A model generated the notes under the pieces. That model made no database searches. It was not told where the DNA came from and saw only the letters and a program-made list of their open reading frames with translations. A DNA stretch of 64,000 bases from Alentia gelatinosa (Eukaryota; Annelida; Polychaeta; Phyllodocida; Polynoidae), in assembly GCA_950022655.1 (NCBI GenBank), contig OX465579.1, positions 139,199,118 through 139,263,117 on the forward strand, given 5' to 3'. This document shows positions 1-64,000 of this stretch, one piece after another; within the stretch, counting starts at the first letter, position 1, and every line of letters begins with the position of its first letter. The position numbers and the translations under genes were made by a program.

Positions 1-1372
1 GGATGAGGAGCTCCAGGGAAACATTATGACCCAGGAAGTATTGGCCCGACGTCAGCAAGCGGGATGAGTCACCAACATGATGGCTCTAGTTCTGTATGAT
101 CGAAGCAGGTCTTAAACTGGAGTGCACACAGTAGTTCAGAACCGGGTGAAGGCAGGCAAGTATAGCTGATGTTAGTAAGAAAAATACTCTGACATAGGAG
201 ACAAGAAGTCCAGTCTCACCCGAGGTACACAGACTTTCAGGCACACTAGACAGCCATGTTCCTCACCATCATGGAATGACGCAGTCACGTCTGATTCGCT
301 CGCATGGCACAAAGAGGCCCCATGTTCAACACTAAGCAGACAGACCTCTCCAGTAGTCCTTAGTAAATAATTCTCAACCTAGTAACTGAAATAACCGGCA
401 GAGGCGATAACCGAGAGATGTTCCCTCTTTCACAGTAAAAATCACACGGTGATATTTACAGCGCACCTGGCCTTATGAACCAAGGGACACCGCCCTGCAG
501 ATCGTTGAGGAATCCAGAGTTAAAATGTATCATGTAGTAGCCCAAGCCAATTTAACTACAAACAATATGTGACTAGAATGTTATAACGTTATGTTATAAA
601 TAGAGGCTATACTTATTGTAAATCACTTTTTATCTGAGGCAGCTACTTAGGAATTGAATTTGTAACTGTTAGTAGGTGGAAAAAATAGTTCAGTTACAAA
701 ATATGAATTATTTGGATTTTTACCTGTCATACAGCTGCCTGCATTTTCGTCCAAAGGAGCATCCACTCACTATACCTTGAATGAAACCATAATAATTATT
801 TCTAATTCAATTTTTAATCAGTTCCTTTGATATCTGCTTTATGGTATACAACAGTATGCATTGAACAAAAGACAATAAAAACGTTAAATATATTATAATG
901 GTTTTTGTTGAACAATAAGCGAAGATAAAGGGAAAACGTGTGTATTGTTCTCTACAGCGTAGCGATCATAAAGTTCATAGCAGTTCAAACTGTGTAGTTA
1001 CGTCCTGCATAGTTCATTGACATAGGCTCAACTGACTCTATCTCAAATGCCAAGCTCCTTTTAATGAGCTGGTGGTGCTATCCCTGACAGACGCCGCAAG
1101 AGCAGTCCCTCTACACAGGAAGGCCCCCACCGTGTCACCTTTTCGTTAGGCATAGGCCCAAAGAACTAGCAATCAAAGTAAGTCTTTATACAAGGCTAGG
1201 GTGCTACAATTCCGTGTATACGGGGTTATTTTCATGCCCTACTGCAATAAGGAGTTAGTAAAAAAAAGATGCAAAAATAAGGCGGCTGTGGGAGAGCTCG
1301 GTCGGGTTGGCGACGGTCATGGCGACGGCGTCTACATAGTAACCAAGCCAGCCGCAACAAAATCCGAGATCA
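1..1372. other. AT-rich intergenic sequence, nothing recognised
   Basis: No coding pattern, repeat or RNA gene could be supported here. The only ORF of any size (1201-1389, plus) begins with a non-ATG codon and has no recognisable domain. A small GC-rich patch at about 1280-1370 leads into the hairpin at 1373-1479. Confidence 0.4.
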
Positions 1373-1479
1373 GGGACCTGTTTCACTAGTTTTGTGACAT
1401 GTCTAGATGGCGTCTGGGTGGTGTGTCCGGTTTCATAGACTTGTCACAGAAATGTCACGAAACTAGTGAAACAGGTCCC
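1373..1479. repeat. Long hairpin: 28-bp near-perfect inverted repeat
   Basis: The arm at 1373-1400 starts GGGACCTGTTTCACTAG. The arm at 1452-1479 is its reverse complement with one mismatch over 28 bp, and 51 bp separate them. This may be the core of a small MITE or a cruciform-forming repeat. No target duplication is obvious next to the arms. Confidence 0.8.
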
Positions 1480-1489
1480 AGGCTGGTGG

Positions 1490-1608
1490 TCACTCCAGGG
1501 TAGACTCCTTCACGTCTCCAGCTGCCTCCAGAAGGGACGCTGGTTCGTCAACAATCTCATCACACTCCTCAAGATCGTGCCCTCCATTTTTTTGAAAGTA
1601 TCCTGATG
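1490..1608 (-). CDS. Possible terminal exon of a host gene (partial)
   Basis: On the minus strand a frame runs from about 1608 to a TGA at 1490-1492 and reads like a soluble acidic C-terminus (GGHDLEECDEIVDEPASL followed by a short Glu/Lys-containing tail). GC content rises sharply over this block relative to its flanks. Upstream on the same strand there is a pyrimidine-containing stretch ending in CAG at about 1609, which could be a splice acceptor. It is too short for domain recognition. It could be the last exon of a minus-strand gene that also uses the block at 1769-1911. It could also be a fragment of an old element. The call rests on composition and amino-acid texture only. Confidence 0.3.
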
Positions 1609-1768
1609 GGAACTTGAGTAAATGGAGTAAAGACCAGCAGACCTGTTGTATTGTAATTGTTACGGTAAGAACAATTCATACCGGCGGTTAGCCGAAGTTC
1701 TTGCAGGGTAAGTAACGGAAAAAAAAAATTGGCAATGGCCGCATGTCTGAGAAGGACCGGCATGGTCT

Positions 1769-1911
1769 AGGGTGGATCAAAACTTTCGCGGACAAGGCCA
1801 ACAGCCTTCTCATCCATGAGGATGCTCGTGACCGCGTCTGCGTAGATACGACCCTCGCCCACCCCACCGGCGTCTTCGCGCAGTTTGGCCACATCTCTAT
1901 CACACATCTCA
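1769..1911 (-). CDS. Possible internal or first exon of a host gene (partial)
   Basis: A GC-rich minus-strand frame begins at an ATG near 1911 and reads MCDRDVAKLREDAGG, then IYADAVTSILMDEKAVGLV, before a stop at about 1769. The mixture of charged and hydrophobic residues and the GC-rich third positions look coding, unlike the AT-rich surroundings. No domain is recognised. Two other minus-strand ORFs over the same bases are less protein-like. If real, it would sit upstream of the block at 1490-1608, but I could not identify a convincing donor site. Confidence 0.3.
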
Positions 1912-1979
1912 GTATTTGCATTCACAGATCACAGGGAATGCAAAGAAAACACAGAAATAATGAGTACTCTTCTCTAATC

Positions 1980-3600
1980 TTTGCTGCATAGGAAATAACA
2001 TGGTAATGACAAAAGGAAAGTGCACTTACCTGGTATTGCCAAAGCTAGATAAATTGCCACAAATACCTTCATACTTAAAAGTGATGTTCTCCAAAATGAT
2101 CCTGATGTGAGAGAACTTATACTATACTCTGACAATTGACCCATGGTACGTGAATGTGTCATCTTATCACATCTGATACAGGTGTGTTCGAACGTCAACC
2201 TAGAATCGTTTCATGGTAACATTCCAGTTGTAGTAACGAAATAAAAAGAAAATACTACTTCACAAAAAGATCTTCTTTGTAAGAATAGGCTTATTTTATT
2301 ATATTAAAAAAAAAACTATTTTCTTTAAAGAGACGCTCTAATAGCTGGAATTTGTTATCAAGACATTTATAAAGAACACGTTTCTACAGTCTAAATATAA
2401 CAAAAGTATGAGAACATATGCTTTGAAGAAGAACGTTAGATAATGCCTATTTACAAAACATATTGCAGGCCTACGTATTATAAGTTAATATAAGGTAGTT
2501 CGAGTAGAAGGTCGAATGGTAACAAAGATGATCGCAACGAGTAGGAAAATTGTGCACCTGTTGTTTAGGCGCCATAGACCTTGATAGTGATAGATCAGAT
2601 AAACGCTTATGTTTGTTTGCGCACTGGCACTTCTGTACCATCGACATGATCCCACCTACATGTACTTATTTCAGAACTAGAATGTATGGTCAAATGTGGT
2701 GGATTTATACAAACTATCGACATAAATGTTCGAGACTCTAAACTTTTAATATAAAAAAAGTTCCACTTCGTTATCATAGGAAGGACTGTATTGATTCAGG
2801 GGGATTTATAGTTTTATGGGGCTATGTTTAGGACATTTGATACTTAGCCCTATAACATAATAATTTGGGCCGTTTTTTAAGTTGGCAAATCGCAAATAGC
2901 TATCTTATATTCCAAGATTGTTATTGCAATTTAGAATGTGGAGTAGGTTTTATGTAACCATCCTAATGCAAATGTAAAGGCCAATGTTATAAATTATAGA
3001 AAGATAAATTCATAATCTGTATAGTACCCATTAATATCTTAGGGGATGTAAACTCCATACATATATCTGTCACATATCTAGTCAATAAGATTATTGAGAC
3101 TGCATAGTTGGATGTCAAGTCGTAATTGATGTTGTTTTACTGTTATCGTCAGAATGTAATTGACTAGAAATGTATTATCTTATTGTATTTAAAAGATTAG
3201 TGGCCACTATCTGTTTTTATTTCAGAAATGCGCGCAGTACAGGGCAATCTGAGATTAGCAGGTTTTATGTTCCCTATTGCAAACATATACATAATGTTTT
3301 GACAAAAACAATAGAAGTCACTGCGGTTCGAGTATTTACACATGTTGTCTAGTTTCATATTAAAGGTATTTGTGGATATGATTATGAGAAGTGTACGCTA
3401 CTAACTTTCGAAGATGAGCCAAATGTAAATATCATTGTCCGAATGCAAGTCAAAAATATAACCTGGGGGCCATTTGATATATATGGGGAAAGTGAGATGG
3501 ATAAGGACACTAATAGGAGAGTTCGTGGGAGGACAATGACAGGGTAGGAGAGTGATCACGTCAAAAAGTGTTGTCTATGTTTTTTTGTGTGCTTCTCCTG
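1980..3600. other. AT-rich intergenic sequence, nothing recognised
   Basis: Six frames give only short ORFs without domain character. I saw no tandem repeat or long inverted repeat. Confidence 0.4.
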
Positions 3601-3627
3601 ACCTCAGTCCTTCGGAAGGACAATTCA

Positions 3628-3720
3628 TGGTGTCTAGGGGTGCTGAGTTAAATTCAATAGCAATCAGAAGGTCCTGGGTTCAAACCCTAGCCAAACCCTA
3701 ATGTGTTGGGTTTTATCCGA
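3628..3720 (+). repeat. tRNA-like sequence, SINE candidate
   Basis: GGTTCAAACCC at 3677-3687 matches a pol III B box. It forms a T-arm-like stem (CTGGG/CCTAG) around TTCAAAC. The upstream part, about 3628-3660, is only loosely A-box-like and no proper anticodon arm could be drawn, so this is not called as a functional tRNA. A T-rich and A-rich tail follows. A tRNA-derived SINE or a decayed tRNA pseudogene fits best. Confidence 0.4.
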
Positions 3721-3729
3721 CTAAAACAA

Positions 3730-5640
3730 ATTTATATTCTTATTATTCAATTGGGAATAAAACTATTATTTACAAACAACTTTTAGAAACTCTGAAGAAT
3801 TTTATTCAAGCATCTACAATCTTTATATATTGGTTAGTTAGGCTACCTCTATCAGAAAGGACACCTATGAGATCTCCCTCCAAAGGGTGAGTTCTCAGGA
3901 TCGAGGTCAGGACAATGATGTTTATCAAACAGTCTGAAAAAACATTTCAAGTCTCTGTCATTCTCTCACTCTTTTGAAAGGGAAATCCATGTTTATTAAA
4001 CGTGGACCGTCCGAGGACAATCATATGACAGATTCATATGAGAATCCTTCCATATATTAATCGGCCCCCTGACTAAGATACCACTCACAGCTCTAGATGA
4101 AACTTTGCTCGCAGTAAAATTCATGTTCTAATATTGAAGTTTTGATGTGAAAATTATGGGAATCGAAGTAAGCAATAGAAAATATCTTAATACTTGGAGG
4201 GAAACGTAGAAAACTTATAGCACGCAAGTGATAACAAATATTCAGTGTTATTTGACTATAATATCCCCTTTTATGAGGAAATGAAAAATTAACGCAATAT
4301 TGGATATAAATCGCATAAGTTATTCAAGAAAGGTTGGGATTTATGCTGGATTCGGAAGATAACAGATATAAGCGCCTTAAATCCTCTAAAAGTTACCAAA
4401 GGCAGAGTTTCCATTTTTTTTTAAACATACAAGGATTTCTACTTTTTAACTTTTATTCACCACGTGTCAACTGTGAGAATTGACCATATGATGAACCAGA
4501 GAGAGGTACAGCACAAAATACCTCTATTGTAGAAATAGTTCTATTTTCTCAGAACTAACACCCGTGTATTGTGTTGTTCTTTGTCGTTATTTAAAATTGG
4601 CATTTTTCCTATGTAGTACCTTCTACATACTGGAGCGAGTGGAATTGAATCAGGTGTAGATTAAACGAAGTGTGAAAATGTATATTCATGTATTTCATTT
4701 TACGAGCAGTTCGAATTTGTAGTAAACAAGTAAATACACATAAAATGGAGAACCAGAGATGAATGTGTCGCTCACCCCTTTCTACAACTGGTTATAATTA
4801 CATTGTGGAGAATTGAAAATTCTCAGTAATTCTATAGAGGCAGACTCATCCGTCTACGCCCTCTACCGTCTATTCCTGAAGTTGTCTAAGCCAATCGGCC
4901 GTCATATGAACTATCTGCCCGTCCACAGACGTGCAGGACGGTTTTTAATACTTTGGCAACCAACCACTTTTACGATATAGGGGTTAGTCGGGTTAAAACA
5001 CAGACGGGATCACTCGGGGTGCGCCTCAAACCAAGTACTTTTGTTCTATGTAGGCTCTAAAATCAGAAATACTTGATAGGAAGTATCCATGGCTTAACAG
5101 ATTGATAATGAAATCTAGCTTTATGGTGGTTCTATTCTAAAAACGCTAACAGAATCAAATAAAAAAATGGTAAATTGGCTTCGAGGTTATAACTAAACAC
5201 ACTCGCCAACCAGTACGAAAAATCTGGTTAGAGAGTAAGAAACAGGTCTTGCTACTATGTAAAGGCAGCCGCTTATTTAACCCAACCAGAGCTAATTTTG
5301 TGTAGCTCTGGTTGCCAGTGTAGGTTTTTGAACCCTCCCACCCACACCGATGAACAATTTTCGGCATTATTCGCACACGGACTGCAAACGTTAAATTTTA
5401 TGTCTGAATAAAATTTGATAATGCCAGTTCGGACTCGAGTTATTGCTATGCAATCTATTTTATGACTACAGACTTCGCAGAACTCATTGGCAGCAATTTC
5501 AAAATGAAACCAATTATAATACGATGATAATGAATCACATGAGGCAGAAACATATTCAATAAAGATTTGTCACTGTCGAGAGAAAATACAAAGTTGGACA
5601 GTGTAGAACTATGTATTATATAGCAGTTCATGAAAGATTA
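3730..5640. other. AT-rich intergenic sequence, nothing recognised
   Basis: No coding texture or clear repeat was seen. The ORF at 5155-5376 (minus) has no recognisable character. Confidence 0.4.
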
Positions 5641-5644
5641 CTCC

Positions 5645-5935
5645 CAGGGAGGCCAGTCAGAGCAAGAATGGGTGGGCAGCCGGCGCGACCATAGCTGCCG
5701 AGGCAGTAAGGGCCATGTAGGCTTGACTGCGGCCACCTAACACGTGTGCCTGTTGACATGTGGGATGATCAAGGGCAGCTCCGGCAGGCAGTGTTGCAGG
5801 TACTCTGGCCACCAGAGCACACTGACTTAAGCTCTGGTGGAGTCAAATCTGAGCCACCTCGACTTGCACTCCCCTAGCTGATCTTCTTACTAGAAGAGGC
5901 TATTGTCGCGGTTGGAGATGGTAGAACTCGAAGCC
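5645..5935. other. GC-rich block of unknown origin
   Basis: This ~290-bp stretch is much more GC-rich than its flanks (for example GGGCAGCCGGCGCGACC). No long frame or inverted termini are visible. A short interspersed repeat or an old exon is possible. Confidence 0.3.
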
Positions 5936-5996
5936 CCTTATCCATATTTTTGGTTTCTTTTATGTTTATATCGATAAAGAGACTATTAAGTTAGAC

Positions 5997-7540
5997 TTAG
6001 TTTGTATTCGGATATTGAATATTGAACAGTTCTGAAGACCCTTTGTGACAAGATTTATGGTATATGCATATCAAAGGGCCATTTGCATCATTATTTTCTT
6101 TTGGCAGATCACATCTCATTACTGTATACGTTCTGTATAAAATACGTATAGTTTCTTGATATGCTTTCAAATCCAGTACAATCCACGGTATAAAAGACAC
6201 ATGACTCACATGATTAGCCAACAGTCGGAATTCTTTGTTAAGAATCTTCTTATTGATATTCTTGAACTCTTTTATATGTCCCAGTTTGAGTGAAAGTGGG
6301 TTGAGTTGTCTCCATTGTAGTGAACAATGATACCTGACTAATCTTGGAGTATGCAATTATAACAGCAGAGCGGTCTCAGCTCTTGTAAAACGCTTCTGGT
6401 GGTCAACAAATCTCTTGACTGCCTATACCTAAAATTAAGAATGTGACGGTACCTTCTATCTTTCAAAGAAGGCCTTTTAAAATTACTATGGAAGTACTCA
6501 ATTGATGTTATAATATCGTTGTTCGTACGGATTAAAATACATTTGTTTTGTAGATTTGCAGCTTTTGTAAAAGATGAATGCTACAGTTACTATATGAAAC
6601 ATCACCGTAGTCAAAGTAAAGTAATTTTGACAATTTAAAAACATTAAAAGCAGCTGATCCGGTGATATATGGTCTTACATTATCCAGTTGATACATGTCA
6701 TATGATACGGCTCTGATAAATCTTTGTAGATGAACATGATAATCAAGACTAGACTGTAACCCCTAGGTATTTATAATGTGACACAAGTAGGAGTCTTTTA
6801 TAAATCACACAAAAAAACTGGAATATTAATAAATTTCTTCATGGTTGCTCAGAAATAAATGATTTTATTCTTTGCTGTGTTTATACTGAGTTTATTTTGC
6901 CCCTAGGTTTTAAAAAACATGTCTTCTTGTAGTAAGCTATATGATTCTCTAAGATTTGCAACATTTCTGAATGTATTGGTATCATCAGCATAGATACTAT
7001 ACAGATTGCTACCATTAATTGCTCTGACTAGGTCTTTTATGTAAACAAGAAACTATAAAGTCACCAGAGTTGAAACCTGGTGCACACCGCAATTAGCAGT
7101 ACCGTCTGTTGACTCACATGAGTTCACCCTAATACTCTGATTTCTATTGTATAAATAGTTCGTAAAGCAGTCTAGATTTTTTTATTTGATTCCATATTGC
7201 GACAATTTTTGTATTTCTACCTCATGGTTTACTGTATCAAAACTTTCTGGAAGTTGATGAAGGCAGCCACCGTATTCTTTCCTATATTAGTATTTATCAG
7301 AATTTGATCAGTAAAAATTTGCAATGCAGTCAGTTGTTGAAAAACATTTGCGAAAACCTCATTTAACTTGTATTAATATGTAATTGGTGTCAAGAAATTC
7401 AGTTATTATTTATGGACTATTTTTCAATAATTTCGCTAGGAAACAGTCGTAAAGTTGGGTATCAAATTAATTAATCTATACGGGTTACCTCCTTTCGGTA
7501 TTGATACTGCCTTCGACGATTTCCAGACTTCAGGCACCTC
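5997..7540 (-). pseudogene. Decayed CR1/L2-like LINE reverse transcriptase
   Basis: Reading the minus strand across shifting frames recovers reverse-transcriptase blocks in order. Near 7530-7480 there is EVPEVWKSS..VSIPKGGNPYRLINL, the region before motif 1. Near 7270-7200 there is AAFINFQKV followed by a match to the TVNHE motif. Near 7000-6960 there is LYSIYADDT, the catalytic YADD box. From about 6790 to 6540 comes the thumb-like region with YHVHLQRFI and YFDYGDV. The protein is broken by many stops and frameshifts, so it cannot be active. The endonuclease and ORF1 are absent, which indicates 5' truncation. Family placement (CR1/L2 group) rests on motif texture. Confidence 0.75.
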
Positions 7541-7652
7541 GAATTAAAGATTGATTCATAAACTTTGTAATAATTTCAGAGATAATTAGAAAAGCATCAC
7601 TCAGCACACGGGTAGCGACACCTTCAATAATTAGAATAACAAGATCAATGAC

Positions 7653-7847
7653 GTGCCAACACACTTCAGCAAAAACGGCCATGAGGGAGAAAAAGATGCA
7701 AAGGTATACATACTGGACTTCATATACCGACACCCAGAAAGCAAGGAGGTGAAAAGTGGGAGAAACAAAATTGAATTCAACTGGATACACAGATTGAAAA
7801 CACAGGCACTGGATGGACTAAACACGATCAATAACATGTATGGGTGA
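7653..7847 (+). pseudogene. Penelope-like element: GIY-YIG C-terminal fragment
   Basis: The frame encodes HFSKNGHEGE, then ILDFIYRHPESKE, IEFNWIHRLKTQA and LDGLNTINNMYG. The same C-terminal pattern (YIYKHPESK, IEYNWIHRLKCQA, GLNTMDSKYG) occurs in the larger Penelope-like copy at 53.2-54.1 kb. There it follows a recognisable GIY-YIG endonuclease motif. Only the last ~60 residues remain here. The N-terminal part of the domain and the RT are missing, so this is a severely 5'-truncated copy, a common fate of Penelope-like retroelements. Confidence 0.7.
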
Positions 7848-7864
7848 ATCCCTAACAGTCTCAC

Positions 7865-8622
7865 TTAAGGCAGTGCTCCATTGTGCCGAGCCTTTCACCC
7901 AGTCTCCGACCATTCTCCACCCAATATCCACCGGAGTTGCTCTTCCCATGATCGGCGCTAATGGAGCAGCATCACCGTGGTCCTGCTCCATTAGCGCTCC
8001 ACTGTTCTTTTGTCAATCTCTTCACGATCGTCACCTTGTCTCCACCTAGACAAGGGCGCCAACTGTCATTCCTTCTGGTGGACATTGTCTTCATTATGCG
8101 CAACAAACAGAGTTCTTTATTCAGTTGCTAGGGGGCTTTGTGTTTTCTTGCAATGCCAGTGTCCGCCATCTTGGATTTGTATGGGAGGAAGATCGAGAGC
8201 TCTTCAATTTCCGCTAAATATTGTGATTTATTGAAAAATAAAGGTAAATAAAGATAAGCCTTGATGTTATGAATGTTTATAGGCTACTCTGGTTCTAAAA
8301 TTATACAATGTGTTTCATTTTTGCCAATCGCAGGTCCAGACCATATCTGATTTTTGTAATGTCATCGCAAGCCATTCTTCCCTGTATTGTGAAGGTCAAG
8401 ATCGGCGAAATCGCCTCTGAATCCCCGATGGTAGGGCGACCAATGAAAGAATGAGTCAAGACCCATGCAAAAATCAGTGGAGATCGGGAGCCGATGATGT
8501 GGAGTTTGGGTGCTGACGATCGGTGCCCTAGCTCCAAAAACAGCTCCACTGCTGCTCCACTATCAGCGACGGGGGGAGGGGGACGGGAGGTGAATTGTTG
8601 CAATGGAGCATAGCCTTTAATG
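7865..8622. mobile_element. Candidate non-autonomous inverted-repeat element
   Basis: GGCAGTGCTCCATTG near 7869 is matched in inverted orientation by CAATGGAGCATAGCC near 8600-8614, at 13 of 15 positions, with AAG/CTT continuing outward. Inside is a perfect 15-bp stem (GCGCTAATGGAGCAG at 7955-7969 with its complement at 7983-7997, 13-nt loop). ORFs in the interval lack domain character. No convincing target duplication was seen, so the boundaries are tentative. Confidence 0.4.
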
Positions 8623-8699
8623 CTATGTAATAACAAATTTTTCCAATAGCTAGAATGGTCTATGACCCAGTCTGGAAAAATCAAGGCCTTGATGGGAGA

Positions 8700-9690
8700 G
8701 GGGACTCCAGTTTTGAAATGACCACTAAAATATCAAACTGATTAACACGACATGACACCGCACCTGATGAGACCCAAAACTGGGTCAAAACTACTCAACA
8801 ATGGAAAAAGCCGTCTCTGACACACAACGAGGGACCCTTGCATCAAAGAAAAAACAAGGATGGGGAACTGACAAAACCAATGGACATAAGCAATGGTAGT
8901 GTTCCAACCTAGGACACAAACCTATGGAAAATGAGCGGAATATTTCCATGAAAAGACAGGAAAAAGACAAACTAAAAGATAGTGCAGGAGATATGGACCC
9001 TACACTATAGAAAATGAAAAATGTCACAATCGCCTATTTGTCACCAGAAATGAGGTCAAAAAGTTCTATATCTTTTTCTATATCTTTTTCTAAATTCTTA
9101 TCTATATCTTTATCTATAACTAGATCTATACCTGGTTCTATAACACCCTCTACACTTGCGTGTAAATTGAAACCACAATGTATACCATCCAATGAAGAAC
9201 CACTAACGGGGTCACCAGTCCTGCGATCTGGTCTCCATATAGTGAATAAACAGACAATGTCCCCCAAAAAACAGCACCTTTGACTTCCCCCGACTGTCAA
9301 AACAACGCGACCGGGTCATGACCCTGGTACTGTGGGAGGAAACCCACCAACCATCAGCTGGCTGACTATTCAGTCAACGGCTAAACCAATCAGAGACAAG
9401 CTGACAGGACTGGGAAGGAGACGATGTGCAAAAAACTCCAACTCCCACCTACCTCAGAGTGGTTGTGTCAGTGGTTTGTGGAAGATATTTTTGTACCGCC
9501 TTGCCTAACTGCATACGCCTTCAATCATTAATTGCTTAATAACACTTATTTGCCTAATGGCTTGCATAAATTCATCTTCATCAATACACATATCATTCAT
9601 AGTAGCTTGATTTGAAGCAATTTAACTTCTCCAGGGTATAAAGAATTTTTCAGCCAACTGATTTCCAATGAGAAATAATCATTGATATAG
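8700..9690. other. Intergenic sequence with a short TCTATA-type low-complexity tract
   Basis: About 9060-9150 is a degenerate tandem run of TCTATATCTTTTTC-like units. It accounts for the long opposing ORFs there. Nothing else was recognised. Confidence 0.5.
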
Positions 9691-9693
9691 TTG

Positions 9694-9945
9694 GGAACCA
9701 GGGCCGTATTTTTTAGTCAAGACATCTGCGAAGATATCTTAGAGAATCTAAGACATTTTTTCAAGACAAAAGATGGCCGCTGTCCTATAGACACGGTCTT
9801 GGTGCACTACGGTAGATCGCCGCTAAAATTGTCTTAGCCGAATATATTTCTAAGATCCTCTAAGATATCTTGTCTCTAGCACACTTTTGTCTTAAGACGG
9901 TCTTAGCCTAAGATAATCTTGACTAAATAACAAGGCCCAGGTTCC
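9694..9945. mobile_element. MITE-like element with ~30-bp inverted ends
   Basis: The left end GGAACCAGGGCCGTATTT..AGTCAAGA is matched in inverted orientation by the right end (TCTTGACTAAATAAC..GGCCCAGGTTCC). The interior is rich in palindromic TCTTAGA/TAAGA repeats and has no ORF. Termini reading GGGCC recall Harbinger-type MITEs, but that assignment is only a guess. Confidence 0.6.
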
Positions 9946-10078
9946 TATCGATAAAGTTACCCTGATAAACTTTCAAACGTATTATGATTGGTTTTGTATC
10001 GCTAGAGCTAGGCAGTATATTCTTCACGATCCACAAGAAGGTTTTGGGATTTCAGTTACTCTGATTGATTTGTTTTTT

Positions 10079-10541
10079 AAGGCCAGCCCCTACCTACCAC
10101 GATTCTGGTCCCGATAGGCCTTACGACTGCCTTCCCGGCACTATACTGATTCTATCATGAGGTGAGCAAAATTTGTGGTAGGTGGAACAGGTTTCTGTGA
10201 TTTCTTCTATGAAACCTCACGATAGGCTACGATAGAAAACGCCAATCATAGAGCTTCCAATCAAATCTAACATGTTCGAATTTTCATTGCCTGTCGTAGA
10301 GTATTGTATGTGATTTATCAGGAAAATATCTCTTGCGGGTGAAACACTTAGTGGAAAATTATCAAATTCTGGAAGCCAGTAGAGCTCCTCCAAAGGTGTT
10401 TCTACACTCTACGATTACAAACCATGTCCACGATTTTGAACTATCGTCCACCTCCCAATGGGCTACGATTTCGGCATTTCAAATCATAGCCATCGGGAAG
10501 TATGTCCTAGAGCATCGTGATAGGTGGAGGCTGGCTTTTAA
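10079..10541. mobile_element. MITE-like element, relative of the element at 12.2 kb
   Basis: The left end reads AAGGCCAGCCCCTACCTACC followed by ACGAT. The right end is ATCGTGATAGGTGGAGGCTGGC, an imperfect inverted repeat of about 25 bp. The interior repeats TACGAT/ATCGTAG words like those in the element at 12,209-12,496. The ORF inside (10333-10551) is not protein-like. Confidence 0.55.
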
Positions 10542-10559
10542 TATTATTTGACCGTGCAT

Positions 10560-12200
10560 TCTTAAGCAATCTATCTAAGTTCTATCTCATATTTTGGGCA
10601 TTCCATTTTATTGCCCCTTTCTTAGCACTTCTGTTCAACCTTTTTTTCCCCTATATAGCTTTAAGAATTTCATTATTCATCCGTGGGACTTGAGTGTCCC
10701 TCCTTGTTTAAGTTCTATACGGCCATATCGTATCAAGATAGTTCTCAATTTGTTGTATGATGAAGTTCCATTTCCTAGTCACTGTCTTCAATTGATCTAT
10801 TTTTTCCAATTAAGTTTATTTCATTCAGATCGCAGTTTATTTTGATTCTAGTTTTTATATGAACATTCCCTAAAATAATTTTTTTGTCATCTGCCCCTTC
10901 TTTTCTTTATGATAAAGATGGCTTGATGGTCAGAAAGAGACACTTCTAAGACTCCAGTCTTCATGAATTTCCTGTATTTGTGAAAATTAGATCTATGGCT
11001 ACATCTGTTTAATTTGTTCTAAAGATAAATCGGAGAAGTCATATTGCAGTTATTTTCTCTTGGTCTGTAGATATTAATCACTACTACGTTTTGCTGTCTG
11101 CTTCTTGATATTACTGATATTTGACTTTGAATATCTCTACAACTCTTATTAGAGACACAGTCCTCCACCGGTTTTTTGTTGTAGATAAGAGGGCTCCTTC
11201 TTCCATAATCGGTCCAGTCTATATTGCGTATGATTAATCAATTAGAAGCTAGTTTCATCATCCATATCTTTCAGCCATGATTCTGAAATAGTTATAACAG
11301 TCCAGAACCCATTCCTTATCTCTATATTCATATTACAAAATTTAGATTCCATACTTTTACAGTTCGAGTGAATAATTTTGTATATCTATAATGTATAATA
11401 CACATGCATTTCCGACGTATGAAACAGTCAGTAACCCCCTTTTACAACAATCAGAATGTTCGCCAACTTTGAATATACTCGTTGTTCTGTGACGAATAAG
11501 GGAATGTAAAATGCCAAGTACATCTAACACTAACTTTAGTCATAAAGCCCAGCACCCACCAAGGCCGACGCAGAAATCCAGACCTTCCGTTGCACTCCGA
11601 GGTACATTCAATTCAATGCAGTTGTGCGTCGTATAATGCGTCGTAAGACGCGTCGGTATGCATCGGAAGCCCGGTGGGTTCGCTGCTTTACAGAAGCAGC
11701 ATCAACAGCTCCTTCATCCCTTACAAGCGGCTAACAGCTACGTGCCAAGATGATCAAAACAGGTAGCCCGGGTGGATAACTGATTAGTCATATGATATAT
11801 CCTTCCATGCGGATAAACGTGGAGGGGCCTCTCCCGAGCAGTCCCCACTCAACGAGCTAATCGTCGGGAAATAAGGGGCTTGAATGGAACTATGTCAAAG
11901 TAGGAAGGAATTTCAAAGGAGTCAGACATGCAGCAATTCTCTATGTTCTATATTAGTCCGGAAATTGCCCCGCGGTTACCAGGAACACAAGGACCAGCTT
12001 TTCCCATAGCGATTTCTGTTCATATAGGAACATTGACCGAGGATTCAAGCAGAATACATTGATGGACCTGAGAGATCGAACAATTGCCCGATACGTTTGC
12101 ATTATAATTATCATGTGCGATGGTAGGGTTGGTGAAAAAATGTTAACATAATTTGTTGGTAGCAGTCTTCAGTTAAATCAACCTAATGCTGGAGACACAC
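10560..12200. other. AT-rich intergenic sequence, nothing recognised
   Basis: No domain-bearing ORF was found. A weak inverted pattern (CACCCACC..GACGC near 11,553-11,575, GCGTCGG..GGTGGG near 11,650-11,690) hints at another decayed MITE but was too poor to call. Confidence 0.4.
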
Positions 12201-12208
12201 CAAGCGAG

Positions 12209-12496
12209 TTAGGCCCGGCGTCCACCTACTACGATAGAATCGTAGACCTCCCGATATGGAACCGATACAAAATGTCAAAATCGGGGCCATATCGGGAAGG
12301 TGCAAAATCGTAGACATATGTCTAGACATGCCAATCCACCACGCATTGTATGGGTTTTTTATCGGTGTCTAATCGCAGAAACGTTGTCAACTTCCCCGAT
12401 ATTAGGTGACCTTCCGACGCGATTTTGATTTTGCATCGGGAGGTGCATCGTAGGGCATATCGGTGCCATATCGTAGTAGGTGGACGCCGGGCCTAA
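12209..12496. mobile_element. MITE with 28-bp perfect TIRs and CGAG target duplication
   Basis: The left end, TTAGGCCCGGCGTCCACC then TACTACGATA, is matched perfectly and inverted at the right end over 28 bp. CGAG occurs immediately outside both ends (12205-12208 and 12497-12500), consistent with a 4-bp target-site duplication. The ~288-bp interior is non-coding and rich in ATCGGG/CCCGAT and TACGATA words. A half copy is embedded in the right arm of the foldback element near 19,433-19,540. Confidence 0.8.
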
Positions 12497-13965
12497 CGAG
12501 GCGATTTAAGGAATCGGTGACACAAAATGGCGTATATATGCACTTGGAGAAATGACAAAATATGTCTCAATTTCAAAGCCCTCTGAAATTTGATGACCTT
12601 TGACCTTTGACCTCTAATAAAAGGTCAAATGGACAAATGGCTACTGTATCTGGAATGGCCAAAGTCTTAGCTTTCATTTGATGCAATAAAATTGCTGCTA
12701 TATTTCCATGGAACGAAAAGCCACTTTTTGAGGGGCTGGCCCCCCGACTAATTGGACTCCGGGCCTAACTGTAGCAATGTGGAAAAACATTGGTATACTG
12801 AAAACTTGAATGAAAGCTATAGATCATATTCTCCAATGATATTCTTTTGCTGTTGAATTGCCATGATTCAACCTAACCCGGCGTTTAGACTAAACGATTA
12901 TTGGCGGTAATTCTTGAACTTTACACCACCAGACGACTCTCAGCTGTCAATGGCTAGAAATAATTACATATAAAAAGTGAACACGTTTTCGAGAGGAAAT
13001 TCTTGGGTTGATGACTATTGCTGTCGATATTACGTGATCGAGCACCACCTGATGACTATAGGTTAGACGATCTGGGACACAGTCGTCACGTCTTAGTCAT
13101 CTAGTGTAAACTGGAGGATTATATTCGTATCAGCTAGATATATGTAGGTAATACCATGCTTCTCGTCTTTAATTTCATTTCTATGTATAATCGAGTTGTT
13201 TCTTTCATGATGTACAGGTTTCATTTTCAAAAAACCTGATCATATCAAATGACTAGAGTGACAAAATGTGGCTCTCTGCCTTTACCCTTAGCAACCCCAG
13301 TTATAGGTAAGGCTTTTGGGGATGATTCCTAGATTGTCGTAGGTTAATTACAGAAGGGAATAGTGGGTTAATAGTATGGTATGAAGCCATAGTCTTTACG
13401 CATGTGTATTTTTCCGCCTGCATGCTGAGCACTGAAAGGCTCAGTTGCCATTCCATTTACTTTTCGATCTCGTCTCTCCTAAAAAAAAGTAGAATTTCTC
13501 ATACATTTACTGTTGTACTATTCGTAGTGTCTGTCTATACACGATTCCTTTGTTTTTAACATCTATAGTACCGAATGATAGGTGAAAAACCTGTGAGATT
13601 ACACCGGGACACTAGACACCCTGTGGCATATTCATATATGAAAGCCATATATGCTAAAATTGTGGATGGGAAATATGTGGCAACAAAAGAATAGTTGGAG
13701 ACATTTATATCCAGCATGTGCAGGTTTTGCAAGCCTTGCAAGAAATGGTCATTTGATCACCTCAGTGTTCATTTATCTATGAGACTTTGTGATAATACTG
13801 AAAGGAAGGCAAATGAAAACGGCATATGAGCTCTTATCTCCTCTGGAAATGGCTTTACATCGAATATTTGTTCATGGGCTATCCCTCTAACATATAAATG
13901 TATGCAGGTTCGCATGTACATCTACTTTTGGCAAATCTTTTAGGTGTCATAAGAAATTGTATTGA
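12497..13965. other. Intergenic sequence; one weak MITE candidate
   Basis: GGCGTTTAGACTAAACGA near 12,892 and an inverted relative (TCATCTAGTGTAAACTGGAGG) near 13,104-13,124 could delimit a ~240-bp MITE. The rest shows no coding or repeat structure. Confidence 0.35.
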
Positions 13966-13970
13966 GGGCT

Positions 13971-14105
13971 TGTGCGGTCCATAACTATCAAAAATGTCCA
14001 TAACTATCAAAAATGACTTGGTTTGAGACTTATGAACATTCGTCATGTCCATAACTATCAAAATGTCCATAAATATCAAAAAATGTCCATAACTATCAAA
14101 ACCTG
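13971..14105 (+). repeat. Left terminal inverted repeat of the foldback element
   Basis: A 135-bp TIR starting TGTGCGGTCC and built from about five copies of a GTCCATAACTATCAAAAA-type unit. It pairs with 20,045-20,179. Confidence 0.9.
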
Positions 14106-14129
14106 CTCTAACAAATGCGTTACCCATTT

Positions 14130-14640
14130 GCGTTACATTGAGTTACTCAAACCACATTACGCTACCTAAGAAAACGTTACTGATCTGGTATCATTACAGT
14201 TACCGCGTTACCGTCACGATTCTAACCCCGTTATCATGTTACCGTTACTGCATTACTGTTCTAACCGAGTTACCATTCTAACCCCATAACAGCATACCGT
14301 TACCATTCTAACCCAGTTACCGCATTGGCATTATGCGTTACCGTTTTAACCGCGTTACCATACTAACCGCGTTTCGCGTTACCGTTCTAACCTCGTTACA
14401 TTCTAACCGCGTTATGCGTTACCGTTCTAACTGCGTTACATTCTAACCGCGTTACGCGTTACCGTTCTAACTGCGTTACATACTAACCGCGTTACACGTA
14501 ACCGTTCTAACCGCGTTACATTCTAACTGCGTTACGCGTTACCGTTCTAACCGCGTTACATTTTAACCGCGTTACGCGTTACCGTTCTATCCGCGTTACA
14601 TACTAACCCCGTTACGCGTTACCGTGCTAATCATAGAAAC
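14130..14640. repeat. Left-arm minisatellite, ~40-bp unit (GTTACCGTTCTAACCGC type)
   Basis: Tandem, slightly degenerate units combine CCGTTCTAACCGCGTTACA with TTCTAACCGCGTTACGCG. Units near 14,400-14,620 are the most regular. The reverse complement makes up the right arm at 19,510-20,040. Confidence 0.9.
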
Positions 14641-14927
14641 GTGGTCAACTGCAATAATACCAGAGACGGACGATTACTACCTTCATAATGGTCGTAGAAA
14701 CACTAAAGATTTCGATTTTTTAACTATACATAATATACCGGTACGGTATAGACTTGCATAGGCCTACATATTACACTTGTATCCATATTACATATTCAAT
14801 ACCTACCAGCTCATAACCCTTCTCATAACTTATCGATGTCAATATAAGGAACAATAATAACTACAATTCACACTTACAACTATTAGTAAAATGATTCAAT
14901 TATATTTGTTGGAATTTCATCCACCAT

Positions 14928-16150
14928 ACTGCCCATCTACCATACTTTCCCTCAACCATACTGCCCCTCCACCATACTGCCCCTCCACTATACTGCCCCT
15001 CTATTACACTGCCCCTCCACCATACTGGCCCTCTCCCATACTGCCCCTCTACTACACTGCCCCTCTACTACACTGCCCCTCAACCATACTGCCCCTCTCC
15101 CATACTGCCCCTCTACTACCCTGCCCCTCCACCATACTGCCCCTCCACCATACTGCCCCTCTCCAATACTGCCCCTCTACTACACTGCCCCTCCACCATA
15201 CTTACCCTCAACCATACTGCCTTTTTCCCAAACTGCCCCTCCACCATACTGCCCCTCGACTATACTGTCCCTCCACCATACTGCCTCTCCACCATACTGC
15301 CCTTCTACTACACTGCCCCTCCCAATACTGCCCCTCTATCATACTGCCCCTCCACCATGCCGCCCCTCTCCCATACTGCCCCTCTACTATACTGCCCCTC
15401 CACCATACTGCCCCTACACCATGCTGCCCCTCCACCATACTGCCCCTCCACCAAGCTGCCCCTCCACCATGCTGCCCCTCCATCATACTGCCCTTCAACC
15501 ATACTGCCCCTCTATCATACTGCCCCTCCACCATACTGTCCGTCCACCATACTTTCCCTCAACCATACTGCCCCCTCTACCATACCTTCCTTTAACCATA
15601 CTGCCCCTCCACCATAAAGTCCCTCTACTACACTGCCCCTCCACCTACTGCCCCTCTCCCATACTTCCCCTCTTCTACACTGCCCCTCCACCATACTGCC
15701 CCTCCACCATACTGTCCCTCCACCATACTGCCCCTCTCCAATACTGCCCCTCTACTACACTGCCCCTCCACAATACTGTCCCTCAACCATACTGCCTCTT
15801 TCCCACACTGCCCCTCCACCATACCGCCCCTCGACTATACTGCCCCTCGACTATACTGTCTCTCCACCATACTGCCCTTCTACTACACTGCCCCTCCACA
15901 ATACAACCCCTTTTATCATACTGCCCCTCCACCCTGCTGCCCCTCTCCCATACTGCCCCTCTACTATACTGCCCCTCCACCATGCTGCCCCTCCATCATA
16001 CTGCCCCTCCACCATACTGCCCCTCTATCATACTGTCCCTCCACCATACTGCCCCTCTATCATACTGTCCCTCCACCATACTGCCCCTTTCCCATACTGC
16101 CCCTCCAGTATACTGCCCCTTCGCCATACTGCCCCTCTACCATACTGCCC
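14928..16150. repeat. Left-arm 15-bp minisatellite (CCATACTGCCCCTCC)
   Basis: About 80 variants of a 15-bp unit, mainly CCATACTGCCCCTCC and CTACACTGCCCCTCT. Because 15 is a multiple of three, all frames stay open and give long periodic ORFs on both strands (for example PPYCPSTILPLHHTA repeats). These are artefacts of the repeat and are not called as genes. Confidence 0.95.
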
Positions 16151-16880
16151 CTCCACTATACTACCCTACATCCTACATCCCTACATCCTACATCCCCACA
16201 TCCATACATCCTACATCCCTACAGCCTACATCCCCTCATCTCCACATCCATTTATCCTACATCCCTACAGCCTACATCCCCACATCTCCCCATCCCCACA
16301 TCACTACATCCATACATCCCCACATCCTACATCCCCACATCTCCACCTCCATATATCCTACATCCTACATCCCTACATCCTACATCTCCACATCTATATA
16401 TCCATACATCCTCACATCCTACTTCCCCACATCCCTACATCATTACATCCCTACATCCTACTTCCCACATCCTACATCCCCACATCCCTACATCATACAT
16501 CCCTTTATATCCACATCTATACATCCTACATCCCCACATCTCCACATGCATACATCCTACATCCCTACATTACGTGGGGATGTATGGATGTGGAGATGTG
16601 GGGATGTAGGATGTATAGATGTGGAAATCTGGGGATGTGGGATGTGGGATGTTGGGAAGTAGGATGTGGGGATGTATGGATGTAATGATGTAGGGATGTT
16701 AGGATGTGGGGAAGTAGGATGTGGGAATATATGGATATATGGATGTGGAGATGTAGGATGTAGGGATATAGGATGTATGGATGAGGAGATGTGGGGATGT
16801 AGGATGTATAGATGTGAAAATGTAGGAATGTGGGGATGTGGGAAGTAGGATGTGGGGATGTATGGATGTAATGATGTAGG
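16151..16880. repeat. Nested palindrome of CATCCCTA-type arrays
   Basis: At 16,151-16,565 the units are CCTACATCCCTACAT and CCCCACATC. From 16,572 to 16,880 the reverse complement (GGATGTAGGGATGTGGGG) runs back out. The turning point is near TTACG at 16,570. This forms a second foldback inside the large one. Confidence 0.9.
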
Positions 16881-16904
16881 GATGTTGGGATCTAGTGATT
16901 TAGG

Positions 16905-17170
16905 GTCTAGTAGAGGGGCAGTATGGGAAAGGGGCAGTATGGTGGAGGGACAGTATGATAGAGGGGCAGTATGGTGGAGGGACAATATGGTGGAGGGGCA
17001 GTATGATAGACGGGCAGGATGGTGGAGGACCAGTATGATGGAGGGGCAGCATGGTGGAGGGGCAGCATGGCGGAGGGGCAGTATGGTGGAGGGGCAGCAT
17101 GGTGTCCAGAGGGGCAGTATGGTGGAGGGGCAGCATGGTCTCCTGAGGGACAGTATGGTGGAGGGGCAAT
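16905..17170. repeat. Inverted 15-bp minisatellite (GGAGGGGCAGTATGG orientation)
   Basis: Units of GGGGCAGTATGGTGGA are the reverse complement of the left-arm array. With the preceding palindrome they mirror 15.9-16.15 kb. Confidence 0.9.
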
Positions 17171-17174
17171 ATAT

Positions 17175-18241
17175 ACACAATATTACCATGATTTTGATCT
17201 GAGTGGCCGTATTCTCCGCGTAGTTGACGCGTAGTAATACTCCGAGCGGCAGCGAGGAGTATTGCGTAGCGTCAACAACAAGGAGGAAACGGCCACACAG
17301 ATCGAAATTATGGTAATGTTGTATTTATTGCTCACTTATTTTTAGATTTAAGCAATAAATATGATCGTTAGAAAACTTTTCAACGTAATTAAGAATTTAT
17401 GTTTGGGACTACTTTCATCTCAAAAATCCGTATCCTCCTAGGAGGGTACGGAGCTCCGTATTCTCCTCAGTAGCGATCTGTAATCTCCATAGGCTTAGTA
17501 TAGAGACTCCGTATCAGTAGGGTAATAAATACACAATATTACCATGATTTTGATCTGAGTGGCCGTATTCTCCGCGTAGTTGACGCGTAGTAATACTCCG
17601 AGCGGCAGCGAGGAGTATTGCGTAGCGTCAACTACAAGGAGGAAACGGCCACACAGATCGAAATTATGGTAATGTTGTATTTATTGCTCACTTATTTTTA
17701 GATTTAAGCAATAAATATGATCGTTAGAAAACTTTTCAACGTAATTAAGAATTTATGTTTGGGACTACTTTCATCTCAAAAATCCGTATCCTCCTAGGAG
17801 GGTACGGAGCTCCGTATTCTCCTCAGTAGCGATCTGTAATCTCCATAGGCTTAGTATAGAGACTCCGTATCAGTAGGGTAATAAATACACAATATTACCA
17901 TGATTTTGATCTGAGTGGCCGTATTCTCCGCGTAGTTGACGCGTAGTAATACTCCGAGCGGCAGCGAGGAGTATTGCGTAGCGTCAACTACAAGGAGGAA
18001 ACGGCCACACAGATCGAAATTATGGTATTGTTGTATTTATTGCTCACTTATTTTTAGATTTAAGCAATAAATATGATCGTTAGAAAACTTTTCAACGTAA
18101 TTAAGAATTTATGTTTGGGACTACTTTCATCTCAAAAATCCGTATCCTCCTAGGAGGGTACGGAGCTCCGTATTCTCCTCAGTAGCGATCTGTAATCTCC
18201 ATAGGCTTAGTATAGAGACTCCGTATCAGTAGGGTAATAAA
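17175..18241. repeat. Three tandem copies of a 356-bp unit
   Basis: Copies begin with ACACAATATTACC at 17,175, 17,531 and 17,887, exactly 356 bp apart. They are almost identical (for example GTCAACAACAAG versus GTCAACTACAAG). Each starts with a long hairpin. In copy 1 the arms are about 17,181-17,230 and 17,269-17,318, extended inward by GTAATACTCC/GGAGTATTGC around a GAGCGGCAGCGA loop. The AT-rich second half ends GGTAATAAAT. No ORF was found. A diverged fourth copy lies at 21,672-22,013, outside the foldback. Confidence 0.95.
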
Positions 18242-19260
18242 GTAGAGGGGCAGTATGGCGGAGGGACAGTATGGTGGAGGCGCAATATGGGAGAGGGGCA
18301 GAATAGTAATGGGGCAGTATGGGAGAGGGGCAGTATGGTGGAGAGGCAGTATGGTAGAGGGGCAGTATTGTGGAGGGGCAGTGTAGTAGAAGGGCAGTAT
18401 GCTGGAGAGGCAGTATGGTGGAGGGACAGTATAGTCGAGGGGCAGTATGGTGGAGGGGCAGTGTAGTAGAGGGGCAGTATTGGAGAGGGGCAGTATGGTG
18501 GAGGGACAGTATGGTGGAAGGGCAGTATGGTGGAGGGGCAGTGTAGTAGAAGGGCAGTATGGGAGGGGGGCAGCATGGTGGAGGGGCAGTGTAGTAGAGG
18601 GGCCGTGTAGTAGAGGGGCAGTATGGGAGAGGGCTAGTATGGTGGAGGGGCAGTGTAGTAGAGGGGCAGTATGGTGGAGGGGCAGTGTGGGAAAGGGGTA
18701 GTATAGTGGAGGGGCAGCAAGGTGGAGGGGCAGTATGGTTGAAGGAAGGTATGGTTGAGGGGCAGTATGGTTGAGGGAAAGTATGGTAGAGGGGAAGCTT
18801 GGTGGAGGGGTAGTATGGTGAAGGCGCAGCATGGTGGAGGGGCAGTATGGTGGAGGGGCAATATAGTAGAGGGGCAGTATGGAGGGAGGGACAGTATGGT
18901 GGAGGGCAGTGTGGTGAAGGGCCGTATGATGGAGGGGCAGCATGGTGGAAGGGCAGCATGGTGGAGGGGGAGCTTGGTGGAGGGGCAGCATGGTGGAGGG
19001 GCAGTATGGTGGAGGGGCAGTATAGTAGAGAGCATTATAGTAGAGGGGCAGTATGGTAGAGGACAGTATGGTTGAGGGACAGTATGGTGGAGGGGCAGTA
19101 TGGTTAAGGGACAGTATGGTGGAGGGGTTGTTTGGTAGAGGGTTAGTATGGTGGAGAGACAGTATGGTGGAGGGATAGTATGGTGGAGGGTAAGTATAGT
19201 GGAGGGGCAGTATGGTTGAGGGACAGTATGGTGGAGAGGCAGTATTGTGGAGGGACAGCA
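18241..19260. repeat. Right-arm 15-bp minisatellite
   Basis: Reverse-complement counterpart of the array at 14,928-16,150, with units GGAGGGGCAGTATGG and GTAGAGGGGCAGTGTA. It is slightly shorter than the left arm. The long ORFs on both strands are products of the 15-bp period. Confidence 0.95.
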
Positions 19261-19432
19261 CAGGTGGCGGATGGGCCGCACAGTGGTAACGATAACGCGT
19301 TAACGCGATATGACCTTAACGAGTTAGAATGGTAATTAGAATGTGGTAATGTAGTAATGGTAACAAGATTAAGATGTTATGCAGATTGAAAGATAACACG
19401 GTAATTGGCCTTACCATGGTAACATGGTAAGG

Positions 19433-19540
19433 CCTGGCGTCCACCTACTACGATATGGCACCAATATGGTCTACAATTCACCTCCTGATAGAAATAAAAA
19501 AATTGACCACGTCTCTACGATTAGCACGGTAACGCGCAAC
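19433..19540 (-). mobile_element. Half of the 12.2-kb MITE inside the foldback right arm
   Basis: GGCGTCCACCTACTACGATA followed by TGGCACCAATATGG matches the right terminus of the MITE at 12,209-12,496. The next sequence, through the region around GACCACGTCTCTACGATTAG, matches its interior. The other TIR is missing and the match ends at the GGTAAC minisatellite. Confidence 0.65.
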
Positions 19541-19544
19541 GGGG

Positions 19545-20040
19545 TTAGTATGTAACGCGGTTAGAACAGTAACGCGTAACGCGGTTAGAATGTAGCGCGG
19601 TTAGAACGGTAACGCGTAACGCGGTTAGTATGTAACGCGGTTAGAACGGTAACGCGTAACGCGGTTAGAACGGTAACGCGGTTAGTATGGTAACGCGGTT
19701 AGAACGGTAACGCATAACGGGGTTAGTATGGTAACGCGTTACAGGGCTAGTATGGTAATGCGGTAACTGTGATGCAGTAACAGGGTTAGGATGCTAACAC
19801 GGTTAGAAGTGTAATACTGTAACGAGGTTAGATTGGTAATGCAGTAACGGTAATGTGGTAACGATAACGCGATAACGGGGTTAGGATGTAATGTGGTCAT
19901 AAATATAACGCATTCTTAGGTCGCGTAACGCAATTAGAATGTAACGCGATTTGATCGGTAATGTTTTCTTAGGTAGCGTAACGCGGTTGAATGGTAACGG
20001 GAAGTAACGCTATGTAACGCAAATGCGGTGACACATTTTT
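19545..20040. repeat. Right-arm minisatellite (GGTAACGCGGTTAGAAC type)
   Basis: Inverted counterpart of the array at 14,130-14,640, including matching non-repetitive stretches (CTTAGGTAGCGTAACGCGG on the right, CGCTACCTAAGAAAACGTTA on the left). Confidence 0.9.
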
Positions 20041-20044
20041 TAAC

Positions 20045-20179
20045 CAGGTTTTGATAGTTATGGACATTTTTTGATACTTATGGACATTTTGATAGTTATG
20101 GACATGACGAATGTCCATAAGTCTCAAACCAAGTCATTTTTTATAGTTATGGACATTTTTGATAGTTATGGACCGCACA
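20045..20179 (-). repeat. Right terminal inverted repeat of the foldback element
   Basis: 135 bp, inverted match to 13,971-14,105, ending ...GACCGCACA immediately before the GGGCT duplication. Confidence 0.9.
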
Positions 20180-20184
20180 GGGCT

Positions 20185-20800
20185 ACATATATATCTTTCA
20201 GATACTTCTTTTTTTCTATATATGACTATATATGAAAATATATTGATATATATTAGGGCTGCTGGCAAGTCTACTTTGTAGCTCTCCACAGTTTATTTAT
20301 CATCGTCACGTTTCTAGGTTAGTCACTTGACTACCGCTTGACTACTGCATTTGACTACACAACGCGTGATGTAACATTCCATTATAAACGGTTATTCCGC
20401 TAGCTCCCGTTGGACTGGAAGCACGATTTTAAGCTTACTTTTAAACTTACTTCGGTGTGTAATCTGCTCTTTAGATAACTGTAAATCTAGATGTGTAGGC
20501 ACGGCTAGGTCCCAATGTTATTTATTGAATAAAGCCATATTTATTCTATTTCCGCCAAACTCTCGGATACGCATTGACGCGGTGGCGTATATATATATAT
20601 ATGAAATATCTGGGGTATTTTCATGCAGTGTCAGGCCATGACTTTTGGAATTCTTTCTAAAAGGAAGCATCATAATGTCAAAAGATGCTCTTTGACACTC
20701 ATCAAAAACAGAAGAGAGAAGACTTCCATTTAATCCTTTAATGCTAAACAACTCGAATATGTCTACAAATTTAAATGCCTGGTAGTTACGTGAGAGCCAC
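20185..20800. other. AT-rich intergenic sequence
   Basis: Short TATA-rich runs at 20,215-20,260 and 20,588-20,602. No gene is supported; the ORF at 20518-20820 (minus) opposes the start of the LINE fragment and lacks domain character. Confidence 0.4.
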
Positions 20801-20817
20801 AACTCTCCATGAACAAC

Positions 20818-21170
20818 CATCCTGAAAACAGCGTTGATATTTTATCTCATGAATTTGTTCTATTATCCAAAATGAGAAGGTATCTTGATATATACACTGC
20901 TTCCTCTATCTACAGAGCAATAATTATGCCCTATCTAGACTATGGTGATATCCTTTACAAATCCGCTTCCAAAGAAAGGCTCCTGAACTACATGTATGGG
21001 CTACAGCATAATGCATGCTTGTCATTGTCCCAGAAAGAGTTACCAAGTCGGTTGATGCTGTCAAATGCAAATAAATTTCCCTAATATTGAAAGGTATAAA
21101 TCCAGTACTCTATACAGAGGAAGAGCTGTCTGGAATGAGTTAGACCTAAAAATCCACACAAAAGAAACAC
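20818..21170 (+). pseudogene. LINE ORF2 C-terminal fragment
   Basis: The frame reads LLSKMRRYLDIYTASSIYRA, then IIMPYLDYGDILYKSASKER, a pattern typical of the thumb/C-terminal region of CR1-group LINE RTs. It continues in another frame near 21,065 as NIERYKSSTLYRGRAVWNEL, the usual end of such proteins. One frameshift lies near 21,060-21,085. The polymerase motifs are absent, so this is a 5'-truncated, inactive insertion. Confidence 0.75.
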
Positions 21171-21369
21171 AGCACGAATACCACCAGTTTATTGCTATAT
21201 ACGCCATCGCGGAAGTGCATGTATCGGCTGTATATCAACGAGTTTTCATATATATACGCTAGTATTCCACCTCAGCGTATGAGGCATATACAAGACTGTT
21301 TCCTCTTGGCTGTATTTCACACCAGGCGTATACAAGAGGAAATATCCTCTGCGCAGCATTGAAGTCCTC

Positions 21370-21449
21370 GCTCCCGACTCTGACCCCGACTCCGACCCTG
21401 ACTCCGACCCCGACTCCGACCCTGACTACGACCCTGACTCCGACCCCGG
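21370..21449. repeat. 12-bp minisatellite (CCCTGACTCCGA)
   Basis: About six units of CCCTGACTCCGA/CCCCGACTCCGA in tandem. They explain the Arg/Gly- or Val-rich ORFs on the minus strand. Confidence 0.9.
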
Positions 21450-21671
21450 GCACCCGACCCCCCCTGTCCCACACCACTCTTCTGTAGGGTGGCCGTATTC
21501 ACACGCATTCACGCCCTCGCCAGGCAGTGGCCGGGCTTCACTAAGAGTGTATGGAGAGGCACTCCCAACATGTCCCGTGGCGTAAATACAACAGAATCAG
21601 GCGTATATATGAAGTATATATGACCGCAACATGGACGCTTATATATACGCCTATAGATGAGGCGTATACAT

Positions 21672-22013
21672 ACACAATATTACCATGATTTCGATCTGAA
21701 TGGCCGTATTCTCCGCGTAGTTGACGAGTATTGCGTAGCGTCAACTACAAGGAGAATACGGCCACACAGATCGAAATCATGGTAATGTTGTATTTATTAC
21801 TCACTTATTTTTTAGATTTAAGCAATAAATATGATCTTTAGAAAACTTTTCAACATAGTTAAGAAGGGACTACTTTCATCTCAATGGGACTACTTTCATC
21901 TCAAAAATCCGTATCCTCCTAGGAGGGTACACAGCTCCGTATCCTACTCAGTAGCGATCTGTAAGCTACATAGGCTTATTATGGAGACTCCGTATCAGGT
22001 GGGTGATAAATAC
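21672..22013. repeat. Fourth, solitary copy of the 356-bp foldback repeat
   Basis: It begins ACACAATATTACCATG and ends GGGTGATAAATAC like the units at 17.2-18.2 kb. It lacks the inner GTAGTAATACTCC segment and has a short internal duplication (GGGACTACTTTCATCTCAA twice). The hairpin arms (GATTTCGATCTG.. and ..CAGATCGAAATC) are better matched than in the tandem copies, which suggests a free-standing repeat family. Confidence 0.85.
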
Positions 22014-22019
22014 GGGGAA

Positions 22020-24230
22020 TAGGACGATCTTGTATATGCAAAAGCATACCTATATACGCCGGGCGTATTCATATGTAAAATGGTGGTTCTCTTGCAGTGA
22101 AAGTAGCTTTGGCACCGATAGGAGATTAAATGTTTCACTGGCTTGAATGTTATGCCTGGTACCCTATTCCCATCTGCCCAATGAACTTGGAATAATAGAT
22201 ATAAAACTATGTTCACCGAATAACATTGTCAATTTATATGAAACTGTGACAATTGTTGTGAATTCTCTGCCTGAACTAAGGAGCACTGAAGAAGAAACGT
22301 TTCTACAAAGACTTGAATTACACCCGACAAATTGATAGTTATGATTTGTCACTAGGGATCTTTGCCACCCACACTCCCTACATTTAAGAATGTATGAGGG
22401 TTGGCTCTAAATTTCTTTCATTTTGTGACCTAACATTTACCGCTGAAATATTCTTACACCAAAGGTGTTATATTAATTAGTATTTTATTTCATTACCTAT
22501 AATGACTATGATTTGTAAAACTATTTACGAACCTCATAATTCCCAATTGTCCCATTTCCTGTGAATTGCTGATGTGATAAAGCTACATTGAAAGGCATCT
22601 GTCTCAATTATGATCTTATAGTCAACCCAGATGGTGCATCATAGCCAAGAATATAGTCTATTTGTTTTCATGATTTTCAACCTTCACACTAAATAAACGA
22701 TCGTGCGTCTGCTTGGGGAGCAGGACGAGTTACTCGAGAAACCATTGCGGTCAGTTATCCCAGTGTCAGTACAGGTGTGTTGACCACTGCACACTCTATT
22801 TATTGCTTGTCGCCCTCTCCAGTTGTGGGAGATCCATGGGCAATAAAACCGGTGTAATAAATAACTTGAAGCACCAACAGGACAACATCACCAGAGTGCA
22901 GCTTGCTCTCATCAACTTGAAGCAATTGCCCGTGATTTATCCATGTGCCACTGTATTGAGACGTAAAGTTAGTTGTCTTAGTTTTCGGTAATTGCTACCA
23001 TAGAATACACAGTGAATTAAGACACCGACGAAACGGGCTCATCATGTCGACTTCTGATATATGTTAATGGTACAGGTATTGTATTCCTGGAATGCGGATG
23101 ACAATACAAAATAAAGTATTTTATTAATCAGCTGATACAAAGTCTCCATACAAGGAAAGGTAGGATACAAAATGGCTGTGTCACTGGCGGAGGATCCGGC
23201 GTAATACCCACACGCCGCGAACTAGCGAGGATCGTTTCAATAACAAGAAAACACTTTTTGTTGATATGTTAGCCATGGTTAATTGACAAAGAGAGAAAAG
23301 ACTAATTATCTATTGAATCAATAATAAAAAGATGGCGGATAGATATAGTTTTTTCAGGTGCTACAACTCTTTTTCAAATTAAGAAATATTTGGAGCGAAG
23401 GATACTAATAATCTGACCTGTATCCTTAATATATTTGATGACAACATTGAGAAATGCAGGCACTGTACCACTCAGCTAGCTTATGCATAGCTTGCTGTAA
23501 TGCCCGATATTATTTGAGCAGGGTATAGTCAAGGCCACTTGATCAAATACACATCGATTTATGGCACAGCGATTAATTGTCAAACAGCATAACAGAAAAC
23601 GGCAAATAATCATATGTTTCCTATCATTAATCGAAATATCTGTGTTTTTCGCTTGTTGTCAGCTATCTACTGGTCTTTAATTTGAGTTTCTACGTTCATT
23701 ATCAAGGGAGTTATGGTACTACATGTACTGGTATAGTAATGTATTTACCTCGGGTGGCCCGCCATTTCGCGCTCACAGCAAACTGTGTAACGAAAAACGG
23801 CAACTCATCATACCCGCCAACCGGGTAAAGCGATGATAGGCGATTTAGAGGCCGTTCTACGCTGAAGCTGGTACCTGGCAGGAAGATCAGTATAGAACCT
23901 GAGATCATTCTCTACCGCTCGTAGCGATCTCAGCTAGCGGCCGTTTTAGCGGCGATCAGCTAGCGATCAATTGTGGGGTCCTGCGACCAAGTCTGAAAAA
24001 TACTTCTTGCAATTGATCGCCCAAACGCTATCACAATCACTCACCGATCTCAGCGGATCTCAGCTAGCGATCGTCACTACTGAAACGCCCCCCCCCCCCC
24101 AGTAATACAGATACTGATCGTCACTGACGAAAAAATAGTCTTATCCAGGTTGTGACTGACGATCTTGACACTGACATAAGCTCTCCACACACTCGTTGGC
24201 AATGATCATCATGCAGCAAACCAGCAAAGG
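22020..24230. other. Intergenic sequence, no gene supported
   Basis: No ORF has domain character. At 23,900-24,110 the words GATCTCAGCTAGCG and CGATCGTCACT recur in both orientations, next to a poly-C run at about 24,089-24,102. This may be a decayed inverted-repeat element. Confidence 0.35.
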
Positions 24231-24239
24231 TGATACCAT

Positions 24240-25195
24240 ACTAATTGAAACCATTCCTCACCTCAAGAAGAGTTAACTGGCTTAGCAAGCCATTTGAAGA
24301 AGGCAGGAGAATGATTTTGAAAATTTCACATGTCAAAAGAAACCAACAATGTCAGAGCTCTATATATTCTCTCTCTCATCAGGATGTGTCAAGGGAAAAA
24401 AGCTACTGATAATGATTTTGCATTCATTCAGGATGTTATATCCAATGACAAACATCCAGAATTCAATGGCTACAACACAATAATGTGTTGGGAACAAGGT
24501 CATTGGCACCCAAGACGAAAGTTATTTATCATCCACCAATTGATAAGCCCCCTGCAGCTGCTGCAACAATGATGACAACAATGATAAGGGCAAACAGATA
24601 TCAGATGCTGCTGGGCAGAAATACACAATCCTCACACTAGACCAGCAACTTTAACATGTTGCATTGCACATTCTCTGAGAGAATGAAACCAGGTTCCAGC
24701 ACTTTGTACTTTGTATTTTTTTTCATTCTGTCAGAGGTCCATACTGTAGAGTATAGGGCCCTGGTTGGCAGAATTTATAGTGTTGATACGCCTCACCATA
24801 CAACTATTCAGGTTCCAGAACTTCTATCTCAGACTGGGTGGTATGCACCTATTGATGAATTACTGTGGTAGTATTGGTTCACTGATGGCTGACTCATCAT
24901 ATGTTCCTGCAGTAGTGAGATCCCCTGCAAGACACAGAGATGTGGTTGCAACAGTGCAAACATTGCTTGCTCATTGTTTTGTGCCTGTCAGGGTATCCAG
25001 GACTGTTTCAAACAAATGATAAAGCAGGCTCTACAGTCAGATGATGATGAAGCTGTAGATTTATACATACATCGATTTGCAAATGCCCAAGGACCCATTG
25101 TGACAGTACAATAACTTTGTGATACCATTGCAAACTGCAATGCCTGCAAGCCAATCTTTAACCTTGTGTTGAACATTGTGACCGACTGAGGAGGT
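24240..25195 (+). pseudogene. Broken 5' part of a DTD/Cys-rich invertebrate family gene
   Basis: Switching frames gives PKTKVVYHPPIDKPPA with ATMMTTMIRANR (about 24,500-24,590), then FRFQNFYLRLGGMHLLMNYC and GSIGSLMADS (about 24,800-24,895), then FKQMIKQALQSDDDEA and VDLYIHRFANAQGP (about 25,005-25,095). I recognise the KPPADP..MM.A and LRLGGMH blocks from a large family of uncharacterised invertebrate proteins. Members also carry a DTDV motif and a cysteine-rich C-terminus, as found at 33.3-34.7 kb. At least two frameshifts and several stops separate the blocks, unless some gaps are introns. Function is unknown. Family recognition is from memory of sequence texture. Confidence 0.5.
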
Positions 25196-25199
25196 TTAA

Positions 25200-26266
25200 T
25201 GGACATCCGAGGAGAACGGAGTGGCGCCACCTGGCGCTTACCAGACGCATTCCGCGCTTCCCGGATACAGCGCCATGTAGCATATCGCGGCCGTTGTGAC
25301 GTCATGCCGCACGCTCATCAAAGACTCCTTTGAACATTTTACCTCCCACCCACCCCACAGTTTCTACTAAGGACTATCAAATTTCTGACATTATACTGTT
25401 TATACCAGTTTGAGTCCTTCGTTCATTCTGGGCATGTATTTTATACTGTGTGATACCGTTCTGTCATACCTCTCTCTAGGTAATAAAATTTACCAAATGC
25501 CTTCGACAAGTAGTGGTCATTATCATTATTATATTATTGTAGTTCATTTCATATGCCTAGGAAATATAAATAATGTTCTTTTCACATTATCTTAATTTTT
25601 ATCTCTTTTCACCCACTTTTATTGCCTTAATCATTGAAAAATAGCTTGTTACCATGGAAACGGTAAATCCAATTATTCTGAAACCCTATCCATCAAAATT
25701 ACTGGACCCTAAAATATATATCTTGACCAAAATATCATAGATCTGAAGTAATAAATAATTAAGAAATGTGAGTTTTAAAATACAGGTCCTTCAGGGCACG
25801 GATCAAGGACACCATCTTGAATGTTTAAAATTGCTCAAGGGTGAGAGCTCCACACCACCCTAGATCTCATTATATACATCCAAGAGATGAATAATCATCA
25901 GAGAAAAAAACTATATCAGAGAAGTCGGGGTCAACCCCCACGGCTGCCGGACTAATACAGTAATATTAGGAAATGTCCTTACAGTGGGCGAAACGATTGC
26001 CGTTCTCGACGATTGACCGAGAACGGGAATCGTTTCACACACAATAAGGCTATTTGCTCATTGTTATAAACCTTAAAATAATTAAAGACACTATTCCAAT
26101 TACTCACGGAATCGTTTATCTTAGCAACTGATGGCATTTCTTCCTATTTTCTAAATCAAAGACCCATAACCTCCTTGTACTTTCATTTTTTCCTGTAGTT
26201 TTGTAGTTCACAGACAGTTATTTATCTTTCTCTCAAATATATATCACCATAGATTTGCCCGACGGC
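25200..26266. other. Intergenic sequence with one strong hairpin
   Basis: It contains the 19-bp-stem hairpin at 25,990-26,036 (listed separately). Otherwise AT-rich with no gene. Confidence 0.4.
25990..26036. repeat. Hairpin, 19-bp stem with one mismatch, 9-nt loop
   Basis: The arm GAAACGATTGCCGTTCTCG at 25,990-26,008 pairs with CGAGAACGGGAATCGTTTC at 26,018-26,036 around ACGATTGAC. There is no neighbouring ORF that would explain it as a terminator. It could be the remnant of a small palindromic element. Confidence 0.85.
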
Positions 26267-26405
26267 ATTGAGGTGGATTGAAAATGCCACGGTAATTCTG
26301 CAGAGGCGCACTCGGATGCCACCTAGCGACAAGCGGCACCCTCACCATCCATCTGGCGGCAAACAGAAGAACCAGTCTGCCGCTCAACGTTCAAAGACTC
26401 TGAAA
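26267..26405 (+). repeat. Split direct repeat A1
   Basis: Starts ATTGAGGTGGATTGAAAATG and ends GACTCTGAAA. It matches A2 at 31,111-31,249 with a handful of mismatches and may carry the promoter of the element. Confidence 0.92.
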
Positions 26406-26442
26406 GACTGGTTTACGGGCTCCGTCCAAATCCAACGAAAAA

Positions 26443-28125
26443 ATGGGTAAAGACAAAGCCAGAGCTGTGGAAAAAACGAAGAAGACCGTGGGTGCCACTA
26501 GAGAAACGACTGAGACAGTGGTCGACAAGCGACTCGATGCCATGGACGAAAAACAGGAAGAAATTAATGCCGCTCTAGAAGCAATCACCCAAGCTTCAAA
26601 GATGGCGGCTTCACATCAAAGGGCGGCGTCGCAGGGCACCGCAGCGATGGATGCGGCTCAAGGTCTCGAAAAGTCGATCGAAGGCTCAGCAAAGGCTACG
26701 GGAAGCGATGGAGGAAGTCTGCAGGCCTCTCGGGAAAGTGATCTACTGAGGATGATAGCGACCGCTGCACCATCAAATGCTTCTACAACGCCCCAGACGC
26801 TCGCGGGATCCACTGGTCTCAGCGCGGCACCTCCCGCCAACTACGCGATGTCCAGCGACGTGGGGTCCACACAAGCGACAGACCACGTGACCGCTGCCAT
26901 CCAGGCACTCAGGGCGCCCGGTAGGAATGCCGCATTCCCCGACAACATCAGGCCTACCTCCGACGTGGAGATAGAAACAGCCGTCCGCCAGATACTTGAG
27001 TCTACTATGGCTAGCGTTGCGGACGCAGGTACGCCTCCTTTCTATCCACATAAGTATGTCTTTAAAGGCCCAGAACGGGTAAAGTCAAAGTTAAACGAAC
27101 TAAACCTTGCCGAGTATTGTTGGGGCTTGTTCAGAATGCTTGAGGACCCGGCCTTTCCCGCGGCCTTTATCCCCCCCCTCTTCAAACATTTTAAAGAAGT
27201 TGTAGAGGATTCTGAAGATTTCGAGTTTGTCTAGGTACGCAGGTGGTCCGAGCAAGTGTTCGGTGCCATCGCCGAGGGCCGCCTAGCTCAGGCCTGGCTC
27301 GATGAAACGAAAATCCAGTTAATGAGTGTGGCCATATCCCAGGTCTATGTAGGCCGCCTACCGGCCGACAACGGCCAGGACCGCTCCCGTGGCAAGAAAA
27401 GGGATAAGGATATTAGTCTAGCCTCAGGCGTACCATGCCCGGCCTACAATAGGCCGTCGGGATGTGACCGGCCTACGGGCCATGGGGATGGCTTGAAAAC
27501 ATACATTCATGTTTGCGCTTACTGCGCCACTTATGTAGGCTCCGCCTATCCTCACCCTGAGACCGTCTGTCGTACAAAGCAGAGGAATGAGGACAGAGGC
27601 CCGACAGGCCTACAGAAGGCCGACCATCAGGCTCTACCCGCTCGCTCACTCTCCCCCCCGAATCCTCGCGTAGGAATTGGAAATGATGTTTGCTCTGAAG
27701 GCCCCTTGGCCGGTTGCCCGTTGGCACAACGGAGCCGTAGTCGAAGTGTAGGACGCCCGTTGGCGGACGAGAACGCTTTTGTCGACGATTTTCGCCCTTT
27801 GGCGAATGCTTTATGTATTAATCTTAAAGTTATAGGCGACGGGTGTGCACCCACCTGCCATGCCGGCCACGCTGCACGCCAGAGCGGTCCAACCTCTTCT
27901 ACGCAAGGTGGCGCCACAAGTGTCGTCGCAAGCGCGGACCTGCGTGTAAGCACCCGTGAAGCCACAGCGGGCGCTGTCTCCCTGCTTCGGCCTGCAGTCA
28001 CCGTAGCGACTCGGGGACCGGGGAAAGCGCCGCCGGCGCCCTCGCTCATCCACCCCCCAGCCTCCATGTTAGCGACAATCTTGCTAGGGGCGCCGTGGAT
28101 AGCGAATTTAACGTTGTTTGTATAA
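26443..28125 (+). pseudogene. Ngaro ORF1 (gag-like), one internal stop
   Basis: The frame from the ATG at 26,443 runs to a TAA at 28,123-28,125. A single in-frame TAG at 27,232-27,234 interrupts it (...DFEFV, stop, then VRRWSEQ). The N-terminal ~90 residues are charged and helical (MGKDKARAVEKTKK, KRLDAMDEKQEEINAALEA), followed by a low-complexity Ala/Ser/Thr linker. After the stop comes a cysteine/histidine cluster (CPAYNRPSGC..HVCAYCATY..HPETVC) that resembles the zinc-knuckle-like region of Ngaro gag proteins. It would form the ribonucleoprotein particle. The ATG lies 37 bp after A1. Confidence 0.75.
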
Positions 28126-30011
28126 AGAATGTTTGTTCTACCCCTGCCAGCCGGGATGGCGCCACCACCGCCTCTCCCGACGCCCTAGCAGGCCTCGCCT
28201 CATCCAGCGCCACTGCCGCTGTCGGCCGCGCCGCAGGCGCCCCTCGTACCAAAAGTTCTAAAAGTTCCGTCGCCCTCCGCTGCTCCCCGGACGCCTACAG
28301 CCTGGTAGTCCGCGCCCTTTGGCTGACTCCGGTAGGCCCCACATGGGCCAAATTCACTTTTTACAGAGAGGCCTACATGGCTATCGCACGCACAGGCCTC
28401 CCAAATTATCGCAGCGCTCGTATCGCTGTCCCCTCAGGACTCGCCATTCCAGAATGGCGCCACCGCCTGGCTGGGTATCATGATGAAGGCCTCATCGATT
28501 TCCTCGAATACGGGTGGCCTATGGGATACACTGCCCTTGACCCCCTGGAGGTCACCAAGGCCAACCACCCGTCGGCCGCGGCCTACATGGAGCACGTGGA
28601 CGCCTATGTGACTAAAGAGCTCGCCGCAGTCGTTCTCATAGGCCCCTTTGCTGGCCCAGCTTTTCAACCGTGGTGCGCCACTGCCCCACTCATGAGTCGC
28701 CCTAAGCGCGGCACAGTCAAACGACGCGTAATCGTAGATATGTCATTTCCGAAAGGAACAAGCGGCATCGACGGGGTCAGCCTTGGCCCGCACCTGGAAT
28801 ATGACCGTCAATGTGTCCTCCCTACGGTCACCGACCTAGCGGCCTACATCAAAGGCGTCGGCGCGTCGGCCTGGCTATGGAAAGCAGATCTCGCCCCAGC
28901 CTACAGACAGTTGAGGGTCGACCCTCGAGACCTACCACTACAGTCCATACAGGCTTGGGGTCAGTACTAGCTTGATGTATGTTGCCCGTTTGGGGCACGC
29001 CTGTCGGCCTCGGCCTGCCAACGCGCTACCTCGGCGGTCGCCTACCTCCTCGAGCCCGAGGGCTTCTGGGTACTGGCATACATTGATGACTTTGCGGGGC
29101 TGGAGAGCTCATACGAGGCGGCCGCCGAGGCCTACGCGGAACATACCACCACGGCATCGGCCCTAGGCCTCGACCTCGCCCCGGAAAAATGCCAGCCCCC
29201 GACGAAATGCATGGAATGGCTGGGCATTGTGTTCGACTGTGACTCCCTTACCTTGCGCATCCCGGAGGACCGCTTACGGGACGTGGTCGTTGCATGCCGG
29301 GACAGCATCGCTCGAGGGGCGATTGACCGCGCCCGCCTCAGGTCGCTGATCGGCCGCCTACTGTATATAACACGATGTGTCTCCCAGAGCCGCCGGTTCC
29401 TCGCAAGGCCCCTCGCCTTCCTCGCCTCCAGCCCTGAAACCGGGGCCGCCAGAATACCCCCGGCTGTCCTCGAGGTTTTCGGCTGGTTTGCTCGTTACGC
29501 AGAGGTGGCGAATGGAGTCGTGCTCATCGACCCCCCCCCCCGGGCCCTCTTTGAGGTACACTGTGGTTTAGATGGCCACGACATCGTAGGCTGCGCCTCG
29601 ACAGGGGCCTACATCCAAAATCTGGCCGGCGTTCCCTACCTTCTACGTAGTCCCGGCCGTCGCCAGGCGGCAGCAATCCTCCAGGCCGTAGCGACCCTGG
29701 GCCCCATGGCTAGCATGGGGGCGCGCATCCTAGTCTGGTCTGACCGCCCCGGGCCCGCCTCGGATATTGCTACAGGCAGGACCCGGAACCCCTTCTACGC
29801 GGCAGTAGCATGCGAGATATGGATGATCGCAGCTGTTGTCGGCGCAGATGTCAAATTCGCTACGGCAGCCCCCGGTGTCGCGTTCAAGGCGTATAACGCT
29901 TCTAGCGACGCTGCCTCTCCTGTGGTTGATTTTAATGACTTCATCGCAATTCACTGCAGGGGCGGGGACGCTCCTACACGCCAGGATGATGGCCTCGCTA
30001 GCGGCAGCTGA
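28095..30011 (+). pseudogene. Ngaro reverse transcriptase-RNase H, one internal stop
   Basis: The frame overlaps the end of gag in the -1 frame. RT blocks in order are PLMSRPKRGTVKRRVIVDMS, then LPTVTDLAAYI, WKADLAPAYRQLRVDP, a break at TAG 28,968-28,970 (after AWGQY), then PFGARLSASA and LAYIDDFAGLE, the catalytic YIDD box. The connection region follows (MEWLGIVFDCDSLTLRIPED, RLRSLIGRLLYITRCV). The RNase H-like part begins near FEVHCGLDGHD (about 29,550). It ends with TGA at 30,009-30,011. Apart from the stop the catalytic motifs look intact, so the copy is fairly young. Confidence 0.85.
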
Positions 30012-30045
30012 GGCCCCCTCCACCAGAAGGAACCACGACATCTAG

Positions 30046-30877
30046 GCGGCAGCATATATCCGCTTTTGCGTCAAGTCGTCCATCCCCTATCTACGACCAT
30101 CGGTCGCTCCCGCGGCCCTGTATCTGCAGTGCTTAGCGAATTCCTTCGCTAGCCCGGCGACGGTCGCTAACTATGTCGCGGGCGCTCGCACTTGGATTAC
30201 TCGTTATGGCGGGGACCCGACTTCTCTCTCAGCTCCGGAGGTCCTGGCGGTCCTCAGAGGCGTGCGCCGGCTATCGACCCATGTCCTGTCGCCGGCCCCT
30301 CCAATACGACTCCCACAGATCAAGATAATCAACAAATTTTTCGTCAGGGCAGGCCCTCCCGCGATGGTCCTCCAGGCTGCCCTTCTCATGACGTATTATA
30401 CATTTTTGAGAGCCTCCAACGTGGTGTCCCCCTCATCAAGCTCATGGGGGGGACCTCATACACTCACAGACTCTGACATCATCGTCACTCCGTCTACGAT
30501 GCTCATCACAGTATGGTCGACCAAGACCCGTCATTCATCCCGACCACCTCTCCGATACGCCATCCCACGCTTGGCGGATTCCTCGTTATGCGCAGTCCGC
30601 GCTTACCAGGACTACGCGGCCACACGGCCGTACCTCTCATCCGCGCCAGCGTTTCGCCTACGGAACGGCCTCCCCCTCTCAGCCAGGGCCATCACTGCGC
30701 CTAGCCCTAGCCCCTCACGGACCTGAGGGCTGCCAGGCGACCCTTCATGGGGTCAGGCGGGGTGCTGTGCATGACGCACTTGCTATGGGGACCCCTATGG
30801 GTCCAACGACACGGCTCATGGTCGACCCCATCTGGCGTGACGCCATATATTCCCCATCCCTTTGGAATTCACATTAA
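30046..30877 (+). pseudogene. Ngaro tyrosine recombinase, frameshifted
   Basis: The frame after a TAG at 30,043-30,045 reads AAAYIRFCVKSSIPYLRP, then TWITRYGGDPTSLSAPEVL (N-terminal SAM-like part), then MTYYTFLRASNVVSPSS (first catalytic Arg), HTLTDSDIIVTP and SLCAVRAYQDYAATRPYL. Near 30,690-30,715 the frame shifts by one base. The new frame continues as LHGVRRGAVHDALAMGTPM (H-x-x-R box) and IWRDAIYS (candidate catalytic Tyr), with a TAA at 30,875-30,877 inside repeat B1. It probably overlapped the RT-RNase H frame upstream in the intact element. It would catalyse insertion of the circular cDNA. Confidence 0.8.
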
Positions 30878-31113
30878 TATCATATTGTTTCTCAAAAACT
30901 AACTTTTATTACAGGAACACTGTTATCAGATATATAATAACTCTCATGTTGTTTCTCAACAATTGAACTTTTATTACAGACACTGTAATCACTGTATAAA
31001 CTCTCAACGTTCAATTTGAAAATTTATACCACGTATAAAGTTATGATACGAACTGTCATTTGACATGTCAAATAATAAATTTTCAACTCCAGCAAAGCCT
31101 CATCGTCATAATT
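30857..31113 (+). repeat. Split direct repeat B1
   Basis: 257 bp, from TCCCTTTGGAATTCAC to CATCGTCATAATT. Nearly identical to B2 at 31,315-31,571. It contains the end of the YR frame. Confidence 0.93.
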
Positions 31114-31249
31114 GAGGTGGATTGAAAATGCCACGGTCATTCTGCGGAGGCGCACTCGGATGCCACCTAGCCACAAGCGGCACCCTAACCATCCATCTGG
31201 CGGCAAACAGAAGAACCAGTCTGCCGCTCAACGTTCAAAGACTCTGAAA
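31111..31249 (+). repeat. Split direct repeat A2
   Basis: Copy of A1, directly joined to B1. The following 65 bp (31,250-31,314) are unique. Confidence 0.92.
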
Positions 31250-31314
31250 CCCGCCCACCCACAACCATCATGAACTGTCAGGCATAAGAGCTGTCATGCC
31301 TCACATGCCTCAAT

Positions 31315-31571
31315 TCCCTTTGGAATTCACATTAATATCATGTTGTTTCTCAAAAACTAACTTTTATTACAGGAACACTGTAATCAGATATATAATAACT
31401 CTCATGTTGTTTCTCAACAATTGAACTTTTATTACAGACACTGTAATCACTGTATAAACTCTCAACGTTCAATTTGAAAATTTATACCACATATAAAGTT
31501 ATGATACGAACTGTCGTTTGACATGTCAAATAATAAATTTTCAACTCCAGCAAAGCCTCATCGTCATAATT
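31315..31571 (+). repeat. Split direct repeat B2, right end of Ngaro
   Basis: Copy of B1. The match ends at CATAATT. The ORF starting in it (31,523-31,876) is chimeric between the repeat and flanking DNA. Confidence 0.93.
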
Positions 31572-32450
31572 ATACTGGATTCGTCTGGGAATCATTGGCG
31601 GCATCATGTTGCAATTCACCTGAGATAGCTTTGCTGTTGGTCATGTTGGCTGTGTATTATTGCTACTCAACTACGCCCCCACTTGAACATATAAAAAGAA
31701 GACAATACTGTGCATTTACACCTGATACTAATATGAATTATATGGAGTCAGTTAAGTTACTGGCGGAGGAGATGTACTACTGGGCAGAGGATAAGGTAAG
31801 GAGTTCCAAATGTACCCCTAAACAAAGAATGCAGAGCATAAAACAATCTGACGCCATTTTTTCTTCCCTTCGCTAACGTCATTTCAGCTCTTGTAAATTG
31901 ATATAGTATTTCCTTTTCACCCCAAAACAGCGCATATTTAAGACGCTTGCAACTGCAAGAATTACTTCGTTGGTGTAATATCATATATATATATATTGAA
32001 TCGACACCCCTTCCCCTGGCTTTACAAACCATAGTCTATTCCAACTGATGTTTCGAATTCATGTAGTTGGCCTCTATATGACACATGTTTAAGGGGGGAC
32101 AGGGAGCATATTCAACCGACAACCTCTTTCGCATAAAAAGACAAATAAATAGTGGCACTTTGCCTCTGAACCCCATACAATCTTCCGAGGTATTTTCAGT
32201 TGTGCCCCCACGCCGAATGGAGACTGAGGGGCGATCATGTGGTCGATGGTCGATCTCCTTAGTCCTGCAGTCATGGCCAATCTGAAGGGTCAGCTGTGTT
32301 TTGGAGTACATACGATGATTCTGAAGCTCCTGAATCTTCTGATTTCAAATCTGCTTCGTGCCAGATTGTATGGGTTCCGCATTTTGAGCTATTACTATTT
32401 GAAAATAAAAAATAATTTAATTCTAAGAAAAATAAGAAAAATAATTGTAC
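31572..32450. other. Flanking sequence right of Ngaro, no gene recognised
   Basis: One plus frame continues from B2 to 31,876 (VWESLAASCCNSPEIALL, MESVKLLAEEMYYWAEDK) and looks mildly protein-like without a known domain. The rest is AT-rich with a short (TA)n at 31,984-31,996. Confidence 0.35.
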
Positions 32451-32452
32451 AC

Positions 32453-32936
32453 TCTGCCAAATCTATGATTATTTAGTCATTCTGTGCTTATCAAGCACAG
32501 AATGGTTAATGGTGATCTAAGAAAAAGTTAATGGAATATGGTGCTATTCTAATTATTTCATAAACTTAGATTAATCATTTATGATCATTGTTCCCATGTA
32601 CATTTTACTGTGTGAATACACTGTCAAATCTTTTATTAGTTAGTCATTCTAAACCTATTAAGCACAGAACTGAGTAATGATAATATCTAACAACAAATTA
32701 ATTCACTATGGTGTTATTTAATTATTTCATTATCTTAAATTAATCAATTATGAATATTGCTTAAATGTGGATTTTACTCTGTGATTACACTCTGTCAAAT
32801 CTATGATTGTTTAGTCATTCTAAGCTTATTAAGTTTGTTTTGTTATTCAAAGCTTATTTGAACTGAGTAATGATGATATCGAAGAACAAATTCATTCACT
32901 ATGGTCTTATTTTAATTATTTCATAACCTTATATTA
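32453..32936. repeat. ~170-bp tandem repeat, about 3 copies
   Basis: Units start near 32,453, 32,621 and 32,791 with TCTGCCAAATCTATGATT or TGTCAAATC. They share GTTTAGTCATTCTAAGC, CTGAGTAATGATGATATC and CACTATGGTG..TTAATTATTTCAT in the same order. Degenerate, AT-rich satellite remnant. Confidence 0.8.
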
Positions 32937-33111
32937 TAGGGAAACTATGTTCCGGTGGGAATAAGTCAAAGTTATGAGGTAAGGCATGGAAAAATTACTG
33001 TCCAAGGCTATGCTTGGAAAAATTACTGCCCAAGGCTATGCTTGGGGAGTAATTTTTCCAAGCCTTACCTTGTAACTTTGACTTATTCCCCTCGGTACGT
33101 GGTTTCCCTAT
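32936..33111. mobile_element. Fold-back MITE, ~62-bp imperfect TIRs
   Basis: The left arm ATAGGGAAACTATGTTCC..GTGGGAATAAGTCAAAGTTA is mirrored by the right arm ending TACGTGGTTTCCCTAT, over about 62 bp with roughly ten mismatches. The loop contains two direct copies of CCAAGGCTATGCTTGG, itself a small palindrome. Non-coding. Confidence 0.8.
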
Positions 33112-33163
33112 TCCTATATACCTTCAATTGTTGGCTAATATCGATAAAAACCGAACATCTCTG

Positions 33164-33239
33164 AACGTCGACCTGGGCAGGAAACGTTCAACCAGGCAGA
33201 AAACTTCAACCTTGGCAGTAAACGTCAACCTGGACAGTA
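33164..33239. repeat. 19-bp tandem repeat, 4 units
   Basis: Units of the form AACGTCAACCTGGGCAGTA, each with a few substitutions. Confidence 0.85.
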
Positions 33240-33329
33240 AACAAAAGTTATTTCACCCCCAGCAGCATCAGGTAATCATAGGTTGTTTGCTCATAGGTAT
33301 ATAGGAATAACACTTTCCCTGCAGCACCA

Positions 33330-34697
33330 AGTTCCCTTGCTCAGCATTACGTGGCAGGCAAAGCCTGCATAAATAGCTATGCTGCAGTTATTCTCCTTCA
33401 ACATGATGTGTACCTGGTGTTAGATCGGTATCATGAATATAGTATCAGGGACCCTACAAGGGTAGAAAGAGCTATTGTCATTGCTGCACACCAACATCAA
33501 ATATTCCTGCAGACTCTGCTGCCTTCACAGAAGGACACCCCGTTTGTAACAAGTAAGTTAATCCAAATCATCACTGAATATGTTGTGAGAGAAGCAGAGG
33601 GTATGGCAGTACAGAATACATTGCTAGTAACAGGACCAGAACCCATACCATCCCAATAGAAGTACAGTAAAACCTTGCTTTAATGTGATACTGTCTGTTC
33701 CGAGCAAAGGACCCGCAGAACAGGGTACCCCCTCTAGTGAGGTGTCCCAGAAGTGGGTTTTACTGTATGTGGAGGACTCATTATCAACAGAGATGACCTT
33801 TGAACTACACATGAGGAGGCTGATGTTAACATTATTTCCTAGGCAATGAAATTGGCAAGGAACAAGAACAACTTGGTGCAGGTTGTATTTAATGATACAG
33901 ATGTATTTGTGTTGCTTCTCCATTTTTATTTCATCATGGGAAAGAAATCCCTTGTAGCTATGCAGGGTACACATTCGTCAAGGGCAGTGATAGATATTGG
34001 TGCAACAGTAAAGGCTCACAAGAAAATCATCTTCAGTCTTCTCGCTGCCCATGCTTTAACCGGTTATGATAGTGTTCCTCAGTTGTGGGGCATTGGGAAA
34101 ACCAAAGCAATTAAAGCTTTGAGCAATGGATACTTTCTACCAAGTCTGGGCAACCAAAGAGCTGATTGGGGAACTGTTAGGAAGGAAGCGTCGGCCTTCA
34201 ATGCTGCATGTTATGGCTGCAAAAATGAAAACTCACCTACAATGTCAGATGTACGGGTTAAGATCTGGACATGAAGAACATCATCTGCTTCAGTGAAAGC
34301 ATCACCACTCAAGTCACTACCACCAACAACAGAATGTTTTTAAGAGAATGTGAAAAGGGCACATGCTACAACTTGCATATGGCTGGCTGCACTAAAGGAA
34401 GATCCCCCTGAACTAGATGTGTTCAAGATGGGTTACATGTTGGATCCCATTACAAAGATGATTGTCCCAGTCCAACTTCCTCCATCAGTTTCCCCTGCTC
34501 CCCCAGAAGTGCTTAATATGATTAAGTGTGTTTATGCCACAGATGAGCCTTGCTCCATTAGATGTGGATGTGTAAGTGTGCCATATAGCTGTTCATCTTT
34601 CTGTAAGTGTGAAGGGGCACCATCTTGTAGAAACCCATGGACAAAACATATTTTCTATTCAGTCAGTGATGATGAATCAGATGAAGAGAAGGACTGA
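33330..34697 (+). pseudogene. 3' part of a DTD/Cys-rich invertebrate family gene
   Basis: Three blocks on the plus strand. 33,351-33,659: YVAGKACINSYAAVI, DVYLVLDRYHEYSIRDPTRV, LIQIITEYVV. 33,846-34,274, same frame: VQVVFNDTDVFVLLLHFYF, SRAVIDIGATVKAHKKII, LLAAHALTGYDSVPQLWGIG, KTKAIKALS. 34,350-34,697, shifted frame: TCIWLAALKEDPPELD, then RCGCVSVPYSCSSFCKCEGA and PSCRNPW. DTDV plus TGYDS (usually TGCDT) and the CxC-rich tail are the hallmarks I know from an abundant uncharacterised invertebrate family. The aspartate pattern suggests a PIN/FEN-like nuclease fold (inference). The gap at 33,660-33,845 holds a MITE and ends in a good acceptor-like TTATTTCCTAG, so it may be an intron. The shift at 34,274-34,350 looks like damage or a second intron. 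Confidence 0.6.
33663..33767. mobile_element. Pogo/Tigger-like MITE, 105 bp
   Basis: Perfect 12-bp TIRs TACAGTAAAACC and GGTTTTACTGTA, including a TA at each end. The text between (TTCCGAGCAAAGGACCCG..GAGGTGTCCC) resembles the element at 34,722. It lies between two in-frame blocks of the DTD family gene. Confidence 0.8.
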
Positions 34698-34721
34698 AGT
34701 CAGTTGTCAATACATAGATAG

Positions 34722-34904
34722 TACAGTAGAACACCGCTAAAGTGGACACCCTCCGTTCCAGGCCAAAGTGTCCACTTACACGGGGTGTCAGCTTCCACGA
34801 GGTTAGAATAAACACCTAATATAGGGAACCATTCCGAGCAATGGTGTCCGTTAATGCAGGGTGTCCGCTTACGCAGGGTGTCCATTAGGTGGGGTTCTAC
34901 TGTA
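34722..34904. mobile_element. Pogo/Tigger-like MITE, 183 bp
   Basis: TIRs TACAGTAGAACACC and GGGGTTCTACTGTA (one mismatch), TA ends, interior words AGTGGACACCC and GTGTCCGCTT in both orientations. CAGTAGAACCCCGCTAAAGTGG-like ends are typical of pogo-group MITEs. Confidence 0.85.
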
Positions 34905-35126
34905 TATAGAAACCTTGGTCAGTGTTTTCTCAGTGTGTCATATTTTGAAGCGTCAGTTAACATAAAACCTTGCCTTCTTTGACTTTTTTCTGAGCTTTGA
35001 AATCATTACCAAGCCTCTGGTATGGAATGTAAGATGTCTAAATTTTAAGGAGTGATGTAGAAATATTCTGTTCTGCACACCTATTGCATTTCATCTAATA
35101 AATTTTATAATTTTACATTAAATGAC

Positions 35127-35174
35127 AAAATTGACCTTGATTTGACCTTCACCTGACTTTTCAAGGTCAATTTT
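35127..35174. repeat. 14-bp perfect hairpin next to the LINE tail
   Basis: AAAATTGACCTTGA (35,127-35,140) and TCAAGGTCAATTTT (35,161-35,174) flank a 20-nt loop. The right arm merges with the LINE poly(T) tract. Confidence 0.8.
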
Positions 35175-35333
35175 TTTTTTTTTTTAAATTTTTTTTATTA
35201 GGCAAGACAACAGTTCTGCACGCAGGCAGATCTTCCACTGTCGCGTGGAATCGGATGTAGACAAGTTACATATTTGATACATCGAGATCAATGATGAGGA
35301 TGGTGAAGATGACTTAGTAAACCCCCAACAGAC

Positions 35334-38189
35334 TCAGACCACGACAATGCGGGGCATCCAGTCAAATGTCGAAAAGGATTGTTTCACCACTATTTTGAAA
35401 TCTTTGACACCTTGCAACCTCTGAGTAGTCGCGGGCAGTTCATCCCATAACTGCATACCTCTGTTCATGGGCGACCTGTACGACAGGCTAGTTTTGATCG
35501 GCGTGCGTTTAAACTTTACTTTAGTTGAGCTACGCGTTAATCTCACATTCGGTTCTGTCCTCCATGGCAGTCTCGATATCTTGTGCATCAGGTTCAGCAA
35601 CGGCATATCTCTCCTAGTGGCCAATGTATCTAAACCCAACTGTCGGTGTAGCTCGGTGGCAGATTGGCGAGGGTTATGAATTTTCATCACAGCTTTCAGG
35701 GCTCTGTTTTGAACCTTTTGTAGTCTACTCATGTCGGACACACTTGAACCTCCTATTACGAAACCACAATATTCTAAAACAGGGCGCACAGCAACAGTGT
35801 AAACTTTTAGGGCCACATCCTTCGATATCCCTTCACATATTTTAGATAATTTGAAAACTCGAGAACTACTATTCCTAATCACCTCATTTATATGCTTATG
35901 AAAGTTAAGTTCTTGGTCCACAGAGACTCCCAGATAGTTGTAGCTGACATGCTCGGTTAACTCAGTCCCACAACAGGTGAGATCTAACTTTGGTAGATAA
36001 CGAAGGCTTCTTCTCGACGCACACCAACATGTTTTGGTCTTAGAAGCGTTCATGGTCATGCCATTTACGTCACACCATTTTTCGATTTCAGCAAGAGAAT
36101 CCTGTGTGTCAGTCTTGGCACTGAGACCGCTTAAGTTTGATGAATAGATAACCAGATCGTCTGCATACTGGATAGTCTTGCTTTTGGTTACCTGTTGACA
36201 CATGTCGTTAACAAATATTATAAAGAGGAGAGGCCCCAGGACAGAGCCCTGGGGCACTCCGAAGGCAACGTTAAGACGGTTCGATACTGTACCATTCACC
36301 AAAACGTGTTGCGTTCTGTCTTCAAGATAGCTCTTCACCCAGTTGCTTAAGTTATCTGGGATACTTACTAGGCTATTTAACTTGGCGTGTAGTAACGTGT
36401 GTGGTACAGCGTCGAACGCCTTCTTTAGATCGACGTGACAAATTGCGACGACCTCCCCTACATTTCGACTCTCATATAGATCACTGACAAACTCAAAGAT
36501 AGCATCAGTAGTGCCGAGCTTTTTCCTGAAGCCATATTGCGTGTCCACAAGCACGTTATTGCTAACTAACTCTTCTTCGATTGCTGAGTACACTAGCTTT
36601 TCTAATATCTTGGATGGTGAGCACAGTAAGGTGATAGGCCTCCAGTTCGTTATCTTACAAGTATCCCCACTTTTGGGGATAGGCACCACCAAGCCCGTCT
36701 TCCAAGCCGCCAGTATCTCACCAGTTTTTAAGGACGTTTCAAACAGATGTGTGAACTCTTCCAGCAATATTAACATAGCGTCTCTAATAACTCTCCCAGA
36801 TACGTATTCTAACCCTGATGACTTTGACACTATAATTTCGTTTACTAACTTTCGTATTTTTTCTTTGTCTACTCTGATCTCTTGCTGAGGAGCCACTTTA
36901 CTCTGGCCTTCCAACTCCCCTATTAGGGATTGGTGCCTTTTTCGGTCCACCTTTTCAAATAGTCTGGCCCCTACATTTGTGAAATAGTCGTTCACATAGT
37001 CCGCGGTTTTGTCAGTTTCTACCACCTCTTCTGTGCGCTCATCTACTATCGAGCATCTAGTGATATTTTTCTTACCATTCAATAGGACATCTATGCTACG
37101 CCAGAACTCTTTCGGCCTATTCCTGTTGTTTTCTAGTTCCTCGAGAGTAAACGCGTTCTTGGCTTCCCTAAGGTCCTTCCTTATTTTACAGTTTAGGAAC
37201 CGGGCCTTTTCTAAGTACTCTCTGTCATTCGTCTCCCTATACAGAGATATTAGTATTCTACGCTAGGTGATATCTGAAAAACACTCTTCAGATACCCACG
37301 GGTCCCTAGCGGTTATGTTGCATAGTTCTTTAACTGGACAGCTTTGATCTAAGTACGATTCTATCCGTTTCAGTATTAAGTCCCATTTCTTATCGATGTT
37401 CTTACAAGAGTAGAACTCGGTCCAGTCATGATCACATAAGAACCCTTCCATAGACTCTCGGCTGTAAGCCTTGTACGTTCTCCCTTTGAAGCTTACTTTT
37501 TCTTTGCCCAGCCTAGGTTTTTTCCGTTGTGCATAAACTGGCAAGTGGTCAGTTATCTTATCACTTGATACTCCACTACTCATTACTTATGGACAGTTTG
37601 TAAAGATTAAGTCGATGAGTGTTCCTCCGCTTTTGTTAGGACGGGTGGTTTCATTTATTAGTTGCCTAAGCAGGTAATCTTTAGCTAAACTTGTGATCTT
37701 TAAGACAGAAGGGCTACTTCGGTCATGCAAATTGCAATTAAAATCGCCCACTAGCCATGTTTCCGTATTAATAACTTCGCTATCATCAAGAACCTTCTGT
37801 ACTTCATTAATAAGGATATCGTAATTAGTGTCTGGAGGTTTGTAGACAGTGATTATGGTCAATTTCTTGAAACCCGGTTTGTTTATCGATAGTGTTAACA
37901 TTTCTATTTCAGCAAGGGTTACTGACATATTGTCCATCTTTCGACAGTAGGGTGCAAAACTATTGCTTATATAACAGGCCACGCCTCCGCCTCTGCGGCT
38001 CTCCCTGTCATGCCGGTACAAGGTCATGTTATCAAACGATAACATGCCATCGCTATAGCCGCTATGTAGCCATGTTTCTGTGAAGTATACGAAATCGTAG
38101 GAACCAAAAACCAGTCTAGCTTGCAGTAAATTGCAGTGGAGGCTACGGATATTATTGTGAATTATTGAGACACCCTTTGTGGTTTTCAT
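35334..38189 (-). pseudogene. LINE ORF2: AP endonuclease + reverse transcriptase
   Basis: One continuous frame from 38,189 to the stop at 35,334, broken only by TAA at 37,587-37,589 and TAG at 37,263-37,265. Endonuclease motifs: HNNIRSL, FTETWLHSGY, RRGGGVACYIS, TVYKPPDTNYD, LVGDFNCNLHD and GGTLIDLIFTN. RT motifs: TGLVVPIPKSGD, NWRPITLLC, GFRKKLGTTDAIF, HVDLKKAFDAVPHTLL, GVPQGSVLGPLLFIIFVNDM, IQYADDLVIYS, YNYLGVSVDQEL. The C-terminus is the usual thumb plus RGMQLWDELP. These make it a CR1/Jockey-group ORF2 that nicks target DNA and primes reverse transcription. Catalytic residues appear intact. The two stops inactivate this copy. The start codon was chosen as the first ATG; upstream use cannot be excluded. 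Confidence 0.93.
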
Positions 38190-39302
38190 AAGGGGGATGA
38201 GAATGGAGTGTGATAGGTCCCAAGTGAGTTATATCTCAGTTGGGAGCCTTTGACCAGTCACAGAGTCTTGTTCGCTCTGTGTCTGGCGTGAGGTTAGCCA
38301 AAATGGCCAGTGGCAATATGACAACCGACCTGGGCGGGTATGGGAGGTGGTGGGGGGGGTGGGGGGGTGGGTGTGGGGGAGAGAGAACACCTGAGCTGCC
38401 TTCCGGCCTGCATATCATTGTATGTGTTGGTCTCCTTTTATAGTGGATCAGCTTCAACATTATTTGTATCGTACAAAATAACAAGGTATATTTGTGTAAC
38501 GAATCAAGTATCTTTTACTGAACAAGAATGAAGGTGATTTTTACATGTTTTCGTTTCGATCTGCACACTAGATCGTAATCGTGATCAGGGAGAGATTAGA
38601 TAAGATTTGATACTAGGTCATCTTCATACCACCCCCAAGACTTCGACACCCACTGATTTCCAGTAGAAAGTCATCATTTTCTCAATACAATGTATACAAT
38701 TGTAACTAGGTTTACGTTAACAAGTCTTAGTTATTCAAGTGAGAGGCGCCTTTCGGCCTCCACTCACAAGGTAGCAAACAGTACCTTTTAGACGAGTTCC
38801 GGATAATACCAACGCTAATGCATTCATGTGGCTTCTGTACACCAACACAGATAAGTTACCTTACGGCCCCTTACAAAACAACAAGAAGTGTAACAAGCTA
38901 TGAATACATAAGTCAAATTTGATGATGTCTGTTCATTATATCTGACACACACAGTCTCATCATGGTCATAGTGAGGGCACCTTCCGGCCACACCTCGAAG
39001 CGAGTTCAATGACTGATTCTTTAGTGTAAGATTTTCCACTCCAGGCTGCTTGTTTGTAGGAAACAATAGAGTAAGTTACTTTTCGGCCGCTTACAACAGA
39101 TTATCTTGTCCGTGGGATAGGTAGTGCGAGACATTCGTTCATATAATGATTCTAACATGGATTGAAAAGGTAACAAATTGCCTACACACGATCCATGAAG
39201 TTTTAACACAAGTAAGTTACCTTACGGCCGCTTACAACAAGTAACAATTAAGCTAGTTCATTGTTCCTTCAAATAGGCAATGTCAGTCCATATCTTAGCA
39301 CT
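38190..39302 (-). other. LINE inter-ORF region with five repeated hairpins
   Basis: Five copies of a short hairpin lie at 38,739-38,767, 38,851-38,874, 38,971-38,995, 39,071-39,094 and 39,212-39,235. Each has a 5-bp outer stem, GTAAG/CTTAC or the variant GTGAG/CTCAC, around a core such as TTACCTTACGGCCG or GGCGCCTTTCGGCCTC. Spacing is 100-141 bp, and flanking words (TTACAACA, AGTTCATTG-like) recur weakly, so they may be remnants of a ~110-bp tandem unit. A weaker sixth core (GCCTTCCGGCC) sits at about 38,398. At 38,341-38,382 a G-rich run could form a quadruplex on the plus strand. No ORF of note. Confidence 0.75.
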
Positions 39303-39938
39303 TCAGGCCCAATTTTCAACCGACCTTCTCACAGCCCTCAGGATGATCCTGACTAATTTAGGGTACCAGATCGGGTTCAGATGGCAGCCATCTCTCAGCT
39401 TGTCATACATGATAGATAGCTTTCGGTTCTTGGAGTGCTGGATGTACACAAGGGATCCAACGTGCGCCGTGGCTAGGCAGTTTCGCTGATTGTGCTTTAC
39501 GATGTGTTGATTTGCCATTATGCACAAAGTGTCGAGGTACACCTGCTCATCGATCGACGATGGAAATGGATCATACTCACTCAACTTAACACCAAAGTAC
39601 GTGCCAAAGCAGACGTGCAGCTTCGGATAAGCATTTCGATACATCGTTTCAATGTCTTGGAGCATTCAATCCAGGTCTTCAATGAACTCACCACCAGTCG
39701 AGTACTGGAATGTAATTCGTCGTGTGCGTTTGTCTCTTTTTGTTGTGTTACATATTCCTCCACACAGGTAAATGAAGCGGAGCTGTGGCCCGGCGCAATC
39801 AACCATACGTAGTCCCACAAGACCAAGTTCCTGAAGAGACGCACCCCCAAAAGCAAATGCATCAATTACATTGTTGTCACTTCTCAGGTTGGCAAGGATG
39901 TTTCGGATTCTGGAATCTCCAATTACAATGGTTGACAT
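39303..39938 (-). pseudogene. SGNH-hydrolase-like ORF of the LINE, one stop
   Basis: The ATG at 39,938 lies 14 nt after the stop of the NADAR frame and in a different (-1) frame. The frame runs to 39,303 with a single TGA at 39,666-39,668. MSTIVIGDSRIRNIL carries a GDS block I. IYLCGGICNTT corresponds to the G-x-N block III. MYDKLRDGCHLNPIW carries the D-x-x-H block V near the C-terminus. Spacing over about 210 residues suits an SGNH/GDSL esterase. Esterase domains are known in ORF1 of CR1-type LINEs, where they are thought to act on lipids or in particle transport. Block II Gly is less clear, so activity is uncertain. Confidence 0.65.
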
Positions 39939-39952
39939 GCTTGCAATTGCAG

Positions 39953-41722
39953 TTAAGCCCGTTTAATTTCGATCAACTTAGCGCGGACGTTCTCCAAAAT
40001 CTTGCCACAGACGTTGGACCCTGGGAATTTGCGCGCTGCAAGTAAACGTTCATAAGTGAGACCACATCCCCAGTAAAGATTGGTTGTGGCCACAATAATG
40101 GTTGCAGGCGCCGATTGGAATAGCTTCACCGCCAGGTCCTCGTGTTGAAGAAACTTCAGTTCAATGAGATAACTTAGACGCTCTCTTTTTACTTCGTTCC
40201 AGGACTTGGCAACATCTATTCTCACCGTGTTCCCCAGTTTTTTCGTTTCGTAGGGGTCGTCTGATTCATAGATGGCAGCAGCAATCTCGTAGTCGCCGTT
40301 ATATAGCGCTTTTAGAAATTGATATCCTTGTTCCACAGAGCGGAAAAAGAATAGTCCGTTTGCCGTCCCTTCCTTCACATTGCATTCGATCTCCGCTGGG
40401 TAGAGATTGCTTAAATAGGCTGTTTTACCTGCAAATATACACCTCTCTGCAGTTGTGTGTATGCACTCGGGCTTGAATACCTTGGCCTGGTCAGCTACCG
40501 CACCCTGGCGCAAGGGCTCCTCCGCGCCCTCAACAGCCTGGTCAGCTGGCTCTAGCGGGGGAGGGTGCTCGTCGTCCATGGGCTCGGCCTGGGGCGCAGG
40601 GACTTGAGTTGGCAGCGGCAACTTTCGTTCCGGCTGATTGCGTTCTATGAAGTCCAGTGGTAGCAGGCTATTCGGAATTAGGTCAGCTTCGGCTAGCGAG
40701 AAGACCTCTCCCTCTACATATAGACTATCATTTTCTATGTAGGCGTTTTTCAGCAGTCTTCTCTGGTATCCCTTTACCATATGCATTAGACCACGTCGCC
40801 GCCTGTCCTCAACGGGTTCGTCCGGGGACACTGAGATATCAGAGTAGTCACTACGACCCAGACGTGGGGCAGATGCCAAAAATAAATTTCGCATAGTGGC
40901 TGTAGTGAAGCTTATTAGTACGGGAGGCGGGCGATTGGATTGTTTTGGTGTTTTGTTTCTGCTTTTGTTTAACCGTTCGATCTTGATTACATCTTGTTTA
41001 GAGATGATAAGGCCTATAGCATTGCAAATTTCGTGAATTAAACAATGCAGATCTTCTGACTGGTTCTCCACACACCCGAACAGCACCACGTTACGCTCTC
41101 TCGCAGGGGATTAGTAGACTGTATTATCATTTATACTGGAGCCTGCAGCTCGTGATACAGCGTTAGATCCCATATCCTTTCCCCAAACATTGGCGCAAGC
41201 ATTATTTACTCCAGTTGTGAGGTTCTGTAACCCGCTTTCTACATGCTCTACACGCCTTTCGAATTTGGCGTTGGTCACTTCTTGTCTAGCCATGTTAACA
41301 GCTACTTCATCCTTTATTATTTTCAATTCAGCGTGTAAAGTGGCTATCTTAGCTCCAGTGTTCACGTCTGATTGCTCAAACCTAGTGTCCATCTCTTCCT
41401 TGGTGGGCAGTTTGGTGATCAAACTAGCCAAGTAATCAATGCCACCTTGGGTCGGGTTAGCGTTTACTACACCCTGGGGGTCGTGTAGGTTGTTGACGGC
41501 AGGCCCTGCGCGCACCGCCGGGACCTCCCCCTCTACCCCAGTCATGTCGTCGGGGCGGACTGTGTCTGTCTCCTCAAACAGCGCCAATAAGTCTGTTTCT
41601 GTCGTCTTGGATCGTTTTGTTAAGTTTTTTCGCAACAAACCTATCTTACTTATGTCAGTATCGCTGGGGCTGACAGAGTTTGATCTTAGACGCTTCCTAA
41701 ACGTTTCCGGCGAGTCAGTCAT
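39953..41722 (-). pseudogene. LINE ORF1: coiled coil, RRM-like and NADAR domains
   Basis: A single frame from the ATG at 41,722 to the stop at 39,953, interrupted by TAA at 41,111-41,113. The first ~200 residues are charged with a coiled-coil stretch (AKIATLHAELKIIKDEVAV, FERRVEHVESGLQNL). After the stop, NVVLFGCVENQSEDLH to VLISFTTATMRNLFL and RRLLKNAYIENDSLYVEG form an RRM-like nucleic-acid-binding domain, as in many LINE ORF1 proteins. A Pro-rich linker (PLPTQVPAPQAEP) leads to a NADAR domain (about 40,438-39,974): CIFAGKTAYLSNLYP, FRSVEQGYQFLKAL, DPYETKKLGNTVRID, SWNEVKRERLSYLIELKF, TNLYWGCGL, FPGSNVCGKILENVR. NADAR proteins of bacteria act as N-glycosidases on riboflavin precursors or ADP-ribosylated bases. 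The conserved Glu is kept. The Asp usual before WGxG is replaced by Asn-Leu-Tyr. Confidence 0.85.
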
Positions 41723-44253
41723 GCTTACACACAGTGAGCGATAATGACCACCATCTTGCGTGCAGTCAAAACAGGCTGTGTCGGTCGACTAGCAGACAAA
41801 TCAAATCGAGAAAAGTCATCACCTACTTTAAGCCATCCAGCGATATTTTCACGTCTAGGAAATTTGGTGCACAGTTACGATTCCTCTTCACCTCTTTTAT
41901 TATTACGTCTGTATATTTTAGAGATAAACCGAGAATCAAAGCGATTTATCTCCAGAAATATATTTCTTGTATCTTGCTTATAAATAAGGATCTGGTCAAT
42001 CGTATTGTACTCCCAGCGTGATTCAGGTATCATGGCAGTCCATGACGTTTAAAGGGGACCTTGGATATATTGAAAATGCCACATATATAATGCATTGATT
42101 GATAAAAACTGTGACTCTTGTATCAAGCAATTTCACCAACACCTGTAAAGAAAGGACGAAGACAAAGTAAAGCATATACCTATACCGCGTAAAACGTCAG
42201 TCCGGTCCGATTATTTTTTATCTGCACTACATCCGTCTAATATAATACTAATACCGCTACTAGCATCATCATCCCTACTAAACCATAGCGACAACCAGTA
42301 TCACCAATACCACCACCCAACAGACATTTCACCTGATACCCAATATGTCCCCTCATTCTTGCGGTCACGTGTCGACATACGCATTTTCCCCAGGCCTTCC
42401 TCGTCAGGGAGCATTACGAGGGGACATCCAATATAAGAGCCTCCTGTTGAGGCGTCTCTGGGAGGATAGTGACGTCATTCCAAGGTAAGCGTTCGTCCGC
42501 CACAATTACCAGGGAATCTTGGCCTTGCGCGTTCTGGTCGCGCTATATTGGCCGGCTCGGAATGATGGACGGGAACGCTGGCAAATTGTCGTCTGCCTAT
42601 CTTGTTACACGTCCAGGCGAATGTCAGAGCGGCCCAGCGGTTGCTAAAAGGACGAGTCAAAGACCCGAGCGATCGTCATCGTATTTCATCTCGTCAATCA
42701 TCAGCGATATAATAGCCAGCGTATTACTCCGCTCTTCAATCTGCATATTACTCGTCGCTGTATATTGTCGTCGCTCCAACATTCTAGCCACCCGATCCAC
42801 TCACCTTTCCTTACATTCGTATTGGCCCACCGGAGGGATCATGGGTTATTGGCTGTAGGAAATTGATTAACAAGTAATTCAATTGTACCCAGTCCAAATT
42901 TGAATCAATTTGGTAATTTGTAATTGGTTCACGATTGGGAGGTACACATGTCCAAGTTCTCCGACGGTAATGAGCAGAACACTTTCGCCCGCATTCAATT
43001 GCCCTATTATTAACACAATATCGAGAGTAACGAAAATCGATCCACACATGCACATTGTTTTTTTAGCATATAGCGAGATGTAGATACCTAGATATCATGT
43101 AGACAAAGCCTGGTGAACGAGCTTTTTATTATATAACATATGGGAATGATTCGCATGTACAGTATGCAATGCAGTCTAGCATCACACCCATGTAATCAAT
43201 AGTGAGACCGCTAAACAATTCTTTTTAATATAAGTTTTCGTTATTTGCATTAAGTATAAACGTGTTGCATTATGAGTCTGTTCAGTGTGTATGCAGCTAT
43301 GACGGAGTAAGCGGATAGTGTGCTGAGAGTGATGCGATGTGTGAGGGAGCTTGCACTGCAGACCTTAATGACGCACCAGGAGCCATAACCTCTGCCGAAC
43401 AAATTCTTGGCATCTGCAGAGCAGATCTTGGGGCCATGTGGCTTAGTATAAACACACGTGTGTCAGTACACTTGGTTGATATTTGATAGTGATGAGAGAG
43501 TGGGTGAGTATATACCTCTAATCTGCATTCTGATATTTTCATACACACATTTTATATTTTACATATCTTTTGAATTCATAAATAGGACCCAACTGCACCT
43601 ATATATATATATGGATTTTATGTATACTACCTCGGCAAGTCATTCCATGGTAACATTACACTAGAGTGGACACCTTTTATAGAAGGACGTTTTCGGCCTT
43701 TTCAGTTTGATTGTTAGTCTCCCCTGGCTACGTGTCTATAGGTTTTCGGTGGGAGTGATGGTTTGTGAGTATTTCCCGATTCTATAAGTAAGCAAAGATA
43801 CTTTTTACGAGTCTAACAATAGGACATTAAAATGGTTATGTAGCTACCAAGGTTTTTGTATAAATACGTAAACCGCGGGTTTGTAGCTTCTACAGTTTGA
43901 TTTTAAGAGTGACATTTGCTCCTAAAGGGAAGTAACTTTAGTAGATGAATGGAGGCGCAATTAAGGTTTTTAGATTTGCATGCTGGTGTCTGTAGAAATA
44001 TTGCTTCTGATTTTAACTAGTTTGAACAACCAGTGGTTGCCTCTTCCCATCGTGGCATTAACACTATTTTCCCAACCGCTCCAACCGCTTCCTGCTGGAA
44101 CTTACTATCCGTGACAAGAGTTAGAGAAGCGGTTCCAGCCAAGGGTGGAACTTACTTATTTCAAACGAGAGCCAGAGAACTTGGTTCCAGCCTACCTGGT
44201 AAGTCCAGTCTATACCAGAGTACAGCCTTCCTTACCAAGTATCCTTTATAGGT
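41723..44253. other. Intergenic sequence between the LINE and the DIRS element
   Basis: The first ~300 bp may be LINE 5' UTR. The ORFs at 42,469-42,858 and 43,297-43,548 lack domains. At 44,040-44,240 the words GCGGTTCCAGC, GGAACTTACT and AACCGCT recur in both orientations, possibly part of the DIRS terminal region. Confidence 0.4.
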
Positions 44254-45387
44254 TCAACAGAAAGCGAGCAAAGCATTCGTTTTCACACCTAGTTTAGCAC
44301 CTGCAGAAGTTCCTGCCCCCCTTGTGGAATGCGCTGAGTATTTGGAGGTGTCAATTCCACAAAGGGACAAGGTGTGAATGACATATGGAGAGACAGTGTC
44401 TCTGTTAACGGGCTTATGGGGCCTTTTGTAAGATAGGACTAATTGCTGCGAGGTTCTTATATATTGTGTCGCTAACAAATAATCATCTAACAATTGTACA
44501 ATGCAGATGTTTTTACACTTTGGGAAAGGCTTCAAAACGATTGTTTTGAGTGGCTCACCGGTCTTCGCAGTCTTCATTAACTGCGTGAGTACGAATGATT
44601 TACTTCCGTTTTCTAGTGTTGTCAATTGGTCAATTGAAAGAGCTGTCACTGCTTGGCCTCGTTGGCCAGAAATTATCAAGAATAGTAAAACAAATTTCTT
44701 TGTGATCATTTCAAGTGAAAGGTTTCTGTTTTCACCCCAAGTTTCGAATGTTGTAAAGACAAGTGAAACATCCCAAAATTGATGTTATTTGGGTTTTGGT
44801 GGTTTTCTTAGATATGCAGACCTGATGGCTCTTTTTACCCAAAAAGAAGAACCGATTGTTTGACCATTCTGTAAGTTAGGGAGTAGAAAGGAAAGCGCAC
44901 AACGGGCAGTGTTGATTGAGCCAAAGGCGAAACCATCGTCCGAAAGTTGTTTTAAAAATTTGCAAACTTGAAAAATTTCGGGTTTTAGTTTATCTACCTT
45001 TTGGATATTACAAAAAGTTTCCCATTTCTGGAGATATGTATTATACGATTTCTTTGTATTCGGCTGCCATGATTCTAACAGAAAATCCGCTGTGTCTTTA
45101 TCACAATTTTTTGTCTCCACCAATTTTTCGCTTACAAAATGGAAATAATTAGTGGTAACCCTTTTTGGAACGTGTGTTGTTGGGAGATCGGAATGATGAG
45201 ATTGTTTTTCTTTCTTCCGATTCTTCTGGTCTGCTTTGCCTGGTTTTTTAACTGCGTGTACCAGACTGCGGTCGGCCAGTCTGGGGTGACGAGCGCAATC
45301 CATCTGGGTCTGTCTGTTCTTGTCTTTTTGAGGACTTTCAGTATCAGGCTGAAAGGGGGGAAGGCATATCCTTTTATATGGTTCCAA
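44254..45387 (-). pseudogene. DIRS tyrosine recombinase, one stop and truncated C-terminus
   Basis: The frame runs from 45,387 to 44,254 with an in-frame TAA at 44,785-44,787 (after RKPPKPK). N-terminal core-binding part: FLLESWQPNTKKSYNTYLQK, VCKFLKQLSDDGFAFGSINT. Catalytic part: LLFLIISGQRGQAVTALS (first Arg), then GIDTSKYSAHSTRGAGTSAG (H-x-x-R). The frame stops about 16 residues after the H-x-x-R box (GVKTNALLAFC), before the place where the catalytic Tyr should be. Either a frameshift or truncation removed it. The start overlaps the end of RNase H by 256 bp. Confidence 0.85.
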
Positions 45388-47003
45388 GAAATAGAAAAAG
45401 CATCAAAATGGCTTGCCATTGGGATTGGCTTCCAGGAACAGAAATAATCGCATTTTGCATTTCTGAAGGAAGCAAACAAATCTATGTCCGGTAAACCTAC
45501 CCAATCTAGGATTTTTGAATATACTTTATCTGATAACTGTATTTCCAAATTATCTTTAAATTCTCTCGAGGCTGTGTCAGCGAGTGTATTTTCTACTCCT
45601 GGGAGATGTGATACAATTAACCAGTTGTCCGTTTTTTCGGCCCATTCCCAAATTGAATTTGCAATGGTGTCACATGATATTGATTTTACTCCACCTTGTT
45701 TGTTTATGTACGCCATGGCCATGGTATTATCTGTCAAGATATGTATTAATTTGTTTGTTGTACGGCAAAAACTTTTCAAATACAACTCTATTGCTTTTAA
45801 TTCTAACACGTTTATGTGATCTAATTCGTGTTCCTCCCATCTTCCACCTATAGAAATTCCTTGTGAGTGAGCGCCCCAGCCGTCAAGGCTGGTGTCTGTA
45901 GACATTTCTACGTCTGGGGTTAATGATCTTATTTTTCTCTTTGAATTTTGTATGTGTGTTAACCACCATTTGATATTATCTTTTCCCTCTGGGGAAATCG
46001 TCATTGTCTTATCGTATTTCCCACAATTTTTCACAAGGGCTGCATTTTTGTCCCTTTCCAAAGTCTTTATGTGTGATAACCCGTAATCTAGTGCTGGGGT
46101 GTATGCTATCATTAATCCGACCAACATGGCGCACTCACGTATTGTTACAATTTGTTTTTCCAGGATTTCGTTTGCACAATTCTTGAATTTTTGTACCTTG
46201 TTTTCATTTAAAGTTACTTCTAGTTTTTCGGTATTTATAATAAATCCCAAAAATTGTATCTTTTTCGTTGGGGTACATACAGATTTGCCGGGGTGTACCA
46301 CAAAACCTAGAAAATCTAGGGTTTTTGCCAGCAGTTGTACTGTTTTTAGGCACTGTGGTTCTATGTTTGCGATTACGAAGGAGTCGTCGATATACCCGAA
46401 ACAATTCCCTCCTTGCTTTCAGACATATGCGAATACGGGGTTCAACAATTTCGTGAATATGCGCGGCGCACAGGCTAGGCCATTGGGTAAGACAGTGTAC
46501 TGGTACAGTTTGTTGTTCCATCGAAATCTTAGGTATTTTCTGTCAGATTTATCGATACATATTGAATAATAAGCGTCTTTTAGATCGATTGACGCCATGT
46601 AATCGTTTCTTTCTACCAGATCAATCGCTGTTGTAAATGTAGACATTTTGAAATGTTGGTATGCAATGTGTTTGTTCAACTCAGTCAAATCTAAAATAAC
46701 CCTTATGTTGTTTTCTGGCTTTGGTCTCGTAAATATGTTTGAGATCCATTCCCCGTTGGTATGGGAGGTTTCTTCTACAATACCTTTGTTTAACATCATT
46801 TCAATTTCAAGATTTACCTTTTCAATTTCGTCTTTGCGCAATTTGTATGGTTGAGGCACTTTCATTTGTATTGGTTGAGAAATGAAATCTAGCTTTACAC
46901 CTTTTACATGTTCAAGAACCCATTTGTCTTTGGTAATGGTACGCCAATTGTGTGTATAATTACGTGTTTGGCCTGCTCTGAATTTCTTCGGAGTATGTAC
47001 CAA
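45132..47003 (-). pseudogene. DIRS reverse transcriptase-RNase H, one stop
   Basis: A single frame to 45,132, open upstream into the gag end, with one TGA at 46,419-46,421 between FTKLLNPVFAYV and KQGGNCFGYIDDSFV. RT motifs: KVPQPYKLRKDEIEKV, NIFTRPKPENNIRVILDLTE, YMASIDLKDAYYSICI, VLPNGLACAPRIFTKLL, then the YIDD catalytic box and FLGFIINTEKLEV. RNase H: MSTDTSLDGWGAHSQG, INVLELKAIELYL, HILTDNTMAMAYIN with catalytic Asp and Glu in place, then LADTASREF. The polymerase copies element RNA into cDNA. The stop lies just before the YIDD box, so only a truncated product could form. Confidence 0.92.
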
Positions 47004-47071
47004 CTCATGTTCAAGTTCAATGGACAGTCGTGTTGTTTCACATACAGTTTCATACAGTTCACATACCTCTT

Positions 47072-47086
47072 CTACTTCTTTTTTTG
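47072..47086 (-). promoter_or_regulatory. Candidate -1 ribosomal frameshift site gag/RT
   Basis: The minus strand reads CAA AAA AAG AAG TAG in the gag frame. The heptamer A_AAA_AAG (47,084-47,078) is a classic -1 slippery site and sits two codons before the gag stop. After a -1 shift the frame opens into EVEEVCELYETVC and continues into the RT. No downstream pseudoknot was identified. Confidence 0.6.
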
Positions 47087-48583
47087 TGTCGGACTCTGTT
47101 GTTGTTGAGTCTGCGACTTGTTGTTGTTGTTGTACCAGGATTTCTGGTACTGGTTTCCACTGCTCTGGTACTGGTTGTTGTACCCTTGGTTGTATCCCCC
47201 TCCTCGCTGATTGTTGAAGCGGGGTTGGTGGTTGTATCGGCCGCTCCTAAACCCCATACCTTGGTTGTTGTACCGGCGTCCTTCGCGTTGTTGGTGTGGC
47301 TTCGTCTGCTTTGATTTTTCGGTAGACTGTGGTTTGGCTAATAGCTTCTTAGCCATTTTTTCCCCTTTCTCTACCTCTTTGACGGAAGTGTTAACATCAC
47401 CGAAGAGGCTCTTTGTGCTGAGCGGTGCGTTGATGGTGGCGTCTGCTAGGTCCCGCGCCAGCTTAGGGCGGAATGCTTCCCGTCGTCTCTTTGTTATTAG
47501 TGAATTCGCTATGAAGAGGAGTCTGATTCCGTCTACTGCGGATTCAGACGCTTTGTTGAGTTCTTCGTCTTCCGCTCCTCGTTTAAACGCAAGTTCAAGG
47601 AAAGGCAGAATTGCGGAATAGGAGGCCATCATGGCCTGTGTGGCGTGCACCAATTGTAAATCCATTTTCTTTAAGTGGGAGTCAATCTCCTTCGAGTTCT
47701 TGAACCCCTCGTCCATAAGGTGCACGGTCATGTTGTGCACATTCAATGGCGGTGGATATTTCTCCATGAGGGCTTTTGCATCCTTCACTTCTATTTGTGC
47801 GTTGTGGTATGAGTCAATGAGACCTGCCAAAGAGTCATCGATAGCTGGCGAAGATTTTGGTTTTTCGATGTCGGCAAACCTGGAAATTCCGGCCGTGGTA
47901 ATGGCCCCAGGTTTGGCTGTTGCGAAGTGGTCTTTCTTCTTTTCCTTTGTCTCTGAGGCCGCGGCCTCATTAACGGTCGCGTCCCCTTTAGCGTCCTCCT
48001 CCACAGGGGGTTGTTGTTTTAGGGGTACGGGGTTCACCCGCGTACCCTGCATGGGTTCCGCGTCACTTGCCTTGTTTTCAGAAATAGAATCCGCAATTTT
48101 TTCGTCATTTCTTTGCGAATTTTTTACCGTAGATGTGTCCGGCATCGCATCTTCCAATTCAAATTTGGTTGAAGTACGGTATTTATGAATAGCGACTGGA
48201 GGAATTGAAGACCCAATCCTCCTTGAAGAATCGCCTTGGGGTCCGTTAATGGCGTCTCCTGCCTGCTCCTTTGTCCTGGAGCTACACCTTGTGCTGCGTT
48301 CACTCTCGGCGTGGGAGACGTGTGACGAGCTTTCACACTCAGAAGGTGTTGCAATTACGCGACGGACCTTCTTAGTCATTCTCTTCTTTCTTGGTCTCTG
48401 CTCTTCTACTGAGGAGTCAGATTCCAAAAGGGGGTGTCTCTTTGACCCTTTCTGTTGACACTCATCGGCGGCCATTACTGGTCCCTTTGAGGTAGAAGGT
48501 ATCGGTGAATCGTCCTTGGATTTATCCGCGGATTTTTCATTTTTCTTAATTAGTTCAGCCTTCGCTTGAAGTGCCGACATCAT
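47072..48583 (-). CDS. DIRS ORF1 (gag-like), intact
   Basis: The 503-residue frame starts MMSALQAKAELIKKNEKSAD and has no internal stop. The N-terminal third is disordered and Ser/Lys-rich with a basic patch (PRKKRMTKKVRRV). A helical central domain (about residues 255-400: LAGLIDSYHNAQIEVKDAK, MMASYSAILPFLELAFKRG, IRLLFIANSLITKRRREAF) resembles the capsid-like core of DIRS gag proteins. It ends in a Gly/Asn/Gln-rich tail (RGGGYNQGYNNQYQSSGNQY) of nucleic-acid-binding type, followed by A_AAA_AAG and TAG. It would package the RNA. It is the only uninterrupted long frame among the retroelements here. Confidence 0.8.
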   Translation of the reverse strand: MMSALQAKAELIKKNEKSADKSKDDSPIPSTSKGPVMAADECQQKGSKRHPLLESDSSVEEQRPRKKRMTKKVRRVIATPSECESSSHVSHAESERSTRCSSRTKEQAGDAINGPQGDSSRRIGSSIPPVAIHKYRTSTKFELEDAMPDTSTVKNSQRNDEKIADSISENKASDAEPMQGTRVNPVPLKQQPPVEEDAKGDATVNEAAASETKEKKKDHFATAKPGAITTAGISRFADIEKPKSSPAIDDSLAGLIDSYHNAQIEVKDAKALMEKYPPPLNVHNMTVHLMDEGFKNSKEIDSHLKKMDLQLVHATQAMMASYSAILPFLELAFKRGAEDEELNKASESAVDGIRLLFIANSLITKRRREAFRPKLARDLADATINAPLSTKSLFGDVNTSVKEVEKGEKMAKKLLAKPQSTEKSKQTKPHQQREGRRYNNQGMGFRSGRYNHQPRFNNQRGGGYNQGYNNQYQSSGNQYQKSWYNNNNKSQTQQQQSPTQKKK

Positions 48584-49400
48584 GCATGCCAGGTATTAGA
48601 CTCTAATCCAGTAATTGAGTACTAATCCTGTATTCTTAAGTAGGTAGGAGTTGAGGCCAGCCTCTATCCTCCGCAGCGATGCTACAACAAAAAAACAAAC
48701 CAAAAGGTTAGTTTTCTGTATGATACAATTTTAAAAACATACCTAAAACAAGTAAAGGTATGTCTTTTACTTAATTATAACAAATAACATAATTGCGGTA
48801 ATTAAAAGTAATTCATAATGGGCTTAACCCTTACCTTGCTCTATTGTACGTCTGACCTCTCTCGGTGTTCGCGCGTTACTGACTAATCACAAAGCTCATC
48901 TTCCCTGTATTCTGGGGCGACAGAAAATAGTCTGTAGTGAGTAGGAACCTGAGTAGATTCTGGTGGTCTTTCTATCCGCATCACCAGCGGAGGGGTGAGC
49001 AGTCTGGTCTGCCAGGGGCCACACTGTTCTGTGGAGCAGAGCATTTTCTATGCTTACATCTATTTGTTGAGCCTCTGGGGCGGAGGCGCCTGCAAGTACC
49101 TCCCTCTCGTAGGCTGCTGTTCCTACCACGCTTCCTCAAGAAGCCGACATTGTAGATCAAGAAGCCCATGTGCTTAAAACACAAAATGTCTTTCTCAAGG
49201 GCTGGCCTTTCTGAATACTAAAACCATGACTGGGTAGCCACCTCCTTCAGACACTCTCTCTTTCCAGTGTATCCTCGTACCATCGGCTGATGCAGTTAAA
49301 CAATTTGAGTATTTCCGCCTGAGTTAGTGCTACTATCTGTCTCCTCCTTTAGAGATCTGACTCTCCAGAATGTCTCCTTGCTGGCCCACCCACTAATCAG
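48584..49400. other. DIRS 5' region and intergenic sequence
   Basis: 48,584-48,900 probably contains the leader of the DIRS element, but its end was not located. No ORF is supported. Confidence 0.35.
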
Positions 49401-51480
49401 CAGTGGCAGGGGACGGTAAGGTCTGTGGTGTCTTTGCTACCGTAGCAGCAGGTTTGGCTGGCGATGGCAGGGGAGGGAACTCCTTCTCCTTACCAACAAC
49501 CGTACCCGAAGCCGTTGTAGTCCCAGATTAATAAGAACTGGGTCCTTTGCTAGGGGCTCAACACCGAGGATGCTCGTCTTAGGGCGGGCCCCAGGCAAGA
49601 TCTTCGTCCCTGAGGGCCCACTGGCCAAAGCCAGTGGGTGTTAACACCTCTGCTTGCTGCTGCAACAGTGGACTTGGCAGGGACACCTCCCTTCACCACA
49701 TCGGCAATGGTAGGTGGCCCTGGTGCCTTCTTCTCAGTCTTTCCCTCATATTTCACCGGAGCCTCATCCTCGCTAGAGGACAAGGGTGACTTAACCTTCT
49801 TGGGAACCGAGGAACATTTAGTTGATTCCTTGCTAAGGGATAGATTGCTCTACAAATGATGGTTCATACAAGTGAAGTCCTTCTTGGAGAGGCTGAGGTT
49901 CCTGGTAAACACAGTGTTCCTCTTCCACCCAATTCAGAACTTCCCATCGGTGACAAATGTCTCCAGATCCTTTCCAGCTTCCCGTGCTTCCGTCGCAAGG
50001 TTGATGAACTTCTGCCAGAGGTTCATCACCCGCTCCCTAGCTTTGGGTCTTCTCGTTGATAATGTGACTGACTTGACACAACCGACGAGATTGACTTAAC
50101 TAGAGCCACGTGCCAAGGCATTGCAGTCACGGTTGCTTGTCAAGATGCTCCTCAACGAGGTGCCACACATACTGAGCCTGTGTGTCGTAGGTTTGGGACA
50201 ACTTCTTGTCCGCACCGTGACACCCCACAAATATGCAGTGTATCCCATTGCCAAAATGCTACAATGCATACACGATCTTGGCCTTGACCAACTTGTCATA
50301 CTTCAGGGAAATGACACTCCCAACGGCAAGTACACAAGTAATGTACCATTTCTTCGAAGTGCCCTCGTCCTGAAGCCACTTCTCATTGTCAGAGACCCCA
50401 TCAACACTGACCTTACTGGGAATCCATAAGCGGTTCTTGCGCTGAAGAACTTAGAGGCAAGTGTAAGTCTTGCCCACTAAAGTAGGAGGTAGCTGGTGGC
50501 TACCGTTCGCTTCTTGGCCCACTTTACGCCAAGCTGGAAATCTGCAGTGTCTGTCCATCTCCGACCCCCAACACTTTACGGTCTCCTCACATTCAGCACC
50601 ACATGTACTGGCCACGGAGTCCACTGCCTTGACAGCTGCAGCTGTGGATGTGGGCTTATCCCAGCCTTTTCACCCAGCCCCCTTCGCCTCTCCCTTGGGC
50701 TTAGCAGGTTTACCTTTCACCTTGCCCGCCTTCGCCAAGGCTACTCTCTTGCTGGACTTATTTCTTTTGGCTCTTTCACCTCCTCTGCAGGAGGGCCCAA
50801 TTACCTCTCAGTTCTGCAGCCTTGGTGGCTTTGACAGCTCTGGTAGCCTGGCGAGCTTTCTGCCTCTGATGCTAGGACAGCTCTGAGTCTGTGGTGAGGT
50901 CACTGAACTGAGAAGACTCAGACTAGAATAAACCACTGATCGGCTTAACGTTCTTCGGCCACATTACCCAGGGGTGGCAACAACATCTCTCCTCTGCCAG
51001 ACTTTAGGGTGCTAGTAGCTGAAGCCATTGCGCCTTTATTCTGAATCCTAGCGGGGGAAGCTTTATTAGTGGCCAAGGCTGTGTCAGTCCGCTTCCCGTC
51101 CTTACTCCACGGTGCTTTCCAAAAGAGTTCTTAAGGATCGCAGAGTAGTCAGACTCATCTCCATCCAAGTCATCCAACATGATGAACAAGGCATCGCCTC
51201 GATCTGCCATCCCCTCAGGTGAGGCCGAGGGTCCGGTCAGGTAATGACAAGCAACAATTGTAGAGAGGAAGCCTCCACAACTACTCTCAGCCAGGCTGAG
51301 GTAGCACGTCTGACTCTGACTCTGACCTGATTTGCTCGCACTCGCTCTCCCAACAGAGATTCTGATTCCCGGGGGTATCCCCACTGCAAGCTCCCAACCG
51401 AGTCTCTCATCACTGAGGGATTTCATCTGCTGTCATGCTTCAGGCTAAGTGATATGTAAGGCTGATCAATTGGGCAGAAT
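49400..51480 (-). pseudogene. Decayed coding region, unrecognised
   Basis: GC content rises and minus-strand frames become protein-like over 2 kb. Examples: ISVGRASASKSGQSQSQTCY and MLDDLDGDESDYSAIL (about 51,360-51,130); a Lys/Ala/Pro-rich stretch with ALAKAGKVKGKPAKPKGEAK (about 50,740-50,680); DGVSDNEKWLQDEGTSKKWY and GSVISLKYDKLVKAKIVYAL (about 50,410-50,270); YDTQAQYVWHLVEEHLDK (about 50,190-50,135); EDEAPVKYEGKTEKKAPGPP (about 49,770-49,710). Stops and frame changes lie between the blocks. No known domain. The composition suits a retroelement gag or a degenerate host gene. Plus-strand ORFs over the same span are shadows. Confidence 0.4.
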
Positions 51481-51489
51481 GGATAATTA

Positions 51490-53230
51490 CCTGACAGCAT
51501 GTATGCAATTCTGCAGTCTCTGGAGGGCCCTTGACGGGGATCCCTTAGAGAAAGGTCTGTTCTGATGGATCTGGGAGTACAACGGCTTTGGGTAAGGCTA
51601 TTCCGAACTCTGGCTGCTGGCACAGCTGAAGTAGGGACGGGCCGGATACCTCAGTTTTATCTCTAGCTAGGAATACTGTCTTGTCTGCCTCGGCTCTGTC
51701 CTGGCTAGTCTGCCTCAGCCCCAGTGGCTCGGATGTACCGACTTAGCCAAACTGGCTTCTCATGTATTAATTGATTCAGTTCTTATATTGGGACAGGAAG
51801 GATCCTATAGACAAGACAAGTCGACTAACTAGTGTGATGTATGTATTGAGAATATCAGAGGGTGCCTCCTAACAGGTCATCGCTCAAGATAGTTGTTCAG
51901 GCCCAACTGCTTTGACTGCCACCCACTGCGTTTGAACCAACCCCATGTCTTCATTTGCACTGACCCCCCAATAGCATATGATAGGAAGCAGATGTCAACT
52001 CAGAGCTCACTTGGAACGCAGACACCTAGGCATCAACATCTCCAGGCTGCTGAGCATTACCACAACTACTGTAAGGAGGCCTCAAGACCATAGGACACTA
52101 GACTACAGAGGCCTTTACTGAGGATTGGGCTTCTCTCCACAAACTGCTATCACCCCAACACTGGAGGAACAGAGATGGATGACTGCCTCTGATAACAAAG
52201 AGGACTTGTATCATATGAAAACTACAGAAGTGAAGGTGAATTTGTATGTTGATGAGAAGTGTCATGTAACTGTATACTTTGTTATAATATATGTTATGAA
52301 TGCATATCTGTGTATGGTTATCTGTCTTCTTCATTTGGTATAGAAGATATTTCAAAGTCTCTTTTCTTGTCACTGTGTTAGCTTGTCTATTAGATTAGGC
52401 TTTAGTTACTGTATGTGACACTGGTCCCCCCCCCCCCAGTGGTTGGTGAGCGGAGCACTTTTTAAGATATACATGTCAACTAAGGGGGCTGTCTAGGGGA
52501 CCTGTAGTCATATATTAGCCATGTTCATGCAAACGCCTGCGAACGTCTGCAAACGTCTGCAAACGTCTCCAAACCCAAATTCGTATGGAAAATCGCCTTA
52601 GTGGATCTGACCTTTATAGATTAGATTGTATTTTAGGTGATATAGTTGACATAGGGTTGAATTGCCAAATCCCAATGGGGATCTAGTGGGTGATACCCCT
52701 GATCTTAATCATTGATACTTTTCTATAAGCCGTTTTCGAGCTAAATAACTGACTGATTCGGGCATGACCAAGGCCACTGTTTCTTTCTGATTGTTTCTTT
52801 TTAATACCCCCTCCCATCTTTTATTTTCCATGGTTAGTTTCTCTAAGGTATATAGTCCTGTGATAACACCCACTAATAAGACTATTCTACGTCATCTCGG
52901 AGTTGCGCATTTACTTACTAGGTCTGCATTACTTCTAAATCTGCCTTCTTTGTACGCGTCCCTTATTTATGCACTAAATGGTCATCATTTACACAGTGTA
53001 ACCTGTTACAGTCAACGAATATGCAAGCTAGCAGTTTTCCATTATCTCGCTTTGTGTATAAATAATGTACAATTCAATAACAGCATCAATTGTCCCTGTC
53101 CCTGTTATAAAGCCATATCGTTTTGTGTTTAATATAGTATATCTTTCTATGAAATGGTTTATTGTTGTATGTGTTATATTTTCTATTAGTCTCCCGGGGG
53201 TTAAATAATACTCAACGAGATAGGACTCGA
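51490..53230. other. Intergenic sequence, nothing firm
   Basis: A run of AAACGTCTGC units occurs at 52,530-52,565 and a poly-C run at about 52,425-52,438. The ORF at 52,791-53,132 has no recognised domain. Confidence 0.4.
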
Positions 53231-53244
53231 ATCAATAACATAAT

Positions 53245-54105
53245 ATGAACAGTATCCCATACTTGCAACTACTACGAGTAAAAAGGATATGTTCAAATGC
53301 AATGGCCTATGAGCTTAACGCCAGTCAAAAGATACAGGACTTTCGGGAACGAGGGTACCCGATCGACCTCCTACAAAGGTGTAAAGCCAGGGTGGACAAA
53401 ATCAGTAGAGCAGAAGCCCTACAGAAAAGCACCAAGAAGGAAACAGAAGAAGACAAGGTCTTCCTGATAAGTACCTTCAGACAGGGACACAAAACCCTAC
53501 CTTTGATAGTACAGAAAAATTGGGAGATTCTCGGAAAATCCGGTTCGACCAAAAACCTGTACAACTCGAAACTCGTCAAAGGCCATAGAAGGCCAAAGAA
53601 TCTGAGAGACCATCTAGTACGGGCAAGAACCATATACCACACCGAAAGTACCCCAAAGAAAGGGAAAAAAGTATGGGACAACCAATGCAACAAAAAAGAC
53701 TGCAAGTATTGCCCATAAATCAAAAGAACAAAAAAAATCAAGTCTAAAACCAAAGGAACCCTACACAGGTGCAAAGATGAAGCAATGTGCAACAGCTCGA
53801 ACCTCATCTATTGCATCGAATGCAAAAAGTGTGGGGCCCAATATGTGGGACAAACCAAACGGAAGCTAAAAGAAAGGTTAGCTGAACACCTGCGATCTAT
53901 TCGCAAGAACAAAGGGACAAACTACGTCCCCAAACACTTCAACATGAAAGACCATGAAGGAGTGGAGGTTGTAAGAATATATGTAGTAGACTACATATAC
54001 AAACATCCGGAGAGCAAAACGTACAAGATTGAATACAACTGGATTCATCGTCTCAAGTGCCAGGCACCAAGGGGACTCAACACAATGGATAGCAAATATG
54101 GATGA
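53245..54105 (+). pseudogene. Penelope-like element, 3' half with GIY-YIG domain
   Basis: One frame from 53,245 to 54,105 with a single TAA at 53,716-53,718. It starts SIPYLQLLRVKRICSN, then RERGYPIDLLQRC, and GHRRPKNLRDHLVRART, the region after RT in Neptune/Poseidon-type Penelope proteins. A cysteine cluster follows (NQCNKKDCKYC, CKDEAMCNSSN) and a GIY-YIG endonuclease: LIYCIECKKCGAQYVGQTKR, KLKERLAEHLRSI, then HFNMKDHEGVEVVR and YNWIHRLKCQAPRGLNTMD. The GIY-YIG domain cuts target DNA in this retroelement class. The RT is absent, so the copy is 5'-truncated at about 53,240, and one stop makes it inactive. Confidence 0.85.
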
Positions 54106-54109
54106 AAAC

Positions 54110-54900
54110 TATCAACGCCATGTCAAAAAAAAATTTTGAGAGGATGAAGTCGCCCGAACCAAACTCGCAACGAGTTGATGGGAGAAAACCCACCTCGACG
54201 GGAAAGTATAGACGAATCATTAATACAAAGTATTCATAAATCCATAGACGACTATCACTGACCGATGTTCGAGCCGTAAAGCAAAAACATAGCGCGGTGC
54301 GTCCGCCACAAAGCGGTGAACACACCAGCCAGGAAGAGCGCACAGAAAACGATCCGTCCATCTCCCAGCACAGACCAGAAAAGGGAAATGCAAAGACGCC
54401 CGAAGAGACATATATACTGTCGAAACTAACGAGTAAGTAGGAGAAGCATAACTGAATGCTCCCCCATAGACTATGTACACACAGAACCAACTCCAAACGT
54501 CCCCCAGAGAGGGAAGGAGAATCAGCACAAATTAGTTCCAAAAAAACCCACCAGAGGCCACCACCACTCAGAGACTGTGGTGGAGCCACAGGTAGTGTCA
54601 ACAAAGACAGGAACAACAGCTGTAAGGATTGGTCAACACACAGGTTCAAGTGCCTTTGTCTGGACTTCCAGCCAAGGAACACGCAGGATCTAGGTCACTT
54701 GACCACACACAACCAACCATGGTCAAGTTCTGTAACACACAGGCGAAATTCCGCGCGAAAATCGGTCACTTACTCACTAGTCGCATAGCAGCCCAGTCAA
54801 CAACCCAATAACATAATATGAGTTGCTGTTTTTGAATACTGCAATCACTTTGTCCATCTTGGGGACATTTTCTTTGATTAAAGGAGGTTTAACCTTGTCA
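54110..54900. other. PLE 3' flank and intergenic sequence
   Basis: Contains AAAAAAAAATTTTG shortly after the PLE stop. The ORFs on either strand (for example 54,077-54,682 minus) are not recognised. Confidence 0.35.
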
Positions 54901-54910
54901 ACTTTATTAC

Positions 54911-55275
54911 ATGACAGCCAAGTCGACTCGATTACTACGCGAGGCATATGATTTTTCTGGGGATAGATTTCCGGCACTTCCAAGGGGGAGAAATCCTCTA
55001 AGGAACATGAAAAGGCAGCAGTCTCGTCTGAAGCTTCGGCAAAGACAAGCACTGCTGGTGCCAGACCAAAAGAGAAAGGCACAGATGCCAAAGGGACTGG
55101 TGGGGCCGCGATGGAGGAGGATTTCCCTTCTCTTCCATCTCCAGCTGGGCTTGCCCCCAATGTGGCACTGAAGCAGAAGAAACCGCAGCCTGCACTGGTG
55201 GCTTCCACTGTTACAGTTGCATCCACATCAAGGGATGTGTATTCTAAGACACTAACTAGACCTACACTAGCACCG
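54911..55275 (+). pseudogene. Possible coding remnant, Ala/Lys/Thr-rich, unrecognised
   Basis: A plus-strand frame reads STRLLREAYDFSGDRFPALP, then EKAAVSSEASAKTSTAGARP, GAAMEEDFPSLPSPAGLAP, ALKQKKPQPALVASTV and VYSKTLTRPTLAPIG. Texture resembles gag or ORF1 linkers and recalls the Lys/Ala-rich stretch in the decayed region at 49.4-51.5 kb. No domain is recognised. The antisense ORF of 175 codons is probably a shadow, but this could be reversed. Confidence 0.3.
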
Positions 55276-55544
55276 ATAGGGTAGGAAACTGGGAACCGCA
55301 GCACATGTCAAGGTACCTGAATCATTTAGACAACCTGGTGGTCACAAACATGTACAAGTTTAGGGGCGGCATACAACAACTCACGGAGTATGAGTGCGTG
55401 ATTACACTCTAAAGGTTGCTCAGGAGACCAAGGCAAAAGACTCAGAGACCCAAGCAAGCCAGGCCTAGATTCAGCCAATGGTGATACCCCTGGTATCTTC
55501 CCCATTGAATCTGCGGCAGCCACCAGAGGCCACCTGGACTATGA

Positions 55545-56810
55545 GATTCCTAATGGAATATGGAGTTCATATATGAAAAATCTTTTCAATCGGTCAAAAA
55601 CTTGAGAAACAGGCAGAACATGTATCAAAGGCCCCTTTTGTGATAATTTCACCTAAAAACATTGGTGCATTACCTTCAGGTGACTGGTCAGGTGCGTCTA
55701 TGATAGTGCCTTCGTACCCGATTTTGAGGGTCACTACGGCAACCAAAGAAAGTAAAACCCTTCCAGATTGTTAACTCTATTTACGGAAAATATATTGATG
55801 GATTTTCCCCTCAAAGATTGATGACTAACCACTGTAAAGTCATGTTATTCAAGACATTTCTGTCAAAAATGGAATTTTCTCTGACAAAAAGAAGGAATGG
55901 TTGCCATGGTAACCAAAATTGGAGCAAACTACAACAATTACAGAATCCTTATGGAATATGGAGTTCATATATGAAAAATCTTTTCAACCAGTCAAAAACT
56001 TGAGAAACAGGCAGAACATGTATCAAAAGCCCTTTTCATGATAAATTCACCTTAAAACATTGGTGCATTACTTTCGCATGTCTGGTCAGGTGCGTCTAGG
56101 ATAGTGCCTTCGTACCCAATTTTGAGGGTCACTATGGCAACCAAAGAAAGTAAAACCCTTCTAGATTGTTAACTCTATTTACTGAAAAATATATTGTTGG
56201 ATTTTCCCCTCAAAGATTGATGACTAACCACTGTAAATTCATGTTATTCAAGAAATCTCTGTAAAAATTGTAATTTTTCCTGACAAAGAGAAGGAACGGT
56301 TGCCATGGCAACCAAAATTGGAATAAACTACAACAGTTACAGAATCCTAATGGAATATGGAGTTCATATATGAAAAATCTTTTCAACTAGTCAAAAACTT
56401 GAGAAACAGGCATGACATGTATCAAAAGCCCTTTTCGTGATAAATTCACCTAAAAACATTGGTGCATTACCTTCACATGACTGGTCAGGTGCCTCTATGA
56501 TAGTGCCTTCATACCCAATTTTGAGGGTCACTATGGCGACCAAAGAAAGTAAAACCCTTCCAGACTGTTAACTCTATTTACCGAAAGATATATTGATGGA
56601 TTTTTCCCCTCAGAGTTTGATGACTAACCACCGTAAAGTCATGTGATTCAATAAATTTCTGCAAAAAATTGCAATTTTCTCTGAAAAATAGAAGGAATGG
56701 TTGCCAAGGTAACCAAAATTGGAATAAACTACAACAGTTACAGAATCCATATGGAATATGAAGTTCATATATAAAAATCTTTTTAATCACTTGAAAAGTC
56801 TTCAAATGAC
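55545..56810. repeat. ~400-bp satellite, three copies plus a partial fourth
   Basis: GAATATGGAGTTCATATATG occurs at 55,556, 55,954 and 56,353, with a variant at 56,754, giving periods of 398, 399 and 401 bp. Other words recur in phase: GTCAAAAACTTGAGAAACAGG, GGTTGCCATGGTAACC, TTTTGAGGGTCACTATGGC. Copies are diverged by a few percent. No conserved ORF. Confidence 0.92.
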
Positions 56811-56829
56811 CACAACATATATATAACCT

Positions 56830-57394
56830 ATTTTTTTAGTGTGAAGTTGCTCTCAGGAGCGTGGGACTGAAAGGGTTAAACATAAGTGAAAGCAACTGTT
56901 TATCACGTCGGTCACGGAGCAATTCTATTTCACATTGGCGGTGCAATTCATTTATCGAAATTCGAGTACGGAAGTTATTATACATTAGTATACTTGCCAT
57001 TGTTGACGAGGTCATCATTGAGTGCTAAATTACCAACAGTGATGAAAAACGGTTTATAAAGTCTGGCAATTCATGTAGGAGCAATTACATTTTTAGGATC
57101 ATAAAATATATATGTCATAATTTTCTAGAAATATCACGGAATTTTCCACTTGTACTTACCAGTAATTTTATTCATTAGTGTACTTATGTTATTATTGACC
57201 TTTTAATATTATCTAATAGAAATTGTGTACCGAGTTTATGCTAAAGATTCACTTCCCTTTTTCTTTCCTCAATGTTAATTAGCTTCCTAATGAAGGTAGG
57301 TCTGGGTGCTTGGTGCGAATGCCCAAAATTTGTTAAGGCCTAACCACAGCAATTAAACTCAGAACATCAGATGTTGAAGAGACAACCTACCTAA
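56830..57394. other. AT-rich intergenic sequence, nothing recognised
   Basis: No gene or repeat was supported between the satellite and the LINE fragment. Confidence 0.4.
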
Positions 57395-58130
57395 CCTGCC
57401 TGTTGAACTTGGTATACCACAGAGCTCGGTTTTAGGTCTACTACGTTTCATTATTCTTATAAACGAAATATTCTAGATTTTATAGCAAGCAGATGTAATC
57501 ATGTATGCCGATGACCTTATCTTTTTAGTAAATGAGAAGAACACTGATATCGTTATAAATAGATGTAATAAACCAATTTCAAATTGAAAAAGGTTGACAG
57601 TCAATATGACAATATCAAACCTTGTGTGGATTGTAGCTTGTAATGTGAACTTAAGTTGTTATAAAACTGAACACCCACTCAAAGTGGTAAACAGCTATAC
57701 CTATCTAGGGGTACTCATCAATTACAGGTTAAATTTCAATGACCATGTAGAAAAGCCAGTCAGAGAAGTATGACTTAGATGGTACAAACTATGCCAAATA
57801 AGACATAGATCTCATAAACACAGCTCTTGCTATGAAAGTGGTAAAACAGATGATTATACCCGATAGAAGATATCAATTTTTTATTCAGCTGTATTAGTGC
57901 CAGAAACAGATTTTGTTAGCAGATGATTGTTAACAACTGCTTACATATGGCCCTGTCTATAGATAGGATCACAGACATTCATGTCCTAGACTTAAATGAA
58001 CGTGTTTGTATGCAACCTCTTTGTCATGGTAAGGCAATTAGTGAATATTCACTCGGGACATGTGACAAGGTCAAACCTGAAAACAGCCATAAAACTAAAA
58101 CATCTTAAAACCGAGCAATACACAGTCCAC
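57395..58130 (+). pseudogene. Decayed LINE reverse transcriptase fragment
   Basis: The plus strand gives NLPVELGIPQSSVLGLLRFI, then ADVIMYADDLIFLVNEKN (YADD box), NSYTYLGVLINYRLNFNDHV, and later MKVVKQMIIP, QMIVNNCLHMALSIDRITDI and HVLDLNERVCMQPLCHG. These are RT motifs 4 onward and the C-terminal region of a CR1/Jockey-group LINE, scattered over frames by indels and stops. N-terminal RT motifs and the endonuclease are missing. Confidence 0.75.
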
Positions 58131-58134
58131 TCTC

Positions 58135-58386
58135 TCAGGGATGCAAATTATGAACATCCTTATAATGTGGACTTAAGTTATTATGATATTTGAAAACTTC
58201 GGGTGATAAATCAAGGCCATGATCGGAAATATCATTTTCACACACATTGCAAATTGACGGGAAATCGATATCGTTACCTGGGCGTGCCTTGACGTCCTCA
58301 TAGAGGGATTGCCAGTACTCGCGCATGCGCGGCCACTCGGGAGTTCCGGTCAGAGCGGCGTGTGCCATGGCATGTAAACAAACCAT
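58135..58386 (-). CDS. Possible host exon (5' part of a gene), unrecognised
   Basis: The minus frame has two ATGs (58,386; and MAHAALTG a few codons later, in GCCATGGCA context). It reads ALTGTPEWPRMREYWQSLYE, DVKARPGNDIDFPSICNVC and ENDISDHGLDLSPE, then a less protein-like AT-rich tail. The C-x-x-C and the charged, ordered texture look like genuine protein, and GC content is higher than in the flanks. A donor could lie at GAA|GTTTTC near 58,195. No family recognised. A transposon origin is also possible. Confidence 0.4.
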   Translation of the reverse strand: MVCLHAMAHAALTGTPEWPRMREYWQSLYEDVKARPGNDIDFPSICNVCENDISDHGLDLSPEVFKYHNNLSPHYKDVHNLHP

Positions 58387-58389
58387 AGA

Positions 58390-58815
58390 TAGGCTTCACT
58401 TTCATCGCAGTTATTTGCTAAAATATCTCACATATGTTTCCCATATAAGATATATATTTAATAGACTGATAACTGGTCTTGTCTTTTCGTTTTTTTCACA
58501 AGTAAACATGTGTTTGTAGGGCGTTTCAACAGATCTCCGATTTGACAAGTGGGACTGGGACAGTGGCTGCTGGCTATGAGTATCATCTAGATTACAAGCG
58601 ATCACAAAGGAAATAACGTTTACTTATTTGTACACTACATTGTATTTGACTAAATTATATGTGTAGATTCTGATTCTGAGCCTTTTATCGCATTAAAATT
58701 GACCATTTTGTTCGAAAACGACAAATTTGCAGTCTGACAAAGCTGCTTGACACAAATACTCAATTGAATACAAATTGGCAAATTGTAAGACTTTTACACA
58801 AAGTGTATTCTATTT
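58390..58815. other. AT-rich sequence upstream of the possible exon
   Basis: No feature supported. It could include promoter sequence of the minus-strand exon, but no motif is clear. Confidence 0.3.
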
Positions 58816-58818
58816 ATA

Positions 58819-59863
<1,045 letters not shown>

Positions 59864-59930
<67 letters not shown>
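59864..59930. repeat. (TA)n microsatellite, right part
   Basis: TA repeats, presumably the other half of the tract split by the element at 58,951-59,863. Confidence 0.97.
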
Positions 59931-59931
<1 letters not shown>

Positions 59932-61540
59932 CTGCACATTCTGTCTCTACAATACATAGAAGAAGTAAAATTGCAGCATGCTGATTAAGTCTCTCGTGAT
60001 ATACTGAACCTTTAAATCAGGGTGCCCACAGAACAGGGGAAATGCCAAAAATATTTTACCTGCAGGGAAAACAAAGGGAATTTGAGAAAACGATTTCACC
60101 AACTCAGGAAAACTATAAAGATTTAAGGGGAAATTACTTTGTATGTTACCGTATTTGTAGAAAATGCCTCTCTGAAATCCAGTGCAGTAGAACTTTGAAA
60201 GGGGTTAAGCTTCCAGGTTTTGTTGTTTTTGTATTTTGGTATGTTTAAGATGTTTATTCAGGGTGATACCTCAGTAGAGGGAAGCAACATTATTCAAACC
60301 TAACCCGACATAGGGAGCGTTCTTTATTTATCGCTGGGTGGGGGCACAGTTTTTGGAACACCGACCAGTCAAAAAAGAAGTTGCCCCCCCCCCCCCCATG
60401 GGAATACCCCCAAAAATATATATCCCTCCTTTTAAACATAACATTACATATAGTAATTATTGTTTATCTTGTAGTAAAACTAAAAGAAATAGTTCCTATC
60501 AGAGTTAACTAGCTAGCTGTCAATGCTTCATCAATGAGAATCATCAAGCTGCATGGAAAATATAGTCCCAGAAACTTGACTGTCTGGCGGACAGTCGGAG
60601 AGCACACCCATAGAGCTTTAGGTAAACTAGTCGACCAGATTGGCACTTCTCAGACCAGCAGGCGTTTAGCATATAAAGAGATGTCGGATGTTTCTAATTT
60701 TGTGGGAGGCAGCTTTCTGGGACAAAATGCAATAAAATGATAGTATTTTCCTACATTTGCATTAGTTCTAAATAATAGAACAGCTATGTGTTTGTAAAAT
60801 AGGATGACAAACCTGCACAAATAAATATAAATTCTAGCGCTGCATAATACTACACGACATTATGTACGAGTAACCACAGACATCCATGTGCCATTTATTA
60901 TAATAGGGGGAAAATGCGCTAAAATCTGTGGCTCAAATCACCAACTGGTCAGTTGGGCAGTCATACAGGGACTCGAAATATGACCCGTCACCTTTTTCTC
61001 AATGTGTACCATATAGGATTGATGTCATCCACCATCTTTGTGTTACAAAATACCGTCTGGTTATTGGATCAGTCATACCTTTCTTTTTGCTGTTTGCCGT
61101 TAAAGGGCACCAACAGCACCGTGCCATGCCAACCAAAACAAAGGGTAAAGCAGCATGGCCCCACACATCCATCTTGTCAAGCACACAACTTGCATTAGGG
61201 CAAACTGAAGAGTTGGACTAAATGCGAAACTGAGCACGGTCATTAGGGACTCACTCCTGGTCGCTAGGGACCCCTTCAACCCGTTCCGGTCACGTGTCCC
61301 TCACGTGGTCACCCCACGCCACCTTGCCGACGTTCACTTTAACCCTGGGCAGCCAACGAGAAGGGACCACCCACCCACCCAACAAAAACTCTTTAGTCTC
61401 ATCTCTTCATTCTCTCCTACTCCGTAGGGCTCATCAATAGCTCATCAATCTCTTATCTCTAATGTATGTTATGATGGGCCTCTAAAAGTTATCTCGTATC
61501 TACTATACTCAATAAAGTTTATGTCCATACCCGTGCTTTG
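59931..61540. other. Intergenic sequence; poly-C tract and unrecognised ORF
   Basis: A poly-C run lies near 60,384-60,398. The plus ORF at 60,928-61,221 (MPTKTKGKAAWPHTSI etc.) is unrecognised. AATAAAG near 61,510 resembles a polyadenylation signal. GC content rises after 60,920, possibly marking an old element that continues into 61.5-62.3 kb. Confidence 0.35.
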
Positions 61541-61559
61541 TGTTGGTCATTAGGGGTGC

Positions 61560-62340
61560 CACATGCAGACCCCTCTCACTTAGAGCGCTGCATCTGGGTG
61601 CGTCACGTGGCCTCAGCTGCCCAGTTACGGAATTCTTGTAGGCCATGCCCTCTTTACGGCTTATGGCAGGGACAGCCCTCCCGAACCTCAACAAGCTTGA
61701 CCAGGCCTACCAGCTGGCCACTACAGGCTTAGGCGTAAGGGGGTACAACACCTCTCTGGACCCAGCAGGGTCGGCGCCCGCTATGGACCACCGGCAAGCC
61801 CCCTCACCAGAATTTTCCTTTAAATTCCTGAAGGAGGCCAGCCACTACGCTAGTGTAATCATGCACTCTATAACTATGCGAGTGCGCAATTTCCCGTCAC
61901 CTCAGGCCTCGCGGTCAACCATATGGAGGCCTTATTGCCGTGCTTGATACTTCCATCTAAGATTTTCGGTGCTTCGCCAGGTCAATATGATACGGGTTGT
62001 GTCCAGGGCCGACCCCTACCTACGAGAACCACGCATCCGGCGACTGTCAGTTGACCGTCTTTGAGGTCTTCTTTGTCAATGAGCTTGTCTGCCTCATCCC
62101 GTGCCAGGCGGATCATCTCACCATCAGCCAATTCGTCTGGGCCGCTGCACTATTCGCCTTAATGACACTTCTGCGAGCTACACCTGTTCTCACTCACTCC
62201 ATACTCCACCGACACCTCGCTCCATGTCACATTCTTTAACACATGGCGACATTATCCTTCTACTGGTCTGAATCTGTGAAGTCCGCAAATAACCTTTTAT
62301 CTTCATTGGGGCCTTGACGCCTCAAGTCCAGTTACTTTGG
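61560..62340 (+). pseudogene. Possible decayed YR-retroelement fragment
   Basis: GC-rich plus-strand blocks in different frames: LNKLDQAYQLATTGLGVRGY (about 61,695), VLRQVNMIRVVSRADPYLRE (about 61,970-62,035), HLTISQFVWAAALFALMTLL (about 62,118-62,175) and LTHGDIILLLV (about 62,238-62,270). The last two resemble the helix containing the first catalytic Arg and the following L-x-x-GDI strand of Ngaro/DIRS-type recombinases. Compare MTYYTFLRASNV and LTDSDIIV in the intact Ngaro at 30.4 kb. Badly broken; the H-x-x-R box was not found. Confidence 0.35.
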
Positions 62341-62344
62341 CCCT

Positions 62345-63085
62345 CAACTGTGCCTCATAAGGGGATTGGCGTCCTACATGATGGTAATAATCATGATGGT
62401 AAGGAAAATGATAGATATAGGGAGCCAAATTGATTTCTCCAATGTATTGATATCTTCCTTTGTCAATGTAGGGGGTGGGGGGTTATCATGCGACATATAT
62501 TCGTGTATGGGTTTTTAATGTATATACAGTTAATAGCAATATGGTTTGTGTTGAACCTCTAACGAGTTCCTTCAATATATTACATAAATGCTGTTTTCAT
62601 GTTATTTGACTAAGGAATTTGCAAATTCTGTTCTCAGGAATGAGTGTGGCTTTAGGTTTCAGATGTGCAGCTCCTGTGTCCATTTAGCGGGAGAAATATC
62701 TAGCTGTGTAAATATATCAAATTTCAATTCAAGAGAGGATCGGTTTTCAAGTTTGATTTACTGCTTGGTCAACAGAAATTCTAAATCTGTTACCTCTGAC
62801 ATTTTAGCTGTAAACAGTGAGAGGGATTCCTTGGTTGGTATGAATAAACAGTATTGTCCTAGATGGGGTTGTATTGCTATCACTATTAACAGCTGTGAAA
62901 TGTAATACGCATGAAACTATGAGCTATCGGCGTGCAGTTGGCTGTTATTATCTTGATAGTTAACAATGGTCTGTCCGCGTGGAAAGATGGATCCTAAGGT
63001 TTCTTGTTGTATTACAGTTGTTGCATTTTCTCTAGAAAAAATTGCCCGAAGTTTCACAATGATTCAGGTGGTCACTGTCATAAAA
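62345..63085. other. AT-rich intergenic sequence
   Basis: The ORF at 62,588-62,905 has six cysteines but no recognised domain. Nothing else noted. Confidence 0.35.
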
Positions 63086-63090
63086 AGAAT

Positions 63091-63380
63091 CAATTTCTGT
63101 TGGCAACTGATTTAGAATATGGAAGCCCAGTAAGAAATCAGATTGTGATTGCAACTGATCCCAGTTAGAATTTGAACCATCTTTTTGTTGCTGATTGCGA
63201 TTAAAACTGTTATATGTCTGTATTTGTTTGTTCTGTATATGTCAGTCTGCATTACATTATTCCCCTTTAATGGTCAAATATATCGATACAAAATATCTGT
63301 TTGTGCTTGCAACTGCACTAGAATGTGAAACCCAGTTAGTAATCAGATTGTCATTGCAACTGATATCAAATTGAAAATGA
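63091..63380. repeat. ~85-bp direct repeat, two copies
   Basis: Copies at about 63,091-63,180 and 63,294-63,380 share GGCAACTGATTTAGAAT-like, CCCAGTTAGTAATCAGATTG and ATTGCAACTGAT in order. Confidence 0.7.
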
Positions 63381-63426
63381 AATTATTAAAATGAAGTTTA
63401 GTTATAATCAACCCGCGAAACCTTGA

Positions 63427-63732
63427 GGACACGGAGTGTCTGGGCTTAGAAGCTTCTCACAGGCAGTGTATAGTCAGGATTAACCAAGGTTTTGTGGTTA
63501 TAATTAATCCTTATTTTAATCATCTAATTTTAATCAAAACCATGTGACCTTCAGAGGTCACGGTGGTGTTGGGGCCAATTTTAACTTGCTTAATAATTGA
63601 TTGGTTCTTACTAAATAAAATCAAATATTGGTATTGATAAAACTATTATCCCAATATGAATCTTTCCGATCAATTTTCAAGAATTGGATCATCTATTTTA
63701 CTGGTAGAGACATCTAGAGTTTTCTAGATGTC
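63427..63732. repeat. Cluster of three short perfect hairpins
   Basis: GACAC/GTGTC at 63,428-63,440 (loop GGA), GTGACCT/AGGTCAC at 63,544-63,561 (loop TCAG) and GACATCTAGA/TCTAGATGTC at 63,709-63,732 (loop GTTT). The second and third are followed by the same ...GTCACGG word. Confidence 0.7.
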
Positions 63733-64000
63733 ACGGATCGTCGTCAAATTACTATTATTTCTTCTCCAAACAAAAAGACACAAAATGTAACAGATAGCTA
63801 TGATTTTATTATGTATGCTGGTGAGGCTGGGTCAGAGCCTGGAAGAGAACCATGGTTATGTGGGATCATAAATAATGGAGCGAGAAGGCCCAAACTGCCC
63901 TTTTTGTCCAAAATTGTCTTCACTGTCCTGCTGATGAGAGAGAAAAAACAATCCATTAACATCTTTCCAGTTCATAGTGAATACATTCTGACATAAAGCA

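Follow-up and report, generated by a model that had tools for sequence, protein, structure and literature searches.

A three-gene LINE in the Alentia gelatinosa genome with a NADAR domain on ORF1 and a separate SGNH esterase-like frame

The window analyzed here, a 64,000-nt stretch of Alentia gelatinosa contig OX465579.1 (forward-strand positions 139,199,118 to 139,263,117), holds on its minus strand a whole copy of a LINE in which a NADAR domain forms the C terminus of ORF1 and an esterase-like frame stands between ORF1 and ORF2. The limits of the element are given by a second copy on contig C14, which is 97.0% identical at the DNA level over 3434 nt (41888-38456) and 96.1% identical over 3506 nt (38672-35175). 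The features are as follows (L numbers are NADAR loci of the same genome).

35175..41888, minus strand: whole LINE copy, about 6.7 kb; DNA identity with the C14 copy ends at both points
41723..41888, minus strand: 5' leader; identity with the C14 copy begins here
41114..41722, minus strand: N-terminal part of ORF1 (coiled coil); tblastn match of residues 98-203 to L029
41111..41113, minus strand: in-frame TAA splitting ORF1 of the window copy; no stop at the same place in the C14 copy
40469..41110, minus strand: L1-like RRM/CTD region of ORF1 and Pro-rich linker; tblastn identity of 38.6% to L029 and 35.0% to L030, family profile matching LINE-1 ORF1p (2yko)
39974..40426, minus strand: NADAR, the C-terminal domain of ORF1 (ORF1 ends at 39953); Pfam PF08719, E 9.6e-22, with Val at the catalytic Glu
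39303..39938, minus strand: separate SGNH/GDSL esterase-like ORF with one in-frame TGA (39668-39666); family profile matching 4c1b
38190..39302, minus strand: stretch between the ORFs, lacking a long frame and containing six GGCCGNAARG motifs; also present in the C14 copy
35334..38189, minus strand: ORF2, APE-type endonuclease and reverse transcriptase (RT), with in-frame stops at 37589-37587 and 37265-37263; Pfam RVT_1, E 1.3e-36
35175..35333, minus strand: 3' UTR and A-rich tail, from the sequence; identity with the C14 copy ends here

The marks of a LINE are present, namely, an RT and an APE-type endonuclease in ORF2, dispersed copies, and an A-rich 3' end. An origin of ORF1 and ORF2 from two unrelated insertions was ruled out, because the C14 copy has both together with the space between them, and the two are therefore treated as one element. 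No exact repeat of at least 10 nt that could represent a target-site duplication was found between the 3' flank and the upstream region; an Rfam search gave nothing useful for the element, and the viral contigs searched led to nothing. With stops in ORF1, the SGNH ORF, and ORF2, the window copy is, judged by its frames, a decayed, inactive copy of a three-gene LINE made up of ORF1 with NADAR, an SGNH ORF, and ORF2. The C14 copy is likewise decayed, with the ORF1 start out of frame, ORF2 in pieces, and the SGNH His replaced by Arg; in ORF1 and the SGNH ORF it has no stops at the places where the window copy does, and it has Glu at the catalytic place of NADAR.

The six GGCCGNAARG motifs of the inter-ORF stretch lie at 39240-38390 on the minus strand, and several are able to form hairpins with paired flanks. 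Five are present in the C14 copy, one in L030, and none in 12 other loci. Two to four other GNRA stems occur between the ORFs of L017, L022, L024, L025, and L028 each; GNRA-type stems exceed those in shuffled sequences in these five loci and in the window, with zero or one found in 8 of the 15 loci. Elsewhere in the window, frames at 26404-30726 and 44254-48595 resemble DIRS/Ngaro-type retroelements (RT and tyrosine recombinase), as judged by eye from the translations, and tandem arrays of 16-nt and 40-nt units at 14331-19767 have counterparts on the opposite strand that surround a tandem repeat of 356 nt.

The assignment of the NADAR domain is direct. The first-pass annotation, which was made from the letters alone, had claimed a complete NADAR domain and proposed a profile search, and the match to PF08719 bears the claim out (78.4 bits against a cut-off of 35.1, covering profile positions 9-162 of 163). 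The domain occupies residues 229-379 of the 385 encoded by the frame 41110-39953 (minus), and among known structures it matches a NADAR (8bau, E 7.1e-7) and YbiA (2b3w, E 8.8e-5). The same annotation had described one frame running from 41722 to 39953, with a coiled coil and an RRM leading into NADAR; the parts are all there, yet the frame is not unbroken, as the TAA at 41113-41111 separates the coiled coil from the RRM and NADAR. Its reading of the region before NADAR as a LINE ORF1 is upheld through the relatives of the element. A profile built from 10 open ORF1s of the same genome, the window copy being left out, matches the RRM region of human LINE-1 ORF1p (2yko, E 1.1e-4) and YbiA (E 5.7e-25), with weaker matches to helical and coiled-coil chains, and it is on the strength of these matches that we assign ORF1 the layout coiled coil, L1-like RRM region, linker, and NADAR. 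The RRM part of the window copy alone gave no Pfam match, and protein-database searches with its ORF1 part and with NADAR alone returned none at E 1e-3. ORF1 would be expected to bind RNA through its RRM.

The SGNH ORF at 39938-39303 (minus), between ORF1 and ORF2, was absent from the first-pass annotation. No Pfam match was obtained with the ORF of the window alone, and its identity becomes clear from its relatives: a profile of 12 such ORFs has as its first PDB match the esterase of the ZfL2-1 LINE (4c1b, E 1.2e-5), and 5 of the 12 family members match Lipase_GDSL_2 (best E 1.1e-7). S9, D183, and H186 are present in the window ORF. Across the catalytic blocks of 16 sequences, Ser and Asp are found in 16 each and Gly and His in 15 each, the sequence lacking His being the C14 copy (Arg). 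In 11 of the 16 the Asn block is GIN or GTN; in the other 5, which belong to the group of the window element, this block is altered to GGVC or GGIC, so that the Asn is doubtful there.

ORF2 of the window matches RVT_1 and, slightly below the cut-off of 27.4 bits, Exo_endo_phos_2 (25.6 bits, E 1.2e-5); the endonuclease match of the relative L017 lies above the cut-off. The RT reads GVPQGSVLGPLLF, a motif that makes membership in the CR1/L2 group (Jockey superfamily) likely, in line with the CR1-group label of the first-pass annotation, although CR1/L2 elements do not typically end in an A-rich tail. The RT motif of L032 and L021 reads GTRQGCCLSPYLF, and L018, L021, L023, L032, and L033 are taken by motif to be a LINE type of the L1 group. 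The RT tree places the window element apart from L018, L021, L032, and L033 with support of 100/100, those four rows being less than half filled. Two more RT fragments in the window (7628-6981 and 57396-57800) are 29-30% identical to the RT of the element.

Placing the window copy in the context of the genome (1.234 Gb in 101 contigs) shows that the fusion is common. A NADAR search gave 3136 first-look candidates, and all 150 of those scored lie above the cut-off, 93 of them in open frames of at least 500 aa. From these 150, 20 loci were fetched with their flanks, picked for differing frame lengths. In 18 of the 20, NADAR is the C-terminal part of an ORF upstream of a LINE RT, and the fusion claimed by the first-pass annotation thus recurs in other copies; NADAR as a one-off insertion is ruled out by the many other genome copies that carry the domain. 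The full set of NADAR-bearing ORF1, SGNH ORF, and endonuclease-RT is present in 13 of the fetched loci (L016, L017, L019, L020, L022, L024-L030, and L034), with all three frames unbroken in eight (L017, L019, L020, L022, L025, L027, L028, and L030). Another five hold the other LINE type (L018, L021, L023, L032, and L033), with an ORF2 of 1250-1292 aa in L018, L032, and L033; between ORF1 and the endonuclease/ORF2, no ORF of 150 aa is found in L018, L021, L032, and L033, and L023 has one of 172 aa. The remaining two, L015 and L031, show no RT.

The ORF1 part of the window gave at least 126 matches in the genome, from 107 scored out of 3238 candidates, and many of them lie in frames of 540-640 aa; the ranking begins with the window itself, followed by places 95% and 54% identical and then lower. 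Close copies proved few when 1.1 kb spanning the RT and the 3' end was searched at the DNA level, with 95-96% identity at two places, one of them partial. For 19 of the 68 RT relatives listed, an ORF1 or NADAR match is listed at 1.5-6 kb upstream in the same orientation, where 0.03 would be expected by chance (the window's own being left out). The other 49 have no listed NADAR within 6 kb upstream, a number that is an upper limit. Some of these 49 may be true elements that lack NADAR. Of two that were read, the first breaks off within NADAR, and the second, the closest listed (63%), has no ORF1 in the 2 kb read.

Trees of RT and of NADAR were compared for the window and 15 loci, with L015, L016, L023, L026, and L031 left out. 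Three clades, each starred, are common to both, namely, the window with L029 and L030; L019, L020, and L027; and L017, L022, L024, L025, and L028. A larger NADAR tree has 72 rows after thinning at 85% identity. Its 41-row clade (98/89) contains the three-gene loci together with L031, and a 10-row clade (100/99) contains the other LINE type, many rows of both being known by NADAR alone. NADAR may have been acquired once or twice; joining both LINE groups in a single NADAR clade is compatible with the data (p-AU 0.336), the groups having been defined with the tree already in view. L048, L049, L056, L088, and L089, of which three of the five rows are in the tree, form a NADAR clade of their own with the motif PLFEAT.KDP.WGCG.

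In L031 (G000:C5:15167300-15176800), which has no RT match nearby, a frame of 1014 aa that is still open where the fetched stretch ends combines an LRAT match and repeats with NADAR at the C terminus. As its NADAR falls within the 41-row three-gene clade, this could perhaps be a host gene that acquired NADAR from a LINE, or the reverse. L015 (G000:C11:13145000-13154000), a 242-aa NADAR frame and the best genome match, stands among bacterial NADARs in the larger tree and would represent a host gene or a transfer.

Pocket residues described by Schuller et al. (PMC11543638) were carried over by the PDB-match alignment to 88 genome domains, which give 80 distinct strings. A few of these may stem from one and the same place, five places having been fetched twice. 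The set includes L015 and L031, and most of the short pieces entered it as NADAR domains alone, whatever type of element carries them. Over these 80 strings, E43 is conserved in 80, K50 in 74, W89 in 80, E125 in 79, and W133 in 78. E125, which is the catalytic acid in the YbiA branch, is replaced in the window copy alone, which has Val, and a catalytic Val is therefore ruled out as a trait of LINE NADARs. The phosphate contact R79 is Arg in only 11 of the 80 strings and D130 is Asp in 61; among database NADARs (73 aligned of 120 listed), E125 and D130 are each kept in 73 of 73 and R79 in 72 of 73. The frequent change of R79 and D130 implies that the substrate may have shifted.

For the selection analysis, rows that were identical or had been fetched twice were removed first (six in all), which left 82 domains and 3321 pairs. 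All 12 usable pairs (at least 120 codons, dS 0.1-1.2), which we judge to represent about four independent comparisons, give a NADAR dN/dS of 0.13-0.19. Gene by gene, where many other pairs are saturated, L022 against L028 gives 0.06 for NADAR (dS 1.57), 0.14 for the rest of ORF1, 0.06 for SGNH (dS 1.71), and 0.07 for ORF2 (dS 1.88). The purifying selection across copies that the first-pass annotation had proposed to look for is thus found (NADAR dN/dS 0.06-0.19), and these ratios indicate that NADAR and the esterase are both kept under selection in related copies. The suggestion that the element uses its NADAR is not supported for the window copy itself, given the stops in all three genes and the Val at the catalytic Glu.

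The architecture, its recurrence, the purifying selection, and the catalytic Glu in relatives can be read directly from sequence; what the domain does for the element is a further step. On an ORF1p that has an RRM, NADAR would most simply act on the RNA or cDNA of the element. With both enzymes kept under selection in related copies, the element may be shielding its own nucleic acid. It can be envisaged that ORF1p would coat the RNA of the element through its coiled coil and RRM, that the tethered NADAR would hydrolyze ADP-ribose from guanine bases of this RNA or of new cDNA, and that the RNA or cDNA freed in this way would stay a good template, with the esterase serving membrane or lipid contact as proposed for ZfL2-1. 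We give about an even chance to this picture of a three-gene LINE whose ORF1p-tethered NADAR de-ADP-ribosylates its own RNA or cDNA and whose esterase serves membrane or lipid contact. ADP-ribosylation of guanine in DNA is undone by NADARs (PMC11543638), no other hydrolase family tested removes ADP-ribose from guanosine bases in RNA (PMC11833690), and a guanine-N2 ADP-ribosylating activity on DNA is described for clams (PMC11209040). A search for the pierisin-like (guanine-modifying) transferase family found none in the genome, and it gave no match in any control genome either.

Other substrates are conceivable. The changes at R79 and D130 would fit an action on a small molecule, such as a free ADP-ribose derivative or signal or a riboflavin intermediate, in place of element nucleic acid; small molecules have been proposed for most phage NADARs (PMC9503650), and riboflavin intermediates are substrates of bacterial and plant NADARs (PMC11543638). 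This is unlikely, however, since the domain is no free enzyme: in 18 of 20 loci it is the C-terminal part of an ORF that precedes a LINE RT, and that protein would itself bind RNA. It might also be supposed that NADAR strips ADP-ribose from proteins or from ORF1p itself and so counters a PARP-type response in the manner of viral macrodomains. The activity on guanine- and guanosine-linked ADP-ribose in DNA and RNA that is described in PMC11543638 and PMC11833690 makes nucleic acid the likelier target, and we consider a protein target quite improbable.

Two further explanations give the domain no catalytic role or no role at all. Retention of the pocket residues E43, K50, W89, and W133 in 74-80 of 80 strings would suit a noncatalytic reader of ADP-ribose that targets or times insertion at ADP-ribosylated, nicked DNA, yet a catalytic Glu in 79 of 80 goes beyond the need of a pure binder, and such a role seems very improbable. 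From the window copy alone, broken and with its catalytic Glu lost, NADAR could be taken for a hitchhiker or chance insertion useless to the element; this is strongly contradicted by the 150 of 150 scored matches, the eight unbroken three-gene loci, and the dN/dS of 0.06-0.19, and it is hardly credible.

Returning to the action of NADAR on element nucleic acid, a broader and more doubtful proposal is that of an abundant LINE class carrying a nucleic acid repair enzyme in its RNA particle, with NADAR clearing guanine ADP-ribose from its own RNA or cDNA and the three-gene layout constituting a distinct architecture of several deep lineages, which we put forward tentatively. Were NADAR to clean LINE RNA or cDNA, this would imply a host defense in which transposon nucleic acid is tagged with ADP-ribose at guanine. 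The roles of NADARs unpaired with a toxin are described as poorly understood (PMC11125620), and a retrotransposon RNA-binding protein that carries a selected NADAR with its catalytic residue makes nucleic acid ADP-ribosylation open to testing in an animal-like genome. With two accessory enzymes on a single LINE, the contribution of such elements would go beyond a polymerase and a protein for packaging.

Comparison with known systems separates what is shared from what differs. Among the best-ranked matches in the open-licence literature, no published case emerged of a CR1/L2-like LINE that bears NADAR, or of a separate SGNH ORF accompanying a NADAR-ORF1. NADAR has been reported on Tx1 LINE ORF1s of Crassostrea gigas and on an Ectocarpus Gypsy Pol (PMC12477816), so that NADAR likewise stands on a retroelement protein and, in the oyster case, on a LINE ORF1; the window element differs by its extra SGNH ORF, and its RT motif is not that of L032 and L021. 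The five loci of the other LINE type may possibly be of this oyster Tx1 kind, and the oyster precedent implies that the use of NADAR is wider than the three-gene layout. DarT1-associated and YbiA NADARs (PMC11543638) share the domain family and most pocket residues, but they are stand-alone antitoxins or metabolic enzymes, and the genome's NADARs are often changed at R79 and D130. An SGNH esterase on a LINE is known from ZfL2-1 and other esterase ORF1s of CR1, L2, and RTEX (PMC3905857; structure 4c1b); there it lies inside ORF1p, and none of the esterase-containing ORF1ps of Repbase was found in that paper to have an RRM, whereas here it has an ORF of its own beside an RRM-bearing NADAR ORF1. 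The GDSL ORF3 of bdelloid rotifer LTR and Penelope-like elements (PMC5408684) is similarly a separate accessory esterase ORF, although in other element classes, and that text does not mention NADAR. The N-terminal layout of ORF1 is that of the Type II ORF1 (coiled coil, L1-like RRM, and CTD) of L2/CR1 lineages (PMC4120745), a text in which NADAR also goes unmentioned. Set against these sources, the fusion of NADAR to a LINE ORF1 is itself already published (PMC12477816), and what would be new is the three-gene form of NADAR-ORF1, SGNH ORF, and ORF2.
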